Assembly: GCA_020073165.1 (NCBI GenBank)
Contig: JAIQFP010000010.1
Location: 62,001 to 126,000, forward strand
Source of the DNA: Terriglobia bacterium
GTDB taxonomy: Bacteria > Acidobacteriota > Terriglobia > Terriglobales > Acidobacteriaceae
Length of the DNA stretch: 64,000 nt
Direction of reading: 5' to 3'
In this document: one piece after another, positions 1-64,000 of the stretch
Layout: every line of letters starts with the position of its first letter
Position numbering within the stretch: position 1 is the first letter of the stretch
Program-made: the position numbers and the translations under genes
Notes under the pieces: model-generated
What the model was told of the DNA's origin: nothing
The model's input: the letters and a program-made list of their open reading frames with translations, nothing else
Database searches by the model: none

Positions 1-2
1 AC

Positions 3-284
3 GTGGACGATGTGGCCCACGTCATCAACTATGACCTGCCCAAGATGGCCGAAGACTTCATCCACCGGGTCGGGCGTACGGGACGTGCTGGATCCCAGGG
101 CCGCGCCTCCTCGCTCGTAGCAGGGGCGGAGGTTCTGGAGCTTCGCAATATCGAGCGCACATTGAAGTTGCGCATCGAGCGCGAGCAGGTGGACCCATCC
201 ACCGCCGGCCGGCCGAAGCGGTTTGTGCAAAACACCCTCGCTTCCCGGACGCTGACCGCGTTGCCCGGCGAGGTTTTTGTCTAG
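3..284 (+). CDS. DEAD-box RNA helicase, C-terminal part (5' end outside window)
   Basis: Only the last ~93 residues are present; the reading frame is open to the left edge, so the gene is truncated by the window. Helicase motifs V-VI are visible: VINYDLP followed by [12 protein letters not shown], which contains the arginine finger. A short tail of about 45 residues follows, without the long basic extension of many RhlE or CsdA proteins. The family unwinds short RNA duplexes using ATP. The RhlE-like assignment is an inference from the IEREQVDP-type ending. The stop is followed after about 18 bp by a GC-rich hairpin that could help end transcription. Confidence 0.9.
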
Positions 285-302
285 AAGGAGATCAACCCGT
301 GT

Positions 303-326
303 GGCGCGGGCACCCTTGTCCGCGCC
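303..326. repeat. Short GC-rich hairpin, probable dispersed repeat
   Basis: GGCGCGGGC and GTCCGCGCC can form a 9-bp stem (one G-U pair) around the loop ACCCTT. It lies just after the helicase stop. There is no T-run, so it is not a classical intrinsic terminator. Hairpins of the GCGGGCAcccTTGtCCGCG type are, to my knowledge, often dispersed in acidobacterial genomes; within this window this exact type occurs once. Confidence 0.5.
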
Positions 327-493
327 GCCTTTCTGGGCTTGGCCCCGCGGTGCCCTCCGCAATTTTGCCCCACTTTCCTGGATGGTTCGCCGTCCAAAGT
401 CCCAGTTTCGCGATATCTTTTGTTTCGCGGTTGCGTCTCTCCCCATATTGGCACTCTGCGGCAGGGAGCTTGTGCCTTGGCAGGAGGAAATAT

Positions 494-1390
494 ATGGAGC
501 AATGCATCGGAGCAGCGGTGGCGCCATCGAGGCTGGCCAGGCTTCCCAGCCCACACTCGGAGCCGGCGAGACGTAGCCGGAGAAAAACAGCGATCCTCCT
601 GGCTGTTTTGTTTGCCTCAGCGTGGGTCCCGTTGGGGACGGCAGCGCCCGGCGCGGCGCGTCAACCGGTGATCAAGATCGTTACCCAGATTCAGCGGGCC
701 GACTATGAAGGCGACCGCACCGCCCTCAAGCGCCTTTACGACGAGTTGACCCCCTTCACGAAGGACAACGAGCTTGCCTCGCGGGTGCGATATTGGCGCG
801 GGTTTGCCCTGTGGCGCAGAGCCATCAACGGATTCAACGACTCGGTCGACTCCAAGGAGCAGGAACAGGATCTGACGCAAGCGCTGGACGAATTCAACCA
901 GTCGGCGGCACTTGACCCTGGGTTTGTGGATGCAAAAATCGGGGCAGGGTCGTGTCTGGGCTATCTCATGTACCTGAACCAGAAAAACCCCGTACGCATT
1001 CAGGAGCTGGTGGCCCAGGTTGTACCGGTGCTGAAGCAGGCCCAGGCGGCCTCCCCCGATAATCCCCGCCTGCTTTGGGTGTTAGGTCCAAGCCGCTGGA
1101 ATACTCCCCCGGAGCGAGGAGGCGGCCAGGACAAAGCTATGGAAGGTTACCAAAAGGGACTGGAAGCGGTGCGGAAGCAGAAGGGCACCGTGAGCGATCC
1201 ATTGGAACCGTCGTGGGGAGAGCCGGAGTTGCTGATGAATTTGGCTTGGTCCAACTTGAACCGGACTACGCCGGACCTGAATGCCGCGGAACAGTATGCC
1301 CGTTCCGCACTGGAGCTGGTTCCATACTGGCATTACGTGCGGGACATTCTGCTGCCGCAGATACGTGACGCCAAGGCAAAACACAACTGA
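494..1390 (+). CDS. Secreted helical-repeat (TPR-like) protein, function unknown
   Basis: The start at 494 is chosen because an AGGAGG ribosome site lies 6 nt upstream; the frame stays open further upstream, but that part is not protein-like. The 298-residue product begins with a basic stretch and a hydrophobic segment (about residues 35-55, ending in GTAAPGAA) that resembles a signal peptide. The rest is alpha-helical with TPR-like pairs: ALDEFNQSAALDPGFVDAKI in the middle, and NAAEQYARSALELVPY at the end. The long N-terminal stretch before the hydrophobic segment is odd for a signal peptide, so a later start is possible. It is probably a periplasmic scaffold protein. No catalytic motif was seen. 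Confidence 0.75.
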   Translation: MEQCIGAAVAPSRLARLPSPHSEPARRSRRKTAILLAVLFASAWVPLGTAAPGAARQPVIKIVTQIQRADYEGDRTALKRLYDELTPFTKDNELASRVRYWRGFALWRRAINGFNDSVDSKEQEQDLTQALDEFNQSAALDPGFVDAKIGAGSCLGYLMYLNQKNPVRIQELVAQVVPVLKQAQAASPDNPRLLWVLGPSRWNTPPERGGGQDKAMEGYQKGLEAVRKQKGTVSDPLEPSWGEPELLMNLAWSNLNRTTPDLNAAEQYARSALELVPYWHYVRDILLPQIRDAKAKHN

Positions 1391-1443
1391 CACTGGGGCA
1401 CGTCTTCACCCGCAGATGGGCTGGCCTGTGAAGGCGCAGGATG

Positions 1444-1698
1444 TCATTGCTTAGTTAGCCGCTCGATTTCCTTGCTGTCGTCGGCTGGGGATGGCTCGGC
1501 AGAAGTGGGTTCGTCGGAGCCGATGCGGAACAGGGCGGCCTGGGCTTCGGCGTGCTCGCGCAGTTCGCGCATCTCGTCAACGCTGTCTTCGGGTTTGTCC
1601 TGTTTACGCTGGTTCCGGCGCTCGGCTTTATCGCGTTGTTTCTGCTGCCGGGCTTGTTCTTTCTGACGCTTGGTAAATGTTGATCGGCCTCTTGGCAT
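1444..1698 (-). CDS. Small, highly charged conserved-looking protein
   Basis: An 84-residue protein, very rich in Lys, Arg, Gln and Glu (FTKRQKEQARQQKQRDKAER near the start), with an acidic C-terminal half. The N-terminal 40 residues should form a long basic helix able to bind nucleic acid or the ribosome. It follows the RRM gene by about 80 bp on the same strand and is probably in the same transcript. This context suggests an RNA-related role, but no function is known to me. No zinc or catalytic motif is present. Confidence 0.65.
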   Translation of the reverse strand: MPRGRSTFTKRQKEQARQQKQRDKAERRNQRKQDKPEDSVDEMRELREHAEAQAALFRIGSDEPTSAEPSPADDSKEIERLTKQ

Positions 1699-1777
1699 TC
1701 ACAATCCCCCCTGTCTCTTATGGCGTTAACGGGCCAGCCCGATGCCGGCTCCGGCGAATTCCAGAGAATCGGAAAAG

Positions 1778-2125
1778 CTACCAGCGGGGCTCGCGGGGCT
1801 GACGGGCGTGGCCACGATAGTCATCGCGTCCTCCTCCACCGCCGCCGAAGCGCTGTCCACCGCCGCTGCGTGGCCGGTCGGCCTTGGGCTTGGCTTCGTT
1901 GATGGTCAACGCGCGTCCTCCCAGTTCTGTTCCGTTCAAGGCGGCAATGGCTTTCTCGGCTTCACCGGCATCGGTCATTTCCACAAACGCAAAGCCACGG
2001 GCGCGGCCGGTGTCGCGGTCGGTCACAATGCTGACCTTTTCGACCGCACCGTGCGGCTCGAAAACGGCGCGCAGCTGGGCTTCGGTTGTGCTGTGGGGCA
2101 GATTGCCTACGTAAAGATTCTTCAT
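1778..2125 (-). CDS. RRM-domain RNA-binding protein
   Basis: A 115-residue protein with one RNA recognition motif. RNP2 is LYVGNL at residues 4-9 and RNP1 is RGFAFVEM at about 43-50; the aromatic residues expected to stack on RNA bases are present. The C-terminus is a Gly/Arg-rich tail (FGGGGGGRDDYRG), as in cyanobacterial and acidobacterial glycine-rich RNA-binding proteins. The ATG overlaps the stop of the upstream gene (ATGA, 2122-2125), and GAGGAG lies just before it, so translation is probably coupled. Such proteins often act as RNA chaperones in cold or stress responses; that role is inferred here. Confidence 0.93.
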   Translation of the reverse strand: MKNLYVGNLPHSTTEAQLRAVFEPHGAVEKVSIVTDRDTGRARGFAFVEMTDAGEAEKAIAALNGTELGGRALTINEAKPKADRPRSGGGQRFGGGGGGRDDYRGHARQPREPRW

Positions 2126-2730
2126 TGCATCTCCTCTTTTTGTAATTCAGGCAGAACCTGGGACCAGGCTGCGATGCGCTTGGCATAGCGGGTTTCAAGA
2201 TCACGAGGTGGGGCGGGTCTATCGCGCATCGCCCTGGAACGAGCGACGGAAACGGAGCGGACAGCGGAGATGCGCCGGGAGGCTTCCAGGATTCCCCAGC
2301 GTTGCGGGAGACCTCCAGAAAGTTCAGCCGAAAGCGCTGCTTTGACATCTCCCCAACTAGCTTGAGTGTCATCCTTCGGAACTGACGGTGCTTCGTCGGC
2401 ATTGGGCGAATCCGCAAGGTACTCGGGTTCGCCTACCAGGAAGGCAAGTTGCTGGGGCGGGGTAGCGCTGCGAATGTCTTCACAAAACTTGTCGCGGTGG
2501 CCCAGTTCACTTTCCATATTAATGAGCACCAGGTTGTACAGGTCAGGGCGCCACCAGGAACGGGCTTCGCTGATATCGGCGGCACAGTCGACATCCATGC
2601 CGAGTTTTCTCATGGTCTCGGCGCGCAGGTCGCGCTTGGCCGCGGACGTGTCCAGGAGAAGAACGCGTTTTTTCTTGAGCGGGCTGGGTATCGGCTCGGC
2701 AAGCGGCGGCGCAAAGGTCGAAGTGGTCAC
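2122..2730 (-). CDS. Receiver-like (degenerate REC) protein
   Basis: A 202-residue protein. Residues ~20-105 look like a response-regulator receiver domain: VLLLDTS on beta-1, then a segment ending in LVLINME where the phosphorylated Asp would normally sit. That position is Asn here and the usual acidic pair is reduced to one Asp, so phosphorylation is doubtful. The C-terminal ~90 residues are charged and helical, with no DNA-binding motif recognised. The start is GTG at 2730, overlapping the stop of the upstream 52-aa gene (GTGA); its own stop overlaps the RRM start. This couples it tightly to RNA-binding genes. Confidence 0.75.
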   Translation of the reverse strand: MTTSTFAPPLAEPIPSPLKKKRVLLLDTSAAKRDLRAETMRKLGMDVDCAADISEARSWWRPDLYNLVLINMESELGHRDKFCEDIRSATPPQQLAFLVGEPEYLADSPNADEAPSVPKDDTQASWGDVKAALSAELSGGLPQRWGILEASRRISAVRSVSVARSRAMRDRPAPPRDLETRYAKRIAAWSQVLPELQKEEMQ

Positions 2731-2885
2731 GCGGACACCGCCTTGGGCTTCGAACCGGGTAAACCAGCCGCCGGCTTGGGCTGCTCGGCCAGGCCTTGCA
2801 GAAGCTCCCGGTTTCGTTGCCGCCGTGCGATCTTCTGCTTCCGTTGCCGGTGAAATCTGGATTTGTCGCCGTTGATTCCGGACAT
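2727..2885 (-). CDS. 52-aa basic small protein, first gene of coupled cassette
   Basis: The frame runs from ATG at 2885 to TGA at 2727, with an AGGAG ribosome site (in AACAGGAGCTAATT) 6 nt upstream of the start. The product starts MSGINGDKSRFHRQRKQ and is very basic over its first 30 residues, with a Pro/Ala/Lys tail. Its stop overlaps the GTG of the receiver-like gene, a classic coupling arrangement. I believe similar MSGINGDKSRFHR-type small proteins occur in other Acidobacteria but cannot verify that here. A nucleic-acid or ribosome-binding role is a guess from composition and neighbours. Confidence 0.7.
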   Translation of the reverse strand: MSGINGDKSRFHRQRKQKIARRQRNRELLQGLAEQPKPAAGLPGSKPKAVSA

Positions 2886-3259
2886 AATTAGCTCCTGTTC
2901 ATGCTGGCTGGTTGAGCGTAAGTGTTGCCGTCGAGATGAACTTCATGCCCCTCGCCAAAAGGTACGGCTCTGCAGCAGTCGCGTCCGGCCCAGGCATAGA
3001 ACGAATTGCTGAGGGATACTCGCCGATACGCAGAAAACGCCTCCGGATCTCTCAATCGCGAAGGCGCAAGCATGGTGAAGTGTCTTCGAGGTTAAGCAGT
3101 TTCAGTATACGCTGTTTGCGGGCATGCTGCTGAGGTATCGCAGCGACGGGAACGCCGGTAGCCCGTGATCAGCCCGTGATTTCCGCATACTTGGCGTGAG
3201 CCAAGCGTTGCCGGAATTGCCCGCCGCCCGTAGAATTGATACCACAGCCGTTCGCGTGT
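2886..3259. other. Gene-poor stretch upstream of tRNA-Val
   Basis: No convincing coding sequence is seen in these 374 bp. A 61-codon minus-strand frame ends just before the 52-aa gene but has unnatural composition. The stretch should hold the promoter of the minus-strand cassette on its left side and the tRNA promoter (3208-3236) on its right. Confidence 0.6.
3208..3236 (+). promoter_or_regulatory. Sigma-70-type promoter for tRNA-Val
   Basis: TTGCCG (3208-3213) and TAGAAT (3231-3236) are separated by exactly 17 bp. Transcription would start near 3243, about 17 nt before the mature tRNA 5' end. The match to TTGACA/TATAAT is good but not perfect. Confidence 0.6.
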
Positions 3260-3337
3260 AGGCCCGTAGCTCAGTCTGGTTAGAGCGCTTCCTTGACACG
3301 GAAGAGGTCGATGGTTCGAGTCCATTCGGGCCTACCA
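3260..3337 (+). tRNA. tRNA-Val (anticodon GAC)
   Basis: A 78-nt cloverleaf with acceptor stem AGGCCCG/CGGGCCT, anticodon GAC at 3295-3297 in the loop TTGACAC (stem CTTCC/GGAAG), T-arm GGTTCGAGTCC, discriminator A and encoded CCA. The last base directly abuts the stop codon of the convergent Nudix gene. Confidence 0.97.
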
Positions 3338-4246
3338 TCATTTACTAGGTGTGCCGTTTCCGGGAGTCTTGGCGCCACCCGTTGTTCCTCGGCGCTGGTC
3401 GATTTCGATGACCGGCACTTTCTCCGGTCTATGAACCGTTGCACTAGAGCCTCCGCTCAACTGGGGCATGCGGGTTATGGCACGCCCAACCACGTGAGCG
3501 ACGCCGGCCGTGTCACCTGGCGCGTGGTCACTCCGTAAACGGATATACCGGAGGAAAGCAGCTTGCTCCAAGTGGCCATGAACGCGCGCTGCTTCGAAAG
3601 CTTCGAACGGCACTTTCTGCAGCGCGTCCGGTTGTGATCCATTGTTGTGCAGCAGCTCGTTCGTCTGGGTGGTTGCGCTGCACAACTGCTGGATGCGGGT
3701 TACGGCGCGGTCGACGACGCGAACGAGTTCGGCCCCGTCATCCGGAGTGCGGTCTTTTTGTAAACGGTGCTTCGCCTTCTCGGCGGAAAACCAGGTGCGA
3801 TTTCGCCTGCGCTCCTGCGGCGGGCCGAGCCGTAATACCTCACAAAGATGAGCGTGGACGGCAAGATTGTCCGGGCCCGATCTGCCACCGGCTCTTGCAC
3901 CAGTACGCCTCGCTTGGCCACGCTCGCGCCGAATGTAGCGGGCAAACGCAGCTTGCTCCATGCGGCCATGGACTCCGGCCTCTTCGAAGGCCTCCAGGGC
4001 TGCGGCCTGGGCGTGGGTCAAGCCCGGCTCCGTGCCACCCTTGGGGAACGTCCAGCGTCCGCCGCGGGTCTGGACCAGCAGGAATTCGATGCCCCTGGCG
4101 GTGACCCGATAGCAGACGGCGGCAACCTGTTCGCATCCACGCAATTTGCGAAGATGCGATAGCCGAAAGGATCCGGCAGAGGGCCGGGAAGGCCGTGACC
4201 GAGTGGTGGTCAAACGCAAATCCCCATGGTTCCCAGCAGCGCTCAT
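3338..4246 (-). CDS. Nudix hydrolase-like protein with duplicated C-terminal segment
   Basis: A 302-residue protein. Residues ~40-150 resemble a Nudix domain: FLLVQTRGGRWTFPKGG followed by a Nudix-box helix ending LEAFEEAGV. The box keeps the EExGV metal-binding core, but the usual Arg is Leu and the first Glu (G-x5-E) is Thr. Nudix enzymes hydrolyse X-linked nucleoside diphosphates. The last ~90 residues repeat the segment from the box helix onward: EAFEAARVHGHLEQAAFLRYIR mirrors the earlier helix, and VVGRAITRMPQL mirrors VVDRAVTRIQQL, with an internal deletion and loss of the metal-binding Glu pair. The gene may be decaying or may have gained a regulatory tail. The stop abuts tRNA-Val. Confidence 0.75.
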   Translation of the reverse strand: MSAAGNHGDLRLTTTRSRPSRPSAGSFRLSHLRKLRGCEQVAAVCYRVTARGIEFLLVQTRGGRWTFPKGGTEPGLTHAQAAALEAFEEAGVHGRMEQAAFARYIRRERGQARRTGARAGGRSGPDNLAVHAHLCEVLRLGPPQERRRNRTWFSAEKAKHRLQKDRTPDDGAELVRVVDRAVTRIQQLCSATTQTNELLHNNGSQPDALQKVPFEAFEAARVHGHLEQAAFLRYIRLRSDHAPGDTAGVAHVVGRAITRMPQLSGGSSATVHRPEKVPVIEIDQRRGTTGGAKTPGNGTPSK

Positions 4247-4344
4247 TGCACTAGAGTGCGCGATAGCGTCGGTTTCTGGCTAGAGCACAGCTTGGTTCTG
4301 GGGCAAGGATTCGCTGAACGCGGGTTACTCGTTTCGATCAAGCA

Positions 4345-4971
4345 TCAGCGGGTTCCGAGGACAACCACCTGGTCGTACCAATGCTCACGGTCACGATGGT
4401 CCACGCGGATGTCGCGGAAACCTGCCTGGCGCATGAGGTCGGCGACCTCATCCGGGGAGAAAAGGCGAAAATCATATTTCGTCACGGCATATTTTTTCAT
4501 CTTATCCCCAGAGCGGATCGAGATCGCCGCGCGGCCGCCATTCTTCAAGACTCTGTGGATCTCCGCGATCCCTTGCCGGGCATCAGGCCAGAAATAGATG
4601 GTGTTGACGGTGAAGACGCGGTCGAACGTGGCTTCGGGGAAGGGAAGCTGGGACACGTTGCCGAGTTGCACCTGGATGCGTCCTTCCGCGATTTGGCGTT
4701 GGAAGCGGCGCTCAGCCTGGCGGACCATCTCCGGGGAAACATCGATCCCTGTAACCATGCCACGGCTTACAGTCTCGGCGACGCTTGACAGCGAAACGCC
4801 GCCGCCGAAGCCGATTTCGAGCACATGATGTTGGGGGCTGAGTTCCAGGAGCGCAATGGTGGAATCGATGATCTTGCGGTTGACGCGATTCATGAAACGG
4901 CCAAAGAACAGCGATCCGAACCACCCGCTGGGCTTGCGAAACTGCGCCGCCATGAATCGTTGTACTGGCAT
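4345..4971 (-). CDS. Class I SAM-dependent methyltransferase
   Basis: A 208-residue protein with motif I VLEIGFGGG (about residues 50-58), the acidic end of beta-2 in GIDVSPEM, and a post-II segment LPFPEATFDRVF, typical of the Methyltransf_11 group. The overall layout resembles UbiE/Coq5-like small-molecule methyltransferases. The N-terminal helical part (FMAAQFRKPSGWFG) is shared by uncharacterised family members. The substrate cannot be read from the sequence. No operon partner: the neighbours are a Nudix gene 98 bp downstream and a gene on the other strand. Confidence 0.9.
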   Translation of the reverse strand: MPVQRFMAAQFRKPSGWFGSLFFGRFMNRVNRKIIDSTIALLELSPQHHVLEIGFGGGVSLSSVAETVSRGMVTGIDVSPEMVRQAERRFQRQIAEGRIQVQLGNVSQLPFPEATFDRVFTVNTIYFWPDARQGIAEIHRVLKNGGRAAISIRSGDKMKKYAVTKYDFRLFSPDEVADLMRQAGFRDIRVDHRDREHWYDQVVVLGTR

Positions 4972-5116
4972 GAAGGACGATCAGGTTACCACAGCCGGTT
5001 GCGGTCTGGCCGCGGCTGGGGAAGCGCGTTCGCAGGAAACTCTTTACATACTTGCGTCTGTTACGGCGTGGAGACAGTATCTTTTTTTGGGGCCGCACCG
5101 GCCGCCAGGAGCACTC

Positions 5117-5467
5117 TTGGAAAATTTGTACTGTCTTCGCTGTAATCGGGAGATCGAGGCAGGACAGAAATCCGTTGCGGTGTACATGTTCGCGCAGACG
5201 GTGGGAGTGAGGCCACGGCAAAAATCGGCGGCCCGGCGGATCTGTTTCTGCCCGCAATGTTCCGTCTCCCTGGCGATGGGGCCTCCGCCGGAGGGCGCAC
5301 TCAACGTGGCTGCGTGGATGATGATTCGTGAGCTGGTCGGCGCAGACCCGGCTCTGACCGAAGCAGCCTGGGAAACCCTGCGGGGGGTCGTGGGCTTACT
5401 GCCGGCCGAGGGAAGCGACGGGACTCCTCGTCGTTCCACAGGGACGGAAGGGTATTTCGAGTTCTAA
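5117..5467 (+). CDS. Zinc-ribbon-like protein, function unknown
   Basis: The start is placed at TTG 5117 because AGGAG (5107-5111) lies 5 nt upstream; earlier in-frame codons overlap the opposite-strand methyltransferase gene. The 116-residue product has two cysteine pairs, YCLRCNREI near the N-terminus and CFCPQCS around residue 45, spaced as in a treble-clef or zinc-ribbon fold. A helical segment (AAWMMIRELVGADP) and a disordered tail ending EGYFEF follow. It stands alone; no function is recognised. Confidence 0.65.
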   Translation: MENLYCLRCNREIEAGQKSVAVYMFAQTVGVRPRQKSAARRICFCPQCSVSLAMGPPPEGALNVAAWMMIRELVGADPALTEAAWETLRGVVGLLPAEGSDGTPRRSTGTEGYFEF

Positions 5468-5634
5468 GGGATGCTTCCGTCAGCCGCGACAGTAGCAGAT
5501 GCCACGCTTTTGCCCCATCGCACGTTTCTGCCCGGATTTGAACTCCCTTCAAAGCGGGTGATTTGCGACTCCGGGACGGAACTCGCACGCAGGCACCCGG
5601 CGGAGAATGCCGTGCCGGTGCCATAATAGGTGCT

Positions 5635-6165
5635 GTGAAGCCAGCTAGAGTCGTCGTCAAGAAATACAGCAACCGGAGGCTGTATGACACCTCGGGCAGC
5701 CGCTACGTGAATCTGGAGGACATTGCCGCACTCGTTCGCGAGGGGACCGATGTGCAGGTGGTGGACGCCAAGACCGGCGAGGATCTGACCCGCGTCACCC
5801 TCACCCAGATCATCACTGAAGATGCCAAGGACAGCCCGACCGGGTTGCCCCTTGAGTTGCTGCGCCAGCTCATCGTGGCGTCCGACCAGGTCCGGCAGGA
5901 GTTCATCATGTGGTACCTGAAGTCGGCCTTCGACACCTACCAGAAGGTGCAGGACGCGGTGCAGAGCCGGTTGGGCGACCTCCACGCCACCGTGGTGTCA
6001 CCGATTGAAACCATGAAGCGCTTCATGGGCCAGACGCCGTCTCCGGAAAGTCCAAAGGAGCGGGGCTCCGAGCTGGAAGCCATGCGCAAACGGATCGCTG
6101 AGCTCGAGGCCCGTTTGGCAAAGCCCCGGCCGAAGCAAAAGCGGCGGGCTCGCTCCAAGAGCTAA
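5635..6165 (+). CDS. PhaR-type polyhydroxyalkanoate synthesis regulator
   Basis: The 176-residue product begins at GTG 5635, where homology starts; a CATAAT box 8 nt upstream hints at a very short leader. The N-terminal ~60 residues are the PHB/PHA accumulation regulator DNA-binding domain, with KKYSNRRLYDT and RYVNLEDIAALV. The C-terminus is a predicted coiled coil (ELEAMRKRIAELEARL) and a basic tail. PhaR represses phasin and PHA genes and binds PHA granules. No PHA synthase or phasin gene is nearby, so the target is unknown. Confidence 0.9.
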   Translation: MKPARVVVKKYSNRRLYDTSGSRYVNLEDIAALVREGTDVQVVDAKTGEDLTRVTLTQIITEDAKDSPTGLPLELLRQLIVASDQVRQEFIMWYLKSAFDTYQKVQDAVQSRLGDLHATVVSPIETMKRFMGQTPSPESPKERGSELEAMRKRIAELEARLAKPRPKQKRRARSKS

Positions 6166-6375
6166 GCGGCGGGGTGCTGCCTGCTTGCCCGTTTCTTCGG
6201 CAAGAGGGGCTTGATCTGAACTTTCCTTGGATTCCCAGGCTGGATCAATCGTCTGCATCTGCCAGGAAACACCGCGGCCGCAACGCGGGTGTGCCCACAT
6301 GCGCGATACGCTTGCGCCAGGTTGGAGAGGCGCATGGAGTCAGCAAGGTAGAATGCGGAAGCAAGAGGAGGGGGC

Positions 6376-6945
6376 ATGACTTCCGAGCGGCCACTGTTCA
6401 TCCCGGTCATCCTGGGCACTACGCGCCAGGGACGCATGAGCCTGCCGGCGGCGAAGCTGGTGTCGCAGGAACTGGGCAAGCTAGGGGGCATCGAGACCGA
6501 GTTCATCGACATCGCACAGATGCCGCTTCCGACCAGCGATGCCGGCGAAGCCATCAAGGACGCCAAATTCGCCGCCAGCATGGATCGTGCGGACGCGCTG
6601 ATCATCGTCGCACCTGAGTACAACCACGGCTACTGTGGGCTGCTCAAGCACGTGCTCGATAGTTGCTTGAAAGAGTACATCCACAAAGCGGTCGGGATTG
6701 TGGGCGTTTCAGCGGGAGCCTTTGGAGGCGCACGCGTGATCGAGAACCTGCTCCCGGTCCTGCGCGAACTGGGCCTGGTGACGATCTTCTGGGATGTGAA
6801 CTTCTCCACCGTGCAGAAAGTTTTCGACGCCAACGGCGCGCTGCTCGATTCAGCGTACCCGCGCCGGATTGAGAAGTTCCTCAAAGAGCTGATCTGGATG
6901 GCAAAGACATTACGCTATGGTCGTGAACACGTAGCTCTCGACTAA
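6376..6945 (+). CDS. NADPH-dependent FMN reductase family protein
   Basis: A 189-residue flavodoxin-like fold protein. The phosphate-binding loop is GTTRQGRMS near the N-terminus and the signature PEYNHGYCGLLKHVLD follows about residue 77. Relatives such as ArsH, YieF/ChrR and azoreductases pass electrons from NAD(P)H to FMN and then to quinones, chromate or azo dyes. A GGAGG site lies a few bases before ATG. It is followed 18 bp later by a small zinc-ribbon gene that may be co-transcribed. Confidence 0.92.
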   Translation: MTSERPLFIPVILGTTRQGRMSLPAAKLVSQELGKLGGIETEFIDIAQMPLPTSDAGEAIKDAKFAASMDRADALIIVAPEYNHGYCGLLKHVLDSCLKEYIHKAVGIVGVSAGAFGGARVIENLLPVLRELGLVTIFWDVNFSTVQKVFDANGALLDSAYPRRIEKFLKELIWMAKTLRYGREHVALD

Positions 6946-6963
6946 GGCCGCAGGAGCACTCGC

Positions 6964-7152
6964 ATGAGCGCCGCGAGCAAAACCATGATTTGTCCGAAAT
7001 GTGGAGCAACCATGAGTCGGCATGCGGAGAAGCTGATTCAGGGGCCCACCCCGAAGGAAGCGCGCCAGGCGGAGTTGGGATTGGGCGGGATCGTCCTGGA
7101 AATGCATAGTTGCCCAGCGTGCGGGGCAAATGCGTCACGCCTAGCCATGTAG
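6964..7152 (+). CDS. 62-aa zinc-ribbon small protein
   Basis: Two CxxC knuckles are visible, MICPKCGATM near residue 9 and SCPACGA near residue 50, which should form one zinc ribbon. AGGAG lies 8 nt before ATG. It directly follows the FMN reductase gene. The function is unknown; such proteins may assist nucleic-acid or protein interactions. Confidence 0.75.
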   Translation: MSAASKTMICPKCGATMSRHAEKLIQGPTPKEARQAELGLGGIVLEMHSCPACGANASRLAM

Positions 7153-7171
7153 CCTGCGAAGAAGCTACTAG

Positions 7172-7309
7172 TTCGCCAGTTTCTTCTTCCACGAAGGCCG
7201 CATTCCAGTTCCGGACGGCAGTCTCAACCCGTTCATCGGGGACTATGATTTTGCGGCCATGAGTGATTCAGGCGATAGCTTGAAACTTCCGGTGCTGCGC
7301 GGCTTCTAA
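7172..7309 (+). other. Possible remnant of a coding sequence (45 codons, no start)
   Basis: Between two genes, a 45-codon frame without a plausible start ends at TAA 7307-7309. It has protein-like composition (for example PDGSLNPFIGDYDFAAMSD) and may be the tail of a lost gene. This is weak evidence: a stop-free run of this length can arise by chance at this GC content. Confidence 0.25.
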
Positions 7310-7329
7310 TCGGGTACAGGAGATCCGGG

Positions 7330-10014
7330 ATGACGAGAGAAGAGATCAGGCTGGCGGAATGTCGCGACCGCAAGAAGCACTGGAAGCGCTGGGGCCCCTA
7401 CCTCAGTGAACGTGCCTGGGGTACGGTCCGTGAGGACTACAGCCCTCTCGGCAACGCCTGGGAGTATTTTCCCCACGACCACGCCCGCTCCCGCGCCTAT
7501 CGCTGGAACGAGGACGGGCTGGCCGGCATTTGCGACCGCCACCAGATGATCTGCTTCGCGTTGGCGCTGTGGAACGAGCGCGATCCCATCCTGAAGGAGC
7601 GTCTCTTCGGACTCACCGGCAGCGAGGGCAACCATGGCGAGGACGTGAAGGAGTACTACTTCTACCTCGACAGCACGCCCACGCACTCCTACATGAAGTA
7701 CCTCTACAAGTACTCGCAGGCGGCTTTTCCCTACGACGACCTGGTGGAAGAGAACCGGCGTCGCGGCCGGGGCCAGCCGGAATACGAGTTGCTCGATACT
7801 GGCGTTTTCGATGGTAACCGCTACTTCGATGTATTCGTCGAATATGCCAAGGGGGACTCGGAAGACATCCTGATCAAAATCACGGCTGCGAATCGTGGGC
7901 CCGAGACGGCGCGCCTTCGCCTGTTGCCGACAGTCTGGTTCCGCAATACCTGGTCGTGGGGTAGCGATGAACTGCGGCCCGACCTGCGCCAGGTCCCTGG
8001 GGCCATCGAATTGAATCATTCCACCTACGGCAAACGCTGGCTCTACTACGAAAACTCTCCCGAGGTGCTGTTCACCGAGAACGAAACCAACACCAAGCGG
8101 CTCTTTGGAGTCGAAAACCGCTGCCTGTGCGTGAAGGATGGAATCAACGATTACGTTGTCCACGGCGACAAGAACGCAGTCACACCCGAGCCCATGGGCA
8201 CCAAAGCGGCTGCTCATTATCAAATGGAGATTCCTGCCGGCCAGACCGTGACCGTGCGCCTGCGCCTGACCGACATTGATTTCTCGGGTATCACCAAACC
8301 TGCGTTTGATGACTTTGATGCCATCTTTGCGCTGCGTCAGCGTGAGGCGGACGAATACTACGCCACCATCATTCCGCAGGAGCTTTCTCCCGACGCGCGC
8401 AACGTGATGCGGCAGGGATTCGCCGGCATGCTCTGGTCGAAGCAGTTTTATCACTACGTGGTCAAGCAGTGGCTGGAGGGCGATCCCGGCAATCCTCCTC
8501 CCCCCGCAGAGCGTGTGCACGGTCGCAACCACGAGTGGCCGCACCTCTATAACGCCGACGTCATCTCCATGCCCGATAAGTGGGAATACCCGTGGTATGC
8601 AGCCTGGGACCTGGCGTTTCACTGCATCCCGCTGGCGCTCGTGGATTGCGACCTGGCTAAAGAGCAGTTGGTGCTCATGCTGCGTGAGTGGTACATGCAT
8701 CCCAACGGGCAGCTTGCCGCTTACGAGTGGGCCTTGGGAGACGTGAACCCTCCGGTGCATGCCTGGGCGGCGTGGCGCGTGTACAAGATCGACAAGAAGC
8801 GTAATGGCAAAGGCGACCGGGCCTTCCTCAAGCGCATCTTTCACAAGCTGCTGCTGAACTTTACCTGGTGGGTCAATCGCAAGGACGCCGATGGCATGAA
8901 CATATTCCAGGGCGGCTTCCTGGGCCTGGACAACATTGGTGTCTTCGATCGCAGCGCGCCTTTGCCCACCGGAGGCTACATCGAGCAATCCGACGGCACC
9001 AGCTGGATGGCGATGTATACGCTCAACCTGCTCGCCATCGCTCTGGAACTGGCAAGCGAAGATTCCACCTACGAAGATGTCGCCAGCAAGTTCTGGGAAC
9101 ACTTCATCTACATTGCGCACGCCATGAGCCATCGCGGTACGGATGGCATGGGGCTGTGGGACGACATGGACGGCTTCTTCTACGACGTCCTGAAGCTCCC
9201 CGACGGCCGTAAGTTCCCTATGCGCATCCGCAGCATGGTAGGACTGATTCCACTGTTCGCAGTCGAGACCCTGGAGCCGGAACTACTGAACAAGCTGCCT
9301 GGCTTCAAGCGCCGTATGGAGTGGTTCATCGAGAACCGCCCCGACCTGACCGAGAACGCAGCGTGCATGCGCACCCGCGGCAAGGGAGAAAGAAGGCTTT
9401 TCTCCATCGCCAATCGCGAGCAATTGCGGCGCATTCTGCAGTACATGCTCGACGAACAGGAATTCCTGTCCCCCTATGGGATCCGCGCCCTATCCAAGTA
9501 CCACCACGGCCATCCCTACGTTCTGACCGTCGAAGGCAAGGAGCACCGGGTGGACTACGAGCCGGGGGAATCCAGCACCGGCCTTTTCGGCGGAAACTCT
9601 AACTGGCGCGGGCCCATCTGGTTCCCGGTCAACTACCTTTTGATCGAATCGTTGCAGAAGTTCCATCACTACTTCGGGGATGAGTTCAAAGTCGAATTCC
9701 CCGCGCGTTCCGGCAATACGCTCACCTTGTGGGAAGTTGCCGGAGAGTTATCGCGCCGCCTGACCCGGATTTTCTTGCAGGATGAGCACGGACGCCGGGC
9801 AGTGTTCACCGGGCTGGAAAAGTTTCAGACCGACCCCCATTGGCGCGACCTGATTCTCTTTCACGAATACTTCAACGGTGATACCGGCGCGGGGGTGGGC
9901 GCGAGCCACCAGACGGGCTGGACCGGGCTGGTCACGAAGCTTCTACAGCAGAGCGGCGAATCCGGCAAACGACGCAAACGCTCGGAAGTCGCTGGAGTCG
10001 CAGTCGGGGACTAA
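7330..10014 (+). CDS. GH63-like glucosidase (mannosyl-oligosaccharide glucosidase family)
   Basis: An 894-residue cytoplasmic protein without a signal peptide; AGGAG lies 8 nt before ATG. The N-terminal ~340 residues form a beta-sandwich-like domain; the C-terminal ~500 residues are an (alpha/alpha)6 barrel with family-typical stretches such as [40 protein letters not shown] and [18 protein letters not shown]. It resembles the large bacterial/fungal GH63 branch (yeast YMR196W-like) rather than ER glucosidase I. The likely substrate is an alpha-glucoside such as a compatible solute or maltose-like sugar; specificity is unproven. The gene stands alone and converges on a small gene 5 bp away. 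Confidence 0.9.
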
Positions 10015-10019
10015 GAGAT

Positions 10020-10433
10020 TCAGGACGGTGCCAGCACGCTTTGCGGAAAGCTGGAACGGGTCACGAACTTGTCGGCCTCGGCGTGCGCCAGCATAAGAAA
10101 GTCTTTTCGTTCTTCGGGAGGCAGTCCCCTGCGGCTCAACGCGTGCCCGTATTCCACATCGATGATCATGTGAATGAGTTGCTGCAGTGTTGTGTCATGC
10201 GAGATGTGAATGGTCCGCCCACTTTTCTCAAAGCAAAAACCGGTTTCTCCTACCTGGCTCCAATAGGCGCGGGTCAACAGCGTTTTCCCGGCGAGCACGG
10301 CGGTGGGGACGGCGCTCTTGTAGTACTCCTCCATGGAAACAAAGCCGAAGAGCATGGCCTGGGTGCACCACTTCCCCCACGAACGCGCTGCCTTTTCCAT
10401 GTTCCGGCGCTTGAGGCGGACCAAAACTCTCAT
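10020..10433 (-). CDS. Hypothetical protein, 137 aa
   Basis: The start is placed at ATG 10433 behind a GAGGT site; the frame continues upstream but that part is not protein-like. The product has a basic N-terminal helix (MRVLVRLKRRN), a central segment with SMEEYYKSAVPTAVLAGKTLL and a polar C-terminus with HAEADKF. No family was recognised and no signal peptide is evident. It is convergent with the glucosidase gene. Confidence 0.6.
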   Translation of the reverse strand: MRVLVRLKRRNMEKAARSWGKWCTQAMLFGFVSMEEYYKSAVPTAVLAGKTLLTRAYWSQVGETGFCFEKSGRTIHISHDTTLQQLIHMIIDVEYGHALSRRGLPPEERKDFLMLAHAEADKFVTRSSFPQSVLAPS

Positions 10434-10814
10434 CGAGACCTCGCTCGTCGCATTCGCGTGAACCGCGAAATGCGATGTAGATTCAGTCACTCGACTCTGA
10501 AGCGATACTGCAATCGCGAATCTGCGCCAATCCAGCCATAGCTCTGACGTTGACGTAGCAGGGGGAGCAGGGCCCAGTGGCTGGGGCGGGCGCTGCAGGA
10601 CATTGTTGGGTCGGATGCGGCGTCTGTCAAGATGCAAACAATTGCACACTGGGGTCCGCCAGTTCCAACCCCTGGACCCGCCGGTGCCGGCAGTACCCTC
10701 TCCGTAGGTCGTGACGCTCTGCGGCTATTACCTTCGTGACCTTCCGGCAGTTACCTCGCCATTCTATGTTGCCAACAGACAGGCCTCGAGGTCGATTCCG
10801 CAGGCCAAGGAGTC

Positions 10815-12272
10815 ATGGTGCGGGGCAAGGCTCTGGCACTTGCATTCGTGGGTTTGCTGGCGGTTCCTGCCCTTGCGGAACCCCAACCCCTCGACTGCAC
10901 CCAATTCCAGGCGTGGCTGATGGGGGGAGTCTCCAGCCCGCGGCTCAGTCGGTTGGCGCAACGGCGTGGTATTGCCTTTGCGGCCGATGGGGAAGCGGTG
11001 AAGGCTTTGGCGGCGGCGGGCGCCCAGCCGGCATTCATCCGGACGCTGCGCGCGCTGCATGCTTCCCCTGCCGAAGATCGCCGAACGGGCTGCCCGGCGG
11101 TTGTATCCAAGGTTGCTGAACTGGTCCACCTGAGACGTTATCAGGAAGCGGAGCCCATTCTGCGCGATCTGCTTACGAACGATTCCGAGAACGCGGCCCT
11201 GCACTTCGCCCTGGCCGCGGTCCGGTTGCAGCGCAATGATCTGGACGAGGCCTTTGACGAGTTCTTCCGCTCCAACAAGCTGGTGCCGGGTTCCTCGGAG
11301 ACGCACAGCAAGCTGGCCTATCTCTTCTATCGCGATGAAGACGGCGACAATGCCATCGCGGAAGCCCGGACCGCGCTGAGCATGGATCCGCAAAATGCGG
11401 AAGCCTACCGCTACCTCGGACTCGGGCTGTACGCCAACCAGCGGTACCTGGCGGCTCTGCACGCCTTTCAGGAGTCGCTGGCTCGCGAGCCCGACAGCGC
11501 CGAGGCCTATTACGACATGGGTATTACACTGCGCGCCAAGGGGGATGCCGCCGGTGCGGCTGCCGCCTATCGTAAGGCCATCGTGCTGGACCCGCAGTTC
11601 TGGGAGGCTCACAGCAATCTCGGCGTGGTGCTGCACGACCTGGGAAGACTGGATGACGCCATTGCCGAATACCGCGAGGCCAAGCGCCTGGCTCCCGAGG
11701 AAGCTTCAATTCGAAGCAATCTGGGCGACACTCTCTGCGATAAGGGCGATTACGACTCTGCCCTCGCCGAATTTGGCGAGCTCCTGCACCTGGACCCGGG
11801 TTGGCAAAGAGGCCACGACTGCATGGCCAAAGCGTATATGGCCAAGCGGGACTATGACGCAGCCGTGGCCGAACTCCAACTGGCTATTGCACAAAATCCC
11901 ACCGCAGCGGCTGAGCACCGCGTGCTGGGGCAGGCGCTGCTGCTGCAAGGCAAGCAGACCCAGGCGCTCCGCGAACTGCGGATTGCGGTGGCCCTCGCTC
12001 CAGACTCGGCTTTGGCGCACCACTACCTGGGAACCGCCCTGTTTGAGACCCAACAGTACGCCGCGGCCGCCAGGGAATTCCATGAGGCCCTGCGTCTCGA
12101 ACCCAGCGCTGACAATCATTACTACCTTGCCGCCTGCCTGATCACCATGGGGGACTATGACCACGCCCTGGCGGAACTGGAGGCTGCCGTTCAGCTTCAG
12201 CCGGGCCAGAACCTGTACCAGGCACGCAAGCAAGAGTTGCTCAAGCTGATGAAAGCCGGTAATACGCCTTGA
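10815..12272 (+). CDS. Secreted TPR protein
   Basis: A 485-residue protein with a signal peptide (LALAFVGLLAVPALAEP, cleavage about residue 21). An N-terminal ~80-residue region carries DCTQFQAWLMGGVSS and a mixed helical domain. At least nine TPR units follow to the C-terminus; examples are AEAYRYLGLGLYANQRYLAA and EAHSNLGVVLHDLGRLDDAI. AAGGAG precedes the ATG by 4 nt. TPR arrays mediate protein-protein contacts; the partner is unknown. It stands alone on its strand before a zinc-ribbon protein gene. Confidence 0.9.
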   Translation: MVRGKALALAFVGLLAVPALAEPQPLDCTQFQAWLMGGVSSPRLSRLAQRRGIAFAADGEAVKALAAAGAQPAFIRTLRALHASPAEDRRTGCPAVVSKVAELVHLRRYQEAEPILRDLLTNDSENAALHFALAAVRLQRNDLDEAFDEFFRSNKLVPGSSETHSKLAYLFYRDEDGDNAIAEARTALSMDPQNAEAYRYLGLGLYANQRYLAALHAFQESLAREPDSAEAYYDMGITLRAKGDAAGAAAAYRKAIVLDPQFWEAHSNLGVVLHDLGRLDDAIAEYREAKRLAPEEASIRSNLGDTLCDKGDYDSALAEFGELLHLDPGWQRGHDCMAKAYMAKRDYDAAVAELQLAIAQNPTAAAEHRVLGQALLLQGKQTQALRELRIAVALAPDSALAHHYLGTALFETQQYAAAAREFHEALRLEPSADNHYYLAACLITMGDYDHALAELEAAVQLQPGQNLYQARKQELLKLMKAGNTP

Positions 12273-12414
12273 TTCGAGGGATGGGCATCCAACCGGCGGG
12301 TAACTGGGCATGTACTGCGGTGCTGTCGGCAAGCACAAGAACCGGTCCTAGAATGAGCCCAGAACTACCGCCACAGGGCGCATGTTTCACGCCATTGGAC
12401 TCAGGAGTCATGCT

Positions 12415-13059
12415 ATGAATTCAATACCGTCTGGGCAATCTGGGAGCGGGAAAACGATCGCACCTCCCGTTCTACAGCCGAGAGAGATGCAGCGTGTCCC
12501 GGAAGACCTGGCAGCATCCGCGCAGCCAGCACCCAGGCGCGTGGGCTATGGATTGCCTTGCGCCAAGTGCAAGACTTACTACGCGGCTGATCTGGCGCAG
12601 TGCCCGATTTGCAAAGCGATGGAACGGGTGTCGCCGACCGCTGCCTGCGAATCCGTCAAAGTTGCCTTGCCCGACGAGTTGCCTGACCCTGCCGCTCTGG
12701 AAGAGGAACGCGAGCGTTTCCTGCGGGAGTTCAAGGCGCAAGTTTACGCGTCCCACACCCAAATTAACGCCGTCGCCAGCTTCCGTTGCAGCCTGGCGGA
12801 GAACCATCAGGAGAATTTCGAAGAGGCGGCGGTGTGCAAGGGCTGCTACGACCGCCTCCAGGAACAGGTGGATGTGCTGGAAGCTGCCCTGCACATCGAT
12901 TTGAAGGAAGCGGCGCAGATCGTTTACAACGCGGTCTGGGCGGACACTTCTGACTCCAACAAGACCTATCTGAACGCGGCGCAGGCGTTGCTCAGGGAAC
13001 TGCACAAGCGGGCTGGAATTTCAGTGGTGATGGGGCCACTACAGCCGCTAACGCACTGA
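12415..13059 (+). CDS. Zinc-ribbon protein, function unknown
   Basis: The start is ATG 12415, with AGGAG (12403-12407) 7 nt upstream. The 214-residue product has a disordered N-terminus, a zinc ribbon (PCAKCKTYYAADLAQCPICK, about residues 53-72), a charged helix with many Glu, and a second Cys group (SFRCSLA...CKGCYDRL). Two zinc sites are likely. It is probably cytoplasmic and may bind RNA or act as a scaffold. No closer family is known to me. Confidence 0.7.
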   Translation: MNSIPSGQSGSGKTIAPPVLQPREMQRVPEDLAASAQPAPRRVGYGLPCAKCKTYYAADLAQCPICKAMERVSPTAACESVKVALPDELPDPAALEEERERFLREFKAQVYASHTQINAVASFRCSLAENHQENFEEAAVCKGCYDRLQEQVDVLEAALHIDLKEAAQIVYNAVWADTSDSNKTYLNAAQALLRELHKRAGISVVMGPLQPLTH

Positions 13060-13151
13060 GAGTTGGTACTGGTCCGGTGTTTCGGCTCCGTTCAGGCAAA
13101 GCTTTTTCTGCAAAGGTGGCGGCGGAACGCCGGCACTGCCTTCTATCCGAA

Positions 13152-13676
13152 TCACTCTGCTTTCAGCGCCACCCACTTCTTGCCGGCGTACAGCCGATAC
13201 CCTCCACCTTCTTCGGAGATTTTCAGCGGTACGGGATGGGCCAGCTTGTCGTCCGTCTGGCCGGAGACGCTGAGCACTTCATCCACAGCTACGTTCATCA
13301 CCAGGAACTTGCCGTCCTTGGTGAAGCCGAATCCGTAGGCCCCGGGCGCCAGCTCCGAGCCCTCGATGTGGAGCTTGACCTGGGTGATCAGCAGTCCCTG
13401 GTATTTTTCGGCGATGTCAGTCGCGTATCCCGAAGTATCGACCAGCGCGGCCAGGACCAGCTTGCCGCCGGCTGCCCGGAAGCCCGCCGCGTTCCGCATT
13501 TGCACCGGGGCGGTCTTGCCGTCGAAGAAGAAGTTTGTCGGAACCGCGTGTTTAAGTTCCTCGGCGGTGAGCATGCCAGGCTTCGCCTGTTGTGCAGACA
13601 ACAGCAGGGGTAGCAGGCAGAACAAGAGAGCGATAACACACACACCAGTGCGTTGTTTCAAGAGAGTCCCTCCCAT
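13152..13676 (-). CDS. Secreted protein, function unknown
   Basis: A 174-residue protein. Residues 10-28 are a strong hydrophobic signal core (VIALLFCLLPLLLSAQ), with cleavage likely before QQAKPG. The mature part begins with LTAEELKHAVPTNFFFDGK, then a beta-rich region (FGFTKDGKFLVMNV) and ends YRLYAGKKWVALK. It looks like a small secreted beta-sandwich protein typical of Acidobacteria. It is encoded on the same strand as the next upstream gene (46 bp gap), so the two are probably co-transcribed. Confidence 0.75.
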   Translation of the reverse strand: MGGTLLKQRTGVCVIALLFCLLPLLLSAQQAKPGMLTAEELKHAVPTNFFFDGKTAPVQMRNAAGFRAAGGKLVLAALVDTSGYATDIAEKYQGLLITQVKLHIEGSELAPGAYGFGFTKDGKFLVMNVAVDEVLSVSGQTDDKLAHPVPLKISEEGGGYRLYAGKKWVALKAE

Positions 13677-13722
13677 AAGAATGGATGAGTCCAGATTACG
13701 CCTCCGGCGTCACCAGCGTCCA

Positions 13723-14454
13723 TCATGGCTGCGCGGCAGGTGCGAAGCGCAGTTTGCCGAAGGCTGCGGGCACGTGAAAATTCGGCTCCGGCGTGCCTGT
13801 CGGCTGCCATGCCATGTAGGTGCGCGGCTCCTTTGTGCCTTCCACGCGGTAGAAGTTGGCCCGCCAAACCGAATTCGGATCGAAGTGCAGGGTCAGTGCC
13901 TTCATGGGCAATGCAAGTTCGGCAGCCCAGGTGTGGAATTTCTCGTCTAAGACTACCGAGCGCCGTAGACCGCTCTTCAGGTCCGCCAGTCCGCCGGGAA
14001 AAATCTCCAGATCGATCCACATTCCATTGGGGCTGACCTCGAATTCCTTGTAGTAGCGCTCGCGCGACGGGTCGGGCTGCAGAAAAGCCTCGGCCACATC
14101 CCGGTCCCACAGGTGGTCGCGGCGCCCGTTCGGGTCGGAGTCGGCAAACACGTGCAGCTCACGGTAACGGCACTGGAAGCGCAAGTACAGAGTTCGCGGC
14201 GACCACAGAATACGGACCTGGGTCTCCTGGCTGGAATCAGGATTCTTTCCCTGCCAGTCGGAGCAGAAGACGACGGGTGTCGCCGTTTGCCAGTCGGATG
14301 CGGGATGGGCGGCGTCTGGCTCGATCTCACGGGATGTATACGCAGCCACGATTTCCGACGAGGAAGCGGCGCAATGCGACGGCGGCGGGACTTGGCTCAT
14401 CATATAGAGGGTTGAACCGAGTACGGCGGCGAAGAGCCTCAGGATCTGTTTCAC
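13723..14454 (-). CDS. Secreted carbohydrate-binding family 9-like protein
   Basis: The start is placed at GTG 14454; the same frame stays open far upstream, but that part is antisense to ada. The 243-residue product has a short hydrophobic N-terminus and then a CBM9/DOMON-like beta-sandwich: VRILWSPRTLYLRFQCRYRE, DHLWDRDVAEAFLQPD, KEFEVSPNGMWIDLEI and the ending PEPNFHVPAAFGKLRF. Related modules bind sugars or redox cofactors at the outer membrane or periplasm. It is divergent from ada by 87 bp, so they share an upstream region. Confidence 0.85.
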   Translation of the reverse strand: MKQILRLFAAVLGSTLYMMSQVPPPSHCAASSSEIVAAYTSREIEPDAAHPASDWQTATPVVFCSDWQGKNPDSSQETQVRILWSPRTLYLRFQCRYRELHVFADSDPNGRRDHLWDRDVAEAFLQPDPSRERYYKEFEVSPNGMWIDLEIFPGGLADLKSGLRRSVVLDEKFHTWAAELALPMKALTLHFDPNSVWRANFYRVEGTKEPRTYMAWQPTGTPEPNFHVPAAFGKLRFAPAAQP

Positions 14455-14541
14455 ACGGGCTCCAGCATAGCGCAAGAAAAACGGTTTGGCCGCAAGATCT
14501 GGATAGCCCGTGCGGCAGGGTGGCCTTACCCTTTGGTCATT

Positions 14542-15642
14542 ATGACAACCAATGCGATACTCAATCTGACCGAGACTTCCGAGATGGCGCGCAGCGACCA
14601 ATCCCAGCGCTGGCAGGCGGTGATGGCCCGCGACGCCGGCCAGGACGGCAAGTTCGTGTTCGCCGTGTCTTCGACCGGCGTGTACTGCCGCCCGTCTTGC
14701 CCGAGCAAGCGTCCGCGGCGCGAAAACGTGACCTTCTTCGGTAAGCCGGATGAGGCGGAAAAGGCGGGCTACCGTGCCTGCCTGCGCTGCCGTCCCCGGG
14801 CGATCGGCGGCAGTGCCCGCACGGAGCTGGTGAAGGCGGTGTGCCGCTACCTCGAGCAACATCTCGACGAGCCGGTCACGCTGACGCGGTTGGGACGGGA
14901 ATTTCGCCAGAGCCCGTTTCATCTGCAGCGGACGTTCAAGGCGGTTCTCGGCGTTACCCCGCGGGCGTATGCCGATTCCTGCCGCATGAACCAGTTGAAG
15001 CGCAATCTGCGGGCCGGGCATTCGGTCACGCGGGCCATGTACGACGCGGGTTATAGCTCCAGCAGCCGGTTGTACGAGCGCACCGCGTCGCAGCTGGGCA
15101 TGACGCCCGACAAGTATCGCCGGGGAGCGATTGCAGCCCCGATCCGCTATACCTTGGCGGATTCTCCTTTGGGACGCATGCTGGTCGCGGCCACCGACAA
15201 GGGCATTTGCGCCATCCAGTTTGCCGATTCCGATGATGAACTGGAGCACGGGTTGAAGCACGAATTCCCGTTCGCAGTGCGCCGTCGTGATGACCAGGCC
15301 ATGCGGGCCTGGAGGGAAGACCTGTTGCGCCAGATGCGTGGCCAGAAGTTGAATGCGGCCCTTCCCCTCGATATTCAGGCGACCGCGTTCCAGCGCCGGG
15401 TATGGTCATGTCTGCAGTCCATTCCGTTCGGCGCGACGCGCTCCTACGGTGCTGTGGCCAAGGCCATCGGACGCCCAACCGCATCCCGGGCCGTGGCGCG
15501 AGCCTGTGCGACCAATCCGGTGGCTGTGGCCATTCCGTGCCATCGCGTGGTCCGCGAGGACGGCGACATGGGAGGCTATCGCTGGGGCGTGGAGCGCAAG
15601 CAGGCGCTGCTGGAGATGGAGGGAGCGGAAGTAGGAGCGTAG
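14542..15642 (+). CDS. ada: Ada: methyl-phosphotriester/O6-methylguanine-DNA methyltransferase and AraC-type regulator
   Basis: A 366-residue three-domain protein. The N-terminal zinc domain contains YCRPSCPSKRP and ACLRCRP, whose cysteines bind zinc and accept methyl groups from DNA phosphotriesters. An AraC-type helix-turn-helix region follows (LGREFRQSPFHLQRTFK, PRAYADSCRMNQLKRNL). The C-terminal suicide methyltransferase carries the PCHRVV active site that repairs O6-methylguanine. The length equals the family norm. An in-frame TTG 9 nt upstream is an alternative start. In E. coli the methylated form activates its own promoter; the divergent upstream region here may hold the Ada box, though I did not identify one. 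Confidence 0.96.
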   Translation: MTTNAILNLTETSEMARSDQSQRWQAVMARDAGQDGKFVFAVSSTGVYCRPSCPSKRPRRENVTFFGKPDEAEKAGYRACLRCRPRAIGGSARTELVKAVCRYLEQHLDEPVTLTRLGREFRQSPFHLQRTFKAVLGVTPRAYADSCRMNQLKRNLRAGHSVTRAMYDAGYSSSSRLYERTASQLGMTPDKYRRGAIAAPIRYTLADSPLGRMLVAATDKGICAIQFADSDDELEHGLKHEFPFAVRRRDDQAMRAWREDLLRQMRGQKLNAALPLDIQATAFQRRVWSCLQSIPFGATRSYGAVAKAIGRPTASRAVARACATNPVAVAIPCHRVVREDGDMGGYRWGVERKQALLEMEGAEVGA

Positions 15643-15659
15643 GCTTTCGCGCGTCTGCG

Positions 15660-15953
15660 GGGTACGGCTGTAAGAAGAACAACATCCGCACCGTGCTTCT
15701 TAACAGCATCAATCGCGCTCGCAACGTGTGACCACGGCACGCCGCGGTCTGCTCCGACGTATTCCAGCGGCTGCGGGCGCGTTCTCAGTTCTTTATCGAC
15801 GACATCGTCAAATTTCTCCAACGTCACTTCCTTCAAGTCTACATAGACAGAGGTCTCTCCTCTTACGGTCTCTACCAGGTCAACGGAAATTGGCTCGCTT
15901 GAAGGACCATCCCTTGTTACGTACATGCCGGGTGGCCCGCATCTCCCGCCCAA
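15660..15953 (-). pseudogene. ExbD/TolR C-terminal remnant
   Basis: About 95 codons resemble the periplasmic domain of ExbD/TolR: SVYVDLKEVTLEKFDDVV, then YVGADRGVPWSHVASAIDAV and GADVVLLTAVP. The N-terminal transmembrane helix with its essential Asp is missing, and the frame runs past the normal end into sequence antisense to ada before stopping at 15576. An ATG exists at 15926 but has no ribosome site. No exbB or tonB gene is near. I read this as a 5'-truncated relic; expression of a soluble fragment cannot be excluded. Confidence 0.6.
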
Positions 15954-15984
15954 TTCGCAACTCTAGTTCAAGCCAGACGGGGGT

Positions 15985-16021
15985 GCCCCAGGTCTCGCGG
16001 TTTTCGAGACCTGGGGCTTTT
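15985..16021 (+). terminator. Intrinsic terminator (13-bp stem)
   Basis: GCCCCAGGTCTCG (15985-15997) pairs perfectly with CGAGACCTGGGGC (16005-16017), with a 7-nt loop and TTTT after it on the plus strand. Its nearest plus-strand gene is ada, 340 bp upstream. It may instead be left over from a lost gene. On the minus strand no T-run follows. Confidence 0.85.
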
Positions 16022-16135
16022 CCTGCTGTCTGACTCATCGCATCTCTACCGTTTGCCGATCACGGCATGACTGTAATCCCCGCACCAACCTCTCCTCATG
16101 CCATGGGGGTTGAAGCGGTATTACGGCGCGGTTTC

Positions 16136-16984
16136 CTAAGCGTTCGGTTTCCTGGCCCAGGCCCCGACCAGACCGTACGACACCACAACTGCTCGTCTGG
16201 CCACGACCTCCTGGCGAATACGATCCGCCAAGCTGTCAATCTGTACGTGCGCAGGCGAAACAATGTTGAGCTTTAGCAGAGTGGGCACCAAACTTCGCAC
16301 CGCTTCGGCCAGTAAATCGTAGACTGGACTCTCCGCTTCGCCAGAGACCACGGCGTCCATGCGCATGCCCGGCGCGGGCAAACCGGAATCCAGGAACAAC
16401 GAATGCATCTCCATCCCGAGTTCGGGCCGGGCTCCGCTGCCGCGCAATGCTTCGCCCATCCACCGTGCGGCTTCATCATAAGCAGAAACGGCAGGACAGG
16501 AGCGGCATGCGCTCGAAGCCAACTCCTGAAACACCACCAACCCACCTGGACGAAGGCGTTCCGTCATCCTTCTCAGACTCTCGACGGGATCGTCCTGATA
16601 CATGAGCACAAAGCGGCCGACGATCGCGTCAAAAGGCTGATCGAACTGCATCGCAGCCGGATCGCCCACGACGAATTCAACGTTGGGATGGTTGCGGCGA
16701 ATGGCACGAGCTCTGGCCCTGTCCACTGCGTCCGCAGACCGATCTACCCCCAGGACGTTTCCGCCCTCCCCGACCAGTTCAGCCGCCAAAAAGCTCACGT
16801 CTCCGCTGCCGCTACCGACATCAAGGACGCGCATCCCCGGTTCTATCCCTGCCTGGGCGAAAAGCTGTCGGGTGAACGGCGCGAACACAGCGCCCTGAAA
16901 ACTGAGACGGTCCAATTCCCGAGATGAATGGCCGAGAGCATACTCGACCTGAGGAGTAGAACTTGTAAATTGTGATAAAGACAT
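16136..16984 (-). CDS. Class I SAM-dependent methyltransferase
   Basis: A 282-residue protein with motif I RVLDVGSGSGDVSFL (about residues 52-66), GVDRSADAVDRA on beta-2 and FDAIVGRFVLMYQDDP on beta-4. It is a Methyltransf_25/11-type enzyme; the C-terminal ~110 residues form a cap seen in uncharacterised bacterial methyltransferases. The substrate is unknown. It is unrelated in sequence to the other methyltransferase at 4.3-5.0 kb beyond the fold. It is the only gene on its strand between the ExbD remnant and the 17.4-kb gene. Confidence 0.92.
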   Translation of the reverse strand: MSLSQFTSSTPQVEYALGHSSRELDRLSFQGAVFAPFTRQLFAQAGIEPGMRVLDVGSGSGDVSFLAAELVGEGGNVLGVDRSADAVDRARARAIRRNHPNVEFVVGDPAAMQFDQPFDAIVGRFVLMYQDDPVESLRRMTERLRPGGLVVFQELASSACRSCPAVSAYDEAARWMGEALRGSGARPELGMEMHSLFLDSGLPAPGMRMDAVVSGEAESPVYDLLAEAVRSLVPTLLKLNIVSPAHVQIDSLADRIRQEVVARRAVVVSYGLVGAWARKPNA

Positions 16985-17442
16985 GCGATCTCCAATCGTT
17001 AAGGTTCAAAACTGGATGGCCGGAGTGGCCTGGATGACATTTTGACGGACTCAGAGAGGCCGACAATTCGGAAGTAATCGCGTGATGCTGAGAATCTCGC
17101 CTGGTCACGGCTGAGCCGTGGGCCCAGGCGCAAAATCAAAATACCGCGCAGCGGCCCGGGGCGTGTCACGCTTTTGTTAACAGTTTGTAGATGATCTGTA
17201 AAAAATCCGGCGGTGATGCCACTGGGCGCGAGTATGCGGAAGTAATGTACTTTGGTGGGGGCGTGCCGGAGACGAACTGACCCTTGTCGTGTTCGGGCAC
17301 TAACACTGCAACCCGGCCAATGAGTGGAGAGGCGATGTTTCGACAGTTACCTTGGGTTAGAGTTCGACACCAGCCATGAGGCCAACCACGAGCCGCGGCA
17401 CCGGCGCTATCTCCACAATGCGACAACTCCCTGGTACTGCCC
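16985..17442. other. Gene-free stretch with one small palindrome
   Basis: No credible coding sequence is seen in 458 bp. The near-palindrome CACGGCTgAGCCGTG lies at 17106-17120, and A/T-rich sequence around 17170-17210 could hold a promoter. A 103-codon minus-strand frame here has no protein-like features. Confidence 0.5.
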
Positions 17443-19998
17443 TCACTTTTGCATCTGCATGTAAACGCTTCGGGCATGCGACAGCAGAGATAGAACCGAC
17501 TCCCTCTCCGCCCCCGTGTTCCAGCCCTTGTCTGATTTGACTTTCTCCATCAGCCGGTCAATCCAGGCCCCAAAGAACGCCGCATCTGTCGCCGATTTCA
17601 CCGGCGACCCTTCGACCGTTACATAGATCGGGCTGGTGCTCGCGTAGGGATAGATATCCAGCACCGGGTACTCTGACTTATCGCTGAAAGCCCGCAGCAG
17701 GCACCAGCCCGAGCGGGAGATGGGAATCGTATCTTCTATGTCGGCGGACTGCCGGTCCGCGCTGAGCTTCAGGTCCTTCACCACCTCGCCGTTGCAGACC
17801 ACTTGCAGGTGCTCGACTGGAACATACGAACGCATCCACGCCATGAGCTTTACCTTGTTTTCTCCCGCCGGAAGCTTCAGGTCGTCTCCGGGCCGGCGGC
17901 CGGCCAGCTTGAATCCCAGCAGCGGCCCGTTGGTGGCAAATGTCCGGCCCTGCTTGAGGGAACTCAGCCAGGAATCTATGTTCAGCGGACCCGGCGAAAC
18001 GGCGGCATACACGCGATTCAATCCAATCGGACCGCGCAGCGAAGCATAGTTCGCCATGGCATCGCTGCCCGACCCGGTGGGTAGATGAAATCCGCAATTC
18101 AGCAGCCGGTACCAGATCTCGGCGGTGGACTTGTGATCGCTGAAACCGACCGCCTCGATGTAGTCCACCTTGCCGAGAGCGACATCCACCGGCAGTTCCA
18201 GCGCGACGTCCGCCGGTTCGCCATGGGTGAGCGTGGGGTCGGTGTACGGATCGGGCGCCCAATCGAAGGGGTGGACGTATCCCACCAGGCCGTGCTGGGC
18301 GTGGGCCATGTCCGCCACGTCCGCGTTCGTCGGGACCATGCTCGCGGCGGCGGTGTACGCGTAAGTCGCATAGTCAGGAATCAGGTAGTTGTTGGTCAGA
18401 TGCAGAAGGCCCAGATGTCCCCAGTAACTGGTGTGGAATTCCTGTCCGTAGAGCAGGAGGTTAGTAGGAGTCGAAGCCGGGTCGGGCTTGGTGCTGAAGT
18501 ACGCGATATCGGGAATTCGCTGCTCTTTGTTGACGATCAGGTCCTGAAGGATAGGCAGGTTCTCCGCCGCCATGGTCGCGAGCAGGTTCTTTGGAGTATT
18601 CCGATAGGTACCGCCGTAATTCATGTGCACATGGAGATCGGCGCTGACCCAGTGAATGCTCCTCGGTTCCGGAATGTCCAGAGGCTTAAGTTGGATGGTC
18701 ACGCTCGCGTGCTGGCCGGAAGCTACCTGCACGCTTTTCTTCGCGAAGCGATACTCGAAGCCCTTCGTAACATCGACCTCGACGCGTCCTGGCGGAACCG
18801 TTACCTCTGCCTCTCCCTTGGTATGGAAGTAGTGCGACTCGAAAGGCCTTTCCGAGCGGATGAAGTTGTCCTCGGCGTAAATCCACGCATCGTCCGGAGC
18901 ATAGGCGCGGCCATCTTCTCCGGTGAGGAAAATCCGCGCCGGGGTGGGATGTCCCGCCGCGTCCACCACCTTGATCGTGAGCTGCGCCATGGGCTTCAGG
19001 TAGCGCCTCTCTTTCGCTGCAACTTCGGTTTGCGCGCCACCCATGACTTCCTGCGTCCAGAGTGTCGTATTGCCCGTGCGATTGGAGATGAATGCGATCC
19101 GCTTGCTGTCCGGCGACCAGCGCGGATTGGTGTTGTCGAAGTCTCCGTAGGACAAAGGAAATGCATATCCGCCCTCCGACGGAATCACCCAGAGCTGGTG
19201 CCACGCCCGCCCCAGATACGACGCATACACCAACCGCTTGCCGTCGGGTGAAAACTCAGGCCGGACTTTCCATGTGGTCTCTTCGTAGTGAATCTCACGA
19301 GCTTCCGCGCCCGGCTGCGCCTTCATCCGCCAGAAGCCGCCGGTACCGTAGATGTGTCCCCGGTTGGAGACATAGACGATCTCCGACCCATCGGGCGACC
19401 ATGCCGGACTGATTTCGTGATCAATCTGGCTGTAGTAGAAACGTGGCAGGTCGCTATGGTTCTCTCCCGTCAGACGCTGCACGTTCTTCAACTCGCCATT
19501 GCTGAACTCGCCCAGGAAGATGTGGAAGTGCCCGTTGAATGATGTGGACACGAAGACAATCCGCTTGCCGTCAGGCGAGAAGCGCGGATCGACGTTCACG
19601 GCGCCGCCCGATGTGAGCTGCACGGTTCGGTGGCTTTGGAGATCGAGAGCCCAGAGTTCGATGGCATCTTTCAGGTACGACGCGTAAATCATCCAGTGCC
19701 CGTCGGGGGAGCAATCGGGCTCGTAATCGTATCCCGCGCCGGCGGTGAGCTGTTCTGCCACTGTCGAGTCCAGCTTCTGCCGCCACAGCGAGCCCGCCAT
19801 TGAGTACACCAGGGCCCGCGAATCCGGCGTCCAGGACGGCGCGCTAGGCCCGGTGGTGAGCTGAGGCAGATACATCTCGCGATAGTAGTAGCGATGCGGG
19901 ACGTCAACCTGCTTCAGGACCGGATCCCGCTGAGCGGCCAGCGGCAAGGAGCAGACGAGTAAGAAAAGCAGCAACCAGCGTGGATTCTTGGTAGGCAA
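17443..19998 (-). CDS. Secreted TolB-type propeller fused to CehA/McbA-type PHP metallohydrolase
   Basis: Starts at TTG with CAGGAGG 4 nt upstream. The 851-residue product has a signal peptide (LLLFLLVCSLPLAAQ). Residues ~45-330 form a WD40/TolB-like propeller with repeats such as FSPDGKRIVFVST, WSPDGSEIVYVSN, FSPDGKRLVYAS and WSPDSKRIAFISN. A beta-sandwich linker follows, then from about residue 450 a CehA/McbA-like metal-dependent hydrolase (SADLHVHMNYGG, GLVGYVHPFDW, GSGSDAM). Metal-binding His/Asp residues are present. Family members cleave aryl carbamates or unknown substrates; the substrate here is not predictable. The next minus-strand gene upstream is another secreted hydrolase, 51 bp away. 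Confidence 0.88.
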   Translation of the reverse strand: MPTKNPRWLLLFLLVCSLPLAAQRDPVLKQVDVPHRYYYREMYLPQLTTGPSAPSWTPDSRALVYSMAGSLWRQKLDSTVAEQLTAGAGYDYEPDCSPDGHWMIYASYLKDAIELWALDLQSHRTVQLTSGGAVNVDPRFSPDGKRIVFVSTSFNGHFHIFLGEFSNGELKNVQRLTGENHSDLPRFYYSQIDHEISPAWSPDGSEIVYVSNRGHIYGTGGFWRMKAQPGAEAREIHYEETTWKVRPEFSPDGKRLVYASYLGRAWHQLWVIPSEGGYAFPLSYGDFDNTNPRWSPDSKRIAFISNRTGNTTLWTQEVMGGAQTEVAAKERRYLKPMAQLTIKVVDAAGHPTPARIFLTGEDGRAYAPDDAWIYAEDNFIRSERPFESHYFHTKGEAEVTVPPGRVEVDVTKGFEYRFAKKSVQVASGQHASVTIQLKPLDIPEPRSIHWVSADLHVHMNYGGTYRNTPKNLLATMAAENLPILQDLIVNKEQRIPDIAYFSTKPDPASTPTNLLLYGQEFHTSYWGHLGLLHLTNNYLIPDYATYAYTAAASMVPTNADVADMAHAQHGLVGYVHPFDWAPDPYTDPTLTHGEPADVALELPVDVALGKVDYIEAVGFSDHKSTAEIWYRLLNCGFHLPTGSGSDAMANYASLRGPIGLNRVYAAVSPGPLNIDSWLSSLKQGRTFATNGPLLGFKLAGRRPGDDLKLPAGENKVKLMAWMRSYVPVEHLQVVCNGEVVKDLKLSADRQSADIEDTIPISRSGWCLLRAFSDKSEYPVLDIYPYASTSPIYVTVEGSPVKSATDAAFFGAWIDRLMEKVKSDKGWNTGAERESVLSLLSHARSVYMQMQK

Positions 19999-20049
19999 GG
20001 GGCCTCCTGGATGGCGGGATTATATCGAATGCCAGAATGCCACACTCGC

Positions 20050-21816
20050 TCAGCGCGCCACGATCGGCAGGACTATGCGGGAAGGGTGCTCACGATCGGT
20101 GTAGATCGACATGGTCGCCTTCTGCATCTTGGACGAAGTTGCTTCCGATTCCCCGGTCTGCAGGTTACGCGAGAAGTTGGGAAAGAAGGTGCCCGAAATC
20201 TGCACACGAATGCGGTGCCCTTTCAAGAAGACGTTGCTGGTGATCAAGTTCTTGAGGCGCAATTCATAAATTTGGCCGGGCGTGAGCAACTGCCGTCCTT
20301 TTTCCAGGTCCCGATAGCTGGCGCGCAGCACGTCGAGGCCGGGGCTCATCAGGTTGAACGCGGTCCCATCGGGCGCGACATCAAGCAGCCGCACCCAGAG
20401 GTCAGTGTCGCGGCAGTCGCAGGCCAGATAGATCACCGCCTCGATCGGACCGGCCACCTCCATGTCATCCGGTAAGCTCGCAGAATCGAACATCAGCACG
20501 TCGTTGCGCTTGGCCAGATACCGGTAATCGTGCGCGCCCGACCCGCTGTAAGTGTTGGTCACGGAATTGGCAGGATCGGAAAGGAATTGCGCAGGCTTCC
20601 CTGCCGTTCCTGGCGCCTCCGTGGACAAGCCACCATCTCCCGGATGATCCAGGTAGTAGGAGAGGCTCTTCGCCTGCGGCGGCCACACCGCGCTTTCCCG
20701 CCATTGGTTTGCCCCCATCACGTAATAGCGGACCGGATTTTGTTCTCCCACGCCGTTGTCCATACCGCGCAAGTAGTGGTCCATCCAGCGCAGGATGACT
20801 TCGTCATAATCGAGGGCCGCGTCCGGCCCAAACTCGCGCTCGCCAGACCTGGTTTTTCCGGTGGAAGCAACTCCATGCACCCAGGGGCCGATGAGCAACT
20901 GCGTACGCGGATCGGCCACCCCCGCGCGCGATTGCAGCAGCCCCGCGAAATTCGTCGTCGCTCCTTCCGGCCCGTAGTTGTCGTCATACCATCCGGACAG
21001 ATTCAGCACCGCGGCGTGTGTCTGGCCGTACGTACCGCGCAGTTCGCACCAGTTCCACCAGGGATCCTCGGGTGGATGGCTGAGCCAGTCGTAGTAGTAG
21101 GGCGCGATGCCGCGCAGTTCCTCAAGTTGGCTCAGGGGCAAGGTGGCCAGCATACCCGCTGCGACCTTCGTCCAGGCCGCCTCTGCCTCTTCTTCGGTCC
21201 GCGGGCCGGGCAGGTTGCTCTTCACACGCGCGTCGGGAGCAATGTTGTCCCAGATCCACTCGATCCACGACATGTCCCATGTCCCACCCGCATAAAAGAA
21301 ATTCTGCGGCGTGGAGAACGTCATCGCTGGCACCATGGCCTTGAGGTGCGGCGGATTCTCAACTGCTGCCAGCCATTGCACCGCGCCGGGATACGAGAGC
21401 CCGAACGTCCCGACCGCACCATTCGACCAGGGCTGCTGCGCCGCCCACTCAATGGTGTCGTAACCATCCCGCCCCTCGTTCTGGTAAGGACGAAACTCTC
21501 CCGCCGAGGCGTACCGGCCGCGCACATCCTCGACCACGACCGCGTACCCGCGCTCCACCGCATGGTGAAACGTCGTGTACTCCTGCAGAGCAAACTCCTT
21601 GCCATAGGGCGTGCGATAGACGAGCACGGGGAAACGCACGTCCCCGCTCGGCCGCAGGATGTCCGCACGCAGCACGACCCCGTCGCGCATAGGCACGGCG
21701 ACATCGCTTTCCGTGATGAAGTTTTCCGCTTTGGTTGGGGGCTGAGTTTTCTGAGCGAAACATGACAGGACCAACAAAAACAGGAGTAGGAGTAACCCAA
21801 GGATTGGCTGCTTCAT
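20050..21816 (-). CDS. Secreted CocE/NonD family hydrolase (S15 acyl-peptidase-like)
   Basis: A 588-residue protein with a signal peptide (LLLLLFLLVLSCFAQ). The alpha/beta-hydrolase core shows VPMRDGVVLRADI, RTPYGK and the nucleophile elbow GLSYPGAVQW. Later Asp and His candidates lie in RTQLLIGPWVHG. The C-terminal jelly-roll domain of X-Pro dipeptidyl-peptidase/cocaine-esterase proteins follows (DDMEVAGPIEAVIYLACD...GHRIRVQISGTFFPNF). Relatives hydrolyse esters, beta-lactam amides or X-Pro peptides in the periplasm or outside. It may be co-transcribed with the 17.4-kb gene. Confidence 0.93.
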   Translation of the reverse strand: MKQPILGLLLLLFLLVLSCFAQKTQPPTKAENFITESDVAVPMRDGVVLRADILRPSGDVRFPVLVYRTPYGKEFALQEYTTFHHAVERGYAVVVEDVRGRYASAGEFRPYQNEGRDGYDTIEWAAQQPWSNGAVGTFGLSYPGAVQWLAAVENPPHLKAMVPAMTFSTPQNFFYAGGTWDMSWIEWIWDNIAPDARVKSNLPGPRTEEEAEAAWTKVAAGMLATLPLSQLEELRGIAPYYYDWLSHPPEDPWWNWCELRGTYGQTHAAVLNLSGWYDDNYGPEGATTNFAGLLQSRAGVADPRTQLLIGPWVHGVASTGKTRSGEREFGPDAALDYDEVILRWMDHYLRGMDNGVGEQNPVRYYVMGANQWRESAVWPPQAKSLSYYLDHPGDGGLSTEAPGTAGKPAQFLSDPANSVTNTYSGSGAHDYRYLAKRNDVLMFDSASLPDDMEVAGPIEAVIYLACDCRDTDLWVRLLDVAPDGTAFNLMSPGLDVLRASYRDLEKGRQLLTPGQIYELRLKNLITSNVFLKGHRIRVQISGTFFPNFSRNLQTGESEATSSKMQKATMSIYTDREHPSRIVLPIVAR

Positions 21817-21861
21817 GAGAAGGCGTAGCCTAGCACTTCGAACAGGCAGACAACAAGGACA

Positions 21862-23169
21862 TCAGGGGACGCGGACCCCAGTCTCTTTGCGGTTTCTGAC
21901 CCATACCCAGTTGAGCAGGGCAGCGACGATGGTCGCAAGCAGAATGAACGATCCGCTCCGGTCCACCCGCGTTACCAGCGCCAAACAGATCAGAACCCCA
22001 GCGACGGAGAATACGTAACCGCCGGGGAGGCGGAACAGGGCGGCCGTCGGTTGTTTTCTTCGCAGCATGGGAAGTGCGGCGCAGCCAATGCCGTAATAGA
22101 ACAGTCGCGACAACGCGGCCAGGGTCACATTCCAGGCGAAGCTGCCGAAGAGTGCCAGCAACCAGGTGACGGCGGCGAAAGCCAGAATCGAGAAATACGG
22201 TGTGTGGAACCGGGGATGAACCGCGCCGAACAGTCGGGGGAAGTCTCCCTTTTCGGCCAGCGCGTAGGTGACCCGCGGCACAGCAAGGATTTTGGCGCTG
22301 AGATAACCGTAAACGGAAACCAGAGCTCCTACTGCTATGAGTTGCGCGCCTTTCGTGCCCAGGAAAAGCCGGACCACGTCGGCCAGCGGGCGCTCGCTGT
22401 GGGCGGGATCCGCCAGCAGGCCGACCACCAACCACTGGATCAAGGTGTAGACCACCGTGCAGGTAAGAAGTGCCACAAACAATCCGAAGACCGCATCACG
22501 GCGGGGATCCTTCGCCTCACTCATCGGCGTAAGCGCGGTTTCGAATCCCCCGTAGGCGAACATCAGCAGCAGGATGGCCTTCGGCCAGTCGCTTGGGTTC
22601 GGCACCCGAGCCACGCTGGTTCCGGCATGCGTGGAAAAAAAGCAAATTGCCCCACCCACAATCACGACGGCGAGCGGCACCAACTTGGCAACGGTGAACA
22701 CGTTGCTGACCTCGGTACCGGCGCGAACCCCGCGGTAGTTGATGAAGGTGAGAATGCCAACCAGCAGAGTCAAGATCAGGAATTTTGGCACTGGGGCTTT
22801 TGCCCCCGGCCAGAACTCGCCAAGATAAATCACAAACAGGTTGGCGTTGGCCGCCGGCGAGGCCAACTGCGAGAGCCATAGCATCCACCCAGTCTCAATT
22901 CCCACCAGCCGTCCGAAGGCAGTGCGAGCGTAGAGGTAGGGTCCTCCTGCCTCCGTGAATTGCGACGCCAGTTCGGCGTAGCACGCCATGATGATCCCGA
23001 TGGCGGCGCCGGCGGCCAACACCGCCCACACGCTGGCCGTCCCCACCAGGCCGGCGATCACAGACGGCAGCCCGAAGATTCCGCTGCCGATGACGGAGTT
23101 CACGACGAGCGCGGCCAGGCTCCAGCGTCCAATGGCGCGCACCAGGCCGGTCTGGCTGGGTTGAGACAC
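21862..23169 (-). CDS. APC-family amino-acid permease
   Basis: A 435-residue integral membrane protein with about 12 transmembrane helices. The TM1 signature NSVIGSGIFGLPSVIAG and a TM6-like segment with FAYGGFETALTPMSEA match the APC superfamily. It would import amino acids or exchange them across the inner membrane; specificity is unknown. Its start is 171 bp from the divergent SDR gene. It ends 45 bp before the CocE-type gene on the same strand, so a transporter-hydrolase transcript is possible (peptidase plus uptake). Confidence 0.93.
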   Translation of the reverse strand: MSQPSQTGLVRAIGRWSLAALVVNSVIGSGIFGLPSVIAGLVGTASVWAVLAAGAAIGIIMACYAELASQFTEAGGPYLYARTAFGRLVGIETGWMLWLSQLASPAANANLFVIYLGEFWPGAKAPVPKFLILTLLVGILTFINYRGVRAGTEVSNVFTVAKLVPLAVVIVGGAICFFSTHAGTSVARVPNPSDWPKAILLLMFAYGGFETALTPMSEAKDPRRDAVFGLFVALLTCTVVYTLIQWLVVGLLADPAHSERPLADVVRLFLGTKGAQLIAVGALVSVYGYLSAKILAVPRVTYALAEKGDFPRLFGAVHPRFHTPYFSILAFAAVTWLLALFGSFAWNVTLAALSRLFYYGIGCAALPMLRRKQPTAALFRLPGGYVFSVAGVLICLALVTRVDRSGSFILLATIVAALLNWVWVRNRKETGVRVP

Positions 23170-23340
23170 TGCGAGTTTGTATCACAAATGCTCGAAATCT
23201 CCACACCTGCGACTCTCGCAAAATGCACGCCCAGGTCCCGACCAGCTCCGGTCGAGAGATCGAGTCCGGGTAAAATCCGTGAGACCGTTGGCTGCGTACT
23301 AAGGTGTAGGGCCGGCAGTATCCGGAAACCGAGGTTATTC

Positions 23341-24033
23341 ATGGACGCGAGACCACGTTGTGTGTTTGTTACTGGCGGCACAGGTTATCTGGGACGCCCT
23401 TTGATCACCCGGCTTCTCGAACGTGGTCACCAGGTACGGGCGCTGGTCCGTCCCGGATCGGAGACGAAGCTCCCGGCCGGCTGCCAGGTCGTTTTCGGCA
23501 ACGCGTTGAACGGCATTTCCTACACTGAACAGATTCATCCGGCCGACACATTCGTGCAGCTGGTGGGAGTCTCTCATCCCAGTCCTGCGAAGGCAGCTCA
23601 GTTCCGGAGCGTGGATCTGGCCTCTGCCAGCGGTGCGGTGAGGGCGGCCGGCAACGCGGGAGTGCAGCATTTTGTTTATCTCAGCGTGGCTCACCCGGCG
23701 CCGGTGATGAAGGCCTACACCCAGGTGAGGGCCGAGTGCGAATCCCTGGTTCGCGCCAGCGGTTTGAACGCCACAATTCTCCGCCCGTGGTACGTCCTTG
23801 GTCCGCGACACCGCTGGCCATACGTGCTGTTGCCGCTGTACCGTCTGCTGGAACTGTTTCCCGCTACTCGTGCCGGTGCCCTCCGCCTGGGCCTGGTTAC
23901 GCTTGAGCAAATGACGCGGGCCCTGGTTCGCGCGGTGGAAAATCCGTGCCGTGGACTGCGTATCGTCGAAGTCCCCGAACTCCGCGTCCTGAGCGCCTTT
24001 TCAGCACCCACAAAGATCGTAAGTATCGCGTAG
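23341..24033 (+). CDS. Atypical SDR / NmrA-like NAD(P)-binding protein
   Basis: A 230-residue protein starting at ATG 23341; the frame stays open upstream over the permease gene but is not coding there. The Rossmann signature VTGGTGYLG is at residues 9-17, and HFVYLSVAHPAP marks the region of the usual active site. The Tyr-x3-Lys catalytic pair is not clear, as in NmrA and complex-I-assembly-like atypical SDRs. It may bind NAD(P)H as a redox sensor or act on a quinone or isoprenoid. No operon partner. Confidence 0.88.
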   Translation: MDARPRCVFVTGGTGYLGRPLITRLLERGHQVRALVRPGSETKLPAGCQVVFGNALNGISYTEQIHPADTFVQLVGVSHPSPAKAAQFRSVDLASASGAVRAAGNAGVQHFVYLSVAHPAPVMKAYTQVRAECESLVRASGLNATILRPWYVLGPRHRWPYVLLPLYRLLELFPATRAGALRLGLVTLEQMTRALVRAVENPCRGLRIVEVPELRVLSAFSAPTKIVSIA

Positions 24034-24166
24034 CCTGTGCCCGGTGCCGCTTTTCATACCAAAGTAACAGCGTGAATTACCAAAGCGCATGCACGTGGGA
24101 CATCTATCCGCTTCACTGCCCGGGTGAGATGTTGAGGTGTCTTTTTGAGTCGGACGGCTTCGAACT

Positions 24167-24559
24167 ATGGCGACCGAAGACTACCTCGATGACATTCACA
24201 TCCGGATCCTGCGGGTAACCGAAGACCTGCGCGCCATCCAGCGCCAGTTGAACTGTGCCGCCATGGAAGCGCCCGGAGATCCGGAACTGATGGAGGCGCT
24301 CAGCCAACTGCCGGAAATGGACTCGCTCCAGGTGCTGAAGTCAGCTCTCGACCAGATGCGGCACTTTCTCTGGTTCTACATGCAGGTGATGAACAACGAA
24401 TCCGAGGCGGGCGACAGCCTCAGGCAGAGCATCCGGCAGAAAGCGCCCGAGGACATCGTGCTCAGTGCGGAAGCGTCCTTCCTGGAAAAATTCAAAGGCA
24501 TCGCCGAGACGGCGATGCTGCGCTATCTCTCGGAAAGCAAGAATCGCAAGCCGAATTAG
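24167..24559 (+). CDS. Hypothetical helical protein, 130 aa
   Basis: A 130-residue protein, nearly all alpha-helical (DIHIRILRVTEDLRAIQRQL, LKSALDQMRHFLWFYMQVM, SFLEKFKGIAETAMLRYL). No signal peptide, Cys pair or catalytic motif. Codon use matches the neighbourhood. No strong ribosome site is visible. It converges with the SIS-domain gene with a 7-bp gap. Function unknown. Confidence 0.7.
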   Translation: MATEDYLDDIHIRILRVTEDLRAIQRQLNCAAMEAPGDPELMEALSQLPEMDSLQVLKSALDQMRHFLWFYMQVMNNESEAGDSLRQSIRQKAPEDIVLSAEASFLEKFKGIAETAMLRYLSESKNRKPN

Positions 24560-24566
24560 CCACCCG

Positions 24567-25694
24567 CTACTCGCGCGTCACCGACTTCACCAGATTCCGC
24601 GGGTGATCCACATCCAGGCCTCGGCGCAGCGCCATGTAATAGGCGAACAGTTGCAGCGGCACAATCTCCAGGATCGGTAACAGTAGTTCCGGCGTCGCGG
24701 GAACGAATATGGTCTGGTCAGCCAGCCTGCGTATCTCTTCATCGCCTGTGGTAGCAATCGCGATCACGCGCCCCGACTGTTGCTTGAAGGCCTTGATGTT
24801 GGCCAGGTTCCTCTCATAGCGCAGGACTGAACCGGAGTCGTCGCGGTCGCAGGTGGCGATGATGACCACGGGTAGGCTTTCGTCAATCAACGCATTGGGC
24901 CCGTGTTTGGCCTCGCCCGTGGGATATCCCTCGGCGTGAACGTAGGAAACTTCCTTCAGCTTGAGCGCGCCATCCATCGCCACCGGGTAGTGGATCGCGC
25001 GTCCGAGGAACAGAAAATCCTGCACCTGGTGATATTTGTCGGCCAGTCGCTCGCAGTCCGGGGCCGACCGCAGCATGTTCTCGAGCTTGCCCGGTAGCGC
25101 AAGCAGCTCACGAATGTAGCCCCGCACCTGATCTTTGCCGAGGTTGCCGCGCTCCTGCCCCAGGTACACCGCGAACAGGAAGAGCACCGCCATCTGCGCG
25201 GTAAAGGCCTTGGTGGAGGCGATGCTGATCTCCGGTCCCGCCTGGGTGTAGATCACGCCGTCGGCCTCACGTGCGATCGTCGAGCCCACCACGTTCGAGA
25301 TGGCGATGGTGCGCGAGCCTTTGGCCCGAGCCTCCCGCTGGGCGGCCGTGGTGTCCGCGGTCTCACCGGATTGGGTAATCACGATAGTGAGTTCACTACC
25401 GCCGATCAGCGGATTGCGATATTCAAACTCGCTGGCGTAGTCCACATCGACCGGTAAGCCCACCAATGTCTGGATCATGAACTGCCCGGCCATGCCAGCG
25501 TGGCGACTGGTTCCTGAAGCCACAATGTTGATTCGTCGCAGAGCGCGCAGCTCTTCGCTGCCGATGTGGACATCCTCCAGTCGCACCACGCCGGCTTCGA
25601 GCGAGACCCGTGGCGCGATGGTGTCGCGCAACGCCTGCGGCTGCTCGAAGATTTCTTTCAGCATGTAGTGGGCGAATCCGCCCTTGTCGGCCAT
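24567..25694 (-). CDS. Stand-alone GlmS-type isomerase (SIS) protein, probable glucosamine-6-P deaminase NagB-II
   Basis: Starts at ATG 25694, with AGGAG 6 nt upstream. The 375-residue product matches the C-terminal isomerase half of GlmS: it begins at the interdomain linker (GGFAHYMLKEIFEQP), then two SIS domains with ASGTSRHAGMAGQ, VITQSGETADT, GPEISIASTKAF, GEAKHGP (catalytic Glu) and the ending PRNLVKSVTRE with the conserved Lys. The N-terminal glutaminase domain with its nucleophilic Cys is absent. It lies 27 bp after nagA, so the likely job is deamination of GlcN-6-P to Fru-6-P (NagB-II) rather than glutamine-dependent synthesis. Ammonia-dependent synthesis is an alternative. Confidence 0.85.
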   Translation of the reverse strand: MADKGGFAHYMLKEIFEQPQALRDTIAPRVSLEAGVVRLEDVHIGSEELRALRRINIVASGTSRHAGMAGQFMIQTLVGLPVDVDYASEFEYRNPLIGGSELTIVITQSGETADTTAAQREARAKGSRTIAISNVVGSTIAREADGVIYTQAGPEISIASTKAFTAQMAVLFLFAVYLGQERGNLGKDQVRGYIRELLALPGKLENMLRSAPDCERLADKYHQVQDFLFLGRAIHYPVAMDGALKLKEVSYVHAEGYPTGEAKHGPNALIDESLPVVIIATCDRDDSGSVLRYERNLANIKAFKQQSGRVIAIATTGDEEIRRLADQTIFVPATPELLLPILEIVPLQLFAYYMALRRGLDVDHPRNLVKSVTRE

Positions 25695-25721
25695 CGTCGC
25701 TCCTAGAGTCAAAGCGTGGCT

Positions 25722-26885
25722 TCAGAGGCCTGTGCCGCGGATAATCGTCGATCTCACTTCTCCTCCCGGGCCCAACACCACAATGTCAGCGGCGGCTCCT
25801 GCTTTCAGCGTGCCCGGGCCGGCAAGATCGCTGACCCGGACGGGGTTCCGCGTGGCCAGGCGCACCGCGTCCTGCAAGCTCCATCGGGAGAACTGCATTA
25901 CGTTGCGAACTGCGACGTCCATGGTCAGCACACTGCCGGCCAGCTTGCCGTCAGCCAGGCACTTCCCATTCTTTACCTCAACTTCAAAAGATCCCAAACG
26001 GTATCGCCCCTCAGGCATTCCGGTAGCGGCCGTGGCGTCGGTGATGAGCACGGCGGCCTCAGGTCCCTTGGCCTGCAGGAACAATTGCACGATGGCCGGG
26101 TCCAGGTGAATCCCGTCGGCAATGATGTCCGCGGTGAGTTCCGAATTCGTGAGCACCTCCCCGACAATACCGGGGTCGCGATGCCCAAGCGGCCGCATCG
26201 CATTAAAGGTGTGGGTTGCGTGCCGCGCGCCGGCAGCCACCGCAGCCCGGGTTGTCCTAAGGTCAGCATCCGAATGACCCAGACTGACGCACACGCCACG
26301 CCGAGATGCCTCGCGAATCACCTCCAGCGCACCGTCCAGCTCGGGCGCAATGGTCAAAATGCGAATATGTCCTCGCGCCGCCTGCCAGAAGCGTTCAAAC
26401 GTCTTTACAGTGGGTGGCAGCAAATGCTCCGGCGGATGCACCCCGCGCCGTGCATGGCTGACGAACGGCCCTTCCAGATGAATTCCGAGCGGACGGGCCC
26501 GCAGGCCGCCTTTCTCGCGGTTCGTTTCTGCCGCCTCGATCGCGTCGGCCAGGTTCTCCAACGCTGCCAGCGTGGCATCCAGCGGCGCAGTGACGGTGGT
26601 AGGGAGGTAGCTGCTCACGCCATGCTGCGCCACAAACCGCTCCACCGCAGGCAGCGCGGAGGGATCGGACTCCATCAGGTCGTGCCCGGCGCCGCCATGA
26701 ATATGAATATCAACAAAGCCTGGAGCGAGGACAGCATCGCCGAAATCCACGACCCGGCAGTTTGAAGGCGCCTCCCGCGCGGGGCGCGAAGCGATCTCCA
26801 CGACGGCGCCATCGTCCAGCAGCAGCAGCGGCTGGTCGATTCGTTCCAAGGGCGTAAACAAAGTTGCGGCGGTCAGCGCGATCAT
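25722..26885 (-). CDS. nagA: N-acetylglucosamine-6-phosphate deacetylase
   Basis: A 387-residue amidohydrolase-fold enzyme removing acetate from GlcNAc-6-P. Family motifs in order are GFVDIHIHGGAGHD, HLEGPFVS (metal-binding Glu), SLGHSDAD (metal His), ATHTFNAM, ADGIHLDP and ITDATAATG (catalytic Asp). Length is typical. It is the first gene of a two-gene unit with the SIS-type isomerase, giving the two steps that convert GlcNAc-6-P to Fru-6-P. No PTS or NagC/NagR regulator is seen nearby, so the source of GlcNAc-6-P (cell-wall recycling or uptake) is not shown. Confidence 0.96.
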   Translation of the reverse strand: MIALTAATLFTPLERIDQPLLLLDDGAVVEIASRPAREAPSNCRVVDFGDAVLAPGFVDIHIHGGAGHDLMESDPSALPAVERFVAQHGVSSYLPTTVTAPLDATLAALENLADAIEAAETNREKGGLRARPLGIHLEGPFVSHARRGVHPPEHLLPPTVKTFERFWQAARGHIRILTIAPELDGALEVIREASRRGVCVSLGHSDADLRTTRAAVAAGARHATHTFNAMRPLGHRDPGIVGEVLTNSELTADIIADGIHLDPAIVQLFLQAKGPEAAVLITDATAATGMPEGRYRLGSFEVEVKNGKCLADGKLAGSVLTMDVAVRNVMQFSRWSLQDAVRLATRNPVRVSDLAGPGTLKAGAAADIVVLGPGGEVRSTIIRGTGL

Positions 26886-27032
26886 GCGGTAACAGTGCTA
26901 GTGAAGACATCATACTAGCTGAAATCGCTGGTGGTTCTTGTCCGGCGGACGGATTGATAGCACGAAGCGGCACTCGACAGTCGCAGCGGCATGGGATTCG
27001 CTTGACCAATCCCGGTCCCGCCCCAGGCTGGA

Positions 27033-27041
27033 TGTTATAAT
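27033..27041 (+). promoter_or_regulatory. Extended -10 promoter for tRNA-Pro
   Basis: TGtTATAAT (TG at 27033-27034, TATAAT at 27036-27041) is a perfect extended -10 element about 73 nt upstream of the mature tRNA. No good -35 at 17 bp is seen, which extended -10 promoters tolerate. Confidence 0.55.
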
Positions 27042-27120
27042 TTCAGCGGAATTGGACGCCGCGGGCGCTATGTTTCTTCGCGCAGCGCGTTCCGCCGCTC
27101 GTTTCCTTTTCCGCCTCAGT

Positions 27121-27197
<77 letters not shown>

Positions 27198-27512
27198 ATC
27201 TTCATTTCTTGCACCTCTAGCCCTTCGTGTAGGCAATTTCGTAGACTGCAGACGAAGCCACTGACCGTGCCAACACTCCTATTCGTTATTGGCGGACGGA
27301 TCTTCGACTTGGTTGCATTCCCCTGTGAGCGCTCTTCTTTCCGAAGCCAAAGCCCCACACCAGTACGTCAGGAGGTGTCAATGTCTAGCCCCGCGCTCAC
27401 GGCAGCCGCAGGAGTGGATTTCGCAGGGGAAGGTTCAGCGGCTGGCAGCGGCGCGGCGGAAGAAGGGGAGGGCTGTCGCCGCCAGCGGACCATGCTGTTG
27501 CACGGGGCTTCT
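27198..27512. other. Gene-poor stretch with a strong ribosome site
   Basis: AGGAGGTG (27371-27378) precedes ATG 27381, which opens a 93-codon plus-strand frame to 27662. The predicted product (starts MSSPALTAAAGVDFAG) is low-complexity and has no recognisable feature, and its second half is antisense to the 57-aa gene at 27513-27686. I do not call it a gene. Confidence 0.35.
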
Positions 27513-27686
27513 CTACAAGCAACGCTTGGGCGGTGTGCTTGTGATCGCGAGCTGCTTTTCCAGGCAGTCTTGCCAGTACGCACAGGTACGGCAACTCGGT
27601 TTGCGGGCCTTGCACGCCAGGCTCACGCCCAGCACGGCATAGAACGCGCCCACTGCGTATAGAGCCAACATGGAGGGCTCAAACAT
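27513..27686 (-). CDS. 57-aa single-pass membrane protein with Cys pair
   Basis: Starts at ATG 27686 with GGAGG about 8 nt upstream. One transmembrane helix (LALYAVGAFYAVLGVSLAC) is followed by a cytoplasmic or periplasmic tail RKPSCRTCAYWQDCLEKQ with three cysteines (CxxC plus C), which could bind a metal or heme. The composition is protein-like. Function unknown; it is an isolated gene between tRNA-Pro and the large Asp-box gene. Confidence 0.6.
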   Translation of the reverse strand: MFEPSMLALYAVGAFYAVLGVSLACKARKPSCRTCAYWQDCLEKQLAITSTPPKRCL

Positions 27687-27867
27687 GGCCGCCACCTCCG
27701 GCAACGCAACCCATCCTGCTCCCAATAAGCACCCCCGTCTGTGACCCAGGTCACACGCCGGTGTGGGCAACATCACCCAGCCTCCGCGCTCGGGAAAACA
27801 CGCCGGCCTTCGTGCCCGCGGTGGCCCGGATGATTTATGCTTACTTCCTTCCAGGAGGCGGAATCCC

Positions 27868-30800
27868 TTGAATGCCATTTGGCGTTTTGTGTCGTGGAGT
27901 CTGCTGGTTGTAGGTGCGACCGCACTCTGCTTCGCGCAAACCTTTGATCCCGGTCTTTATCAGGACATGCATTGGCGGATGATCGGACCCTTCCGCGCTG
28001 GCCGCACCGTGGCCATCAGCGGCGTGCCCGGCCAGCCCAATGTCTTCTTTATGGCGCCGAACAATGGCGGAGTCTGGAAGAGCACCGACTACGGGCGCAC
28101 CTGGGACCCGATCTTCGACGATCAGCCCACGGGTTCCATCGGTGCGCTTGCTGTTGCACCCTCCAATCCCGACATCGTCTATGTGGGCAGCGGAGAGGGC
28201 CTGCGACGGCCTGACCTTTCCACCGGCGACGGCATCTACAAGTCCAGCGACGGTGGCCGCAGCTGGCAGCATCTCGGATTGCGGGACGGACAGCAGATCG
28301 GAGCAATCCTTGTCGATCCCCACGATCCGAACCGCCTGTTCGTCGCAGTGGTGGGACATCCCTACGGTCCCAACGCGGAGCGAGGAGTCTTCCGTTCGCT
28401 GGATGGCGGCGTCACCTGGCAGAAAGTTCTCTACAAGGATGAAAATACCGGCGCCATCGATCTCGCTTTCGATCCCACGAATTCGCAGACAGTCTATGCC
28501 GTAATGTGGGCATCGCGCCGTCCGCCCTGGACCACCGGCAATTCTTATAGCGGGCCGGGCAGTGGGCTCTACAAGTCCACGGACGGCGGCGCCACCTGGC
28601 GGCAACTTACCAAAGGCCTGCCCACGTGGACGGAGCAGTTGGGGCGCATCGGATTGGGGGTTGCGCCCAGCGATGGCAATCGCATTTACGCGCTTGTGGA
28701 CTCACCCAAGCTCGGCGGACTCTATCGTTCTGACGACGCCGGCGAAAGCTGGGAGCGCATCACTGCTGACGAGCGCCTCTGGGGACGCGGCGATGACTTT
28801 GCCTGTGTTCGCGTCGATCCGAAAAACCGGGATACGCTGTACATCGCTAACATCTCGACCTATCGCTCGACCGACGCCGGAAAGACTTTCACCGCAATCA
28901 AGGGAGCACCGGGTGGGGACGACTATCACACCATCTGGATCAATCCGGAAAATCCGCAGATCATCGCGCTGGCCGTGGACCAGGGAGCCACCATCAGCGT
29001 GAACGGCGGGCAAACCTGGAGCTCGTGGTACAACCAGCCGACGGCGCAGTTCTACCACGTCATCACCGACAACCAGTTCCCCTATTGGGTGTATGGCGGG
29101 CAGCAGGAGAGCGGCAGCGTGGGTACCGCCAGCCGCAGTGATTTTGGCGAGATCACCTTTCGCGAGTGGTATCCGGTCGGAGTTGAGGAGTACGGCTACG
29201 TCGCGCCCGATCCGCTCGATCCCAACATGATTTATGGCGGCAAGGTGACGCGGTACAACCGCGTGACCGGCCAGACCCAGGATGTTTCTCCGGTCGTCTT
29301 GCGCACCGGGCAATACCGCTTCAACCGTACCGCGCCGCTGATTTTTTCTGCCGCCGACCCGCACCTCCTGTACCTGGGTTCGAATGTCCTGTTCAAGACC
29401 AGCGATGGCGGTAACAGCTGGCAGATCATCAGCCCCGATCTGACCCGTGAAGATCCCGCCGTGCCGCCCAGCCTCGGCGTGTTTGTCGAATCCGATCCGG
29501 CGAAAGGGAAGCATCGTGGCGTGATCTATTCCATCGCTCCATCGCCCAAAGATGTGAACTTGATCTGGGCCGGTACCGACGATGGTTTCATCCAGGTGAC
29601 GCGCGACGGCGGAAGAACCTGGCAGAACGTGACCCCTCCGGAATTGACGCCCTGGAGCAAGCTGGCCCAGATGGATGCCTCGCACTTCGATACCGCCACC
29701 GCGTACGCCGCGGTAAACCGCTTCCGCGTGGACGATCTTCATCCCTACATTTACCGCACCCATGATGGCGGGAAGACCTGGCAGAAAATCGTCAATGGCC
29801 TCCCTGACGATCCCGTTAACACAGTGCGAGAAGATCCCGAACGCAAAGGGTTGCTCTTTGCCGGCAGCGAACGCAGCGTGTATGTCTCCTTCGATGACGG
29901 TGACCACTGGCAGTCATTGCGACTCAACCTGCCTGCAACCTCCATTCGCGACCTGGTCGTCCATCAGGACGACATCGTGGTCGGGACGCACGGCCGCTCC
30001 TTCTGGATTCTGGACAACATCACGCCCTTGCGCCAGCTCAGCGCCAGCGTGTCCGAGTCTGACGCCTATCTATTTGCTCCTCAATTGACCTATCGGGTGC
30101 GGCGCAACAACAACACCGATACTCCGTTGCCGCCGGAAGAACCCGCCGGGCAGAATCCGCCGGACGGCGCCATGCTCGACTATTTCCTCAAGTCCGCGGC
30201 TTCCAGTCCGGTGACCCTAGAAATCTCCGACGCGTCCGGCAAACTGGTGCGGCGCTTCTCCCGCGCGGACAAGCCCGAGCCGGTCGATGCCAAAGAACTG
30301 AACATACCCACCTACTGGATTCGTCCACCGCGAGTTTTGTCCACCGAACCCGGCATGCATCGCTTCGTCTGGGACCTGCATTACCCGCCGCCGGATTCGC
30401 TCGACCACGAGTATCCAATTTCCGCCATCTATCGCGACACTCCGCGCTACCCGCTTGGTCCTGGCGTGCTTCCGGGTCGATACACCGTGAAGCTTACGGT
30501 CAACGGCCGCAGCTACAATCAGCCATTGACTATCAAGATGGACCCGCGAGTGAAGACCTCGCAGGAGGGCCTGCGACAGCAGTTCGAACTGGAATCCAAA
30601 ATAACTGAAGCCATGAGCCACGACTACAAGACGCTGCAACAAGTCAAAGGCCTGCGTCAGCAATTGAAAACGTTGAAAGATAAGGGCGGAAAAGTGCCTT
30701 TAGCGGAAGCGATCGCCGCGCTGGACAAGAAAGCGGCGGATCTCGAAGGTGTCGAAGGGGGTTACAGCGCGCGCTTCCTGAGCACGCCCGAAGGCCGGAG

Positions 30801-31071
30801 CTTGTCGCGTCTGAATGAAGGGCTCTACACCTTGCTGGGCGCCGTCGACGGCGCTGACATCGAACCCACCTCTCAGCAGGTCGCTACCTTCAACGAGGTG
30901 AATAAGGCCCTCGATCAGCAGTTGACCCGATGGCAGGAGATCAGGACCAAGGACGTGCCGGCGCTGAACCTGAAACTCCGCGATGCCGGTTTACAGCCGC
31001 TGAATCCGGAGTCAGCTGCGATCATGGAAGAAGTGTTCCGTCCCACGGAGAAGGCAGCTGGGGAGGATTAG
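27868..31071 (+). CDS. Secreted VPS10/sortilin-like Asp-box beta-propeller protein
   Basis: The start is TTG 27868 with AGGAGG (27853-27858) 9 nt upstream; it places a signal peptide (FVSWSLLVVGATALCFAQ) at the N-terminus. The 1067-residue product carries about eleven Asp-box (SxDxGxTW) repeats, for example STDYGRTWDP, SSDGGRSWQH, STDGGATWRQ, SDDAGESWER, TRDGGRTWQN and THDGGKTWQK. They fill two propeller blocks across residues ~50-720, as in GH74/VPS10-like proteins. A beta-sandwich region and a C-terminal helical bundle (HDYKTLQQVKGLRQQLKTL) follow. The family is common in Acidobacteria and Bacteroidota. Annotated 'glycosyl hydrolase' relatives mostly lack proven activity, so a binding or peptidase-associated role is equally possible. 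Confidence 0.92.
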   Translation: MNAIWRFVSWSLLVVGATALCFAQTFDPGLYQDMHWRMIGPFRAGRTVAISGVPGQPNVFFMAPNNGGVWKSTDYGRTWDPIFDDQPTGSIGALAVAPSNPDIVYVGSGEGLRRPDLSTGDGIYKSSDGGRSWQHLGLRDGQQIGAILVDPHDPNRLFVAVVGHPYGPNAERGVFRSLDGGVTWQKVLYKDENTGAIDLAFDPTNSQTVYAVMWASRRPPWTTGNSYSGPGSGLYKSTDGGATWRQLTKGLPTWTEQLGRIGLGVAPSDGNRIYALVDSPKLGGLYRSDDAGESWERITADERLWGRGDDFACVRVDPKNRDTLYIANISTYRSTDAGKTFTAIKGAPGGDDYHTIWINPENPQIIALAVDQGATISVNGGQTWSSWYNQPTAQFYHVITDNQFPYWVYGGQQESGSVGTASRSDFGEITFREWYPVGVEEYGYVAPDPLDPNMIYGGKVTRYNRVTGQTQDVSPVVLRTGQYRFNRTAPLIFSAADPHLLYLGSNVLFKTSDGGNSWQIISPDLTREDPAVPPSLGVFVESDPAKGKHRGVIYSIAPSPKDVNLIWAGTDDGFIQVTRDGGRTWQNVTPPELTPWSKLAQMDASHFDTATAYAAVNRFRVDDLHPYIYRTHDGGKTWQKIVNGLPDDPVNTVREDPERKGLLFAGSERSVYVSFDDGDHWQSLRLNLPATSIRDLVVHQDDIVVGTHGRSFWILDNITPLRQLSASVSESDAYLFAPQLTYRVRRNNNTDTPLPPEEPAGQNPPDGAMLDYFLKSAASSPVTLEISDASGKLVRRFSRADKPEPVDAKELNIPTYWIRPPRVLSTEPGMHRFVWDLHYPPPDSLDHEYPISAIYRDTPRYPLGPGVLPGRYTVKLTVNGRSYNQPLTIKMDPRVKTSQEGLRQQFELESKITEAMSHDYKTLQQVKGLRQQLKTLKDKGGKVPLAEAIAALDKKAADLEGVEGGYSARFLSTPEGRSLSRLNEGLYTLLGAVDGADIEPTSQQVATFNEVNKALDQQLTRWQEIRTKDVPALNLKLRDAGLQPLNPESAAIMEEVFRPTEKAAGED

Positions 31072-31078
31072 CCGTAGC

Positions 31079-31095
31079 GCCGGCGTCCCGCCGGC
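31079..31095. repeat. GCCGGCG-tcc-CGCCGGC hairpin repeat
   Basis: A perfect 7-bp stem with a 3-nt loop lies just after the stop of the Asp-box gene, in the core context AGCGCCGGCGTCCCGCCGGC. It has no T-run. This sequence type is a well-known dispersed repeat in many high-GC environmental genomes (from memory). Between two convergent genes it could act as a weak bidirectional terminator or mRNA-end stabiliser. Confidence 0.6.
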
Positions 31096-31125
31096 AACCG
31101 TAGAGAGAATGAGGAGACTGCTATC

Positions 31126-31287
31126 CTACGCCGATTTCTTCTCGTGCTTGCGCAGGATGGCGTAGGTGGCATCCTCGATTTGCGATAGAACGGTATCGGT
31201 CCGCGGTTGCGAGCGCCGATCGTCTTCTTTGGCGTTCTGTGGATCGCGGCGTTTGAGGGCGTGGGCCGAATCGTGCGAGCTCTCCAT
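31126..31287 (-). CDS. 53-aa small charged protein
   Basis: Starts at ATG 31287 behind GGGAGAAAAC. The product begins MESSHDSAHALKRRD, is polar in the first 30 residues, and ends with a helix SQIEDATYAILRKHEKKSA. The N-terminal half is probably disordered. No family was recognised. Composition, ribosome site and an isolated intergenic position support a real gene. It ends 31 bp from the dispersed hairpin. Confidence 0.55.
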   Translation of the reverse strand: MESSHDSAHALKRRDPQNAKEDDRRSQPRTDTVLSQIEDATYAILRKHEKKSA

Positions 31288-31383
31288 GTTTTCTCCCGGA
31301 GGACCTGGCTAACCGCAGCTCGAGCCGAAACATCGCATTATCGCGTTACTTTTCCCCCGGCGGAATTGTATGGCTTGATTCCT

Positions 31384-32220
31384 CTACTTCTCCCGCTCCC
31401 GTAGGTATCGCTGCAGGGCATCCTGCCAGGTCGGCATCGTGATGCCGTACTTCTCCAGACTGCTGTCAGACAGTACCGAATATTTGGGGCGTTCCGCAGG
31501 CCGCACGAACTTGGCGCTGGTGGTGGGATGCACTACGGTGTTCAATCCCGCGCCGCGCACTATCTCCCGCGCAAAATCGAACCACGAACACTCGCCACGA
31601 TTGGTCGCATGCACGATGCCCTCGGCACTGCGATGGCAGAGTTGGACAATCGCCCGCGCCAGGTCAGGCGCGTAAGTTGGAGATCCTCGTTGATCGTCAA
31701 CTACGTCGATCTCCGGCCGGGTGGCGGCCAGTTTCAGAATCGTGTCCGGAAAGCATCGGCCTCCCATTCCGAACAGCCACGACGTCCGCGCGATGCAGCA
31801 GTTCGGCAGAACTTCGCTGATCTGGATTTCCGCCTCTGCCTTCGACCTTCCGTAAACACTGCGGGGAGCACGCGCGTCGTTCGTTTCATACGGCGTCGAT
31901 TTTGTGCCGTCGAAGACATAGTCGGTGCTGAGAAAGAGGAGGCGCGAACCGGATTGCTTCGCCGCTCGCGCCACATTCACGGCCCCGTGGCAGTTCACCT
32001 CGAAGGCCAAGTCGCGGTTCGCCTCGCACCCGTCGACGTCCGTGTAGGCCGCGGCCAGCACGATCCAATCCGGCTGGCTCTGCTGCAGCACTTCGATCAC
32101 GCGCCGGGAATCGCGAATGTCCGCATCTTTGGAACCGAGTCCGACCACCTCATCGCCATTCCAAGCCCGCATCAATGCCTTACCCAGCAGGCCAGTGGCG
32201 CCAAAGATGGTGACTCGCAT
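31384..32220 (-). CDS. rfbD: dTDP-4-dehydrorhamnose reductase
   Basis: A 278-residue extended SDR; GATGLLGKAL is the NADPH-binding loop and VYGRSKAEAE contains the catalytic Tyr-x3-Lys. It makes the last step to dTDP-L-rhamnose, reducing dTDP-4-dehydro-rhamnose. Last gene of the rmlBACD operon, 14 bp after rfbC. The pathway supplies rhamnose to the exopolysaccharide locus encoded just upstream on the same strand. Confidence 0.95.
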   Translation of the reverse strand: MRVTIFGATGLLGKALMRAWNGDEVVGLGSKDADIRDSRRVIEVLQQSQPDWIVLAAAYTDVDGCEANRDLAFEVNCHGAVNVARAAKQSGSRLLFLSTDYVFDGTKSTPYETNDARAPRSVYGRSKAEAEIQISEVLPNCCIARTSWLFGMGGRCFPDTILKLAATRPEIDVVDDQRGSPTYAPDLARAIVQLCHRSAEGIVHATNRGECSWFDFAREIVRGAGLNTVVHPTTSAKFVRPAERPKYSVLSDSSLEKYGITMPTWQDALQRYLREREK

Positions 32221-32234
32221 GCGCTCCTGAGGTC

Positions 32235-32777
32235 CTATTCGTAGACTTCGGCTTTTGTGAAGAGAGTGCCGGCGCGGTCCTTCGCCGAGATGATCGGCTC
32301 GCTATCCAATTGCCAATCAATCTTCAGATCGGGATCGTTCCAGGCCAGGGTCTTTTCGAACTCGGGGAAGTAGAAGTCGGTGGCCTTGTAGAGCACATGC
32401 GCACCCTCGGAAATGATACGGAATCCATGTGCAAATCCGGTGGGGATCCAGACCATTCGCTGGTTCTCGCCGGAGAGCCGTACTCCTTCCCAGTGCCCGA
32501 ACGTCGGTGACTTGCGACGCAGGTCTACCGCCACATCCAGAATCTCTCCCACCACGACGCGCACCAGCTTGCCCTGCGGACGCTGCACCTGGTAGTGCAG
32601 GCCACGCACTACATTGTGTGCGGAGAACGAGTGATTGTCCTGCACGAACTGTTCCTCGATGCCAATCTCCGCCATAGTTCGCTGGTTGTAGCTCTCCAGG
32701 AAGAATCCGCGATCGTCGCCGAAAACCCTGGGTTCGAGAATGAGCATTCCCGCCAGCGAGGTTTGCGTGACTTTCAT
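32235..32777 (-). CDS. rfbC: dTDP-4-dehydrorhamnose 3,5-epimerase
   Basis: The start is placed at ATG 32777 (MKVTQTSLAG), where family homology begins; the 180-residue length is then typical. The cupin fold shows FGDDRGFFLESYN, the catalytic His in VRGLHYQVQRPQGKLVRV, and WIPTGFAHGF. It epimerises C3 and C5 of dTDP-4-dehydro-6-deoxyglucose. Third gene of the operon, 30 bp after rfbA. Confidence 0.95.
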   Translation of the reverse strand: MKVTQTSLAGMLILEPRVFGDDRGFFLESYNQRTMAEIGIEEQFVQDNHSFSAHNVVRGLHYQVQRPQGKLVRVVVGEILDVAVDLRRKSPTFGHWEGVRLSGENQRMVWIPTGFAHGFRIISEGAHVLYKATDFYFPEFEKTLAWNDPDLKIDWQLDSEPIISAKDRAGTLFTKAEVYE

Positions 32778-32807
32778 GACTGCGCCACCTGCTTGCCCGG
32801 CCGCCAC

Positions 32808-33716
32808 TCAGAATATCCTTTCGCGAAGAAGCTGCAGCAGGTACGTCCCGTAGCTGTTGATCTTCATGGAGTTCCCGATCGCTTCCAGTTGTTCCGCGCT
32901 GATGTACCCGTAGCGGAATGCGATCTCCTCCGGGCAGGCGACCATCAGGCCCTGCCGCCGCTCAATCGTCTGAATAAACAGCGCTGCTTCCATCATCGCT
33001 TCGTGCGTGCCGGTGTCGAGCCACGCCATGCCCCGGCCCATCACCACCACTTCCAACTGGCCGCGCTCCAGGTAGGCTCTGTTTACATCCGTGATCTCCA
33101 GTTCGCCACGGGCCGACGGCTTCAGCGACTTGGCGATCTTCACAACGTCATTGTCGTAAAAATAAAGACCGGTCACCGCGTAGCGGGACTTCGGTTGCTT
33201 GGGCTTCTCCTCCAGGCGTAGCGCCTTGCCGGCGGCATCGAACTCTACTACGCCGTATCGCTCCGGATCATGCACCGGATAGGCGAAGATCTGCGCTCCC
33301 TTGGTTTTGTGTGTGGCTTGGAGCAGATCCCTGGCGAAATCGTGACCGTAAAAAATGTTGTCTCCCAGCACCAGCGCGCAGCAACTAGAGCCGACGAACT
33401 TCTCGCCCACCAGGAAAGCCTGCGCAATCCCGCCCGGCTTGTCCTGCACTGCGTACTGGAACCGCAGCCCCAGGCGCGATCCATCTCCCAGCAACTGTTC
33501 GAACCTTGGAGTGTCTTCGGGCGTGGAAATCACCAGGATGTCTCGAATGCCCGCCAGCATGAGCGTTGAGAGTGGGTAGTAGACCATCGGTTTGTCGTAT
33601 ATCGGCAGCAGGCTCTTGCCCACGGCGTGGGTCGCCGGATAGAGCCGCGTCCCCGATCCGCCCGCCAGGATGATTCCTTTGTACCGCGATGCTTGCTGCG
33701 CGGTCTGCTTCGCCAT
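32808..33716 (-). CDS. rfbA: Glucose-1-phosphate thymidylyltransferase
   Basis: A 302-residue nucleotidyltransferase. [16 protein letters not shown] is the nucleotide-binding loop; [28 protein letters not shown] and [10 protein letters not shown] are RmlA signatures. It makes dTDP-glucose from dTTP and Glc-1-P and is usually feedback-inhibited by dTDP-rhamnose. The N-terminus has ~10 extra residues. Second gene of the operon, 39 bp after rfbB. Confidence 0.96.
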
Positions 33717-33755
33717 TCAGGCTCCTCGAGACTTGTCGATTTTGCCGGAAGTCTG

Positions 33756-34823
33756 CTATGTCGAGTAGTGGTTGGCAATCCACTGCCGGTAGTTGCCGTC
33801 TGTAACTTCTTTCACCCAGTCCTCGTGGTGCAAGTACCAATCGATCGTTTTCCGAATCCCGCTCTCAAAAGTCTCGCGCGGCTTCCACCCCAGTTCGCGC
33901 TCGATCTTGCGCGCGTCCATGGCATAACGGCGGTCGTGGCCGGGACGGTCCTTCACGAAACTAATGAGTTTTCGATGCGGTACCACGGGATCGTCAGGGC
34001 AAAGTTCGTCCAGCGTCGAACAGAGCGTCTCCACGACCTCAAGATTCCGTTTCTCGTTCCAGCCACCGATGTTATACGTTTCTCCTACTCGGCCGCGCGC
34101 CAGCACGGCGCGCACCGCCTCGCAGTGATCCCCCACGAACAGCCAGTCCCGAACATTCTGGCCGTCCCCATACACGGGCAGGGGTTTACCGGCGCGCGCG
34201 TTCAGGATCATCAGTGGAATCAGCTTTTCCGGAAACTGGTACGGGCCGTAATTATTGGAGCAGTTGGTGGTCAGCGTGGGCAGGCCGTAAGTGTGATGAT
34301 AGGCGCGCACCAGGTGGTCGGAAGCTGCCTTGGAGGCCGAATACGGGCTGTTCGGAGCATACGGCGTGGATTCACAAAACGGCGGATCATTCGGGGCCAG
34401 CGATCCGTAGACTTCGTCAGTGGAGACATGGAGAAAGCGGAACGCCTGCCGATCGCTTTCCGACAATGCCGTCCAATGCGCCCGTGCCGCCTCGAGCAAA
34501 CAGAAAGTTCCGTTCACGTTGGTACGAATGAAGTCATCCGGACCGTGAATGGAGCGGTCCACGTGACTCTCTGCCGCGAAATGCACCACCGCGCGCGGCT
34601 GGTGACGCTCGAATACGCTGCGCACCAAGTCCTGGTCACACACATCGCCATGCACAAAGCAATAGCGCGGATCAGATGAAACCCGCTCCAGGTTCCGCAG
34701 ATTGCCCGCGTAGGTGAGTTTGTCGAGATTGACCACCCTGGCGGTTTCCTGCGCCATCCATTGCAGGATGAAGTTCGAGCCGATGAAGCCGGCCCCTCCG
34801 GTAACCAGGATGGTTTGTTCCAT
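33756..34823 (-). CDS. rfbB: dTDP-glucose 4,6-dehydratase
   Basis: A 355-residue extended [15 protein letters not shown] binds NAD+, [11 protein letters not shown] holds the catalytic Thr-Asp-Glu, and [13 protein letters not shown] has Tyr-x3-Lys. It makes dTDP-4-dehydro-6-deoxyglucose. The ATG at 34823 is chosen; an in-frame TTG at 34829 is possible and sits 11 nt after a GGAG. The start region lies inside a predicted inverted-repeat structure (see 34827-34873), which may regulate translation of the whole rml operon. Confidence 0.95.
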
Positions 34824-34826
34824 GGG

Positions 34827-34873
34827 CAATTGCGGTCTTGCTCCGAGTCGGGCTTACAGCCCGACCGCAATTG
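34827..34873 (-). promoter_or_regulatory. Structured leader of the rml operon (nested hairpins at the start codon)
   Basis: Two competing structures can form in the leader. One is an 11-bp perfect pairing of CAATTGCGGTC (34827-34837) with GACCGCAATTG (34863-34873), which ends only 3 nt before the rfbB ATG. The other is an inner 8-bp hairpin GTCGGGCT-tac-AGCCCGAC (34847-34865 with 3-nt loop), overlapping the first by 3 nt. The only GGAG-like ribosome site (34841-34844 on the opposite strand) sits in the loop of the long pairing. It could gate translation, or be a dispersed repeat by chance. Confidence 0.5.
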
Positions 34874-34905
34874 TAATAAAAAGGGCGGGAATGTTCTTCC
34901 CGCCC
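34874..34905 (-). terminator. Intrinsic terminator ahead of the rml operon
   Basis: GGGCGGGAA (34883-34891) pairs perfectly with TTCCCGCCC (34897-34905) around a 5-nt loop. On the minus strand it is followed by TTTTTATTA, a good T-run. Reading toward rfbB, it either ends transcription coming from the beta-helix gene or acts as an attenuator in the rml leader. Confidence 0.8.
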
Positions 34906-34930
34906 CAAGAAATTAGCAGTGGGCTGTTTT

Positions 34931-35017
34931 ATGGAGGTCGGCCTCACCGATCACGCTTGGAGTTTGGAGGAATTGATGGGAATATTAAATATGGCGACGA
35001 ATAAAGCAGCGGCATGA
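34931..35017 (+). pseudogene. 28-codon fragment with IS1-like tail motif
   Basis: The short frame encodes MEVGLTDHAWSLEELMG and stops at 35017, overlapping the next ATG (ATGA). GLTDHxWSLEEL resembles the C-terminal end of IS1-family and related transposases (from memory). It has a GGAGG-like region only downstream. Most likely a relic fragment; it could also be a coupled leader peptide. Confidence 0.35.
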
Positions 35018-35226
35018 CGGAATCTCAAATAGATCGCATCCGAAAGGCGGAAGAGGCTGTGCGGGAGCTAGTCACAGTTGCTGCACAAATACGACAAGAA
35101 GCCGACAAGCTGCCGGTAGAGGATCCCGCTCTGCGCAAGGAATTATTGGAAACTGCCGAGGGGTTTGAGACACAGGCCCAGGATTTAAGGAATGCCCTTC
35201 GAGAGTGGAGAGAAGACATTCACTGA
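35014..35226 (+). CDS. 70-aa coiled-coil protein, function unknown
   Basis: A charged helical protein (RIRKAEEAVRELVTVAAQIR, LLETAEGFETQAQDLRNAL), predicted to form a helical hairpin or coiled coil. GC content is lower than in the neighbours. The ATG overlaps the upstream 28-codon frame. It lies alone on the plus strand between two minus-strand sugar operons and inside a pair of imperfect inverted repeats, so it may have come with a small element. Confidence 0.5.
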   Translation: MTESQIDRIRKAEEAVRELVTVAAQIRQEADKLPVEDPALRKELLETAEGFETQAQDLRNALREWREDIH

Positions 35227-35331
35227 ATTAAAAAAAGCCCACTACCCAAGAATTCCGGAGCGGAAGCAGCGGCTGGCGGGTGCCAGAAGATCAGGCCAGG
35301 CTTGGACGTCTCGTGTTTCCCGGCTGACCGC

Positions 35332-36495
35332 CTACCGGACGGCTGCCGCGTCTCTCTGAGGAGCCGGAGCCAGATGGTTGTCGTGGATACTGATCTCCGA
35401 CACTTCCTTCAAACGGATCGCGTTGGTTGCCCGACCTGTCCCGTTTCCGCGGAGCTCGTTGAAGGAGATCTCATTTCCACCCCCAGTCCCGGCGTCGTAT
35501 ACGAAGATTCCCGAGCCGTATGCGCCCTCCACCATGTTTTCGCGCGCGGCTGAATCTCGGACAAAGAGCAGGGCGATGCCGGCATCGAGATGCCCGCCCC
35601 GCCCGCCCTGGCGGCATTGGTTCTTCTCCACCGTGACGTTGTAAGTCAGCCGGCCGGAATCTACGCCATGCACCACGATGTTGTACTCTCTGTCGCTCTC
35701 CGCCCGGTTGCCTCGGATGATCACGTCGTGGCTGTCCTTCACGTCAATGGTGTCTTCGCCATTGCCGCCGCCAGCATTGTTCGCTATCAACCCGTGATCG
35801 GAGTGCCAGATGGTGATTGCGTCTTCCCCCGCGGGACCGAAGCGGTTGGCTTCGATTGTGAAATCGCTCACCCCTCGCACAAAGTACACGCCCCAGTGTT
35901 CCAGCCCGGTGGGATACGGCATGAATCGGTTATTGCGGATGGTGATGCTCGAGAGGCTTCCAGTGTTCACGCTGGCATACACGCCCGCCGACATGGTGCC
36001 GTGCGGCTGGGTTGGGCCGGTGGTCACATTGCAGTTCTGGAGGGTCACGTCGCGGACCTGCGCACGCCAGGAATAGAGCCGCAGGCCGTGTCGCACGTTC
36101 CGCAGGTCGAAGTCTTCGTAAACGACGTGGCTCTGCTCGTTGTTGTCGATGCCGATATCCCGCACCAGCGGCCCGGAGTCAGAGTTGCTTCCGCTGATCA
36201 CTGGCTTGGGTCCAGTTCCGTACGCACCAAAACGGATGACATTTCCCTCCGCTCCGGAAGAGCCTGGCCGCAAGGTCTCGCGCCACAGGTCTCCGCGGCG
36301 GAATAGCACGATGTCCCCAGGCCGCAAACGCGCCCGGTTTACCCGGGCGAGGGTCTGCCAGGGTGATCCCGCCAGTCCGAGGTTGGTGTCGCGGCCCCAG
36401 CTGGAACTCACGTAATAGGTCACCGCAGAAACATGCAGACACACCCCGACGAGAAGCGCCGCGATTACCAGCAGACACCTAGGCCACGCGTGCAT
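35332..36495 (-). CDS. Secreted right-handed beta-helix protein (polysaccharide lyase/epimerase-like)
   Basis: The start at ATG 36495 gives a signal peptide (LLVIAALLVGVCLHVSA) and a 387-residue product; it overlaps the upstream gene's stop by 17 bp. YYVSSSWGRDTNLGLAGSPW is the usual N-terminal cap of PL6/PL9-like and mannuronan-epimerase-like helices. Repeating rungs follow with ITIRNNRFMP, FTIEANRFGP, DVIIRGNRAE and ISIHDNHL. Such proteins cut or epimerise acidic polysaccharides in the periplasm or outside. As the last gene of the EPS operon it could trim or edit the polymer. The substrate is unknown. Confidence 0.85.
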   Translation of the reverse strand: MHAWPRCLLVIAALLVGVCLHVSAVTYYVSSSWGRDTNLGLAGSPWQTLARVNRARLRPGDIVLFRRGDLWRETLRPGSSGAEGNVIRFGAYGTGPKPVISGSNSDSGPLVRDIGIDNNEQSHVVYEDFDLRNVRHGLRLYSWRAQVRDVTLQNCNVTTGPTQPHGTMSAGVYASVNTGSLSSITIRNNRFMPYPTGLEHWGVYFVRGVSDFTIEANRFGPAGEDAITIWHSDHGLIANNAGGGNGEDTIDVKDSHDVIIRGNRAESDREYNIVVHGVDSGRLTYNVTVEKNQCRQGGRGGHLDAGIALLFVRDSAARENMVEGAYGSGIFVYDAGTGGGNEISFNELRGNGTGRATNAIRLKEVSEISIHDNHLAPAPQRDAAAVR

Positions 36496-38893
36496 GGTCA
36501 CGCTCGGCCGGGCCGGTTCCCCGGGGAGGGCGATCCGCTTCTGCCTGTCCCAGCAATCGGACGTACACGGCTTCAATCTGCTCCGCGATCCGGGGCCACA
36601 GATAGCGTTCGCGTACTCTCTCCTGGCCTTTGCGCGAGGCCTCTTCCCGCACCTCAGTATCGGCGATCAGCAGCCGCAGCATGCGCTCCAGGTCGTGTAC
36701 GTCACCACGCTTGAAGGTGAATCCCGCACCTTCCACCGCTTCGCGGTTCTCCGGGATATCACTGGCGAGCACGCAAACGCCCGCGCCCATCGCGTCCAGC
36801 AGAGCGAGCGACATGCCTTCCAGGTCGGAGGGAAGAACGAAAAGCATAGCGTTGGTCAGCAGTTCTTCGAGTGCGTTGCCAGAGATCCAGTCGAGCACTT
36901 TGATTCGGTCACCTTGGTGACGCCGAAGTTCATCGGCGTAGATGTCCGAGTAGCTCGATCCGCCCGCCATCACCAGCTTCACCGAGGTGTCAATGTGTTC
37001 GTAAGCCTGGACCAGCAGGTGGCAATTCTTCTCTGGCGAGAGCCGCCCCAAATAAAGGATGTAATTTCCCGGTTCCAGGTCCCAATCCAGAATCCGCGAA
37101 GCCGCGCGCCGTTCCCGAATCGTTGTGCCATTCGGCACATAAATGGTCTCGGCCCGGTAAGTTGTGCGGAAATGCTCCTCAAGTACTCGCGACACCACCA
37201 TGGTCGCATTCGGAAGCCGGGCCGCGGCCTGTTCCCCCAGTCGCAGCACCGTGGCGGCGATTCGTCCCCACTTCTTGCGCTGCCAGTCCAAACCCTGCAC
37301 CGTAACTACCGTCTTTTTTCCAAACAAGCGTGGGATAAATGAAAACAATGCCGGCCCCAGCGCGTGGTAGTGCACGATGTCACATCGGCTGAAGGAGGCG
37401 TGTACTGTGCTGAGACAAGTGTGGACCAGCGTTTCCAGATGTTTTGACCGGATGGTGGGCAGGCGACACACCCACATCCCGTGGTGCTCTTCCAGCGGGG
37501 GCGTGAAATAGCTGCGGCAATAGACGGTTACGTCATGCCCCATCGCTGTCAGGCGCTGCCCCACTTCCTCGTAGTAGGCTTCGATTCCACTGTACTTCGA
37601 AACCACGCCGCGCCCGCCGATAAACGCCACTTTCACTTGTAGGCTGCGCGCACCACCCGCTGGTTTGTTCTGCGCTCTCAGTTGCTCGTAGAGCGCCGTT
37701 ATCGCCACGACGTGACTCTCTGGCGAATGGCGCCGGCGTACCAGTTCGCGGCCGGCCGCACCCATTTCTGCCGCGAATCCGGGCCGCTCGGCAAGGAAGG
37801 AGATCGCTTCCGCTAGTTCCTGGACATTGCCCGGGCGGAAGAGCAATCCGGTCTTGCCCTCGTGCACCAGTTCCCGCCGCGAGCCGAGGTCCGAAGCGAT
37901 CACCGCCCGCCCCTGCGCATACGATTCGAGAATGCTCTTACCCAGAGTTTCGTATGCGTGTGACGGCAGGACAGTAAAGCGCGACGCCCCGATCCGTTGC
38001 TGGAGTTCCGTCGGCGGCACAAGCCCTAGGAAGTCCACCCGCGTCAGGCCCAACCCCAGTGCAAGTCTCTCCAGTTCGGTCCGCTGTGGCCCGTCGCCCG
38101 CGATGAGCAGGCGGATGTGAGGCACCCGGTGCATCGCCCGGAGAAGATCGGGCAGCCCCTTCTCTGCCGACAGCCGCCCAAAATAAAGGATAGGGGCATC
38201 CGCGTCCGGAGCCGGGGGTGCCTGCTCTGGCACCTCTTGAAAATGGGGGAGGACATCGATTTTCCGCCCGTCCCATCCATTCTGCATAAGCCGCACTTTC
38301 ACGAATTGGCTGGGCGCCAGGAAGCGGTCCACGCACTTCTCATAGGTGCGCAACCAGCGGTGGAAGTAGGCTTCCGCCGCCAGCACCACTGCCGAGCCGT
38401 GCGGCCCGGTGTAACAGTCTTCAGTCATTACCCTCCAGAACCGCCCGCCGCGGCAAAGCTCGCATGCCTTCCCCTTCGCCACCATGTTGTAGCTGGGGCA
38501 GAGCAGCTTGAAGTCGTTCACGTGATACAAAACGGGTACTCCCTGCGCCTTCAGTTCCCACAAGATCGAGGGTGAGAGGTGGTGATAGATGTTGCGCAAG
38601 TGGGCCACATCCGGCCGGAACTCGTCGATCATTCGGCACAAGCGTCGGCGCGCCTCGCGGGAATAAATGGCATGCGCCGCTAGGCGCGCGTGCCCCATCA
38701 GGCTGCGGCTGCCCTTGAAATCCACGTGCGGCACGAAGTGCCGGTCGTACTCTGTCGGCTTGCCGCGCGGGTCGGCCATGGAGAACAGCGCGACGTCATG
38801 TCCCCGGGAGCGCATCAACTCCATCAACTCGAACAGGTAGACCTCGGTGCCGCTGAAAGGGAAGTTGTATTTATTGCAGTAGAGGACTCTCAT
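36479..38893 (-). CDS. Two fused GT4 glycosyltransferases
   Basis: Start ATG 38893 (MRVLYCNKYNFPFSG) overlaps the upstream stop by 23 bp. The 804-residue product holds two complete GT4 enzymes. The first spans residues ~1-410 (LRNIYHHLSPSILW; Cys cluster CELCRGGRF; ILYFGRLSAEKGLPDLL; SHAYETLGKSILESYAQG). A ~12-residue linker rich in Ala/Gly/Pro follows, then the second from ~420 (VKVAFIGGRGVVSKYSGIEA; YILYLGRLSPEKNCHLL; SDLEGMSLALLDAMGAG). Each has the GT4 E-x7-E-type region. It should add two sugars in sequence to the lipid-linked repeat unit in the cytoplasm. At the junction GTGA (37633-37636) may mark an ancestral start/stop overlap. Confidence 0.9.
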   Translation of the reverse strand: MRVLYCNKYNFPFSGTEVYLFELMELMRSRGHDVALFSMADPRGKPTEYDRHFVPHVDFKGSRSLMGHARLAAHAIYSREARRRLCRMIDEFRPDVAHLRNIYHHLSPSILWELKAQGVPVLYHVNDFKLLCPSYNMVAKGKACELCRGGRFWRVMTEDCYTGPHGSAVVLAAEAYFHRWLRTYEKCVDRFLAPSQFVKVRLMQNGWDGRKIDVLPHFQEVPEQAPPAPDADAPILYFGRLSAEKGLPDLLRAMHRVPHIRLLIAGDGPQRTELERLALGLGLTRVDFLGLVPPTELQQRIGASRFTVLPSHAYETLGKSILESYAQGRAVIASDLGSRRELVHEGKTGLLFRPGNVQELAEAISFLAERPGFAAEMGAAGRELVRRRHSPESHVVAITALYEQLRAQNKPAGGARSLQVKVAFIGGRGVVSKYSGIEAYYEEVGQRLTAMGHDVTVYCRSYFTPPLEEHHGMWVCRLPTIRSKHLETLVHTCLSTVHASFSRCDIVHYHALGPALFSFIPRLFGKKTVVTVQGLDWQRKKWGRIAATVLRLGEQAAARLPNATMVVSRVLEEHFRTTYRAETIYVPNGTTIRERRAASRILDWDLEPGNYILYLGRLSPEKNCHLLVQAYEHIDTSVKLVMAGGSSYSDIYADELRRHQGDRIKVLDWISGNALEELLTNAMLFVLPSDLEGMSLALLDAMGAGVCVLASDIPENREAVEGAGFTFKRGDVHDLERMLRLLIADTEVREEASRKGQERVRERYLWPRIAEQIEAVYVRLLGQAEADRPPRGTGPAERDHARVA

Positions 38894-40118
38894 GGACGTT
38901 GCTCTCACTGGTTGCTGTAACTTGTGCGACAAAGAAGTCGCAGAATTGCGAGAGATTTCTCTCCCGGTTGAAGTGCTCCAGCACGTGCTGCCGCGCAGCC
39001 TGGCGAATCGGTTGCAAGCCCGGCCCCGATCCGTGAATCATCTCCACTCGCGCCACAAAATCGTCCATTGAATTGATCGAGTAGAGGAATCCGGTTTTGC
39101 CGTGCATCACCAGTTCCGGAATTCCCGTGATAGCCGGCGCCAGTACGGTTTTCACCAGCGCCATGGCTTCCATCAGCACCAGAGGTATGCCTTCGCTGCG
39201 ACTGGTGAGAACTACGACGTCGGCCATGGCGTAGTAGGGGTCGAGTTGCTGGCGGGGAACGTGACCGAGGAGCCTCACCTCTTTCTCCAGACCTAACTCG
39301 CTGATGAGCCGATCGAGGGATGCTCGCTCCGGTCCTTCTCCCGCAATCAGGCACAGCAGGTTCATTCCGCGGTCCCTCAGCCGGCGGCAGGCCCGCACCA
39401 GAAAGGCATGGTCCTTCACCGAGTGCAGTCGCCCGACGGCCAGCATGACGAGGCAAGATTTCTCAGGCTGGACCCTTGCAGGGAGACAGACGTGCCCGCC
39501 GGTCTCCACGCCGATGTGCTGCACCCTGATTTTTCCCGGCTCAATCTCCGGGTAACGCTTCAGGATGTGCCGCCGGTTGTACTCGGAGACGGTCAGGCAG
39601 AACGCACAGTTCTTCAGCTTGATGTCGAGATAGGCGCTATGCAGCAGCAGGTCGGAGCCATGCAGAGTCATGCTGAAGCCGATGCCCAGCACCCGCGCCG
39701 CGACCATGGCGATCCACGAGGCGAAGTACCCATGGTGCACATGGATGTGCTCGACGCCGCGACCCTCAAGCAACATCGCGTAGTACACGCCCAGACAGGT
39801 GTGCAGCAGCGCCCGTGCGCGCCGCTTTGGAGACTCATTGCCCTGCACCAGTGCGCGCTCAAAGAAACTCGCGAGCAAGGTAAATTTCCGCAAGCAGAAC
39901 CACGCCGCCCGCAGCAGCCGTGTCAGGCGCAGCGGTTGCAGGTACAAAGTTTCCGCGGCGAAGATTGCCAGTTCACCGTCGAGCACCGCACCCTCAGCGC
40001 GCCACGCGCTGCATGGGAGCACTCTGACGCCGCGACACCGGAGTTCACGGATTTCGTCCACTACGTACGGCTCGACCGGAGAAGGGAACTGGTTGGTGAG
40101 ATAGGCAACCGTGGACAT
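38871..40118 (-). CDS. GT4 glycosyltransferase
   Basis: A 415-residue GT-B enzyme. N-terminal half: YLTNQFPSPVEPYVVDEI and EHIHVHHGYFASW. C-terminal half: MLAVGRLHSVKDHAFLVRA, the nucleotide-sugar pocket and SRSEGIPLVLMEAMALVK with the conserved Glu pair. It resembles exopolysaccharide GT4 enzymes such as EpsF/PelF-like proteins. It follows the flippase-heparinase gene by 9 bp and overlaps the double GT4 gene. Donor and acceptor sugars are unknown. Confidence 0.92.
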   Translation of the reverse strand: MSTVAYLTNQFPSPVEPYVVDEIRELRCRGVRVLPCSAWRAEGAVLDGELAIFAAETLYLQPLRLTRLLRAAWFCLRKFTLLASFFERALVQGNESPKRRARALLHTCLGVYYAMLLEGRGVEHIHVHHGYFASWIAMVAARVLGIGFSMTLHGSDLLLHSAYLDIKLKNCAFCLTVSEYNRRHILKRYPEIEPGKIRVQHIGVETGGHVCLPARVQPEKSCLVMLAVGRLHSVKDHAFLVRACRRLRDRGMNLLCLIAGEGPERASLDRLISELGLEKEVRLLGHVPRQQLDPYYAMADVVVLTSRSEGIPLVLMEAMALVKTVLAPAITGIPELVMHGKTGFLYSINSMDDFVARVEMIHGSGPGLQPIRQAARQHVLEHFNRERNLSQFCDFFVAQVTATSESNVHESPLLQ

Positions 40119-40127
40119 CAGGTCACG

Positions 40128-43100
40128 TCAACACAGAGGGGAAACGAGACTTGGTTCGTGGTCGCAGATGCTGGCCATCGGCTCTTCGGCAGATGAGGCC
40201 GCGTTCTCCATTGGCGCTTCGCCGATCAACTCAAAGTGGAACTCAATCTCACGCGGCAATACCTCATCCATGGCGTATACCGCCGTGTATGCCGGCACCA
40301 CCTCGGACGAATGCTGGGCCACCCAGCCTCGCAGTGGGTCGGTCTCGCCGCGGGCCAATGTAAGATCGGGCTGATGGGAAGAAAGGGACTTCACGGTGAG
40401 TATGTCGACTTCTTCGCCATGAAGCTTCGCCACCAAAGTTCTGGCGTCCGTTTTCCGTACCTCAATACCCGGAGCGAAATGGAACGACCATTCCAGGCGA
40501 TGCTGCCCGCTGCCTATCACCTGGTCGCGAATATGCAGCGTGCCGGCTGCATCGCAGCAGATTTCTCGACGGTGGCAAACCTCTTCCTCCAACGCCCAAT
40601 GCGGTGCGGACTCGGCGGAAACCGAGGCGGCGCCATCGGTAACGGAATAACCCAGAAGCCGGGTGCGCGCTTCCCGCTGCACGTCGGCGTAAGCACACAG
40701 ATCTGATTGCTCTCGCCCATCGACGACCAGGGTGTTGTGCGCCGAAGTACCGCGGAAGTAGCGCGCCCAGCGCCCTCCAACGCTCCATGGCAGATACACT
40801 CCGGGATCGATCACCAGCGCCCGTCCGCCGGCGTACAGTTCAAAGCTCAGCGCATCGCAGTGACCGTGGTTGGCGGTGACGCAGCGGCTGAACCGGCCAA
40901 AGTCGAAGGTGAGATGAAAGCGACGCGCGGCTTCGCCGCCGCGGACGAACGCATACCCTGCAGCGGGAAAAATGCGTAGCTCGGGCGCCGGTACGCCACC
41001 GCGGTCAGATGCGGCTTCATTCGGTGGCCGTAGCCAATAATTCAGATCGGAGTAGTCCTGCCGCGTCAGTTCGAAGCGAATCTGCAAGTCTTCCAATGCC
41101 GAGTCACCCAACAGCGGCATGCTGCCGTCGTCGCGCAACAAGGCCCGTGAAAACTCCGCCAACTGCCGCACTCGCTGCTCGACTGCGGGAGTAAGAGGGG
41201 TGCGGTTGCGTCGGCAAAGCAGCGCGAGTTCGCCCAACTCACTGGCCAGGATGCGGTGATACATGGAGCACAGTTCGGAATGCACCCCGTCCGGCAAGAC
41301 CTGACTCAGCACCTCGCGCCGCAGCACCCGCCCGGCGCGCACGAGATATTTTTCCGTCTCGCGGAACTGCGGGAACAGGAGCGCATATTCGTAGAGCGCC
41401 TTGGCTTCGAGCAAGAGGTGATTGTTGGGCCAGTGATACTCGAGATTCGAATTGAGGTAGCTTCCGTGTTCGCGCAGGCCAATGCCGAACTTCTCGAGAT
41501 ACTCGTCGCTGACCGCGCCCGAATCCCTCAAAAGGAAATAAGCCCAGATCCAGTTCTGCAGCCGGGCCGCCACCTCAAACGGGCATTTCCAGGCCTCCCC
41601 GGTGCCCGCCGGATTGCGCTCAATCCAATCCGTCCACAGTTCGACCAGCTTCGTGAGATAGCGGGTATCGCGCGTGTAGTAGTAAGAGGTTGCCAGAGTC
41701 AGAAAGAACGCGTGCCGGTTGAAGTCCCACTGCCAGGAGATGTTTCCGTTTGGGCAGGCGCCCCAGTCCACCGCGTCCGGAAATCTCTGCTCCCAGCCGC
41801 GAAAGGCAAAACGGTGCTCCATGACTGCGTTTGCCCGCGTGATACTTCTGCACCGCAACTCCTCCGGGATCGAGAGGATGATTCGTGGAATATCCGCAGT
41901 GCTGAAATGAAACACTGGCCCGAGGTGGTCTTCGGCCTTGCGGCGATCGAGGGAGGAAAGTCGCCGGCGACACGCTGGGTAGCGCCACCAACGGTTGGGA
42001 ATTCCGATAACACGACGCAACCTCAGCCGGGTGCGGTAAATCCGGCTGCGCAAGCTGTATGTCGCGACCGCCAGCAGATACGGCCACCCGCGCCGCCGGG
42101 TCTTGGCGGCGAAGTTCCGGAGGTGCTGGAGTTTGCCCACGGCGGCGAACCCAATAAGGTTGCGCAGGCGCTCCTCAGCCGGCGCCTGTTGCCATTTCCA
42201 GGCTGCTGCGGCTCCGATCAGAGGCAGCCACAGCAATGCGGTCCAGCCCCGGCTCACCATCGGCGCAAAAACCAGCGCCAGAAAAATGGCGAGCCACGGC
42301 ATCAGTTTGCGATAAGAAATCGCTGCCGTACGCGCCAGGCCAGTCTGAATCATGAAATAGGCAACGCAGGCCAGCAGTTCGGCCCAGCCATAGCCGACGA
42401 TTCCGAGGCGCGGCAGCAGCAACAGTGTTCCCGCCCCCAACAGGGTCACGTGGGCCAGGTAGGAGCGCATCACCAGCCACTGCCGTCCGATCACGAACAG
42501 CGCCGAGGCCTGCAGGTTGTAGATCGAATTCACCAGCACGCCAGCGGCAACAAATGGAAACACCGCCAAACTCGGTATCCATCTCACCCCGAGCACATGG
42601 CGTACGACAAGGGGCCCGAGCAGCGCAAACCCGCAGAGCAATGGGCCCAGCGTCATGATCTGCAGAAAGAGCGCACGCTGCAGCGCGCGTCGAAACTCCT
42701 CCCGCCGGTCCTGCAAGCGTGCCAGCGCCGCAATCGCCAAGCGGCCCGCCGCCAGCCGCACCGATCCCAACGCTTCAGCGATGCGGATTGCCAATCCCAC
42801 GAACGCCACGCCCTCAGCCCCGGCGAACCGCCCTACCAGCAGCGGGTTGACCAGGGTCCGCAACTGCCAGGCGCGCATCGAGGCGGTCACTCCGATGCCA
42901 AACGACAGCATCCTTCGCGCCTCACCCAAGTCGAACCGGAGCCGGGGAAGCAGCCGCGCGGCCCAATAGGCGGCAACCAGGAGGAAGGCCTGCCAAGCTA
43001 CTTGCCCGGCAACTGGCGCCCACACGCCCATCCCCGACCAAGCTAACGCCAGCGATAGCACCAGCCCGATGGTTTGTCCTCCTAATTCAATCCCCGCTAC

Positions 43101-43658
43101 CGTGCGGAAGTTGAGCTCCCGCTCCAGCTTGGCCGTAGGCACGCCCGTCAAGCCAACGATCGGGAGATTGCAAAGCAGTACCAGGTACGGGGCCACGAAC
43201 TCGCGGCTTCCGTACCAGCGCACGAGCAAAGGGGCCAACCCTGCACCGGCCACCACCAACCCTACTGACACGGCCAAAATCAGGGTTGTCGCTACGGCAT
43301 AGATTCGCTGGTCCGGCGCAGCTTCGCTCCGCACCAGGTAGGTGTCCACTCCGGCTCGCCCCAGGCTCGCCAGGAACGCGACCAGGCTGACGGCGGTCAC
43401 GAAAAGCCCGTAGGCATGCGGGCCAATCCACCAGGTCAACACCAGCATGTTGCCCAGGCTGACCAGCACGCCCAATCCGTAGCGCACCGCAAGATAGCCG
43501 GCCCCGGTGGTGGCCAGATGGGAAAGCGATTCCCCGGCCGAAAACTCCGGTACCGAGGTTCTGCCGCTGCTGGAATCCGGGTTTACGCGCCTCGATGAAT
43601 CCGGCAACCCAACCGCCGGCGCGGTCAGCACGCCGGCCGCTTCAGCTCGCGAGGACAT
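40128..43658 (-). CDS. Wzx-type flippase fused to heparinase II/III-type lyase
   Basis: Start ATG 43658, with GGAGG 2 nt upstream (GGAGGccATG), overlapping the upstream stop by 17 bp. The 1176-residue product has two parts. Residues ~50-490 form a MOP-family oligosaccharide flippase with ~12 TM helices (LGNMLVLTWWIGPHAYGLF; GVPTAKLERELNFR; NPLLVGRFAGAEGVA). After a basic linker, residues ~580-1176 are a heparinase II/III-like lyase: an (alpha/alpha) toroid with EYHWPNNHLLLEAKALYEY and the beta-sandwich signature NHGHCDALSFELYAGGRALVIDPGVY. Both are common EPS-locus genes but normally separate. If the last TM helix leaves the C-terminus in the periplasm, the lyase would meet the polymer at the exit of the flippase. 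Confidence 0.93.
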   Translation of the reverse strand: MSSRAEAAGVLTAPAVGLPDSSRRVNPDSSSGRTSVPEFSAGESLSHLATTGAGYLAVRYGLGVLVSLGNMLVLTWWIGPHAYGLFVTAVSLVAFLASLGRAGVDTYLVRSEAAPDQRIYAVATTLILAVSVGLVVAGAGLAPLLVRWYGSREFVAPYLVLLCNLPIVGLTGVPTAKLERELNFRTVAGIELGGQTIGLVLSLALAWSGMGVWAPVAGQVAWQAFLLVAAYWAARLLPRLRFDLGEARRMLSFGIGVTASMRAWQLRTLVNPLLVGRFAGAEGVAFVGLAIRIAEALGSVRLAAGRLAIAALARLQDRREEFRRALQRALFLQIMTLGPLLCGFALLGPLVVRHVLGVRWIPSLAVFPFVAAGVLVNSIYNLQASALFVIGRQWLVMRSYLAHVTLLGAGTLLLLPRLGIVGYGWAELLACVAYFMIQTGLARTAAISYRKLMPWLAIFLALVFAPMVSRGWTALLWLPLIGAAAAWKWQQAPAEERLRNLIGFAAVGKLQHLRNFAAKTRRRGWPYLLAVATYSLRSRIYRTRLRLRRVIGIPNRWWRYPACRRRLSSLDRRKAEDHLGPVFHFSTADIPRIILSIPEELRCRSITRANAVMEHRFAFRGWEQRFPDAVDWGACPNGNISWQWDFNRHAFFLTLATSYYYTRDTRYLTKLVELWTDWIERNPAGTGEAWKCPFEVAARLQNWIWAYFLLRDSGAVSDEYLEKFGIGLREHGSYLNSNLEYHWPNNHLLLEAKALYEYALLFPQFRETEKYLVRAGRVLRREVLSQVLPDGVHSELCSMYHRILASELGELALLCRRNRTPLTPAVEQRVRQLAEFSRALLRDDGSMPLLGDSALEDLQIRFELTRQDYSDLNYWLRPPNEAASDRGGVPAPELRIFPAAGYAFVRGGEAARRFHLTFDFGRFSRCVTANHGHCDALSFELYAGGRALVIDPGVYLPWSVGGRWARYFRGTSAHNTLVVDGREQSDLCAYADVQREARTRLLGYSVTDGAASVSAESAPHWALEEEVCHRREICCDAAGTLHIRDQVIGSGQHRLEWSFHFAPGIEVRKTDARTLVAKLHGEEVDILTVKSLSSHQPDLTLARGETDPLRGWVAQHSSEVVPAYTAVYAMDEVLPREIEFHFELIGEAPMENAASSAEEPMASICDHEPSLVSPLC

Positions 43659-44973
43659 GGCCTCCAGCTTCCGCGCGTCGATTCTGTGCCGCCAGCATTC
43701 CCGCCAGCGTGAACAGCAGTCCATTCACGAACTGGTAGTTCATCACCACGAAACTGGCGTTCACCAGGTACACGATCACCAGGATCGGCCACAGCGAACG
43801 GAACGGTCCATCCAGGAAACTGCCGTTCGAGAGACCTTGCGGCGTGTACCGCCTTCGCCCGAGCCGGAAAAGACCGATCACCATCCACACATAGAGAACC
43901 CAACCGAGCAGGCCGTGCTCCACCAAGACCTCAAGATAGGTGTTGTGCATGAAGAACGCATCCTGATGAAACCCGCTGATTCGTTTCTGCAGTTCGGGCT
44001 GCATGCTGCGGGCACCCCACCCCGTAAGCGGCTTGTCGAGGAGCATCTGCCAGCCGGCTTCATACACCACCATGCGGTACTCCACTGGGGAGCGGTCTTC
44101 CAGGCGATCTCCGAGCGAACTGCTTAACCCGCCGAGACTGGCGGCAGCCAGCAATGCCACCAAGCCCGCGCTTGCCAGAGCAAGGCATGCGCGCCGCAGC
44201 CGTGGGCTCGAAGAGATCAGAAGCACGCCCAGGACGGAGCCGGCGAAGGACAGCCACACCGCCCGGGTCCTGGTGGCCAGGACGGCGAACGGCAGCGCGA
44301 TCAGGAATGCCGCCGCCGCGATTCCCCGCAGGCGTCCGCGCCGGAATGAGTTCAGCGCCAGCAAGCCGAGCACGTTTAACGTCACTCCATTGGCGACCGC
44401 CTGGAGGAAGGGTCCGCGTGCCCGGTCGGAATGGATTCCCAAAGTCTCATCCAGGATGTAGCGCGGAAAGATAAGTTCCTTCGCCCCCAACAGAAAAAAG
44501 ACGGCGGTGAGGCTCAGATAGGCCAGCACAATCAAGGCGAAGGTCTCAAACTTACGCAAGGAGGCGGCGTCTTCGAACACCAGTCCGGCCAGGTGAAATA
44601 GAGCGAACGGCACCACCCATTTAGCGGCAAACAGGCTCCAGTTCTGGGGGTCATACGGTTGCACCGCGACTCCATAGAGCGTCAACAGCAGCAGCGCCAG
44701 CATGGGCCAAGTCACCGGGTCGGTCACCCGCAAGGATTGCTGCAGCACCAGCACGCGCAGCAGCACCACGAAAACCAGCAGCCCGAACGCCACCCGGTCT
44801 AGGGAATAGAACTGCAAATCCGGGGGGCGAAACAGCATGATCGCCAGTGTCGTCAGGAAGAGCAGGGAAGGCGCCGCCAGCAGCGCGTGCAGAGGACGCA
44901 CCGCGGCCACAGCCGCCGAACACGCCAGATCAGGCGCGGAAAATCGTCCGCTCAGCTTAGCTGTGACGTCCAT
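43642..44973 (-). CDS. O-antigen ligase / Wzy-like polymerase
   Basis: A 443-residue integral membrane protein with ~12 TM helices. The O-antigen-ligase domain is recognised by ATRTRAVWLSFAGSVLGVLL and, before the large periplasmic loop, LTGWGARSMQPEL, with FFMHNTYLEVLVEHGLLGWVLY as the characteristic His-containing region. It would polymerise the lipid-linked repeat units in the periplasm or ligate them to a carrier. It overlaps the 73-aa gene by 17 bp and the flippase fusion by 17 bp. Confidence 0.9.
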   Translation of the reverse strand: MDVTAKLSGRFSAPDLACSAAVAAVRPLHALLAAPSLLFLTTLAIMLFRPPDLQFYSLDRVAFGLLVFVVLLRVLVLQQSLRVTDPVTWPMLALLLLTLYGVAVQPYDPQNWSLFAAKWVVPFALFHLAGLVFEDAASLRKFETFALIVLAYLSLTAVFFLLGAKELIFPRYILDETLGIHSDRARGPFLQAVANGVTLNVLGLLALNSFRRGRLRGIAAAAFLIALPFAVLATRTRAVWLSFAGSVLGVLLISSSPRLRRACLALASAGLVALLAAASLGGLSSSLGDRLEDRSPVEYRMVVYEAGWQMLLDKPLTGWGARSMQPELQKRISGFHQDAFFMHNTYLEVLVEHGLLGWVLYVWMVIGLFRLGRRRYTPQGLSNGSFLDGPFRSLWPILVIVYLVNASFVVMNYQFVNGLLFTLAGMLAAQNRRAEAGGHVLAS

Positions 44974-45178
44974 GGGGATCAGGCAGCCCTGCGGCTTTCA
45001 ACAGCGCGGCGTGTACTTTGCGCGTGACAAGCGTCGTCAGGTGTCCAGCTGCTTTCTCAACGGCCGTCAGCGGATGGAACAACCAGGATTTGAGCCGCGA
45101 CGCGACCGACGGCGGCAGGAATCGCCACGCGTAATTCGGAACGACCATAGCTTCAGGTTCCTTGGTATGAAAGCGCAT
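44957..45178 (-). CDS. 73-aa small protein in EPS operon
   Basis: ATG 45178 is preceded by GGGAGG at a distance of about 8 nt, a strong site. The product starts MRFHTKEPEAMVVPNYAWRF and has amphipathic helices (SVASRLKSWLFHPLTAVEKA, LVTRKVHAALLKAAG). It has no TM helix but could lie on the membrane. It sits between the priming transferase and the polymerase and overlaps the latter by 17 bp, so it is probably translated with it. No family recognised; it may be an accessory subunit. Confidence 0.7.
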   Translation of the reverse strand: MRFHTKEPEAMVVPNYAWRFLPPSVASRLKSWLFHPLTAVEKAAGHLTTLVTRKVHAALLKAAGLPDPHGRHS

Positions 45179-45201
45179 AAGAAGAACCTCCCGAAAAATC
45201 C

Positions 45202-46830
45202 TCACGCCCCGCTTCCTTGCAACACCACGGAGACGGTGCGGTACAGAATCCGCAGATCCATCCACAGGTTCCAGTCCTCGATGTACTCCAGGTCCAGCGC
45301 CATATTGCGTTCAAACGACGGATCACGCCGCGCCGTGACCTGCCACAACCCGGTGATACCCGGAGTGACGTCCAGCCGACGCAGGTCTTCCAGGTTGTAG
45401 TGTTCGAAATCGTCCAGAGGATGCGGACGTGGCCCCACCAGGCTCATCTCGCCACGAAGCACATTCCACAGTTGCGGGATTTCATCCAGACTGTAGCGGC
45501 GCAGGAACCGTCCGACGCGCGTGATGCGCGGATCATCCGCGATTTTGAAGAACGGTCCTTCCCGCTCGTTGCTGGCGCGCAGTTGAGCTTTGAGCTTGTC
45601 GGCCTCTGTGACCATGGTGCGGAACTTGCAGCAGAGAAATCCTCGTCCCTTCCTGCCTACGCGCGGCGCCCGGTACAATACCCGCCCGGCCGAGTCCAGC
45701 TTGATGGCGAGTGCGATGGTGGCCAGCACCGGCGTCAAGGCCACCAATCCGATTGCCGATCCAACCACATCGAAGGCGCGCTTCAGAAACAGGCCGAAGG
45801 CGGGGATGGGTTCCTCGTACAGCGTGAGGACGGGGACATTGCCAAAATTCTCCAGGGTCGCGGGCCGTACCTGAAACCCGAACAGGTCAGGGACGATCTT
45901 CACATCCAGCCGATTCAAGCGGGCTTCGCGGATCACGCGCCGCGCCAGGTCGCGACGCTCCGGGATGGCCAGCAGCACCTCGTCCACAAATTCCGCCAGC
46001 GCCACCCGGGGCAGATCCTCCAGGATACCGAGTACGTCGCCGCCCACAGGTCCGTCTTCCACCAGGAATCCCCGCACCGCACGGCCTAATACGGGGTGCT
46101 GCTCCAGGTGTGCCGCCACTTCCCGGGCACGCCTCCCGGTTCCTACGATGAGCACGTTGCGCATCTTCCCGGCGGGCACCCCAGCGGCCTTTCGCCGCCA
46201 CTGTCTCCACCCCAGCATGCCCAGATAATTGAGCGGCGCGCTCGCCATCAGCGCCCCCAGCGACATTTCGTCGATTCCAAGGGAGATCGCTGTGGCGAGC
46301 AGGAGCGAGGACCAGGTCACCACCTTGGCCACAATGAATCGTTCCTCGCCGGGCAAGCGCACCAGGTCCAGCCGATAGAGCCGCTCCGAGTAACCCAGCA
46401 GCGTGAGCACTGCGCCCTGCAGCAGCAGCGGTCCCAGGCAAGCGATTGGGAAAAGAGGAGACCGCAACAACACCGACAGTTCGCGGCGAATCACGAACTC
46501 AAGCAACACCCGCAGATGGCTGGCGGCGGCGAAGCTGGCGAGCACTACCACGAAATCCGCCATCACCCGGGAGGCAAGGCGGGCGCGTTGCCCGGCCACG
46601 GAAGGCCTGGGTAGCACAGCCTCCGCTAACGTTTCCAGAGCATCCCGCCTGCTTCTCGGGTGAGGAGGTTCCGGTGCTTCTCCTGCCACCCAGAAACGCC
46701 CATCCAGACCGGCGGAGTGCGGCTTCTTGCGCGGAATACCGGCCACTGGCGGTGCGACCGGCATCACCCGGGGGGCAGGCGGGGTTCGGCGTCGGGGGCT
46801 TTCGGGTTCGATGACGGCAGGAGGGGACAC
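45202..46830 (-). CDS. Polyprenyl-phosphate hexose-1-phosphate transferase (priming enzyme)
   Basis: A 542-residue WbaP/WcaJ-type polyisoprenyl-phosphate transferase starting at GTG 46830, 1 bp after the NusG-like stop. An unusual ~85-residue Pro/Arg-rich N-terminus comes first, then four TM helices (~88-210), a CoA-binding-like Rossmann domain (NVLIVGTGRRAREVA), a re-entrant membrane helix (KRAFDVVGSAIGLVALTP) and the catalytic domain with FRTM, RRYSLDEIPQLWNVLRGEMSLVGPRP and ITGLWQVTAR. It puts the first sugar phosphate on undecaprenyl phosphate and so starts the repeat unit. The sugar cannot be told from sequence. Confidence 0.94.
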   Translation of the reverse strand: MSPPAVIEPESPRRRTPPAPRVMPVAPPVAGIPRKKPHSAGLDGRFWVAGEAPEPPHPRSRRDALETLAEAVLPRPSVAGQRARLASRVMADFVVVLASFAAASHLRVLLEFVIRRELSVLLRSPLFPIACLGPLLLQGAVLTLLGYSERLYRLDLVRLPGEERFIVAKVVTWSSLLLATAISLGIDEMSLGALMASAPLNYLGMLGWRQWRRKAAGVPAGKMRNVLIVGTGRRAREVAAHLEQHPVLGRAVRGFLVEDGPVGGDVLGILEDLPRVALAEFVDEVLLAIPERRDLARRVIREARLNRLDVKIVPDLFGFQVRPATLENFGNVPVLTLYEEPIPAFGLFLKRAFDVVGSAIGLVALTPVLATIALAIKLDSAGRVLYRAPRVGRKGRGFLCCKFRTMVTEADKLKAQLRASNEREGPFFKIADDPRITRVGRFLRRYSLDEIPQLWNVLRGEMSLVGPRPHPLDDFEHYNLEDLRRLDVTPGITGLWQVTARRDPSFERNMALDLEYIEDWNLWMDLRILYRTVSVVLQGSGA

Positions 46831-46831
46831 T

Positions 46832-47365
46832 TCAGATCAGTTCCAGTTCATAACCTTCAATCTTGATGGCTACCGAGCGCTGGATGGACTCGATGGAGAT
46901 GACGAGACTCTTCTCCTCGTTCTGTTCCAGGATTCCCTCTAGGCCGTCGAGGCAACCGCCGCGAATCCGCACCCGTCGCCCCAGCGTGAGAAATGCATGC
47001 AGCGAGCACGGGACCTTGTGTGACAGCAGTTTCTTCAGATCTTCGATTTGTTTGCCCGGAACGGCGGTGGGGTCTCCCCCAAAAGTGACGAACCGCAGGA
47101 CTCCTTCAGTGCGCAGGACGTCCAGACGCGCGGGGGAAGACAGCTCCAGGCACACAAACGCATAGCCCGGGAAGAGCGGAATCTGCAAAGTCTGGCGGCG
47201 GTCGCTCCAGCGATGGACTTCGTCCAGCAGCGGAAGGAAGGTCTGTACCTCTTTCCTGGCAAGTTGGGCGATTACTTTCCGTTCGAACCGGTAACGAGTC
47301 AGGATCGCGTACCACTGCGCCGGCTCCAGGTTCTGCGGCGCCAACAGGGCCGGGAGCGCGGTCAT
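46832..47365 (-). CDS. NusG-family antitermination paralogue (RfaH/LoaP/UpxY-like)
   Basis: A 177-residue protein. The NGN domain has WYAILTRYRFERKVIAQL at residues ~18-35 and the LFPGYAFVCL core at ~64-73; a C-terminal KOW domain shows GRRVRIRGGCLDGLEGIL. It is too divergent to be the housekeeping NusG and lies within the polysaccharide operon, as UpxY, RfaH-controlled loci and LoaP do. It should bind RNA polymerase and reduce termination in this long (>15 kb) transcript. It is the fourth gene, not the first as in UpxY systems. Confidence 0.92.
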   Translation of the reverse strand: MTALPALLAPQNLEPAQWYAILTRYRFERKVIAQLARKEVQTFLPLLDEVHRWSDRRQTLQIPLFPGYAFVCLELSSPARLDVLRTEGVLRFVTFGGDPTAVPGKQIEDLKKLLSHKVPCSLHAFLTLGRRVRIRGGCLDGLEGILEQNEEKSLVISIESIQRSVAIKIEGYELELI

Positions 47366-47442
47366 CGGACTGCTGCTCTCCCGGCCACAGCTTCGCTACT
47401 TGAGTCCCAACCCCATTTTCGGCCCTTTTTCCACATCAAGTC

Positions 47443-47470
47443 TCACCACAGAGACACAGAGAAAACCAGA
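47443..47470 (+). repeat. CACCACAGAGACACAGAG-type dispersed motif
   Basis: The sequence TCACCACAGAGACACAGAGA lies in the 108-bp gap before the kinase-like stop codon. I recognise it as a sequence found scattered in many environmental bacterial genomes (from memory). On the minus strand it is pyrimidine-rich. It may serve as a spacer inside the operon. Confidence 0.45.
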
Positions 47471-47473
47471 AAA

Positions 47474-48211
47474 CTACAACCTCCGATAGATTCCCTCTGG
47501 AATCGGAAATGTTCTCTCGCTCAAGACCGTCCCCAGCAGCCGCGCATTCGCCGCCTGCAGCAAGTCCTTCGCTTTACGCGCCGCCATGCGGCGGGTAGAG
47601 TTCGCTTCCAGCACCAGAATGACGCCATCACTCAAGTGCCCCAGAAGCGCCGCCTGGCTTGAAAGCACGGCCGGCGGAGCGCAGAGCACGGTGTATTCAA
47701 AGTCGCGGCGCAATTGTGCCAATCGATCACGCAGCCACGGCACCGACAAGCCATACTTTCCTTCTCCGGTCGAAGCCGACAGCGGCGCTTGCCACAACTT
47801 CTCACTAATCTGGCGGGAGGACTCCCGCAACGAGCCACGTCTTAGCTGACCACAGACTGGGTCGCTGGTGCTCCTCCCAAAACTGTTTTCCAACCCCCGG
47901 GTTCGCAGGCTTGCCTCCACTACGCAAATGTTTCCCGTAATCTGCTGGGCCAGGGCCTGCGTCACCTGCATGCAGAGTCCCGTAATATCGGTTTCCTGAT
48001 CCACCGCGCTGATCACTACCTGGCGCGCGGGCCGGGGCCACCCCGGACAAAAGACTTGCCGCACCAGGTGGCGGATCTGCTCCTCCGCGAACTGGTCACA
48101 ATTCCAAAACGCACGAGTCCGCGGGATGAACGAGGTCTTGGACTCGTCCGCTGTTGTCTCGAGGATGCCGGGCTGCGCGGTTATGTGCAGCACTTCCGCG
48201 GTTGAACTCAT
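47474..48211 (-). CDS. BY-kinase-like (CpsD/CapB fold) protein lacking a P-loop
   Basis: Start ATG 48211, overlapping the upstream stop (ATGA). The 245-residue product has the SIMIBI/BY-kinase layout, including YTVLCAPPAVLS (Walker B-like region with Asp missing), SDGVILVLEANSTRR and ARLLGTVLSERTFPIPEGIY. The expected Walker A motif (GEGKST type) is replaced by SAVDQETDITGLCMQ, and the C-terminal tyrosine cluster is reduced to one Tyr. It probably cannot hydrolyse ATP or autophosphorylate. As the gene next to the Wzc/GumC-like protein, it may act as a non-catalytic partner controlling polymer length. Confidence 0.85.
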   Translation of the reverse strand: MSSTAEVLHITAQPGILETTADESKTSFIPRTRAFWNCDQFAEEQIRHLVRQVFCPGWPRPARQVVISAVDQETDITGLCMQVTQALAQQITGNICVVEASLRTRGLENSFGRSTSDPVCGQLRRGSLRESSRQISEKLWQAPLSASTGEGKYGLSVPWLRDRLAQLRRDFEYTVLCAPPAVLSSQAALLGHLSDGVILVLEANSTRRMAARKAKDLLQAANARLLGTVLSERTFPIPEGIYRRL

Positions 48212-49695
48212 GCGCTCCTCCGTGGCAGCGACGCCAGCACCGGAGCGCCCAGGTACACCACGACCTCCTCGGGCGTACGAAACGCCGGGTCCAAATAGTC
48301 GGCCGCGAACGCCAGGCTGGTACTCACGGTCCCGGCCAACGCCAAGCCCACCAGGCCGTAGGTCCAGGCCGAGCGCACCGGCAACACCGGCAGCGTGGGT
48401 TGTTCGGCAATCGTCACGTTCAGGATGCCGCGTTCGTCCAGGGCGTCCCCGATCCGCGCCTCCTCGCGTTTGTTGGCATAGAGGAGGTACTTTTCTTCGG
48501 CTGCTTTCACATTGCGCAGCAGGTCCTGCTGCGTGATCGCGTGATTCCCCAACTTGTCGGCCGCGGCGCGGTTCTTGGCCAAGAGCAAGCTGCCGGCCAT
48601 CGCCCGCGATTCCAGGGCGCTCAACTCCACCTGCGCCTTGATCAATTCCCCCTTGGCCCATTGGTGGGTGGGTTCGTGCTCGATGGTCTGTTCCTGCAGT
48701 GGCCTCAGATCTTCATTGGCGATGGCCGCTTCCGTTTCCGAGATCTGTTCGTCCACCTCGCGCACCAGCCGGTAGGTAGGCTCGAACTTGGTCAGCAGTT
48801 CGGTGCGCTTCAGCTTCAACTCCAGCAACCGGGACTTCATTTTCTCCAGGAGTTGCGGGTTGTCGGAAGTGCGCACCTGCGTCGTGATCTTCTCTGGAAG
48901 CGAGGGCAGCTTTGATTCCAGCGCTTGAGCCCGCTGCTTGGTTTCGGCGATGGCCAGCCGTACCTGCTGGTCGTTGGCCTCAGCGTCGCTCAGCTTTTGC
49001 AGGGCGAGGTCCCGCTGCAAGGGCGCAGAAACCACCCCTTCTGCGCTGGTGAAATCCATCAGCTGAAGTTCCGCGGTCTCCAGTCCCCGGCGCGCCTCCG
49101 TCATTTGCTGCTCAAAAAAGTCTGATTCCCCCGATGGCCGGCGCAATTGCAGATGCCTCTCCAGGTACGCGTTGGCCAGGCAACGGAGCACCTTGACAGG
49201 CTGGGCCGGATCGGAAGACGCATAGGTCACCGCGATCAACCGCGTCTTCCGCACCGGCTCCACTTGCAGGCGTTGGCCAAGCTGCCGCACCGCCCGCGCC
49301 AGCCTCACCGCTTTGTTCTCGCGCCGCCATCGCGACCAGAAGCCCCCTTGCTCCGCCAACCCCGAACTCTGCGCCACGCTGCCCAGTATTTCTTCGTCAC
49401 GCAGCAGTTCTACCTCAGAGTTCAACTCTTCCTCGGTTACCTCCTGGCGTTCGAACTGCGGCGACTGGGTTGGCGCCGGCGAAACTGCCGGGTCCACACG
49501 GCCCTTCTGCACCAGCACTTTCATTTGTGATTGGTAGGAGGGCGCAATCAGCCCATACAGAAGAGCCGCGAGAAAAATCCCGACGAAGGAAATCAAGACC
49601 AACCGCCGTTGCCGGAATAACACCGCCAGAAGATCTCGCAGGGTGAAGGGGTTCACCGAGACTGACCTTCGAATCAGGCTAAGTTCTTCCGGCAT
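48208..49695 (-). CDS. Wzc/GumC-like chain-length determinant
   Basis: A 495-residue polysaccharide co-polymerase. The N-terminal Wzz domain has TM1 LVLISFVGIFLAALLYGLI (about residues 32-50). A long periplasmic coiled-coil region follows (KKTRLIAVTYAS is nearby; ETKQRAQALESKLPSLPEKI). TM2 is WTYGLVGLALAGTVSTSLAFA near the C-terminus. It lacks the fused kinase domain, which is supplied by the next gene. It controls polymer length and links inner-membrane polymerisation to the Wza-type channel. Confidence 0.93.
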   Translation of the reverse strand: MPEELSLIRRSVSVNPFTLRDLLAVLFRQRRLVLISFVGIFLAALLYGLIAPSYQSQMKVLVQKGRVDPAVSPAPTQSPQFERQEVTEEELNSEVELLRDEEILGSVAQSSGLAEQGGFWSRWRRENKAVRLARAVRQLGQRLQVEPVRKTRLIAVTYASSDPAQPVKVLRCLANAYLERHLQLRRPSGESDFFEQQMTEARRGLETAELQLMDFTSAEGVVSAPLQRDLALQKLSDAEANDQQVRLAIAETKQRAQALESKLPSLPEKITTQVRTSDNPQLLEKMKSRLLELKLKRTELLTKFEPTYRLVREVDEQISETEAAIANEDLRPLQEQTIEHEPTHQWAKGELIKAQVELSALESRAMAGSLLLAKNRAAADKLGNHAITQQDLLRNVKAAEEKYLLYANKREEARIGDALDERGILNVTIAEQPTLPVLPVRSAWTYGLVGLALAGTVSTSLAFAADYLDPAFRTPEEVVVYLGAPVLASLPRRSA

Positions 49696-49842
49696 ACGGA
49701 ATCACTTGCGGCCGACGGCCGCCACCCGGGCTGCGATTTAGGGGAGGGGCAGGGATTCAACCCTGCACAAAGGACCGTCGTCGGAAGAACTCCAGTCCAT
49801 GAGTGTCCAAGCCAACGTCTCCCCTCATTTTCACTTTTCACT

Positions 49843-50739
49843 TCAAAACTGGGAGGGGTTCCAGTACATGCTGAGGTTGGGACTGGGCAGATACCGCCGA
49901 ATCTTCGAGATCGTATTCTGCGGCACATACACCAGGTCGCCAGGCCTGAGGTGGATGTCTTCTGCCACATTCCGTGAGTTCAGCATTCGTTTCAGGTTGA
50001 GTACATGGGTCTCGACCAGTTCGTTCGTCACTCGCCGGAATACCACGACCTGCGAGTGTTTGGCCTGGCCGTTTAGGCCCCCTGCAATCGCCACCGCTTC
50101 CGTCACTGTCGTGTCACCGCGAAGTTCGTACTTGCCGGGGCGCGTCACCTCACCGCCGGCAATGAAGTACGGCTTGTCAAAGTCCTTCAGGACGACCGTG
50201 ATCTCCGGGTCGTGCAACGTAGCCGCGTAGGCGGCAGCGATCGTTGCCCGCACCTCGGCCAGTGTCGCCCCCTCGGCGTACAGCTCGTCCAATCCCTTGA
50301 GCGCAATGAAGCCGTCGGGTTGCACGGTGACGGTCTGATTGAACTCGGGGGCGAAGGTAAAGCTGACCTCCAGCACATCACTCTTGCGCAACCGGTAAAG
50401 CGGACGGCGCTCCCCCGTCAAGGCTGGACTCCATGCGCCGTCCGCTGTTCCGGGCTTTGTGGCTGCCGTTGACCCAGCGTTCCCTATGGCTACCCTTGGC
50501 CGTTCTTCCTGGGCCACAGCTTCCACCGTACGACTCTCGCACAACCGGTAAAGCGGGCGGCGTTCCCCCGTCAGGGCTGGACTCCATGCGCCGTCCGCTA
50601 CTCCGGGTTTCGGGGTTGCTGTTGACCCAGCGTTCCCTATGGCTACCCTTGGCCGTTCTTCCTGGGCTACAGCCTCCACCAAAGCCTGCACCACACAACA
50701 GGCAAGAGCCAGAACCGTAAATGTCAGAGCCCTTCTCAT
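49843..50739 (-). CDS. Wza-like polysaccharide export protein with duplicated N-terminal segment
   Basis: A 298-residue outer-membrane-associated export protein. A signal peptide (TFTVLALACCVVQALVEAVA) precedes a ~51-residue segment present twice in tandem. The Poly_export domain follows (LYRLRKSDVLEVSFTFAPEF; VQPDGFIALKGLDELYAEG) and an SLBB domain (YFIAGGEVTRPGKYEL...GLNGQAKHSQVVVFRR). It ends with the PGDLVYVPQN-type motif. It should form the exit channel with the Wzc-like protein. No clear lipobox is seen. First gene of the EPS operon. Confidence 0.93.
   Translation of the reverse strand: MRRALTFTVLALACCVVQALVEAVAQEERPRVAIGNAGSTATPKPGVADGAWSPALTGERRPLYRLCESRTVEAVAQEERPRVAIGNAGSTAATKPGTADGAWSPALTGERRPLYRLRKSDVLEVSFTFAPEFNQTVTVQPDGFIALKGLDELYAEGATLAEVRATIAAAYAATLHDPEITVVLKDFDKPYFIAGGEVTRPGKYELRGDTTVTEAVAIAGGLNGQAKHSQVVVFRRVTNELVETHVLNLKRMLNSRNVAEDIHLRPGDLVYVPQNTISKIRRYLPSPNLSMYWNPSQF
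50390..50682. repeat. 153-bp tandem duplication inside the Wza-like gene
   Basis: The block starting AACCGGTAAAGCG at 50390 recurs at 50543, a period of exactly 153 bp (51 codons, in frame). The second copy ends about 50682. The copies differ at only a handful of positions, so the duplication looks recent. Confidence 0.9.
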
Positions 50740-50847
50740 CTTGCCCGCAGCCCGCGTCTTTCACCGGGCTTCCAACTGCATCAGGATTTCAATGTGCTGG
50801 TCGCAACTTACCTTTAGTCGCACACCGCCACAAGACATGGGAAGTGC

Positions 50848-50865
50848 TGCCTACGAATGTAGGCA
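50848..50865 (-). promoter_or_regulatory. Leader hairpin of the EPS operon
   Basis: TGCCTAC-gaat-GTAGGCA is a perfect 7-bp inverted repeat about 110 nt upstream of the Wza-like start. A hairpin in the leader of an operon that encodes its own NusG paralogue could be part of a recruitment site; this is inference. Confidence 0.4.
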
Positions 50866-51219
50866 AGATCGCACGTGCGGTTTTGCTCCCGCTCCGGGCT
50901 CGTGGGACTCTCTCCCCGCGACGTTGTCTAGGGGATGCTTTGGTGGGCATGTGCCACCGATTGCAAGTGTTCCCGCGAAGTTTCCTGTCATGCTTCCTTG
51001 GTGCTGTCTACCAAAGTGGACTTGCAATCGCCCAATCCCCCTCTGGTTACTCACAAGTCAACGTTCAAGAATGCGGAAGTTTCGGCTTTAGCTTCAGAGA
51101 ATTGCATCATTCCCCGTGCAAGTTGACCCTGTTCAAAAAGCAGCAGAGTCCGAGTTTTCCACAACAATGGAGGCCGGTTGCAATGTGGGAACGTCACAGA
51201 AATCAGTGACACTGGTCGC

Positions 51220-51248
51220 TTAGATTGTCACGGTGCGTTGCATATACT
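51220..51248 (+). promoter_or_regulatory. Probable promoter of the LuxR-type gene
   Basis: TTAGAT (51220-51225), a 17-bp spacer and TATACT (51243-51248). The -10 is good and the -35 weak, so activation by a regulator is plausible. The leader would be about 35 nt, with AGGAGG at 51279-51284. Confidence 0.4.
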
Positions 51249-51289
51249 GCACGAGCGTTGATCTGGAACTCGGGTCTTAGGAGGTGTCT

Positions 51290-52000
51290 GTGGAATCTGC
51301 AAGCGCCACCTCGTCGCACCCCATCGGCGTGCTGGTTGCCGATTCCAACCAAATGCAATCCCAGCTTCTGGTGGGCGCCCTACGCCGTCGTCCTGAATTC
51401 CATGTGACGGCGTGCCCCATGGACATCAACGAGATCATGATCGCCGCCAACTCGGCGGAGGTGCAGGTGGCGGTGCTGAACCTGGAGCGCAAGAAGGATG
51501 GCCGCCCCGACCTGACCATCGTTCGACGCTTGCACTTGCTCCATCCCGAGATCGCCAAGATCGTGCTGCTGGATTCTTATGATGCGGAGCTGGTGGTCAG
51601 CGCCTTCCGCTCCGGGGTCAAAGGCCTGTTCTGTTTTGCCGAGTACCCGTTCCGGCTTTTGTGCAAGTGCATCCACATCGTCCATCGCGGCCAGGTCTGG
51701 GCCAACAATGAGCAACTGCAGTATCTGCTGGATGCAGTGACGCACGTGCCATCGCTGCGCGTGGTGAATGCCAAGGGAATGAAGCTGCTCACGCCCCGCG
51801 AAGAGCAAGTGGTAGCACTGGTTGCGGACGGACTCAGCAATCGCGACGTCGCCCAGGAACTCCGCCTCAGCGAACACACCGTCAAGAAATATCTCTTCCG
51901 CATCTTCGACAAGCTCGGTATCTCCAGCCGCGTGGAACTGGTGCTCTACGCTGTGAGCTACGGTGACCATCGCCAGGCGGAGTGGGGGGCGGGGGTGTAA
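51290..52000 (+). CDS. LuxR/NarL-type regulator with non-canonical receiver
   Basis: Starts at GTG 51290, 5 nt after AGGAGG. The 236-residue product has a receiver-like N-terminal domain (GVLVADSNQMQSQLLVGAL) in which the phospho-acceptor position reads VAVLNLE, with Asn in place of Asp, and the conserved switch Lys is absent. The C-terminal ~65 residues are a LuxR helix-turn-helix: LTPREEQVVALVADGLSNRD and LSEHTVKKYLFRIFDKLG. It probably responds to a ligand or protein rather than to phosphorylation. Its position opposite the EPS operon suggests that it regulates it. Confidence 0.9.
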   Translation: MESASATSSHPIGVLVADSNQMQSQLLVGALRRRPEFHVTACPMDINEIMIAANSAEVQVAVLNLERKKDGRPDLTIVRRLHLLHPEIAKIVLLDSYDAELVVSAFRSGVKGLFCFAEYPFRLLCKCIHIVHRGQVWANNEQLQYLLDAVTHVPSLRVVNAKGMKLLTPREEQVVALVADGLSNRDVAQELRLSEHTVKKYLFRIFDKLGISSRVELVLYAVSYGDHRQAEWGAGV

Positions 52001-52029
52001 GCACACGCGCTGGTGGGCAGGCTAGTTCG

Positions 52030-54711
52030 TCACTTCTTGCGGGCAACTTCCCCGCTTTTAGACGCGGGGGCGGCCAGTTCGGCGCGAAACCTGGCTGCTT
52101 TCCCGGGTTGCTTCAGCGCGTCGTACTCTTCGGCCAGGTCTTTGCACGCGGTCTGCAGCCACTTCACCGTGGGGCTGGTCTGCTTGCTCAAAATCTCGTA
52201 GCCGGCCAGGCTCTCCACCTCCGCCTCTGCGTAGCGGTGCTGACCGAGGAGCGCGCCCCCGAGCCTGATCCGGGAGACGCCCACGCTGAAGTGATCGGGT
52301 CGAAGCGTCTGGGCGTAGGTCTGGAGCGCCTCCCGGAACAGCCGTTCGGCCCGAACATACTCCTTCCGTTCGGCGTACACGCCTCCCAAATTCGACTGTG
52401 CAATGCCGATCAGATAGTGCTTGTCGCCGTATACCGAACGATAAATGCTGATCACGCGCGTGAAATACGCTTCCGCGTCATCCAGTTTTCCCTGCCGTAT
52501 CGCCAGGTTCCCCAGTTCGTTGAGCGCAAAGGCGACACGAGGGTGGACCGGGCCGTAGAATTTTTCCAGAATGGCCAGCGATTGCTGCAGCAGGGTTGCC
52601 GCCTCGTCATAGCGTTGCTGGAAGGTGAGCGACTGCCCGAGGATGGTCATGGTGTCGGCCGTCTCGGGATGGTCTTTGCCGTACCAGGACTGGATGATCT
52701 CCAGCGCCTGCCGGTTGAACTGCTCGGACTCTTTGTAATGGCCCAACTGGAACTGGATGGCGCCCAGATTGATCAAGGTATCGGCGACCAGCGGGTGGCG
52801 CTCCCCATAGAGCGCGCGGTTCATGGCCAGCACGCGCTGGTTGAGAGAATCTGACGTATCGTAATGGCCGGCGTAGAACTGCGTATTGGCCAGCTCGGAC
52901 AGGCTGGCAGCGAGATCGGTAGTGGGGGCGCCAGGCTCCGATTGCAGCTGCACGGCCTCATCGAGAGATCGAATCGCCTGGTCGTAATTGCCACGGTCTT
53001 CCAGCACTTTGCCCAGAGCAAAGGTCGCTTTCGCCACCGCCGGGTGGTTCGGCGGCAGGGTGCGCCGGCTCATCTCCAGCCCCTCTCGGACCAACTGCTC
53101 GGCTTCCTCATAACGAGCCTGGTCGGCCCGCAGCAGGCCGAGAGCGACCTCGCTCTCGGCCACCTCCGGGTTGCTAGGACCGAGAAGCTTCTTGCGCTGG
53201 TCAAGAGCGGAGCGCAGCAACGCATCCGCCTGATCGAACTTGCCCAGCTTCTGGTAGATCTTTCCCAGAGTCTCATAGAGTTCGGCCTGCACGTGGGGGT
53301 CTTTCTCCAGAGCGTGAGCTTCCTGCACGCCTCGATCCAGCAAACTCACCACCCGCAGGCTGTCGGCGGGTCCGGCCGCCTCATCTCCGCCTTGAAACAG
53401 GTTCATCATGAAGTGCTGGATGCGCTGTGTCCGCGACGCTTCCGCCTGAGCCACATTCCGCGCCCGGGCCAGCCGTACGGTGAAGAACACCACCAGACCG
53501 ACGACGACGGTGAACACCAAAACCGCGGCCGACACCGCACGCCGGTTCCGCCGGACGAACTTGCCCAGGCGGTAACGCACGCTGTCGGGCCGCGCTTCCA
53601 GTGGTTCGCCGTTCAGGTAGTGGTCAACATCCCGGATCAGCGCTTCCACCGAGCGGTAGCGCCTTTCCAGATCCTTGTGCATGGCCGTGAGGCACAGCAC
53701 GTCCAGGTCGGCCCAGGACGTCTTACTGGCCGAAGGGACATGCGCACTGGCGTTCCCCGTCTCGCTCAGTTGCTTGACGACGGCTGAAGGCTTCGCCGCT
53801 TCGCGCTCCACAACGACCGCTTCGCATTCCCCCGGGGTGAGGTTGGAGAAGTCGAAGGGGAGTTGTCCGGTCAGCATTTCATAGAGAATGACGCCCAGGG
53901 AATAGACATCACTGTGCATCCCCATGCGGTCGCCGCGGATTTGCTCCGGCGCTGCATAGGCCGGGGTCATGAGCCGTAACCCCGTCAGCGTCTGGTCGGC
54001 GGGCGCGTCCAGACTCTCCAGTTGCTTGGCGATTCCGAAGTCGAGCAATCGGAGAGTTCCGTCGGGTTTCACCAGGATGTTCGAGGGCTTCAAATCGCGG
54101 TGGATGACCGTATGCTGGTGGGCGTACTGCACCGCTTCGCACACTGTGCGAAACAAGCGCAGTCGCGCTTCGAGCGGGCAATCGTTCTGGCGGCAGTATT
54201 CGGTGAGCGGTACCCCCTCCACGTACTCCATGGCAAACCATGGGGTTCCGTCGGCCAGCGTGTCGGCATCGTAAAGCCGCGCGATGCCGGGATGATTGAG
54301 CTGCGCCAGTGTCCGCTGTTCGCTGGCAAAGCGTTCGCGGCGCGCAGGAGAGAGCCAGGCATCGCGCAGGATCTTGATCGCGACCCGGTTGCCCAGGTCG
54401 TCGCGCTCGGCGAGGTAGACCACGCCCATCCCACCCTCACCCAATACCTCCTTGATTCGGTAGGGGCCGATTTCCTTGAAGGCAGGGGGCGCGGGAACGC
54501 CCTGGTCGAGCATCTCGTGAGCGACCTGGGCCACATTGCGATCCAGCAGGGAACCGCCTCGGGCGTCTTCCTCCAACAGGACCAGGACGTCCGCCAGAAG
54601 CTCCTGATCACTCCCGCACGCAGCCCGCAGGAAGACCCGTTGCTCGGGCGCCGGGAGGTCCGCCGCGTCGTGGAACAGGGCCTGAATTCGCTCCCAGCGG
54701 GTGCTGTCCAT
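52030..54711 (-). CDS. Transmembrane Ser/Thr kinase with TPR sensor domain
   Basis: ATG 54711 is chosen because GGGAG lies 5 nt upstream (GTG 54717 is the alternative). The 893-residue product has a ~75-residue N-terminal helical domain, then a Hanks-type kinase at ~80-350 (GEGGMGVVYLAE, VAIKILRD, HRDLKPSNILV, DFGIAK, APEQIRGD). A TM helix follows (AAVLVFTVVVGLVVFFTV, ~400-420), then about ten TPR units to the C-terminus outside the membrane. All catalytic residues are present. It is paired with an ECF sigma gene 35 bp upstream, a common acidobacterial pair thought to link signals to sigma activity. Confidence 0.95.
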   Translation of the reverse strand: MDSTRWERIQALFHDAADLPAPEQRVFLRAACGSDQELLADVLVLLEEDARGGSLLDRNVAQVAHEMLDQGVPAPPAFKEIGPYRIKEVLGEGGMGVVYLAERDDLGNRVAIKILRDAWLSPARRERFASEQRTLAQLNHPGIARLYDADTLADGTPWFAMEYVEGVPLTEYCRQNDCPLEARLRLFRTVCEAVQYAHQHTVIHRDLKPSNILVKPDGTLRLLDFGIAKQLESLDAPADQTLTGLRLMTPAYAAPEQIRGDRMGMHSDVYSLGVILYEMLTGQLPFDFSNLTPGECEAVVVEREAAKPSAVVKQLSETGNASAHVPSASKTSWADLDVLCLTAMHKDLERRYRSVEALIRDVDHYLNGEPLEARPDSVRYRLGKFVRRNRRAVSAAVLVFTVVVGLVVFFTVRLARARNVAQAEASRTQRIQHFMMNLFQGGDEAAGPADSLRVVSLLDRGVQEAHALEKDPHVQAELYETLGKIYQKLGKFDQADALLRSALDQRKKLLGPSNPEVAESEVALGLLRADQARYEEAEQLVREGLEMSRRTLPPNHPAVAKATFALGKVLEDRGNYDQAIRSLDEAVQLQSEPGAPTTDLAASLSELANTQFYAGHYDTSDSLNQRVLAMNRALYGERHPLVADTLINLGAIQFQLGHYKESEQFNRQALEIIQSWYGKDHPETADTMTILGQSLTFQQRYDEAATLLQQSLAILEKFYGPVHPRVAFALNELGNLAIRQGKLDDAEAYFTRVISIYRSVYGDKHYLIGIAQSNLGGVYAERKEYVRAERLFREALQTYAQTLRPDHFSVGVSRIRLGGALLGQHRYAEAEVESLAGYEILSKQTSPTVKWLQTACKDLAEEYDALKQPGKAARFRAELAAPASKSGEVARKK

Positions 54712-54746
54712 CTTCACTCCCTGAGGTGGCGGACAAGTGCGGCCGG

Positions 54747-55331
54747 TCAGTGCGTCTTCCGCAGTTCATGGGCCAGCCATGCCTTGGCTGCCCGCCAGTC
54801 GCGGAGCACGGTAGCCTCCGATACATCCAGCAACGCCGCCGTTTCGCTGATGTCGAGACCGCCGAAGAACCGATTTTCAACCATCAGGGCCTGGCGCGGT
54901 TGAACCCGCGCGAGCTCCTCCAGAGCGGTGTCCAAGGCCAGCAAGTCATTTCCGCACGCTGCCGCGGGTGCGAGGGACTCGTCGAACGTAACCAGGCTGA
55001 ATTCACCATCGCCGCCCCGTTTATGTGCTTTCCGGCGCCGGGCTGCCTCGATCAACAGCTGGCGCATGGCGCGGGCGGCGATCCGCTTGAAATGCAGACG
55101 GGAGGTCGAAGCCAGATGGGGCGAGTTCGCCAGCTTCAACCAGGCTTCGTTGACCAAAGCCGTGGGGTTGAGGGTGGCGCTGGGGTCGCCTCTCCGCACG
55201 CTGCTGGCCAGGCGGCGCAATTCCTCGTAGGCCAGGCTGAACTGCTCGTCCAGGGCGCGCCGCTCCTCCGGTGTCACGCCCGGCTGCCCTCGCTCAAGTC
55301 CGGGTGTGATCCGAGGATTTCGAAGGGGCAT
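54747..55331 (-). CDS. ECF-type sigma factor (acidobacterial ECF/TIGR02999-like)
   Basis: The start at ATG 55331 gives 194 residues. The sigma-2 region is poorly conserved in promoter-melting motifs but includes LAYEELRRLASSVRRG and LVNEAWLKLANSP. Region 4 shows LEELARVQPRQALMVENRFFGGLDISETAALLDVSEATVLRDWRAAKAWL, with the helix-turn-helix at ~150-175. No anti-sigma gene is adjacent; control may run through the kinase encoded 35 bp downstream. Confidence 0.92.
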   Translation of the reverse strand: MPLRNPRITPGLERGQPGVTPEERRALDEQFSLAYEELRRLASSVRRGDPSATLNPTALVNEAWLKLANSPHLASTSRLHFKRIAARAMRQLLIEAARRRKAHKRGGDGEFSLVTFDESLAPAAACGNDLLALDTALEELARVQPRQALMVENRFFGGLDISETAALLDVSEATVLRDWRAAKAWLAHELRKTH

Positions 55332-55766
55332 GACAGTTTTCCCTGCGTTTGTACGCAATACGTGGTGGAGGGCGATCCCGGATGCATCCGGCGGAGTGCG
55401 GGGGAGCACACCGTCTTCCCGGAAACGGGAATGCTATCACTCCCCGAAGCGCCCGTACAACTGCCGCCGGGGAGACTTGGATTGGCACCGTGCCATGGTG
55501 CCCGGGACTCTGTCCGGACACAAGTGGGCTTTCCCCCCTTAACTGTATTCTGTTTCCGTCACTTGCAGGTCGACGGATGGGAGGGCTGCAATTCGGAACG
55601 GCGCTGGCGGCGTAAAACCATGGGCGAGACCCGCGCACAAATATCCCGTGCCGAGGGTTCGAAAAAGGGGTACACTCTCGCGGCAGAAAAACAGGCGACA
55701 TGCAATTGGTAAGTCTTCATACGGCATGATTTTGAATTTCTCGGAAAATTCTGGGGAGGATGGACG
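55332..55766. other. Divergent intergenic region without genes
   Basis: These 435 bp separate the minus-strand sigma gene from the plus-strand secreted protein. A small palindromic stretch GGCACCgtgccatGGTGCC lies at 55484-55502. Promoters for both genes should be here but no clear -35/-10 pair was identified. Confidence 0.4.
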
Positions 55767-57530
55767 ATGAAGTTCGATAGCAATGCAAGAAAGACCACTA
55801 TCCGATGGTCAGTGTTGGTGCTGGCCGTGGTGATGGTTTCCACACTCGGCTGGAGTCAGAAGAAGCAAAATAAGCCGGCGGCGCCGCCGCCGCCGCACCA
55901 GAGCGCGCCGCCGCCGCACCAACCGCAACACCAGGCGCCACCGCCCAGCGCATCACGCTCGTCCAGTTCGTCGGCGGGCAGAAGCAATTCGGGGATGGGG
56001 CAGCGCTCCTCGTCAACCTCCACCGGGACCAACCGGTCGCAAGGAGGAGGGTCCGGATCCCAGGCTGGGGGGATGAATCGCAACAGCGGAACAGCCAATG
56101 CCAACCGTTCGAACGCCGGCAACATGAATGCCAATCGGTCAAGCGCTGGTGGCACGAATGCCAACCGGATGGGCACAAACAACTCGGCTGCAGGCCGTAA
56201 CGCTACAGGCGGCAATGCCAACCGTTCGGGCGGAGCCAATGCCAACGCCGGGCGAAACGCTGGCGGCGGCAACGCTAACCGTTCGGGCGGCGCCAACGGC
56301 GCCAATGCCAATGCTCGTGGCGGGGCCAACAATCGCGGCGGCAACGCCAACGCCAGGGCTGCCGCACGTAAACCGGACCGGACCGTTCACGTCGGCAACA
56401 AGACCGTTGCCTACCGTCCGGACGGGAAGGTACGCACCATTCAGACCAAGGGAATGGTCATTCATAACGGCATGCACGGCCGGACAGTTGTGACCGAGCG
56501 CAACGGGCACCGCATCGTCAGCATGGGGCGGGGCCGCGGCTACATGGAACGCCCCTACCTGCGTCGCGGTGGCCGCGCGTATGTGCAGCGCAGCTACTAC
56601 TATGGCGGACGCCGCTACGCGTACGCCTATCGCTCCTATTACTGGCGCGGACACCCCTATTACGGTTATGCGCCGGCCTACTACTACCGCCCAGCCTATT
56701 ACCAGTGGGCTTATCGTCCCTGGCCGGGGCCGGCGTACTACCGCTGGGGCTACTACCAGGATCCCTGGTACAACTCCTACAACTATTACTACCGGCCGTA
56801 TCCCTCGTATCCCTCGGCCTCTCCGTGGCTGACGGACTACATGTTCTCGGAACAACTCCGGCAGGCCTATGAGGCTCGCCAGAATTCCGGTGTTTTCCCG
56901 CAGTGGACCGAGCTGTACGCTTCGCTGGCGGGGCCAGCGGGAGGCGACGGCGGTACTCCGATTCCTAAAGAGGTCAAGCAATCGATCTCGGACGAGGTGA
57001 AGCAGGAGCTCGAAGCGGAGCAGAATGCGGCCGCCTCTTCCGGGGGCCAGCAATCCGGCGGCAGCGGCGACGAAACCCCAAAGGCGCTGGATCCGAACTT
57101 CACCGTTTTCCTGGTGTCCAGCAATCTGGATATCACCGACGACGGTGGCAATGAGTGCGGGCTGACTCCAGGGGACGTGATCACCAGAACCAGTGATACG
57201 GCCGGTGACGACAACAAAGTCAGCGTGACCGTCAATGCCAGCAAGAAGGAAGACTGCGCCGTGGGCACCAACGGACAGGTGGATGTCAGCGACTTGCAGG
57301 AGATGTACAACAGCTTCCACCAGACGATGGATGCCGGACTCAAGACGCTGGCGGAGAACCAGGGCAAGAGCGGTCTGCCGGCGGCACCCGACACCACCAC
57401 CACGCCGGGTGAGGTTCCCGAACCCACCGCCGACGCCAGTGTTGACTCCGATTTACAGGCGCAGCAGCAGGAGGCGGAACAGGCCGAACAGCAGGTCACC
57501 GCCGCCGGCCAGGGTGCGGACAACCAGTAG
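55767..57530 (+). CDS. Large secreted Asn/Gly/Tyr-rich low-complexity protein
   Basis: A 587-residue protein with GGAGG before ATG and a signal peptide (SVLVLAVVMVSTLGWSQ). Segments in order: Pro/His-rich (APPPPHQSAPPPHQ); Ser/Gly-rich; an Asn/Gly/Arg-rich array with repeats of the type GGNANRSGGAN (about residues 105-195); a conserved-looking short domain (VHVGNKTVAYRPDGKVRTI); a Tyr-rich block (YYYGGRRYAYAYRSYYWRG, residues ~275-355); and an acidic C-terminal domain with two Cys and a coiled Gln-rich tail. It resembles a surface or matrix protein able to self-assemble. Function unknown. Confidence 0.85.
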   Translation: MKFDSNARKTTIRWSVLVLAVVMVSTLGWSQKKQNKPAAPPPPHQSAPPPHQPQHQAPPPSASRSSSSSAGRSNSGMGQRSSSTSTGTNRSQGGGSGSQAGGMNRNSGTANANRSNAGNMNANRSSAGGTNANRMGTNNSAAGRNATGGNANRSGGANANAGRNAGGGNANRSGGANGANANARGGANNRGGNANARAAARKPDRTVHVGNKTVAYRPDGKVRTIQTKGMVIHNGMHGRTVVTERNGHRIVSMGRGRGYMERPYLRRGGRAYVQRSYYYGGRRYAYAYRSYYWRGHPYYGYAPAYYYRPAYYQWAYRPWPGPAYYRWGYYQDPWYNSYNYYYRPYPSYPSASPWLTDYMFSEQLRQAYEARQNSGVFPQWTELYASLAGPAGGDGGTPIPKEVKQSISDEVKQELEAEQNAAASSGGQQSGGSGDETPKALDPNFTVFLVSSNLDITDDGGNECGLTPGDVITRTSDTAGDDNKVSVTVNASKKEDCAVGTNGQVDVSDLQEMYNSFHQTMDAGLKTLAENQGKSGLPAAPDTTTTPGEVPEPTADASVDSDLQAQQQEAEQAEQQVTAAGQGADNQ

Positions 57531-57538
57531 AAGCAATA

Positions 57539-57577
57539 CCTTCCGGCGGAAGCAGTTTTCGTGCTTTCGCCGGAAGG
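57539..57577 (+). terminator. Long intercistronic hairpin (16-bp stem)
   Basis: CCTTCCGGCGGAAGCA (57539-57554) pairs with TGCTTTCGCCGGAAGG (57562-57577), with one G-U pair and a 7-nt loop GTTTTCG. It lacks a T-run. It starts 9 bp after a stop codon and may end transcription partially or protect the upstream mRNA. Confidence 0.6.
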
Positions 57578-57668
57578 CATCCAGGACTTTCCCGGAGCGT
57601 GCCCTCCCCCGATCACGCAGGGAACTTGTGTCCACTACGAAAGCCCGTTTCCCAGGAGGATTCCATCC

Positions 57669-58457
57669 ATGCGACGGGGATTTGCCAACGCCACGCAGCT
57701 TCTTGCTGTGCTGGTGATTAATGTCGTACCCTGGCCGGTGATCGCGCAGAACGCCCCGCCGTCCCTGGCGGAGCAGTTGCAAGCACAATACAACTTCGTC
57801 AAGACCGGCGCGGACGCCAACGGGCCCACCATCATCGAACCCGGCACTGTGCTGGTGGTCCAGAAAGCCGGAATCCTCGCGGTGCAGCCGACCAGCGTAG
57901 CCATGTGCCCGGCAAAATACCAGGGCGGCACTCTTAAGGGCCCCAATGGCTTCTGCCTGGCAATGGTGAAGTCGGTCTCGCGCTATTTCAACGTCGGCGA
58001 AAAAGTGTATCCCTCTAAGCTCGAAGTCAACGTACCGAAGGAGAAGATCTCGTTGCAACTCCTGGATTGCGATTCCTGCAATGGGGTTAATCCGCCCACG
58101 TTTTACAAGTCCGAAATCACCTTCCAATTCGAGAAGGGTTACCTGGAGAAAGCCAGCGTTCCCCAGGTGCAAGACGTGATGGCCCAGGTCCTCACCATTG
58201 ACGACAGCGGACAGGGACAGGACCAACAGGGACAGCAAGGCCAGCAAGGACAGGACGCCCAAGCCGATCAGGGGCCGCCACAGAATGAGGCGGCGCCGTC
58301 CGAACCCCCGACCATCGAAATCGGCCAAACTATTGATCAGGTGGTGGGCGCTCTTGGCAAGCCGGAGAAGATCGTCAACCTGGGCACGAAGAAGATCTAC
58401 GTCTATAAAGACCTGAAGATCACCTTCGTGAACGGCAAAGTGTCGGACGTGAAGTGA
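57669..58457 (+). CDS. Secreted protein with Gln/Gly-rich linker
   Basis: The ATG at 57669 follows AGGAGG by about 9 nt. The 262-residue product has a signal peptide (LLAVLVINVVPWPVIAQ), a globular domain (IEPGTVLVVQKAGILAVQPT; CDSCNG), a Gln/Gly/Asp-rich spacer with GQGQDQQGQQGQQGQD (~residues 175-195), and a C-terminal domain with IEIGQTIDQVVGALGKPEKIVNLG and a lysine-rich beta-region. The C-terminal part resembles SmpA/OmlA-like (BamE-type) folds, which is tentative. It is probably co-transcribed with the Asn/Gly-rich gene upstream, 138 bp away. Confidence 0.75.
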   Translation: MRRGFANATQLLAVLVINVVPWPVIAQNAPPSLAEQLQAQYNFVKTGADANGPTIIEPGTVLVVQKAGILAVQPTSVAMCPAKYQGGTLKGPNGFCLAMVKSVSRYFNVGEKVYPSKLEVNVPKEKISLQLLDCDSCNGVNPPTFYKSEITFQFEKGYLEKASVPQVQDVMAQVLTIDDSGQGQDQQGQQGQQGQDAQADQGPPQNEAAPSEPPTIEIGQTIDQVVGALGKPEKIVNLGTKKIYVYKDLKITFVNGKVSDVK

Positions 58458-58522
58458 ACCGTCAGGACGAAGAGCGAAGAGCTAGATAGATTCAGATCGC
58501 GGTTGTCAGCGGTTTCTTTCCA

Positions 58523-58550
58523 GGTACTCGGTACCCGGTACTCGGTCCTG
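58523..58550. repeat. Heptamer tandem repeat GGTACTC x4
   Basis: GGTACTC, GGTACCC, GGTACTC, GGTCCTG occur back to back between two genes. It is a short imperfect microsatellite-like repeat. Confidence 0.75.
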
Positions 58551-58642
58551 AGCGCTGTCTCTTGTCTTCCCGCCACCTCTTTTGATATCGTTGCCCGCCT
58601 CGACAAACTTCCGCCCGAACCTTGCCTTTCATACGGGGACAT

Positions 58643-59140
58643 ATGAAGAAGAACGTCACAATCAAAGTCAATGGAGCAGACCGGCGCGCTGCGGTTGAGC
58701 CGCGCTTGCTGCTGGTGCACTTCCTGCGCGAAGTCGCCGGGCTTACTGGCACGCACGTCGGATGCGAGACTTCCTTGTGCGGGGCCTGCACCGTGCTGCT
58801 GGACGGCCGCGCCGTTAAGTCTTGCACCGTGTTGGCCGTGCAGGCCGACGGCCGCAAGGTCACCACGGTGGAAGGCCTGGCCGACGGCGACAAGCTGCAC
58901 CCCATTCAGGAGGGGTTCTGGGAGGAACACGGCCTGCAATGCGGCTTCTGCACTCCCGGCATGATCATGTGCTCGCATGATCTGCTGGAGCACCATCCCA
59001 ACCCGTCCGACAGCGAAATCCGCGCGGGCATCAACGGGAACCTCTGCCGCTGCACCGGCTACCAGCACATCGTCGCCGCCGTGAGAAACGCCTCCAAAAA
59101 AATGTCAAAGCGCGCTACGGCCCGCGCGGGAGCGAGGTGA
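58643..59140 (+). CDS. [2Fe-2S] subunit of a molybdenum hydroxylase (CoxS-like)
   Basis: Start ATG 58643. The 165-residue product has two Fe-S domains: a plant-type ferredoxin site with [16 protein letters not shown], and an all-helical second site with CGFCTPGM and [10 protein letters not shown]. Electrons pass from the molybdopterin subunit to the FAD subunit. First gene of a three-gene coxSLM-type operon; the gap to the next gene is 3 bp. Confidence 0.94.
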
Positions 59141-59143
59141 GCC

Positions 59144-61588
59144 ATGGCCAAGAATGGAAAAGCTTCCTCCAACAGCAAAGCCGCCCACTGGGTGGGCAAG
59201 AAGCTCAAGCGCAAGGAAGACCCGCGCCTCATCCAGGGCATTAGCCACTACACTGACGACCTCAAGATGGCTGGGATGGTGTACTGCGTGCTGGTGCGCT
59301 CACCCCACGCCCATGCTGAAATCAAAGCCATCCGCACCGACGCGGCCCGCGCCCTGCCCGGAGTGGTGGCCGTCTTCACCGGCGAAGACACCTCTGCCGT
59401 CGGCCCCGTCCCCTGCGCCATGCAGATGCCGGACCTCAAGGTCCCCCGCCACCCGGTGTTGGGTACCGGTCGCGTACGTTACCTTGGCGAACCCGTCGCC
59501 GCCATTGTCGCCGAAGATATTTACACCGCCAGCGATGCCGCCGAGCTGGTCGAAGTGGATTACGAGCCGCTCCCGGTCGTCACTGACATGGAAAAGGCGC
59601 TCAGCAGCGACACCGCTTACGTCCACGATCAATTCAAGAGCAACCAGGCTTTCACCCACACCCTGAAGGGCGGCGACATCGAAACTGCTTTCAAGAAGGC
59701 TGACAAGGTTGTCAGCCAGCGCATGATCAACCAGCGCCTGGCTCCCATTGCCATGGAGCCCCGCGCCGTGCTCGCCGAATATCTGCCCGGTGAGAATCGG
59801 TTGACGGTTTGGTCTTCCACGCAGATTCCACACCTGCTCAAGACGCAAATCTCGGTGATGGTTGGCCTTCCGGAGACTGCCGTTCGTGTCATCACCCCTG
59901 AGGTCGGTGGAGGCTTTGGCAGCAAACTCAACGTCTATGGGGAGGAAGGCATCGTCCCCTGGCTGTCCATGAAACTCAGCCGCCCGGTGAAGTGGAATGA
60001 AGGCCGCCGCGAGAATTTTCTCGCTACCATTCATGGCCGCGACACCATCAACGATGTTGAACTCGCGCTCAAGAAAGACGGCACCATCCTCGGCCTGCGC
60101 GCCCGCATCCTGGCCGATCTCGGCGCCTACCACCAGCTCCTGACCCCGCTGATCCCACAGCTTACGGCGCTGATGCACGCGGGCTGCTACAAAATTCCTG
60201 CCATCCGAATTGACATCGTCGGCGTCTTCACCAACAAGATGTCCACCGACGCTTACCGCGGCGCTGGCCGCCCCGAGGCCACCTACAACGTCGAGCGCAT
60301 CATGGATATTGGCGCGCACGAGCTGGGCATGGACCCGGTCGCTTTCCGGCAAAAAAATCTGCCACAACCAAAGGAATTCCCGTTCACCACGATCACTGGC
60401 CTGACCTACGATTCGGCCAAGTATCAAGAAGCTCTCAACAAAGCCCTCAAACTTGCCGGATACGACGCTCTGCGCAAGCGGCAGAAAGCTGGGTTGAAGA
60501 ACGGCAAGTACTATGGTGTCGGTGTCTCCACCTATGTGGAGATTTGCGCCATCGGTCCCTCTGCAGCCACGCCTGCCGGAGGCTGGGAGAGCGGCACGGT
60601 GCGCATCGAGCCTACCGGGAAAGTCACGCTGCTGACCGGAGCCTCGCCGCATGGACAGGGGGAAGAAACCACGTTCGCCCAACTTATCGCCGACGAACTG
60701 GGTATTGATCCCGGCGACGTCAACGTCATCCACGGAGATACGCTCGCCGTGCCCTATGGCATCGGCACCTTCGGCAGCCGCGGCACCGCCGTCGGAGGCA
60801 CTGCCGCTTTCATGGCTACCCAGAAGCTCAAGGCCAAGATGTCCGCGCTCGCCGCGCACTTGTTAGGCTGCAAGGCCGCCGACATCACCATCGGTCGCGG
60901 CCGGCTTAGCGCCAAGGGAGGCAAGAAGTCCATCTCCTTCGGCGAACTGGTGATGGCTGCCTATACTGCACACAGCATTCCCGCCGGATTCGAGCCCGGT
61001 CTGGAAGCCACGCACTTCTTCGAGCCGCCGAACTTCACCTTCCCGTTCGGCACCCACATCGCCTCCGTCGAAGTGGACGCCGAAACCGGCGAAGTGAAGA
61101 TCGACAAGTACGTTGGTGTGGACGACTGCGGCAACGTCATCAACCCGCTGATCGTCGACGGACAGATTCACGGCGGCATCGCCCAGGGCATGGGCCAGGC
61201 CATGTGGGAAGAGCTGATCTACAACGAAGACGGCCAACTCATTACCGGCTCGTTCATGGACTACGTGATTCCCAAGGCCCACTTCTTCCCGGAATTCACT
61301 CTCGACCGCACGGTCACGCCGTCGCCCGTGAATCCGATGGGGGTGAAAGGAGTCGGCGAAGCTGGGACCATCGCCTCCACTCCGTGCATGGTCAATGCCG
61401 TCTGCGACGCGCTTTCCTCGCTGGGAGTTCGCCATATTGACATGCCGCTGAAGCCCGAGCGGGTCTGGAAGGCCATCACCAGCGCTCAAAGCGGCGGGAT
61501 GGAACCGCTACCTCCCGAACTGTCATCCCGAGCGAAGCGAAACAGTTCGGAGAAAGCCAGCAAGTCATCCACCCGGAGGCGTCCATGA
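59144..61588 (+). CDS. Molybdopterin-binding subunit, form II CoxL-like
   Basis: An 814-residue molybdenum hydroxylase catalytic subunit. VGKKLKRKEDPRLIQG is the usual N-terminus; GGGFGSKLNVYGEE, the active-site loop DAYRGAGRPEA, GQGEETTFAQ and GTFGSRGTA match the xanthine-dehydrogenase/CODH family, and the C-terminus has GVKGVGEAGTI with the catalytic Glu. The loop is AYRGAGR (form II), not the AYxCSFR of genuine CO dehydrogenase, so the substrate is probably another aldehyde or heterocycle. The last ~25 residues (PPELSSRAKRNSSEKASKSS) come from a dispersed repeat, see 61515-61550. Confidence 0.95.
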   Translation: MAKNGKASSNSKAAHWVGKKLKRKEDPRLIQGISHYTDDLKMAGMVYCVLVRSPHAHAEIKAIRTDAARALPGVVAVFTGEDTSAVGPVPCAMQMPDLKVPRHPVLGTGRVRYLGEPVAAIVAEDIYTASDAAELVEVDYEPLPVVTDMEKALSSDTAYVHDQFKSNQAFTHTLKGGDIETAFKKADKVVSQRMINQRLAPIAMEPRAVLAEYLPGENRLTVWSSTQIPHLLKTQISVMVGLPETAVRVITPEVGGGFGSKLNVYGEEGIVPWLSMKLSRPVKWNEGRRENFLATIHGRDTINDVELALKKDGTILGLRARILADLGAYHQLLTPLIPQLTALMHAGCYKIPAIRIDIVGVFTNKMSTDAYRGAGRPEATYNVERIMDIGAHELGMDPVAFRQKNLPQPKEFPFTTITGLTYDSAKYQEALNKALKLAGYDALRKRQKAGLKNGKYYGVGVSTYVEICAIGPSAATPAGGWESGTVRIEPTGKVTLLTGASPHGQGEETTFAQLIADELGIDPGDVNVIHGDTLAVPYGIGTFGSRGTAVGGTAAFMATQKLKAKMSALAAHLLGCKAADITIGRGRLSAKGGKKSISFGELVMAAYTAHSIPAGFEPGLEATHFFEPPNFTFPFGTHIASVEVDAETGEVKIDKYVGVDDCGNVINPLIVDGQIHGGIAQGMGQAMWEELIYNEDGQLITGSFMDYVIPKAHFFPEFTLDRTVTPSPVNPMGVKGVGEAGTIASTPCMVNAVCDALSSLGVRHIDMPLKPERVWKAITSAQSGGMEPLPPELSSRAKRNSSEKASKSSTRRRP
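61515..61550 (+). repeat. Inverted-repeat element in the 3' end of the CoxL-like gene
   Basis: CCGAACTGT (61515-61523) and ACAGTTCGG (61542-61550) are a 9-bp perfect inverted repeat around CATCCCGAGCGAAGCGAA. The core TGTCATCCCGAGCGAAGCGA is a very common dispersed sequence in environmental bacteria (from memory). It is read through in frame. Confidence 0.75.
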
Positions 61589-62436
61589 TCCCGGCCAACT
61601 TCGACTACGAATCGCCACGCACCCTGAGCGAAGCGCTCGACCTCCTCGCCTCGCGCGAGGACGCCAAAGTGCTCGCCGGCGGCCACAGCCTGCTGCCCGC
61701 CATGAAGCTGCGCCTGGCGCAGCCCTCCATGCTGGTGGACATCGGCCGCATCGGAGGTCTCGCGTACATCCGCGAGTCCGGGGACCAGATCCTCATCGGC
61801 GCCATGACCACCCACGGGGAAGTCGCCGCTTCGAAACTCCTGCTGCGTTCCTCGCCTCTATTAGCCCAGACCGCCACCGAGATCGGCGATACCCAGGTAC
61901 GCAATCGCGGCACCATCGGAGGCTCGCTGGCCCAGGCCCATCCCTCCGCCGACTATCCCGCGGCTGTCCTCGCGCTTGATGCCGAACTTGTCGTGCACAG
62001 CCGGAAAGGCGAGCGCGTCATCCCGGCCACCAAGTTCTTTACCGGAATGTTCTCCACCCAGTTGCACAACGACGAAATCCTCACCGAGATTCGCGTGCCC
62101 AGAACCCCGGGCGAAGGGACCGCCTACAAGAAGTTCCACCACCCGGCTTCGGGCTACGCGGTAGTCGGGATTGCTGTCCGCTTGAAGATGTCCGGAGGAA
62201 AGATTGACAACGCCGTGGTCGGGATTACCGGCGTCTCCGAGATCGCCTATCGGGCCACCAAGGTGGAGAACGCCCTACGCGGCAAACCCACAACCGCTTT
62301 CGCTGACGCCGCCACCCACGCGGCCGACGGCGTCGAAGTCCTGGGCGATTACTTCGCTTCCACCGAATACCGCCAGCACCTGGCTGAGGTCATGACCCGC
62401 CGCGCCCTGGCGCAAGCCGCAGGAGGCAAGCGCTGA
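61585..62436 (+). CDS. FAD-binding subunit of the molybdenum hydroxylase (CoxM-like)
   Basis: A 283-residue protein; its ATG overlaps the catalytic subunit's stop by 4 bp. FAD-binding motifs are AGGHSLLPAMKLRLAQP and TIGGSLAQAHPSAD. The second domain includes TEIRVPRTP and the CO_deh_flav_C region with GIAVRLKMSGGKIDNAVVGITG. It passes electrons from the Fe-S subunit to an acceptor such as a quinone. Third gene of the coxSLM-type unit. Confidence 0.95.
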   Translation: MIPANFDYESPRTLSEALDLLASREDAKVLAGGHSLLPAMKLRLAQPSMLVDIGRIGGLAYIRESGDQILIGAMTTHGEVAASKLLLRSSPLLAQTATEIGDTQVRNRGTIGGSLAQAHPSADYPAAVLALDAELVVHSRKGERVIPATKFFTGMFSTQLHNDEILTEIRVPRTPGEGTAYKKFHHPASGYAVVGIAVRLKMSGGKIDNAVVGITGVSEIAYRATKVENALRGKPTTAFADAATHAADGVEVLGDYFASTEYRQHLAEVMTRRALAQAAGGKR

Positions 62437-62488
62437 GACGAGTCAAACATGCTTGGTAGTGCGGCCCGGCCGTGCTACGCTGTCCCGC

Positions 62489-62797
62489 ATGTCGCGACTC
62501 ATGCTGGGGATCATCGCGGGCCTGGTGTTTGGGCTGCTCGACATTCTCCTGATGCTGCCCTTGAGCTTCCCCGACAAGCGGTCTGCGCTCGCGGGAGCCT
62601 TTATCAACCGCTTTTCCATCGGATTCGTCATTGGAGCAGTGCAGCTGGGTTGGCCGGGCTGGGCGGTAGGGCTGTTCATCGGCCTGTTGCTGAGCCTGGC
62701 TGACGCGATCATTACCAAGTCTTACGCACCCATCCTCGGCCTGGGAGCAGTAGGCGGTGCTCTCGTCGGTTTTCTCGTCCAGCGGTTCGGGCACTAG
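62489..62797 (+). CDS. Small membrane protein, function unknown
   Basis: ATG 62489 is chosen because the first TM helix then begins promptly; earlier in-frame codons are polar. The 102-residue product has about four TM helices (LGIIAGLVFGLLDILLMLPL, SIGFVIGAVQLGW, AVGLFIGLLLSLADAII, LGLGAVGGALVGFLV). Glycine-rich helices suggest tight packing. It follows the molybdenum operon by 52 bp and could be part of it, but no link is clear. Confidence 0.7.
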   Translation: MSRLMLGIIAGLVFGLLDILLMLPLSFPDKRSALAGAFINRFSIGFVIGAVQLGWPGWAVGLFIGLLLSLADAIITKSYAPILGLGAVGGALVGFLVQRFGH

Positions 62798-62884
62798 AAT
62801 TCAAGGTGTGCTGCCCGTGCTAGAAGCCAGCACCTTCACCTCGCGCACACTCTGATTACTGACGAAGATTTGAGTGTTAACAAA

Positions 62885-62908
62885 CGGGGCACGCTCACGC
62901 GTGCCCCG
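62885..62908 (+). terminator. Terminator-like hairpin between convergent genes
   Basis: CGGGGCACGC pairs with GCGTGCCCCG around the loop TCAC, a 10-bp perfect stem. No strong T-run follows; it is probably a bidirectional terminator for the membrane protein gene and hpf. Confidence 0.7.
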
Positions 62909-62932
62909 AAGGCTGATGCCTGACGACTGTTT

Positions 62933-63526
62933 CTAAGGCGCTTCGATCAACTCCATTTTTCCATCCCGCGTGCGGTGCAACACCATTACCTTGCCCTTGG
63001 GGTCGCGGAAGACGAAGACGTCGCGGTCGCGGAAGTGGGCTTCCTTGATGGCTTCCTCCAGGGTCATGGGACGCAAGGCTACGGCATCGTCGGAGTGTAC
63101 CAGGTGGACCTCAGTCGTTTTGGCGACCGCGGGAAACTTGTGCACCACAATGGGCACGGCAGTGTCTTCACTGATGCCGACCGCGGTCTGAAGTTCCTCC
63201 TGGCCTGCATTGCCGTTGAACTTGCGTCCCGCCTGGCGCTTCTTGGTGCGCCAGCGGGTCTTGTACTTGACAGCCTGTTTCTCCAGGTGTTCGAGGGCCT
63301 GGTTCACCGCCGATTTCATGTCACCCGCTTGCGCGAGCCCGACAATGGGCCCGTTGCGCGGGCTGATGGTGATCTCGGCCTTGTGGCGGTGCTTCTCTAC
63401 GGCGAGGATCACCTTGGTTTCAAACTTATCGGATAAGATTTTGCGGATTTTGTTGAGGCCGGTTTCTACTTCCTTGCGGATGGCGGGAGTGATTTCGTAC
63501 TGCCTTCCGGTGTATTCCACGTTCAT
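62933..63526 (-). CDS. hpf: Long-form ribosome hibernation promoting factor
   Basis: ATG 63526 has GGAGG 7 nt upstream. The 197-residue protein has the S30AE domain (MNVEYTGRQYEITPAIRKEVE, VILAVEKHRHKAEITIS, DMKSAVNQALEHLEKQAVKYK) and a C-terminal dimerisation domain (ALRPMTLEEAIKEAHFRDRDVFVFRDP). Long HPF makes 100S ribosome dimers in stationary phase. It lies directly downstream of rpoN, a widely conserved order; it should be co-transcribed with it. Confidence 0.95.
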   Translation of the reverse strand: MNVEYTGRQYEITPAIRKEVETGLNKIRKILSDKFETKVILAVEKHRHKAEITISPRNGPIVGLAQAGDMKSAVNQALEHLEKQAVKYKTRWRTKKRQAGRKFNGNAGQEELQTAVGISEDTAVPIVVHKFPAVAKTTEVHLVHSDDAVALRPMTLEEAIKEAHFRDRDVFVFRDPKGKVMVLHRTRDGKMELIEAP

Positions 63527-63574
63527 TGTGCGCCCTCCAAAAAGTTCGTTCACTGCTGGGCACAACCGGTGTTG

Positions 63575-64000
63575 CTACTTCTTCACTCTGCGCTGGTGGG
63601 TGCTCGGGATGCGCATGTCTTCCCGGTACTTCGCAACCGTGCGGCGAGTGACCTGGATACCCTGCGACTGGAGGATGCGGGTGATCTGCTCGTCGGTCAA
63701 CGGCCGGGCGGGATCTTCTTCCTCGATGAGTTTCTTGACCCGGCGCTTGAGGATAAGCAACGAGGTGTTGCTGCCCTCGGGGCCGTTCACGCTCTCGCTG
63801 AAGAAGTAACGCAGTTCGAATACGCCCTGCGGGGTGTGGGCGTACTTGTTGGCCACCGCTCGGGAAACGGTGGAAGGATGCACGCCGATTTCTTCGGCCA
63901 CCTCCTTGATCATCATGGGCAGCAGGTAGTCAATGCCTCGTTCCAGGAAATCCTGCTGGCGTGCCACGATGGAGTAGCAGACCTTCATGATGGTCTGCTT
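63575..64000 (-). CDS. rpoN: RNA polymerase sigma-54 factor, C-terminal part (5' end outside window)
   Basis: The frame runs off the right edge, so only ~141 C-terminal residues are seen. The sigma-54 DNA-binding domain is clear: EVAEEIGVHPSTVSRAVANKY (helix-turn-helix), FFSESV and the RpoN box TRRTVAKYRE. It directs RNA polymerase to -24/-12 promoters and requires an AAA+ activator. It is followed by hpf, as in many bacteria. Confidence 0.97.
   Translation of the reverse strand, partial: KQTIMKVCYSIVARQQDFLERGIDYLLPMMIKEVAEEIGVHPSTVSRAVANKYAHTPQGVFELRYFFSESVNGPEGSNTSLLILKRRVKKLIEEEDPARPLTDEQITRILQSQGIQVTRRTVAKYREDMRIPSTHQRRVKK

Follow-up and report, generated by a model that had tools for sequence, protein, structure and literature searches.

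A single reading frame that joins a Wzx-type flippase to a heparinase II/III-type lyase raises the question of whether the two halves are truly one protein, and on which side of the membrane, and in what step, the lyase half might act. The window analyzed here, a 64,000-nt stretch of DNA, comes from a soil acidobacterium of the Terriglobia (Acidobacteriota).

The fused gene encodes one physical protein

The fused gene and its parts are as follows.
40128..43658 (-), whole fused gene, a single open frame of 1176 aa with its ATG at 43658
42186..43520 (-), predicted Wzx/MOP-type flippase domain, residues 47-491 (Pfam, AlphaFold, fold match, charge count)
41859..42185 (-), basic linker, residues 492-600, no transmembrane (TM) helix by hydropathy
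41088..41837 (-), Hepar_II_III_N domain, residues 608-857, containing N746 and Y800
40377..40985 (-), Hepar_II_III_C domain, residues 892-1094, containing H931
41421..41423 (-), N746 codon; the residue aligns to the catalytic N240 in PL12 heparinase III
41259..41261 (-), Y800 codon; the residue aligns to the catalytic Y294 in PL12
40866..40868 (-), H931 codon; the residue aligns to H424 in PL12

Translation of the minus-strand frame from 43658 to 40128 revealed no internal stop, and the Pfam search identified domains on both sides of the junction, in good agreement with the original prediction of a frame open across a flippase and a lyase: Polysacc_synt_3 (residues 77-363, 1.5e-40), Hepar_II_III_N (residues 608-857, 5.6e-37) and Hepar_II_III_C (residues 892-1094, 1.6e-35). 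The flippase half scored 139.7 bits for Polysacc_synt against a curated cut-off of 23, and PF16889 and PF07940 were matched in the correct order, both above cut-off (128.3 and 123.2 bits). The heparinase signature placed in the last 300 residues, NHGHCDALSFELYAGG, was located at residues 930-945. An alternative in-frame ATG upstream at 43724 would extend the protein to 1198 aa.

An open frame is by itself weak evidence, because the DNA is GC-rich and, in a second genome of the same genus (G001), one other reading frame is also open across residues 460-640. G001 was found to encode the same open fusion without a stop, 78% identical over residues 1-1167, so that the architecture occurs in both genomes of the genus examined, the window's own (G000) included. 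The two proteins aligned without a gap over residues 496-600, leaving all 105 linker codons free of indels, and dN/dS, calculated for this one pair of sequences without a significance test, was 0.32 for the linker, compared with 0.10 for the core of the flippase and 0.16 for the lyase. An indel near 42,100, by which two separate genes would be restored, thus gained no support. That an assembly or sequencing error erased the stop between two genes is hardly credible and strongly disfavored: separate genes do exist in a relative of the same family (G006), but the second genome has the same open fusion with an ungapped linker, and neither the window nor G001 has, at residues 480-640, an internal start codon preceded by a ribosome-binding site at the proper distance. 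A free lyase initiated at GTG 507 of the window was rejected, this codon not being conserved in G001; a GGAGGAG run in the window abuts the TTG of residue 601 with zero spacing and is absent from G001. The flippase-heparinase fusion is real, and the two halves form one physical protein.

The exopolysaccharide locus and the distribution of the fusion

The fused gene lies in a Wzx/Wzy-type locus, with Wzy, an initiating transferase, export and Wzz proteins encoded nearby.
43642..44973 (-), Wzy_C polymerase/ligase gene, overlapping the start of the fused gene by 17 nt
38871..40118 (-), GT4 glycosyltransferase, next downstream of the fused gene
36479..38932 (-), GT4-GT4 double glycosyltransferase
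35332..36576 (-), right-handed beta-helix protein, in all three readable lyase-bearing loci (G000, G001, G006)
45202..46830 (-), polyprenyl glycosylphosphotransferase (Bac_transf), which begins repeat-unit synthesis
46832..47365 (-), NusG-domain gene
48208..49695 (-), Wzz-domain chain-length protein
49843..50739 (-), Poly_export/SLBB export protein (Wza type)
31384..34829 (-), dTDP-rhamnose genes rmlD, rmlC, rmlA and rmlB (Pfam fits; names by our reading)
No UDP-sugar dehydrogenase, the gene expected for uronic acid, was found in the locus; four scored above cut-off elsewhere in the genome.

That the two genes are separate neighbors elsewhere, as originally stated, was borne out in G006, where 20 nt lie between the flippase stop and the lyase ATG and AAGGAG stands upstream of the lyase. 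In G100 (L045) both halves are encoded, with a run of N at the junction. The flippase of G073 is disrupted across frames and was tallied as flippase-only. In G093, a lineage branching next to that of the window (G000/G001 group with G093, support 95/99), the same flippase slot is fused to a GH39/PslG-like hydrolase, whose family profile matches PslG at 1.3e-8 and which has its own extra helix ahead of it. A GT4 was likewise found at the C-terminus of a Polysacc_synt_3 flippase in G956, and a GT2 at that of another in G001.

The same architecture was also searched for in wider samples. In the family sample (300 genomes, 32 matching at 1e-25), the fusion was present in G000 and G001 only, and a long lyase ORF of G201 was rejected as an upstream extension. 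In the class sample (399 genomes, 105 with a PF16889 match at 1e-8), all 14 other ORFs of at least 886 aa were inspected by marker BLAST and reading: seven owed their length to a mechanical upstream start (L106, L107, L108, L115, L117, L118, L119), five were fusions of another kind (AsnB in four, GT4 plus transferase in one) and two proved on reading to be of normal length (L110, L116). In the phylum sample (396 genomes, 81 matching at 1e-20), the 22 regions inspected, covering all 16 non-window ORFs of at least 900 aa, contained no additional flippase-lyase fusion and one flippase-GT4; the long lyase ORFs were rejected as upstream extensions by our reading. No flippase-lyase fusion was thus found outside the genus in these samples by a marker BLAST that may overlook very divergent flippases.

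These data bear on whether the fusion is neutral, the stop codon between adjacent co-transcribed genes having been lost and the tether giving equal dosage only. The adjacent but separate genes of G006, the confinement to one genus among the sampled genomes, the merely moderate constraint on the linker and a second fusion in the same locus, GT4-GT4 (in 10 of 12 loci, the remaining two being interrupted by contig ends), are all in line with this explanation. We nevertheless regard it as rather unlikely, since the fusion was kept across two species at 78% identity with a linker dN/dS of 0.32 and no indel, and in G093 the same position of the flippase carries another, different carbohydrate enzyme.

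Membrane side and active site of the heparinase-like domain

The flippase helices were predicted at residues ~50-490; the extent agrees well with the domain found (residues 47-491), to which we assigned 14 TM helices, although the last one was weakly supported (TM13, residues 452-469; TM14, residues 473-491). An AlphaFold model of the flippase alone (pLDDT 69.5, pTM 0.67; 38-55 in the TM14 region) matched WzxE (VIA Z 32.7, rmsd 3.0, 392 aligned, model residues 5-400 of 455) and MurJ (VIA Z 28, up to model residue 426), which supports a MOP fold over the first 12-13 helices, TM14 being outside the match. PDB sequence searches with the flippase, by single sequence and by profile, gave no matches, and no conclusion was drawn from a full-length model (7-row alignment, pLDDT 42). 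The loops on the N-terminal side carried 22 K/R in 120 aa, and those on the opposite side 6 in 52 aa (0.18 vs 0.12 per residue; 0.11 vs 0.08 in G023), a modest difference that depends on the helix borders set by us and that ran in the same direction in all eight rows counted.

Several indirect lines suggest that the C-terminus of the flippase, and with it the lyase domain, is cytosolic: the 14-helix, N-in reading derived from the charges and the WzxE/MurJ match; the basic linker (26 K/R vs 8 D/E in residues 492-605) without a further helix; the free G006 homolog, which has a charged N-terminus and no signal peptide by our own rule and reading; and the two other flippases bearing C-terminal glycosyltransferases. 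The extra helix of the G093 hydrolase also fits a cytosolic end of the flippase. The proposed location of the lyase at the outer, periplasmic mouth was therefore not supported, while a role in trimming or quality control is possible.

An odd number of helices would instead turn the lyase to the periplasm, where, as a depolymerase, it might trim or clear polymer near Wzy in the manner of AlgL in alginate synthesis. In favor of such an arrangement, four aligned flippase-only relatives stop after TM13 and TM14 is modeled weakly; the G093 hydrolase, in the equivalent position, has a helix before it that would take it to the periplasm; PslG requires association with the inner membrane for Psl synthesis, according to the available portion of PMC6813494; and the window lyase clusters with signal-peptide rows in the lyase tree. 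The linker is, however, basic and adds no helix, the free G006 homolog lacks a signal peptide, two other flippases bear a GT4 and a GT2, respectively, at this end, and a TM14-like stretch was present in all five enzyme-bearing forms aligned and in none of the four flippase-only forms. We therefore judge a periplasmic depolymerase to be unlikely.

The lyase domain matched the structures of PL12 heparinase III / HepC at 3e-27 (4fnv) and 1.3e-18 (4mmh). It fell far short of the NCBIfam HepC equivalog cut-offs (108 of 600 bits and 84 of 700 bits), and thus should be called heparinase III-like, not HepC. Sequence alignment placed N746, Y800 and H931 at the catalytic N240, Y294 and H424 of PL12, a numbering, H424 included, that assumes a 24-residue offset; the three positions are retained in the window, G001 and G006. 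Not all members of the family share the catalytic Asn: the other 12 rows of the alignment have T at this position, with N one place before. A purely non-catalytic part, serving as a carbohydrate-binding or scaffold domain, is very unlikely in view of the retained N, Y and H positions and the lyase dN/dS of 0.16. A viral_contigs scan found no relative of the lyase. Y294 is named as a PL12 residue in the available text of PMC11848413, and, as far as the accessible parts of PMC11848413 and PMC8006597 describe, lyases and DS-epimerase have fold and catalytic residues in common. Lyase and epimerase chemistry are indistinguishable from sequence or fold class.

No secretion signal was found for the domain, which sits behind the flippase and the basic linker. 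Among 79 lyase ORFs, 55 of the 68 without a signal peptide, and none of the 11 with one, were beside or fused to exopolysaccharide (EPS)-type genes, signal peptides being called by our own rule and not by a trained predictor; the Fisher value of 2.8e-7 overstates the evidence, because related rows are not independent. The sample was non-random, comprising 74 regions of class-sample matches (14 chosen by ORF length, 60 others) and six loci that were either of the window type or fused, and its 81 rows were reduced by dropping L116, which coincides with L176, and the broken L045. Automatic signal flags were overruled for WIN and L021 (inside the flippase), L107 (upstream nonsense) and L164 (inside the domain). 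Fusions account for nine of the 68 signal-less rows, and AsnB was the sole neighbor marker in 14 of the 55 EPS-context rows. Heparinase-like domains were fused to GT4 (G015, G239), to GT4 plus a phosphoglycosyltransferase (G087) and to an AsnB-type amidotransferase (four ORFs by BLAST with a marker drawn from one of them; Pfam was run on two of the four). Signal-less heparinase-like proteins occur in many polysaccharide-synthesis loci of the phylum, and the matches listed from the open-access literature included no paper explaining them. The tree of lyases placed the window lineage in a 12-row set with eight signal-peptide rows and L168 (SH-aLRT 99, long branches), as a separate branch outside the main signal-less EPS clade, and thus the class-wide pattern serves as an analogy rather than a clade argument.

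A predicted processing step and its comparison with known systems

We infer the substrate and reaction of the lyase domain as follows. Within a Wzx/Wzy exopolysaccharide locus, wzx has been joined to its PL12-like (heparinase III-like) neighbor, and the encoded MOP-fold flippase bears at its C-terminus, through the basic linker, a putative uronate-active domain, probably on the cytosolic face. As the repeat unit reaches the flippase on undecaprenyl pyrophosphate, its uronic acid would be the target of this domain, which may either epimerize that residue at C5 through the chemistry common to lyases and epimerases, or lyse faulty units in a proofreading step that frees the lipid carrier; processing before flipping would thereby be coupled to flipping. 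A cytosolic enzyme cutting the product of its own pathway would be costly unless tightly specific. To this reading as a whole we assign an even chance of being correct. The bolder version, in which the tethered enzyme edits or epimerizes the lipid-linked unit at the Wzx entrance and the flippase C-terminus is an exchangeable enzyme dock (heparinase-like inside, PslG-like outside), is offered more tentatively; to our knowledge, such a step is known in no Wzx/Wzy pathway.

The fusions to a flippase, glycosyltransferases, a phosphoglycosyltransferase and an amidotransferase suggest that the heparinase-like proteins act on the cytosolic side of the membrane, on a repeat unit still being built or already complete, and turn a vague heparinase-like annotation into a testable question. 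The parallel PslG-like fusion suggests that keeping a processing enzyme next to the flippase brings a benefit of its own, and the flippase-heparinase fusion points to a predicted processing step in exopolysaccharide production.

The open-access matches listed included no paper describing a Wzx-lyase fusion. PL12 heparinase III / HepC (PDB 4fnv, 4mmh) resembles the window domain in sequence and in its catalytic N, Y and H positions, whereas the latter lacks a signal peptide, is flippase-tethered and lies below the HepC cut-offs. DS-epi1, a eukaryotic Golgi enzyme, has the two-domain fold class and catalytic residues of PL12/PL33 according to the accessible parts of PMC8006597 and PMC11848413. 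As with AlgL (its role as given in the available text of PMC9075953) and other depolymerases of EPS operons, a polysaccharide lyase is part of a synthesis locus; AlgL, though, is free in the periplasm, in contrast to the tethered and more probably cytosolic domain of the window. PslG (PDB 5bx9), the Psl operon hydrolase, works at the inner membrane as described in the accessible portions of PMC6813494 and PMC9075953; both are carbohydrate enzymes of EPS loci, and a PslG-like domain sits on the orthologous flippase in G093, but PslG is a free protein unrelated to the window domain in domain and chemistry. Signal-less heparinase II/III-like EPS proteins share the Pfam domains, the EPS context and repeated fusions to biosynthetic enzymes, the flippase partner being found only in the window genus. 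Finally, Wzx/MOP flippases such as WzxE and MurJ match the window protein in fold, and its gene likewise lies in a wzy-wzx-GT-rml locus; what sets it apart from them is some 680 extra C-terminal residues carrying an enzyme-type domain.

The fused gene and its orthologous loci
The minus-strand frame at 43658-40128 comprises 1176 codons without a stop, and both halves matched Pfam families, which bore out the original prediction of one open frame spanning a flippase and a heparinase-type lyase. The domains were placed as follows:
Residues 77-363: Polysacc_synt_3 (flippase), Pfam, 1.5e-40
Residues 608-857: Hepar_II_III_N, Pfam, 5.6e-37
Residues 892-1094: Hepar_II_III_C, Pfam, 1.6e-35

The start of the gene overlaps the Wzy_C gene by 17 nt, 9 nt separate its end from the next gene (GT4), and a search of its own genome gave no match besides itself at E <= 0.001. 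The locus runs from an export protein through a Wzz-domain protein, a Pfam-less gene, a NusG-domain gene, a phosphoglycosyltransferase and Wzy to the fused gene, followed by GT4, GT4-GT4, a beta-helix protein and rmlB-A-C-D (rml names by our reading). The NusG-domain gene (46832-47365), located directly upstream of the initiating transferase gene, is perhaps a locus-specific antiterminator. The GT4-GT4 protein (36479-38932) unites two GT4 glycosyltransferases, and is kept in 10 of the 12 orthologous loci, the contig ending in the remaining two. The beta-helix protein (35332-36576) was present in all three readable lyase-bearing loci (G000, G001 and G006); no BLAST match to it was found downstream of GT4-GT4 in the sampled stretches of G093, G101, G108, G073, G023 and G011, and an unassigned stretch of 1.8 kb occupies its place in G080.

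The same exopolysaccharide (EPS) locus was found in 12 genomes or records, with the following contents at the flippase (wzx) position:
G000 (the window's genome) and G001 (same genus): flippase-lyase fusion
G006 (same family): flippase and lyase in separate genes, with 20 nt between the flippase TAA and the lyase ATG
G100: flippase and lyase both present, the junction masked by a run of N
G093, region L022:5914-8805: fusion of flippase and GH39/PslG-like hydrolase, 963 aa
G011 (L247:8489-9970) and G080 (L248:8110-9699): GH39/PslG-like domain by itself, on which we read a signal peptide
G101, G108, G073, G023 and SbA1: flippase alone, GT4 directly next

No flippase match was found within the 17-18 kb examined of the G011 and G080 EPS loci.

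Reality and origin of the fusion
The same architecture, sought in other genomes, was present without a stop in G001, the one further genome of the genus examined, at 78% identity. A sequencing indel near the junction that falsely joins two genes, the artefact considered in the original prediction, is not supported: the two genes align without gaps over residues 496-600 (61% identity). Since another frame of G001 is also open over residues 460-640, an open frame by itself is little evidence. The dN/dS values from this single sequence pair, given without a significance test, were 0.32 for residues 496-600, 0.31 for the last two flippase helices (TM13-14), 0.10 for the flippase core and 0.16 for the lyase, and a scan of the fused gene for internal starts turned up none with a spaced ribosome-binding site. 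Judged from these sequences, the fused gene is no artefact.

A PDB search with a 12-row profile of the G093-type domain retrieved, besides PslG (1.3e-8), two xylosidases: beta-xylosidase 2bs9 (2.5e-9), which we take to be a GH39 enzyme, and one named as GH39 (7.5e-6). At a Pfam threshold of 0.01, four of 12 members matched GH39 and six GH42, with no match for the G093 domain alone; E156 and E294 are invariant glutamates of the family. By these comparisons the domain in G093, G011 and G080 is GH39/PslG-like. In the tree of Wzy, GT4 and GT4-GT4 (11 loci), G093 adjoins G000/G001 with support of 95/99, and the flippase tree does not settle its position relative to them; the sequences are therefore compatible with a single fusion whose enzyme was later exchanged or with two fusions, in either case within a small clade. 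The flippase-hydrolase fusion is known from one genome.

Membrane side of the lyase
The flippase-only model (pLDDT 69.5, pTM 0.67) matched WzxE over model residues 5-400 (VIA Z 32.7, rmsd 3.0, 392 aligned) and MurJ up to residue 426 (Z 28). We assign 14 helices to this model, helix 14 lying outside both matches at pLDDT 38-55. For a P. aeruginosa Wzx whose topology was mapped, the count is 12 (PMC3412221), likewise an even number. Lys and Arg numbered 22 in 120 residues on the N-terminal side versus 6 in 52 on the other, a bias of the same direction in all eight rows counted, the window included, with a modest per-residue difference; these counts lean towards N-in.

The 114 residues after helix 14 include 26 K/R and 8 D/E, and no further helix. 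At this position G093 has an extra helix ahead of the hydrolase; the helix has a signal-peptide-like end and resembles a retained signal peptide. The free G006 lyase begins with MMDRLLTFAEKTRQRG, without a signal peptide. Two other Polysacc_synt_3 flippases carry a C-terminal glycosyltransferase, namely GT4 in G956 (L256:3285-6011) and GT2 in a second flippase of G001 (L029:2960-5644); such glycosyltransferases use cytosolic nucleotide sugars. Regions L030-L040 (family f2, same order) have a GT2-like glycosyltransferase, by our reading, at the flippase N-terminus, with ORFs of ~910-1050 aa in 10 regions; in the eleventh, L040, the ORF runs off the contig end.

Heparinase-like domains have further fusion partners: GT4 (G015 and G239), GT4 together with a phosphoglycosyltransferase in a protein of 1339 aa (G087, L109:3774-7793), and AsnB-type amidotransferase (G332, G531, G545 and G583; L111, L112, L113 and L114; Pfam run on two of the four). 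AsnB and heparinase-like genes elsewhere in the phylum are unfused neighbours (e.g. L197-L202). We sorted 79 lyase ORFs, almost all of them from this class, by our own signal-peptide rule: EPS-type genes were neighbours or fusion partners of 55 of the 68 ORFs that lack a signal peptide and of none of the 11 that have one. Because the window branch groups with signal-peptide rows in the lyase tree, outside the main signal-less EPS clade, this pattern would support a cytosolic side for the window lyase only by analogy.

Catalytic residues, possible function and novelty
N746, Y800 and H931 align with catalytic N240, Y294 and H424 of PL12 heparinase III, numbers that presume a residue offset. Their equivalents are kept in G001 and G006; the remaining 12 aligned rows have T at the N746 position and N one place before.

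A cytosolic domain could, we infer, have access to nucleotide sugars, to lipid-linked repeat units and to fragments, and for a flippase-tethered one the repeat unit would be the natural substrate. The domain may epimerize a uronic acid ahead of flipping; excerpts of PMC8006597 and PMC11848413 describe a fold and catalytic residues common to PL12, PL33 and others and the epimerase DS-epi1, and small changes that may convert a lyase into an epimerase. Alternatively, it may cut faulty repeat units and thereby release the lipid carrier; in E. coli, cells die when this carrier is trapped on the cytosolic face (PMC11813082). The sequence gives no choice between epimerization and cutting; four UDP-sugar dehydrogenase-type genes exceeded the cut-off in the genome, none of them in the window.

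Outside the genus, none of the sampled genomes (300 of the family, 399 of the class and 396 of the phylum, in sets that overlap) yielded a flippase-lyase fusion. A named-genome scan, which finds only close relatives, showed it in one of six loci, that of the G001 record. No such protein appeared among the best-ranked papers listed by the literature searches. While the parts are already known, the flippase-lyase architecture and the cytosolic uronate step that it would imply appear new to us.
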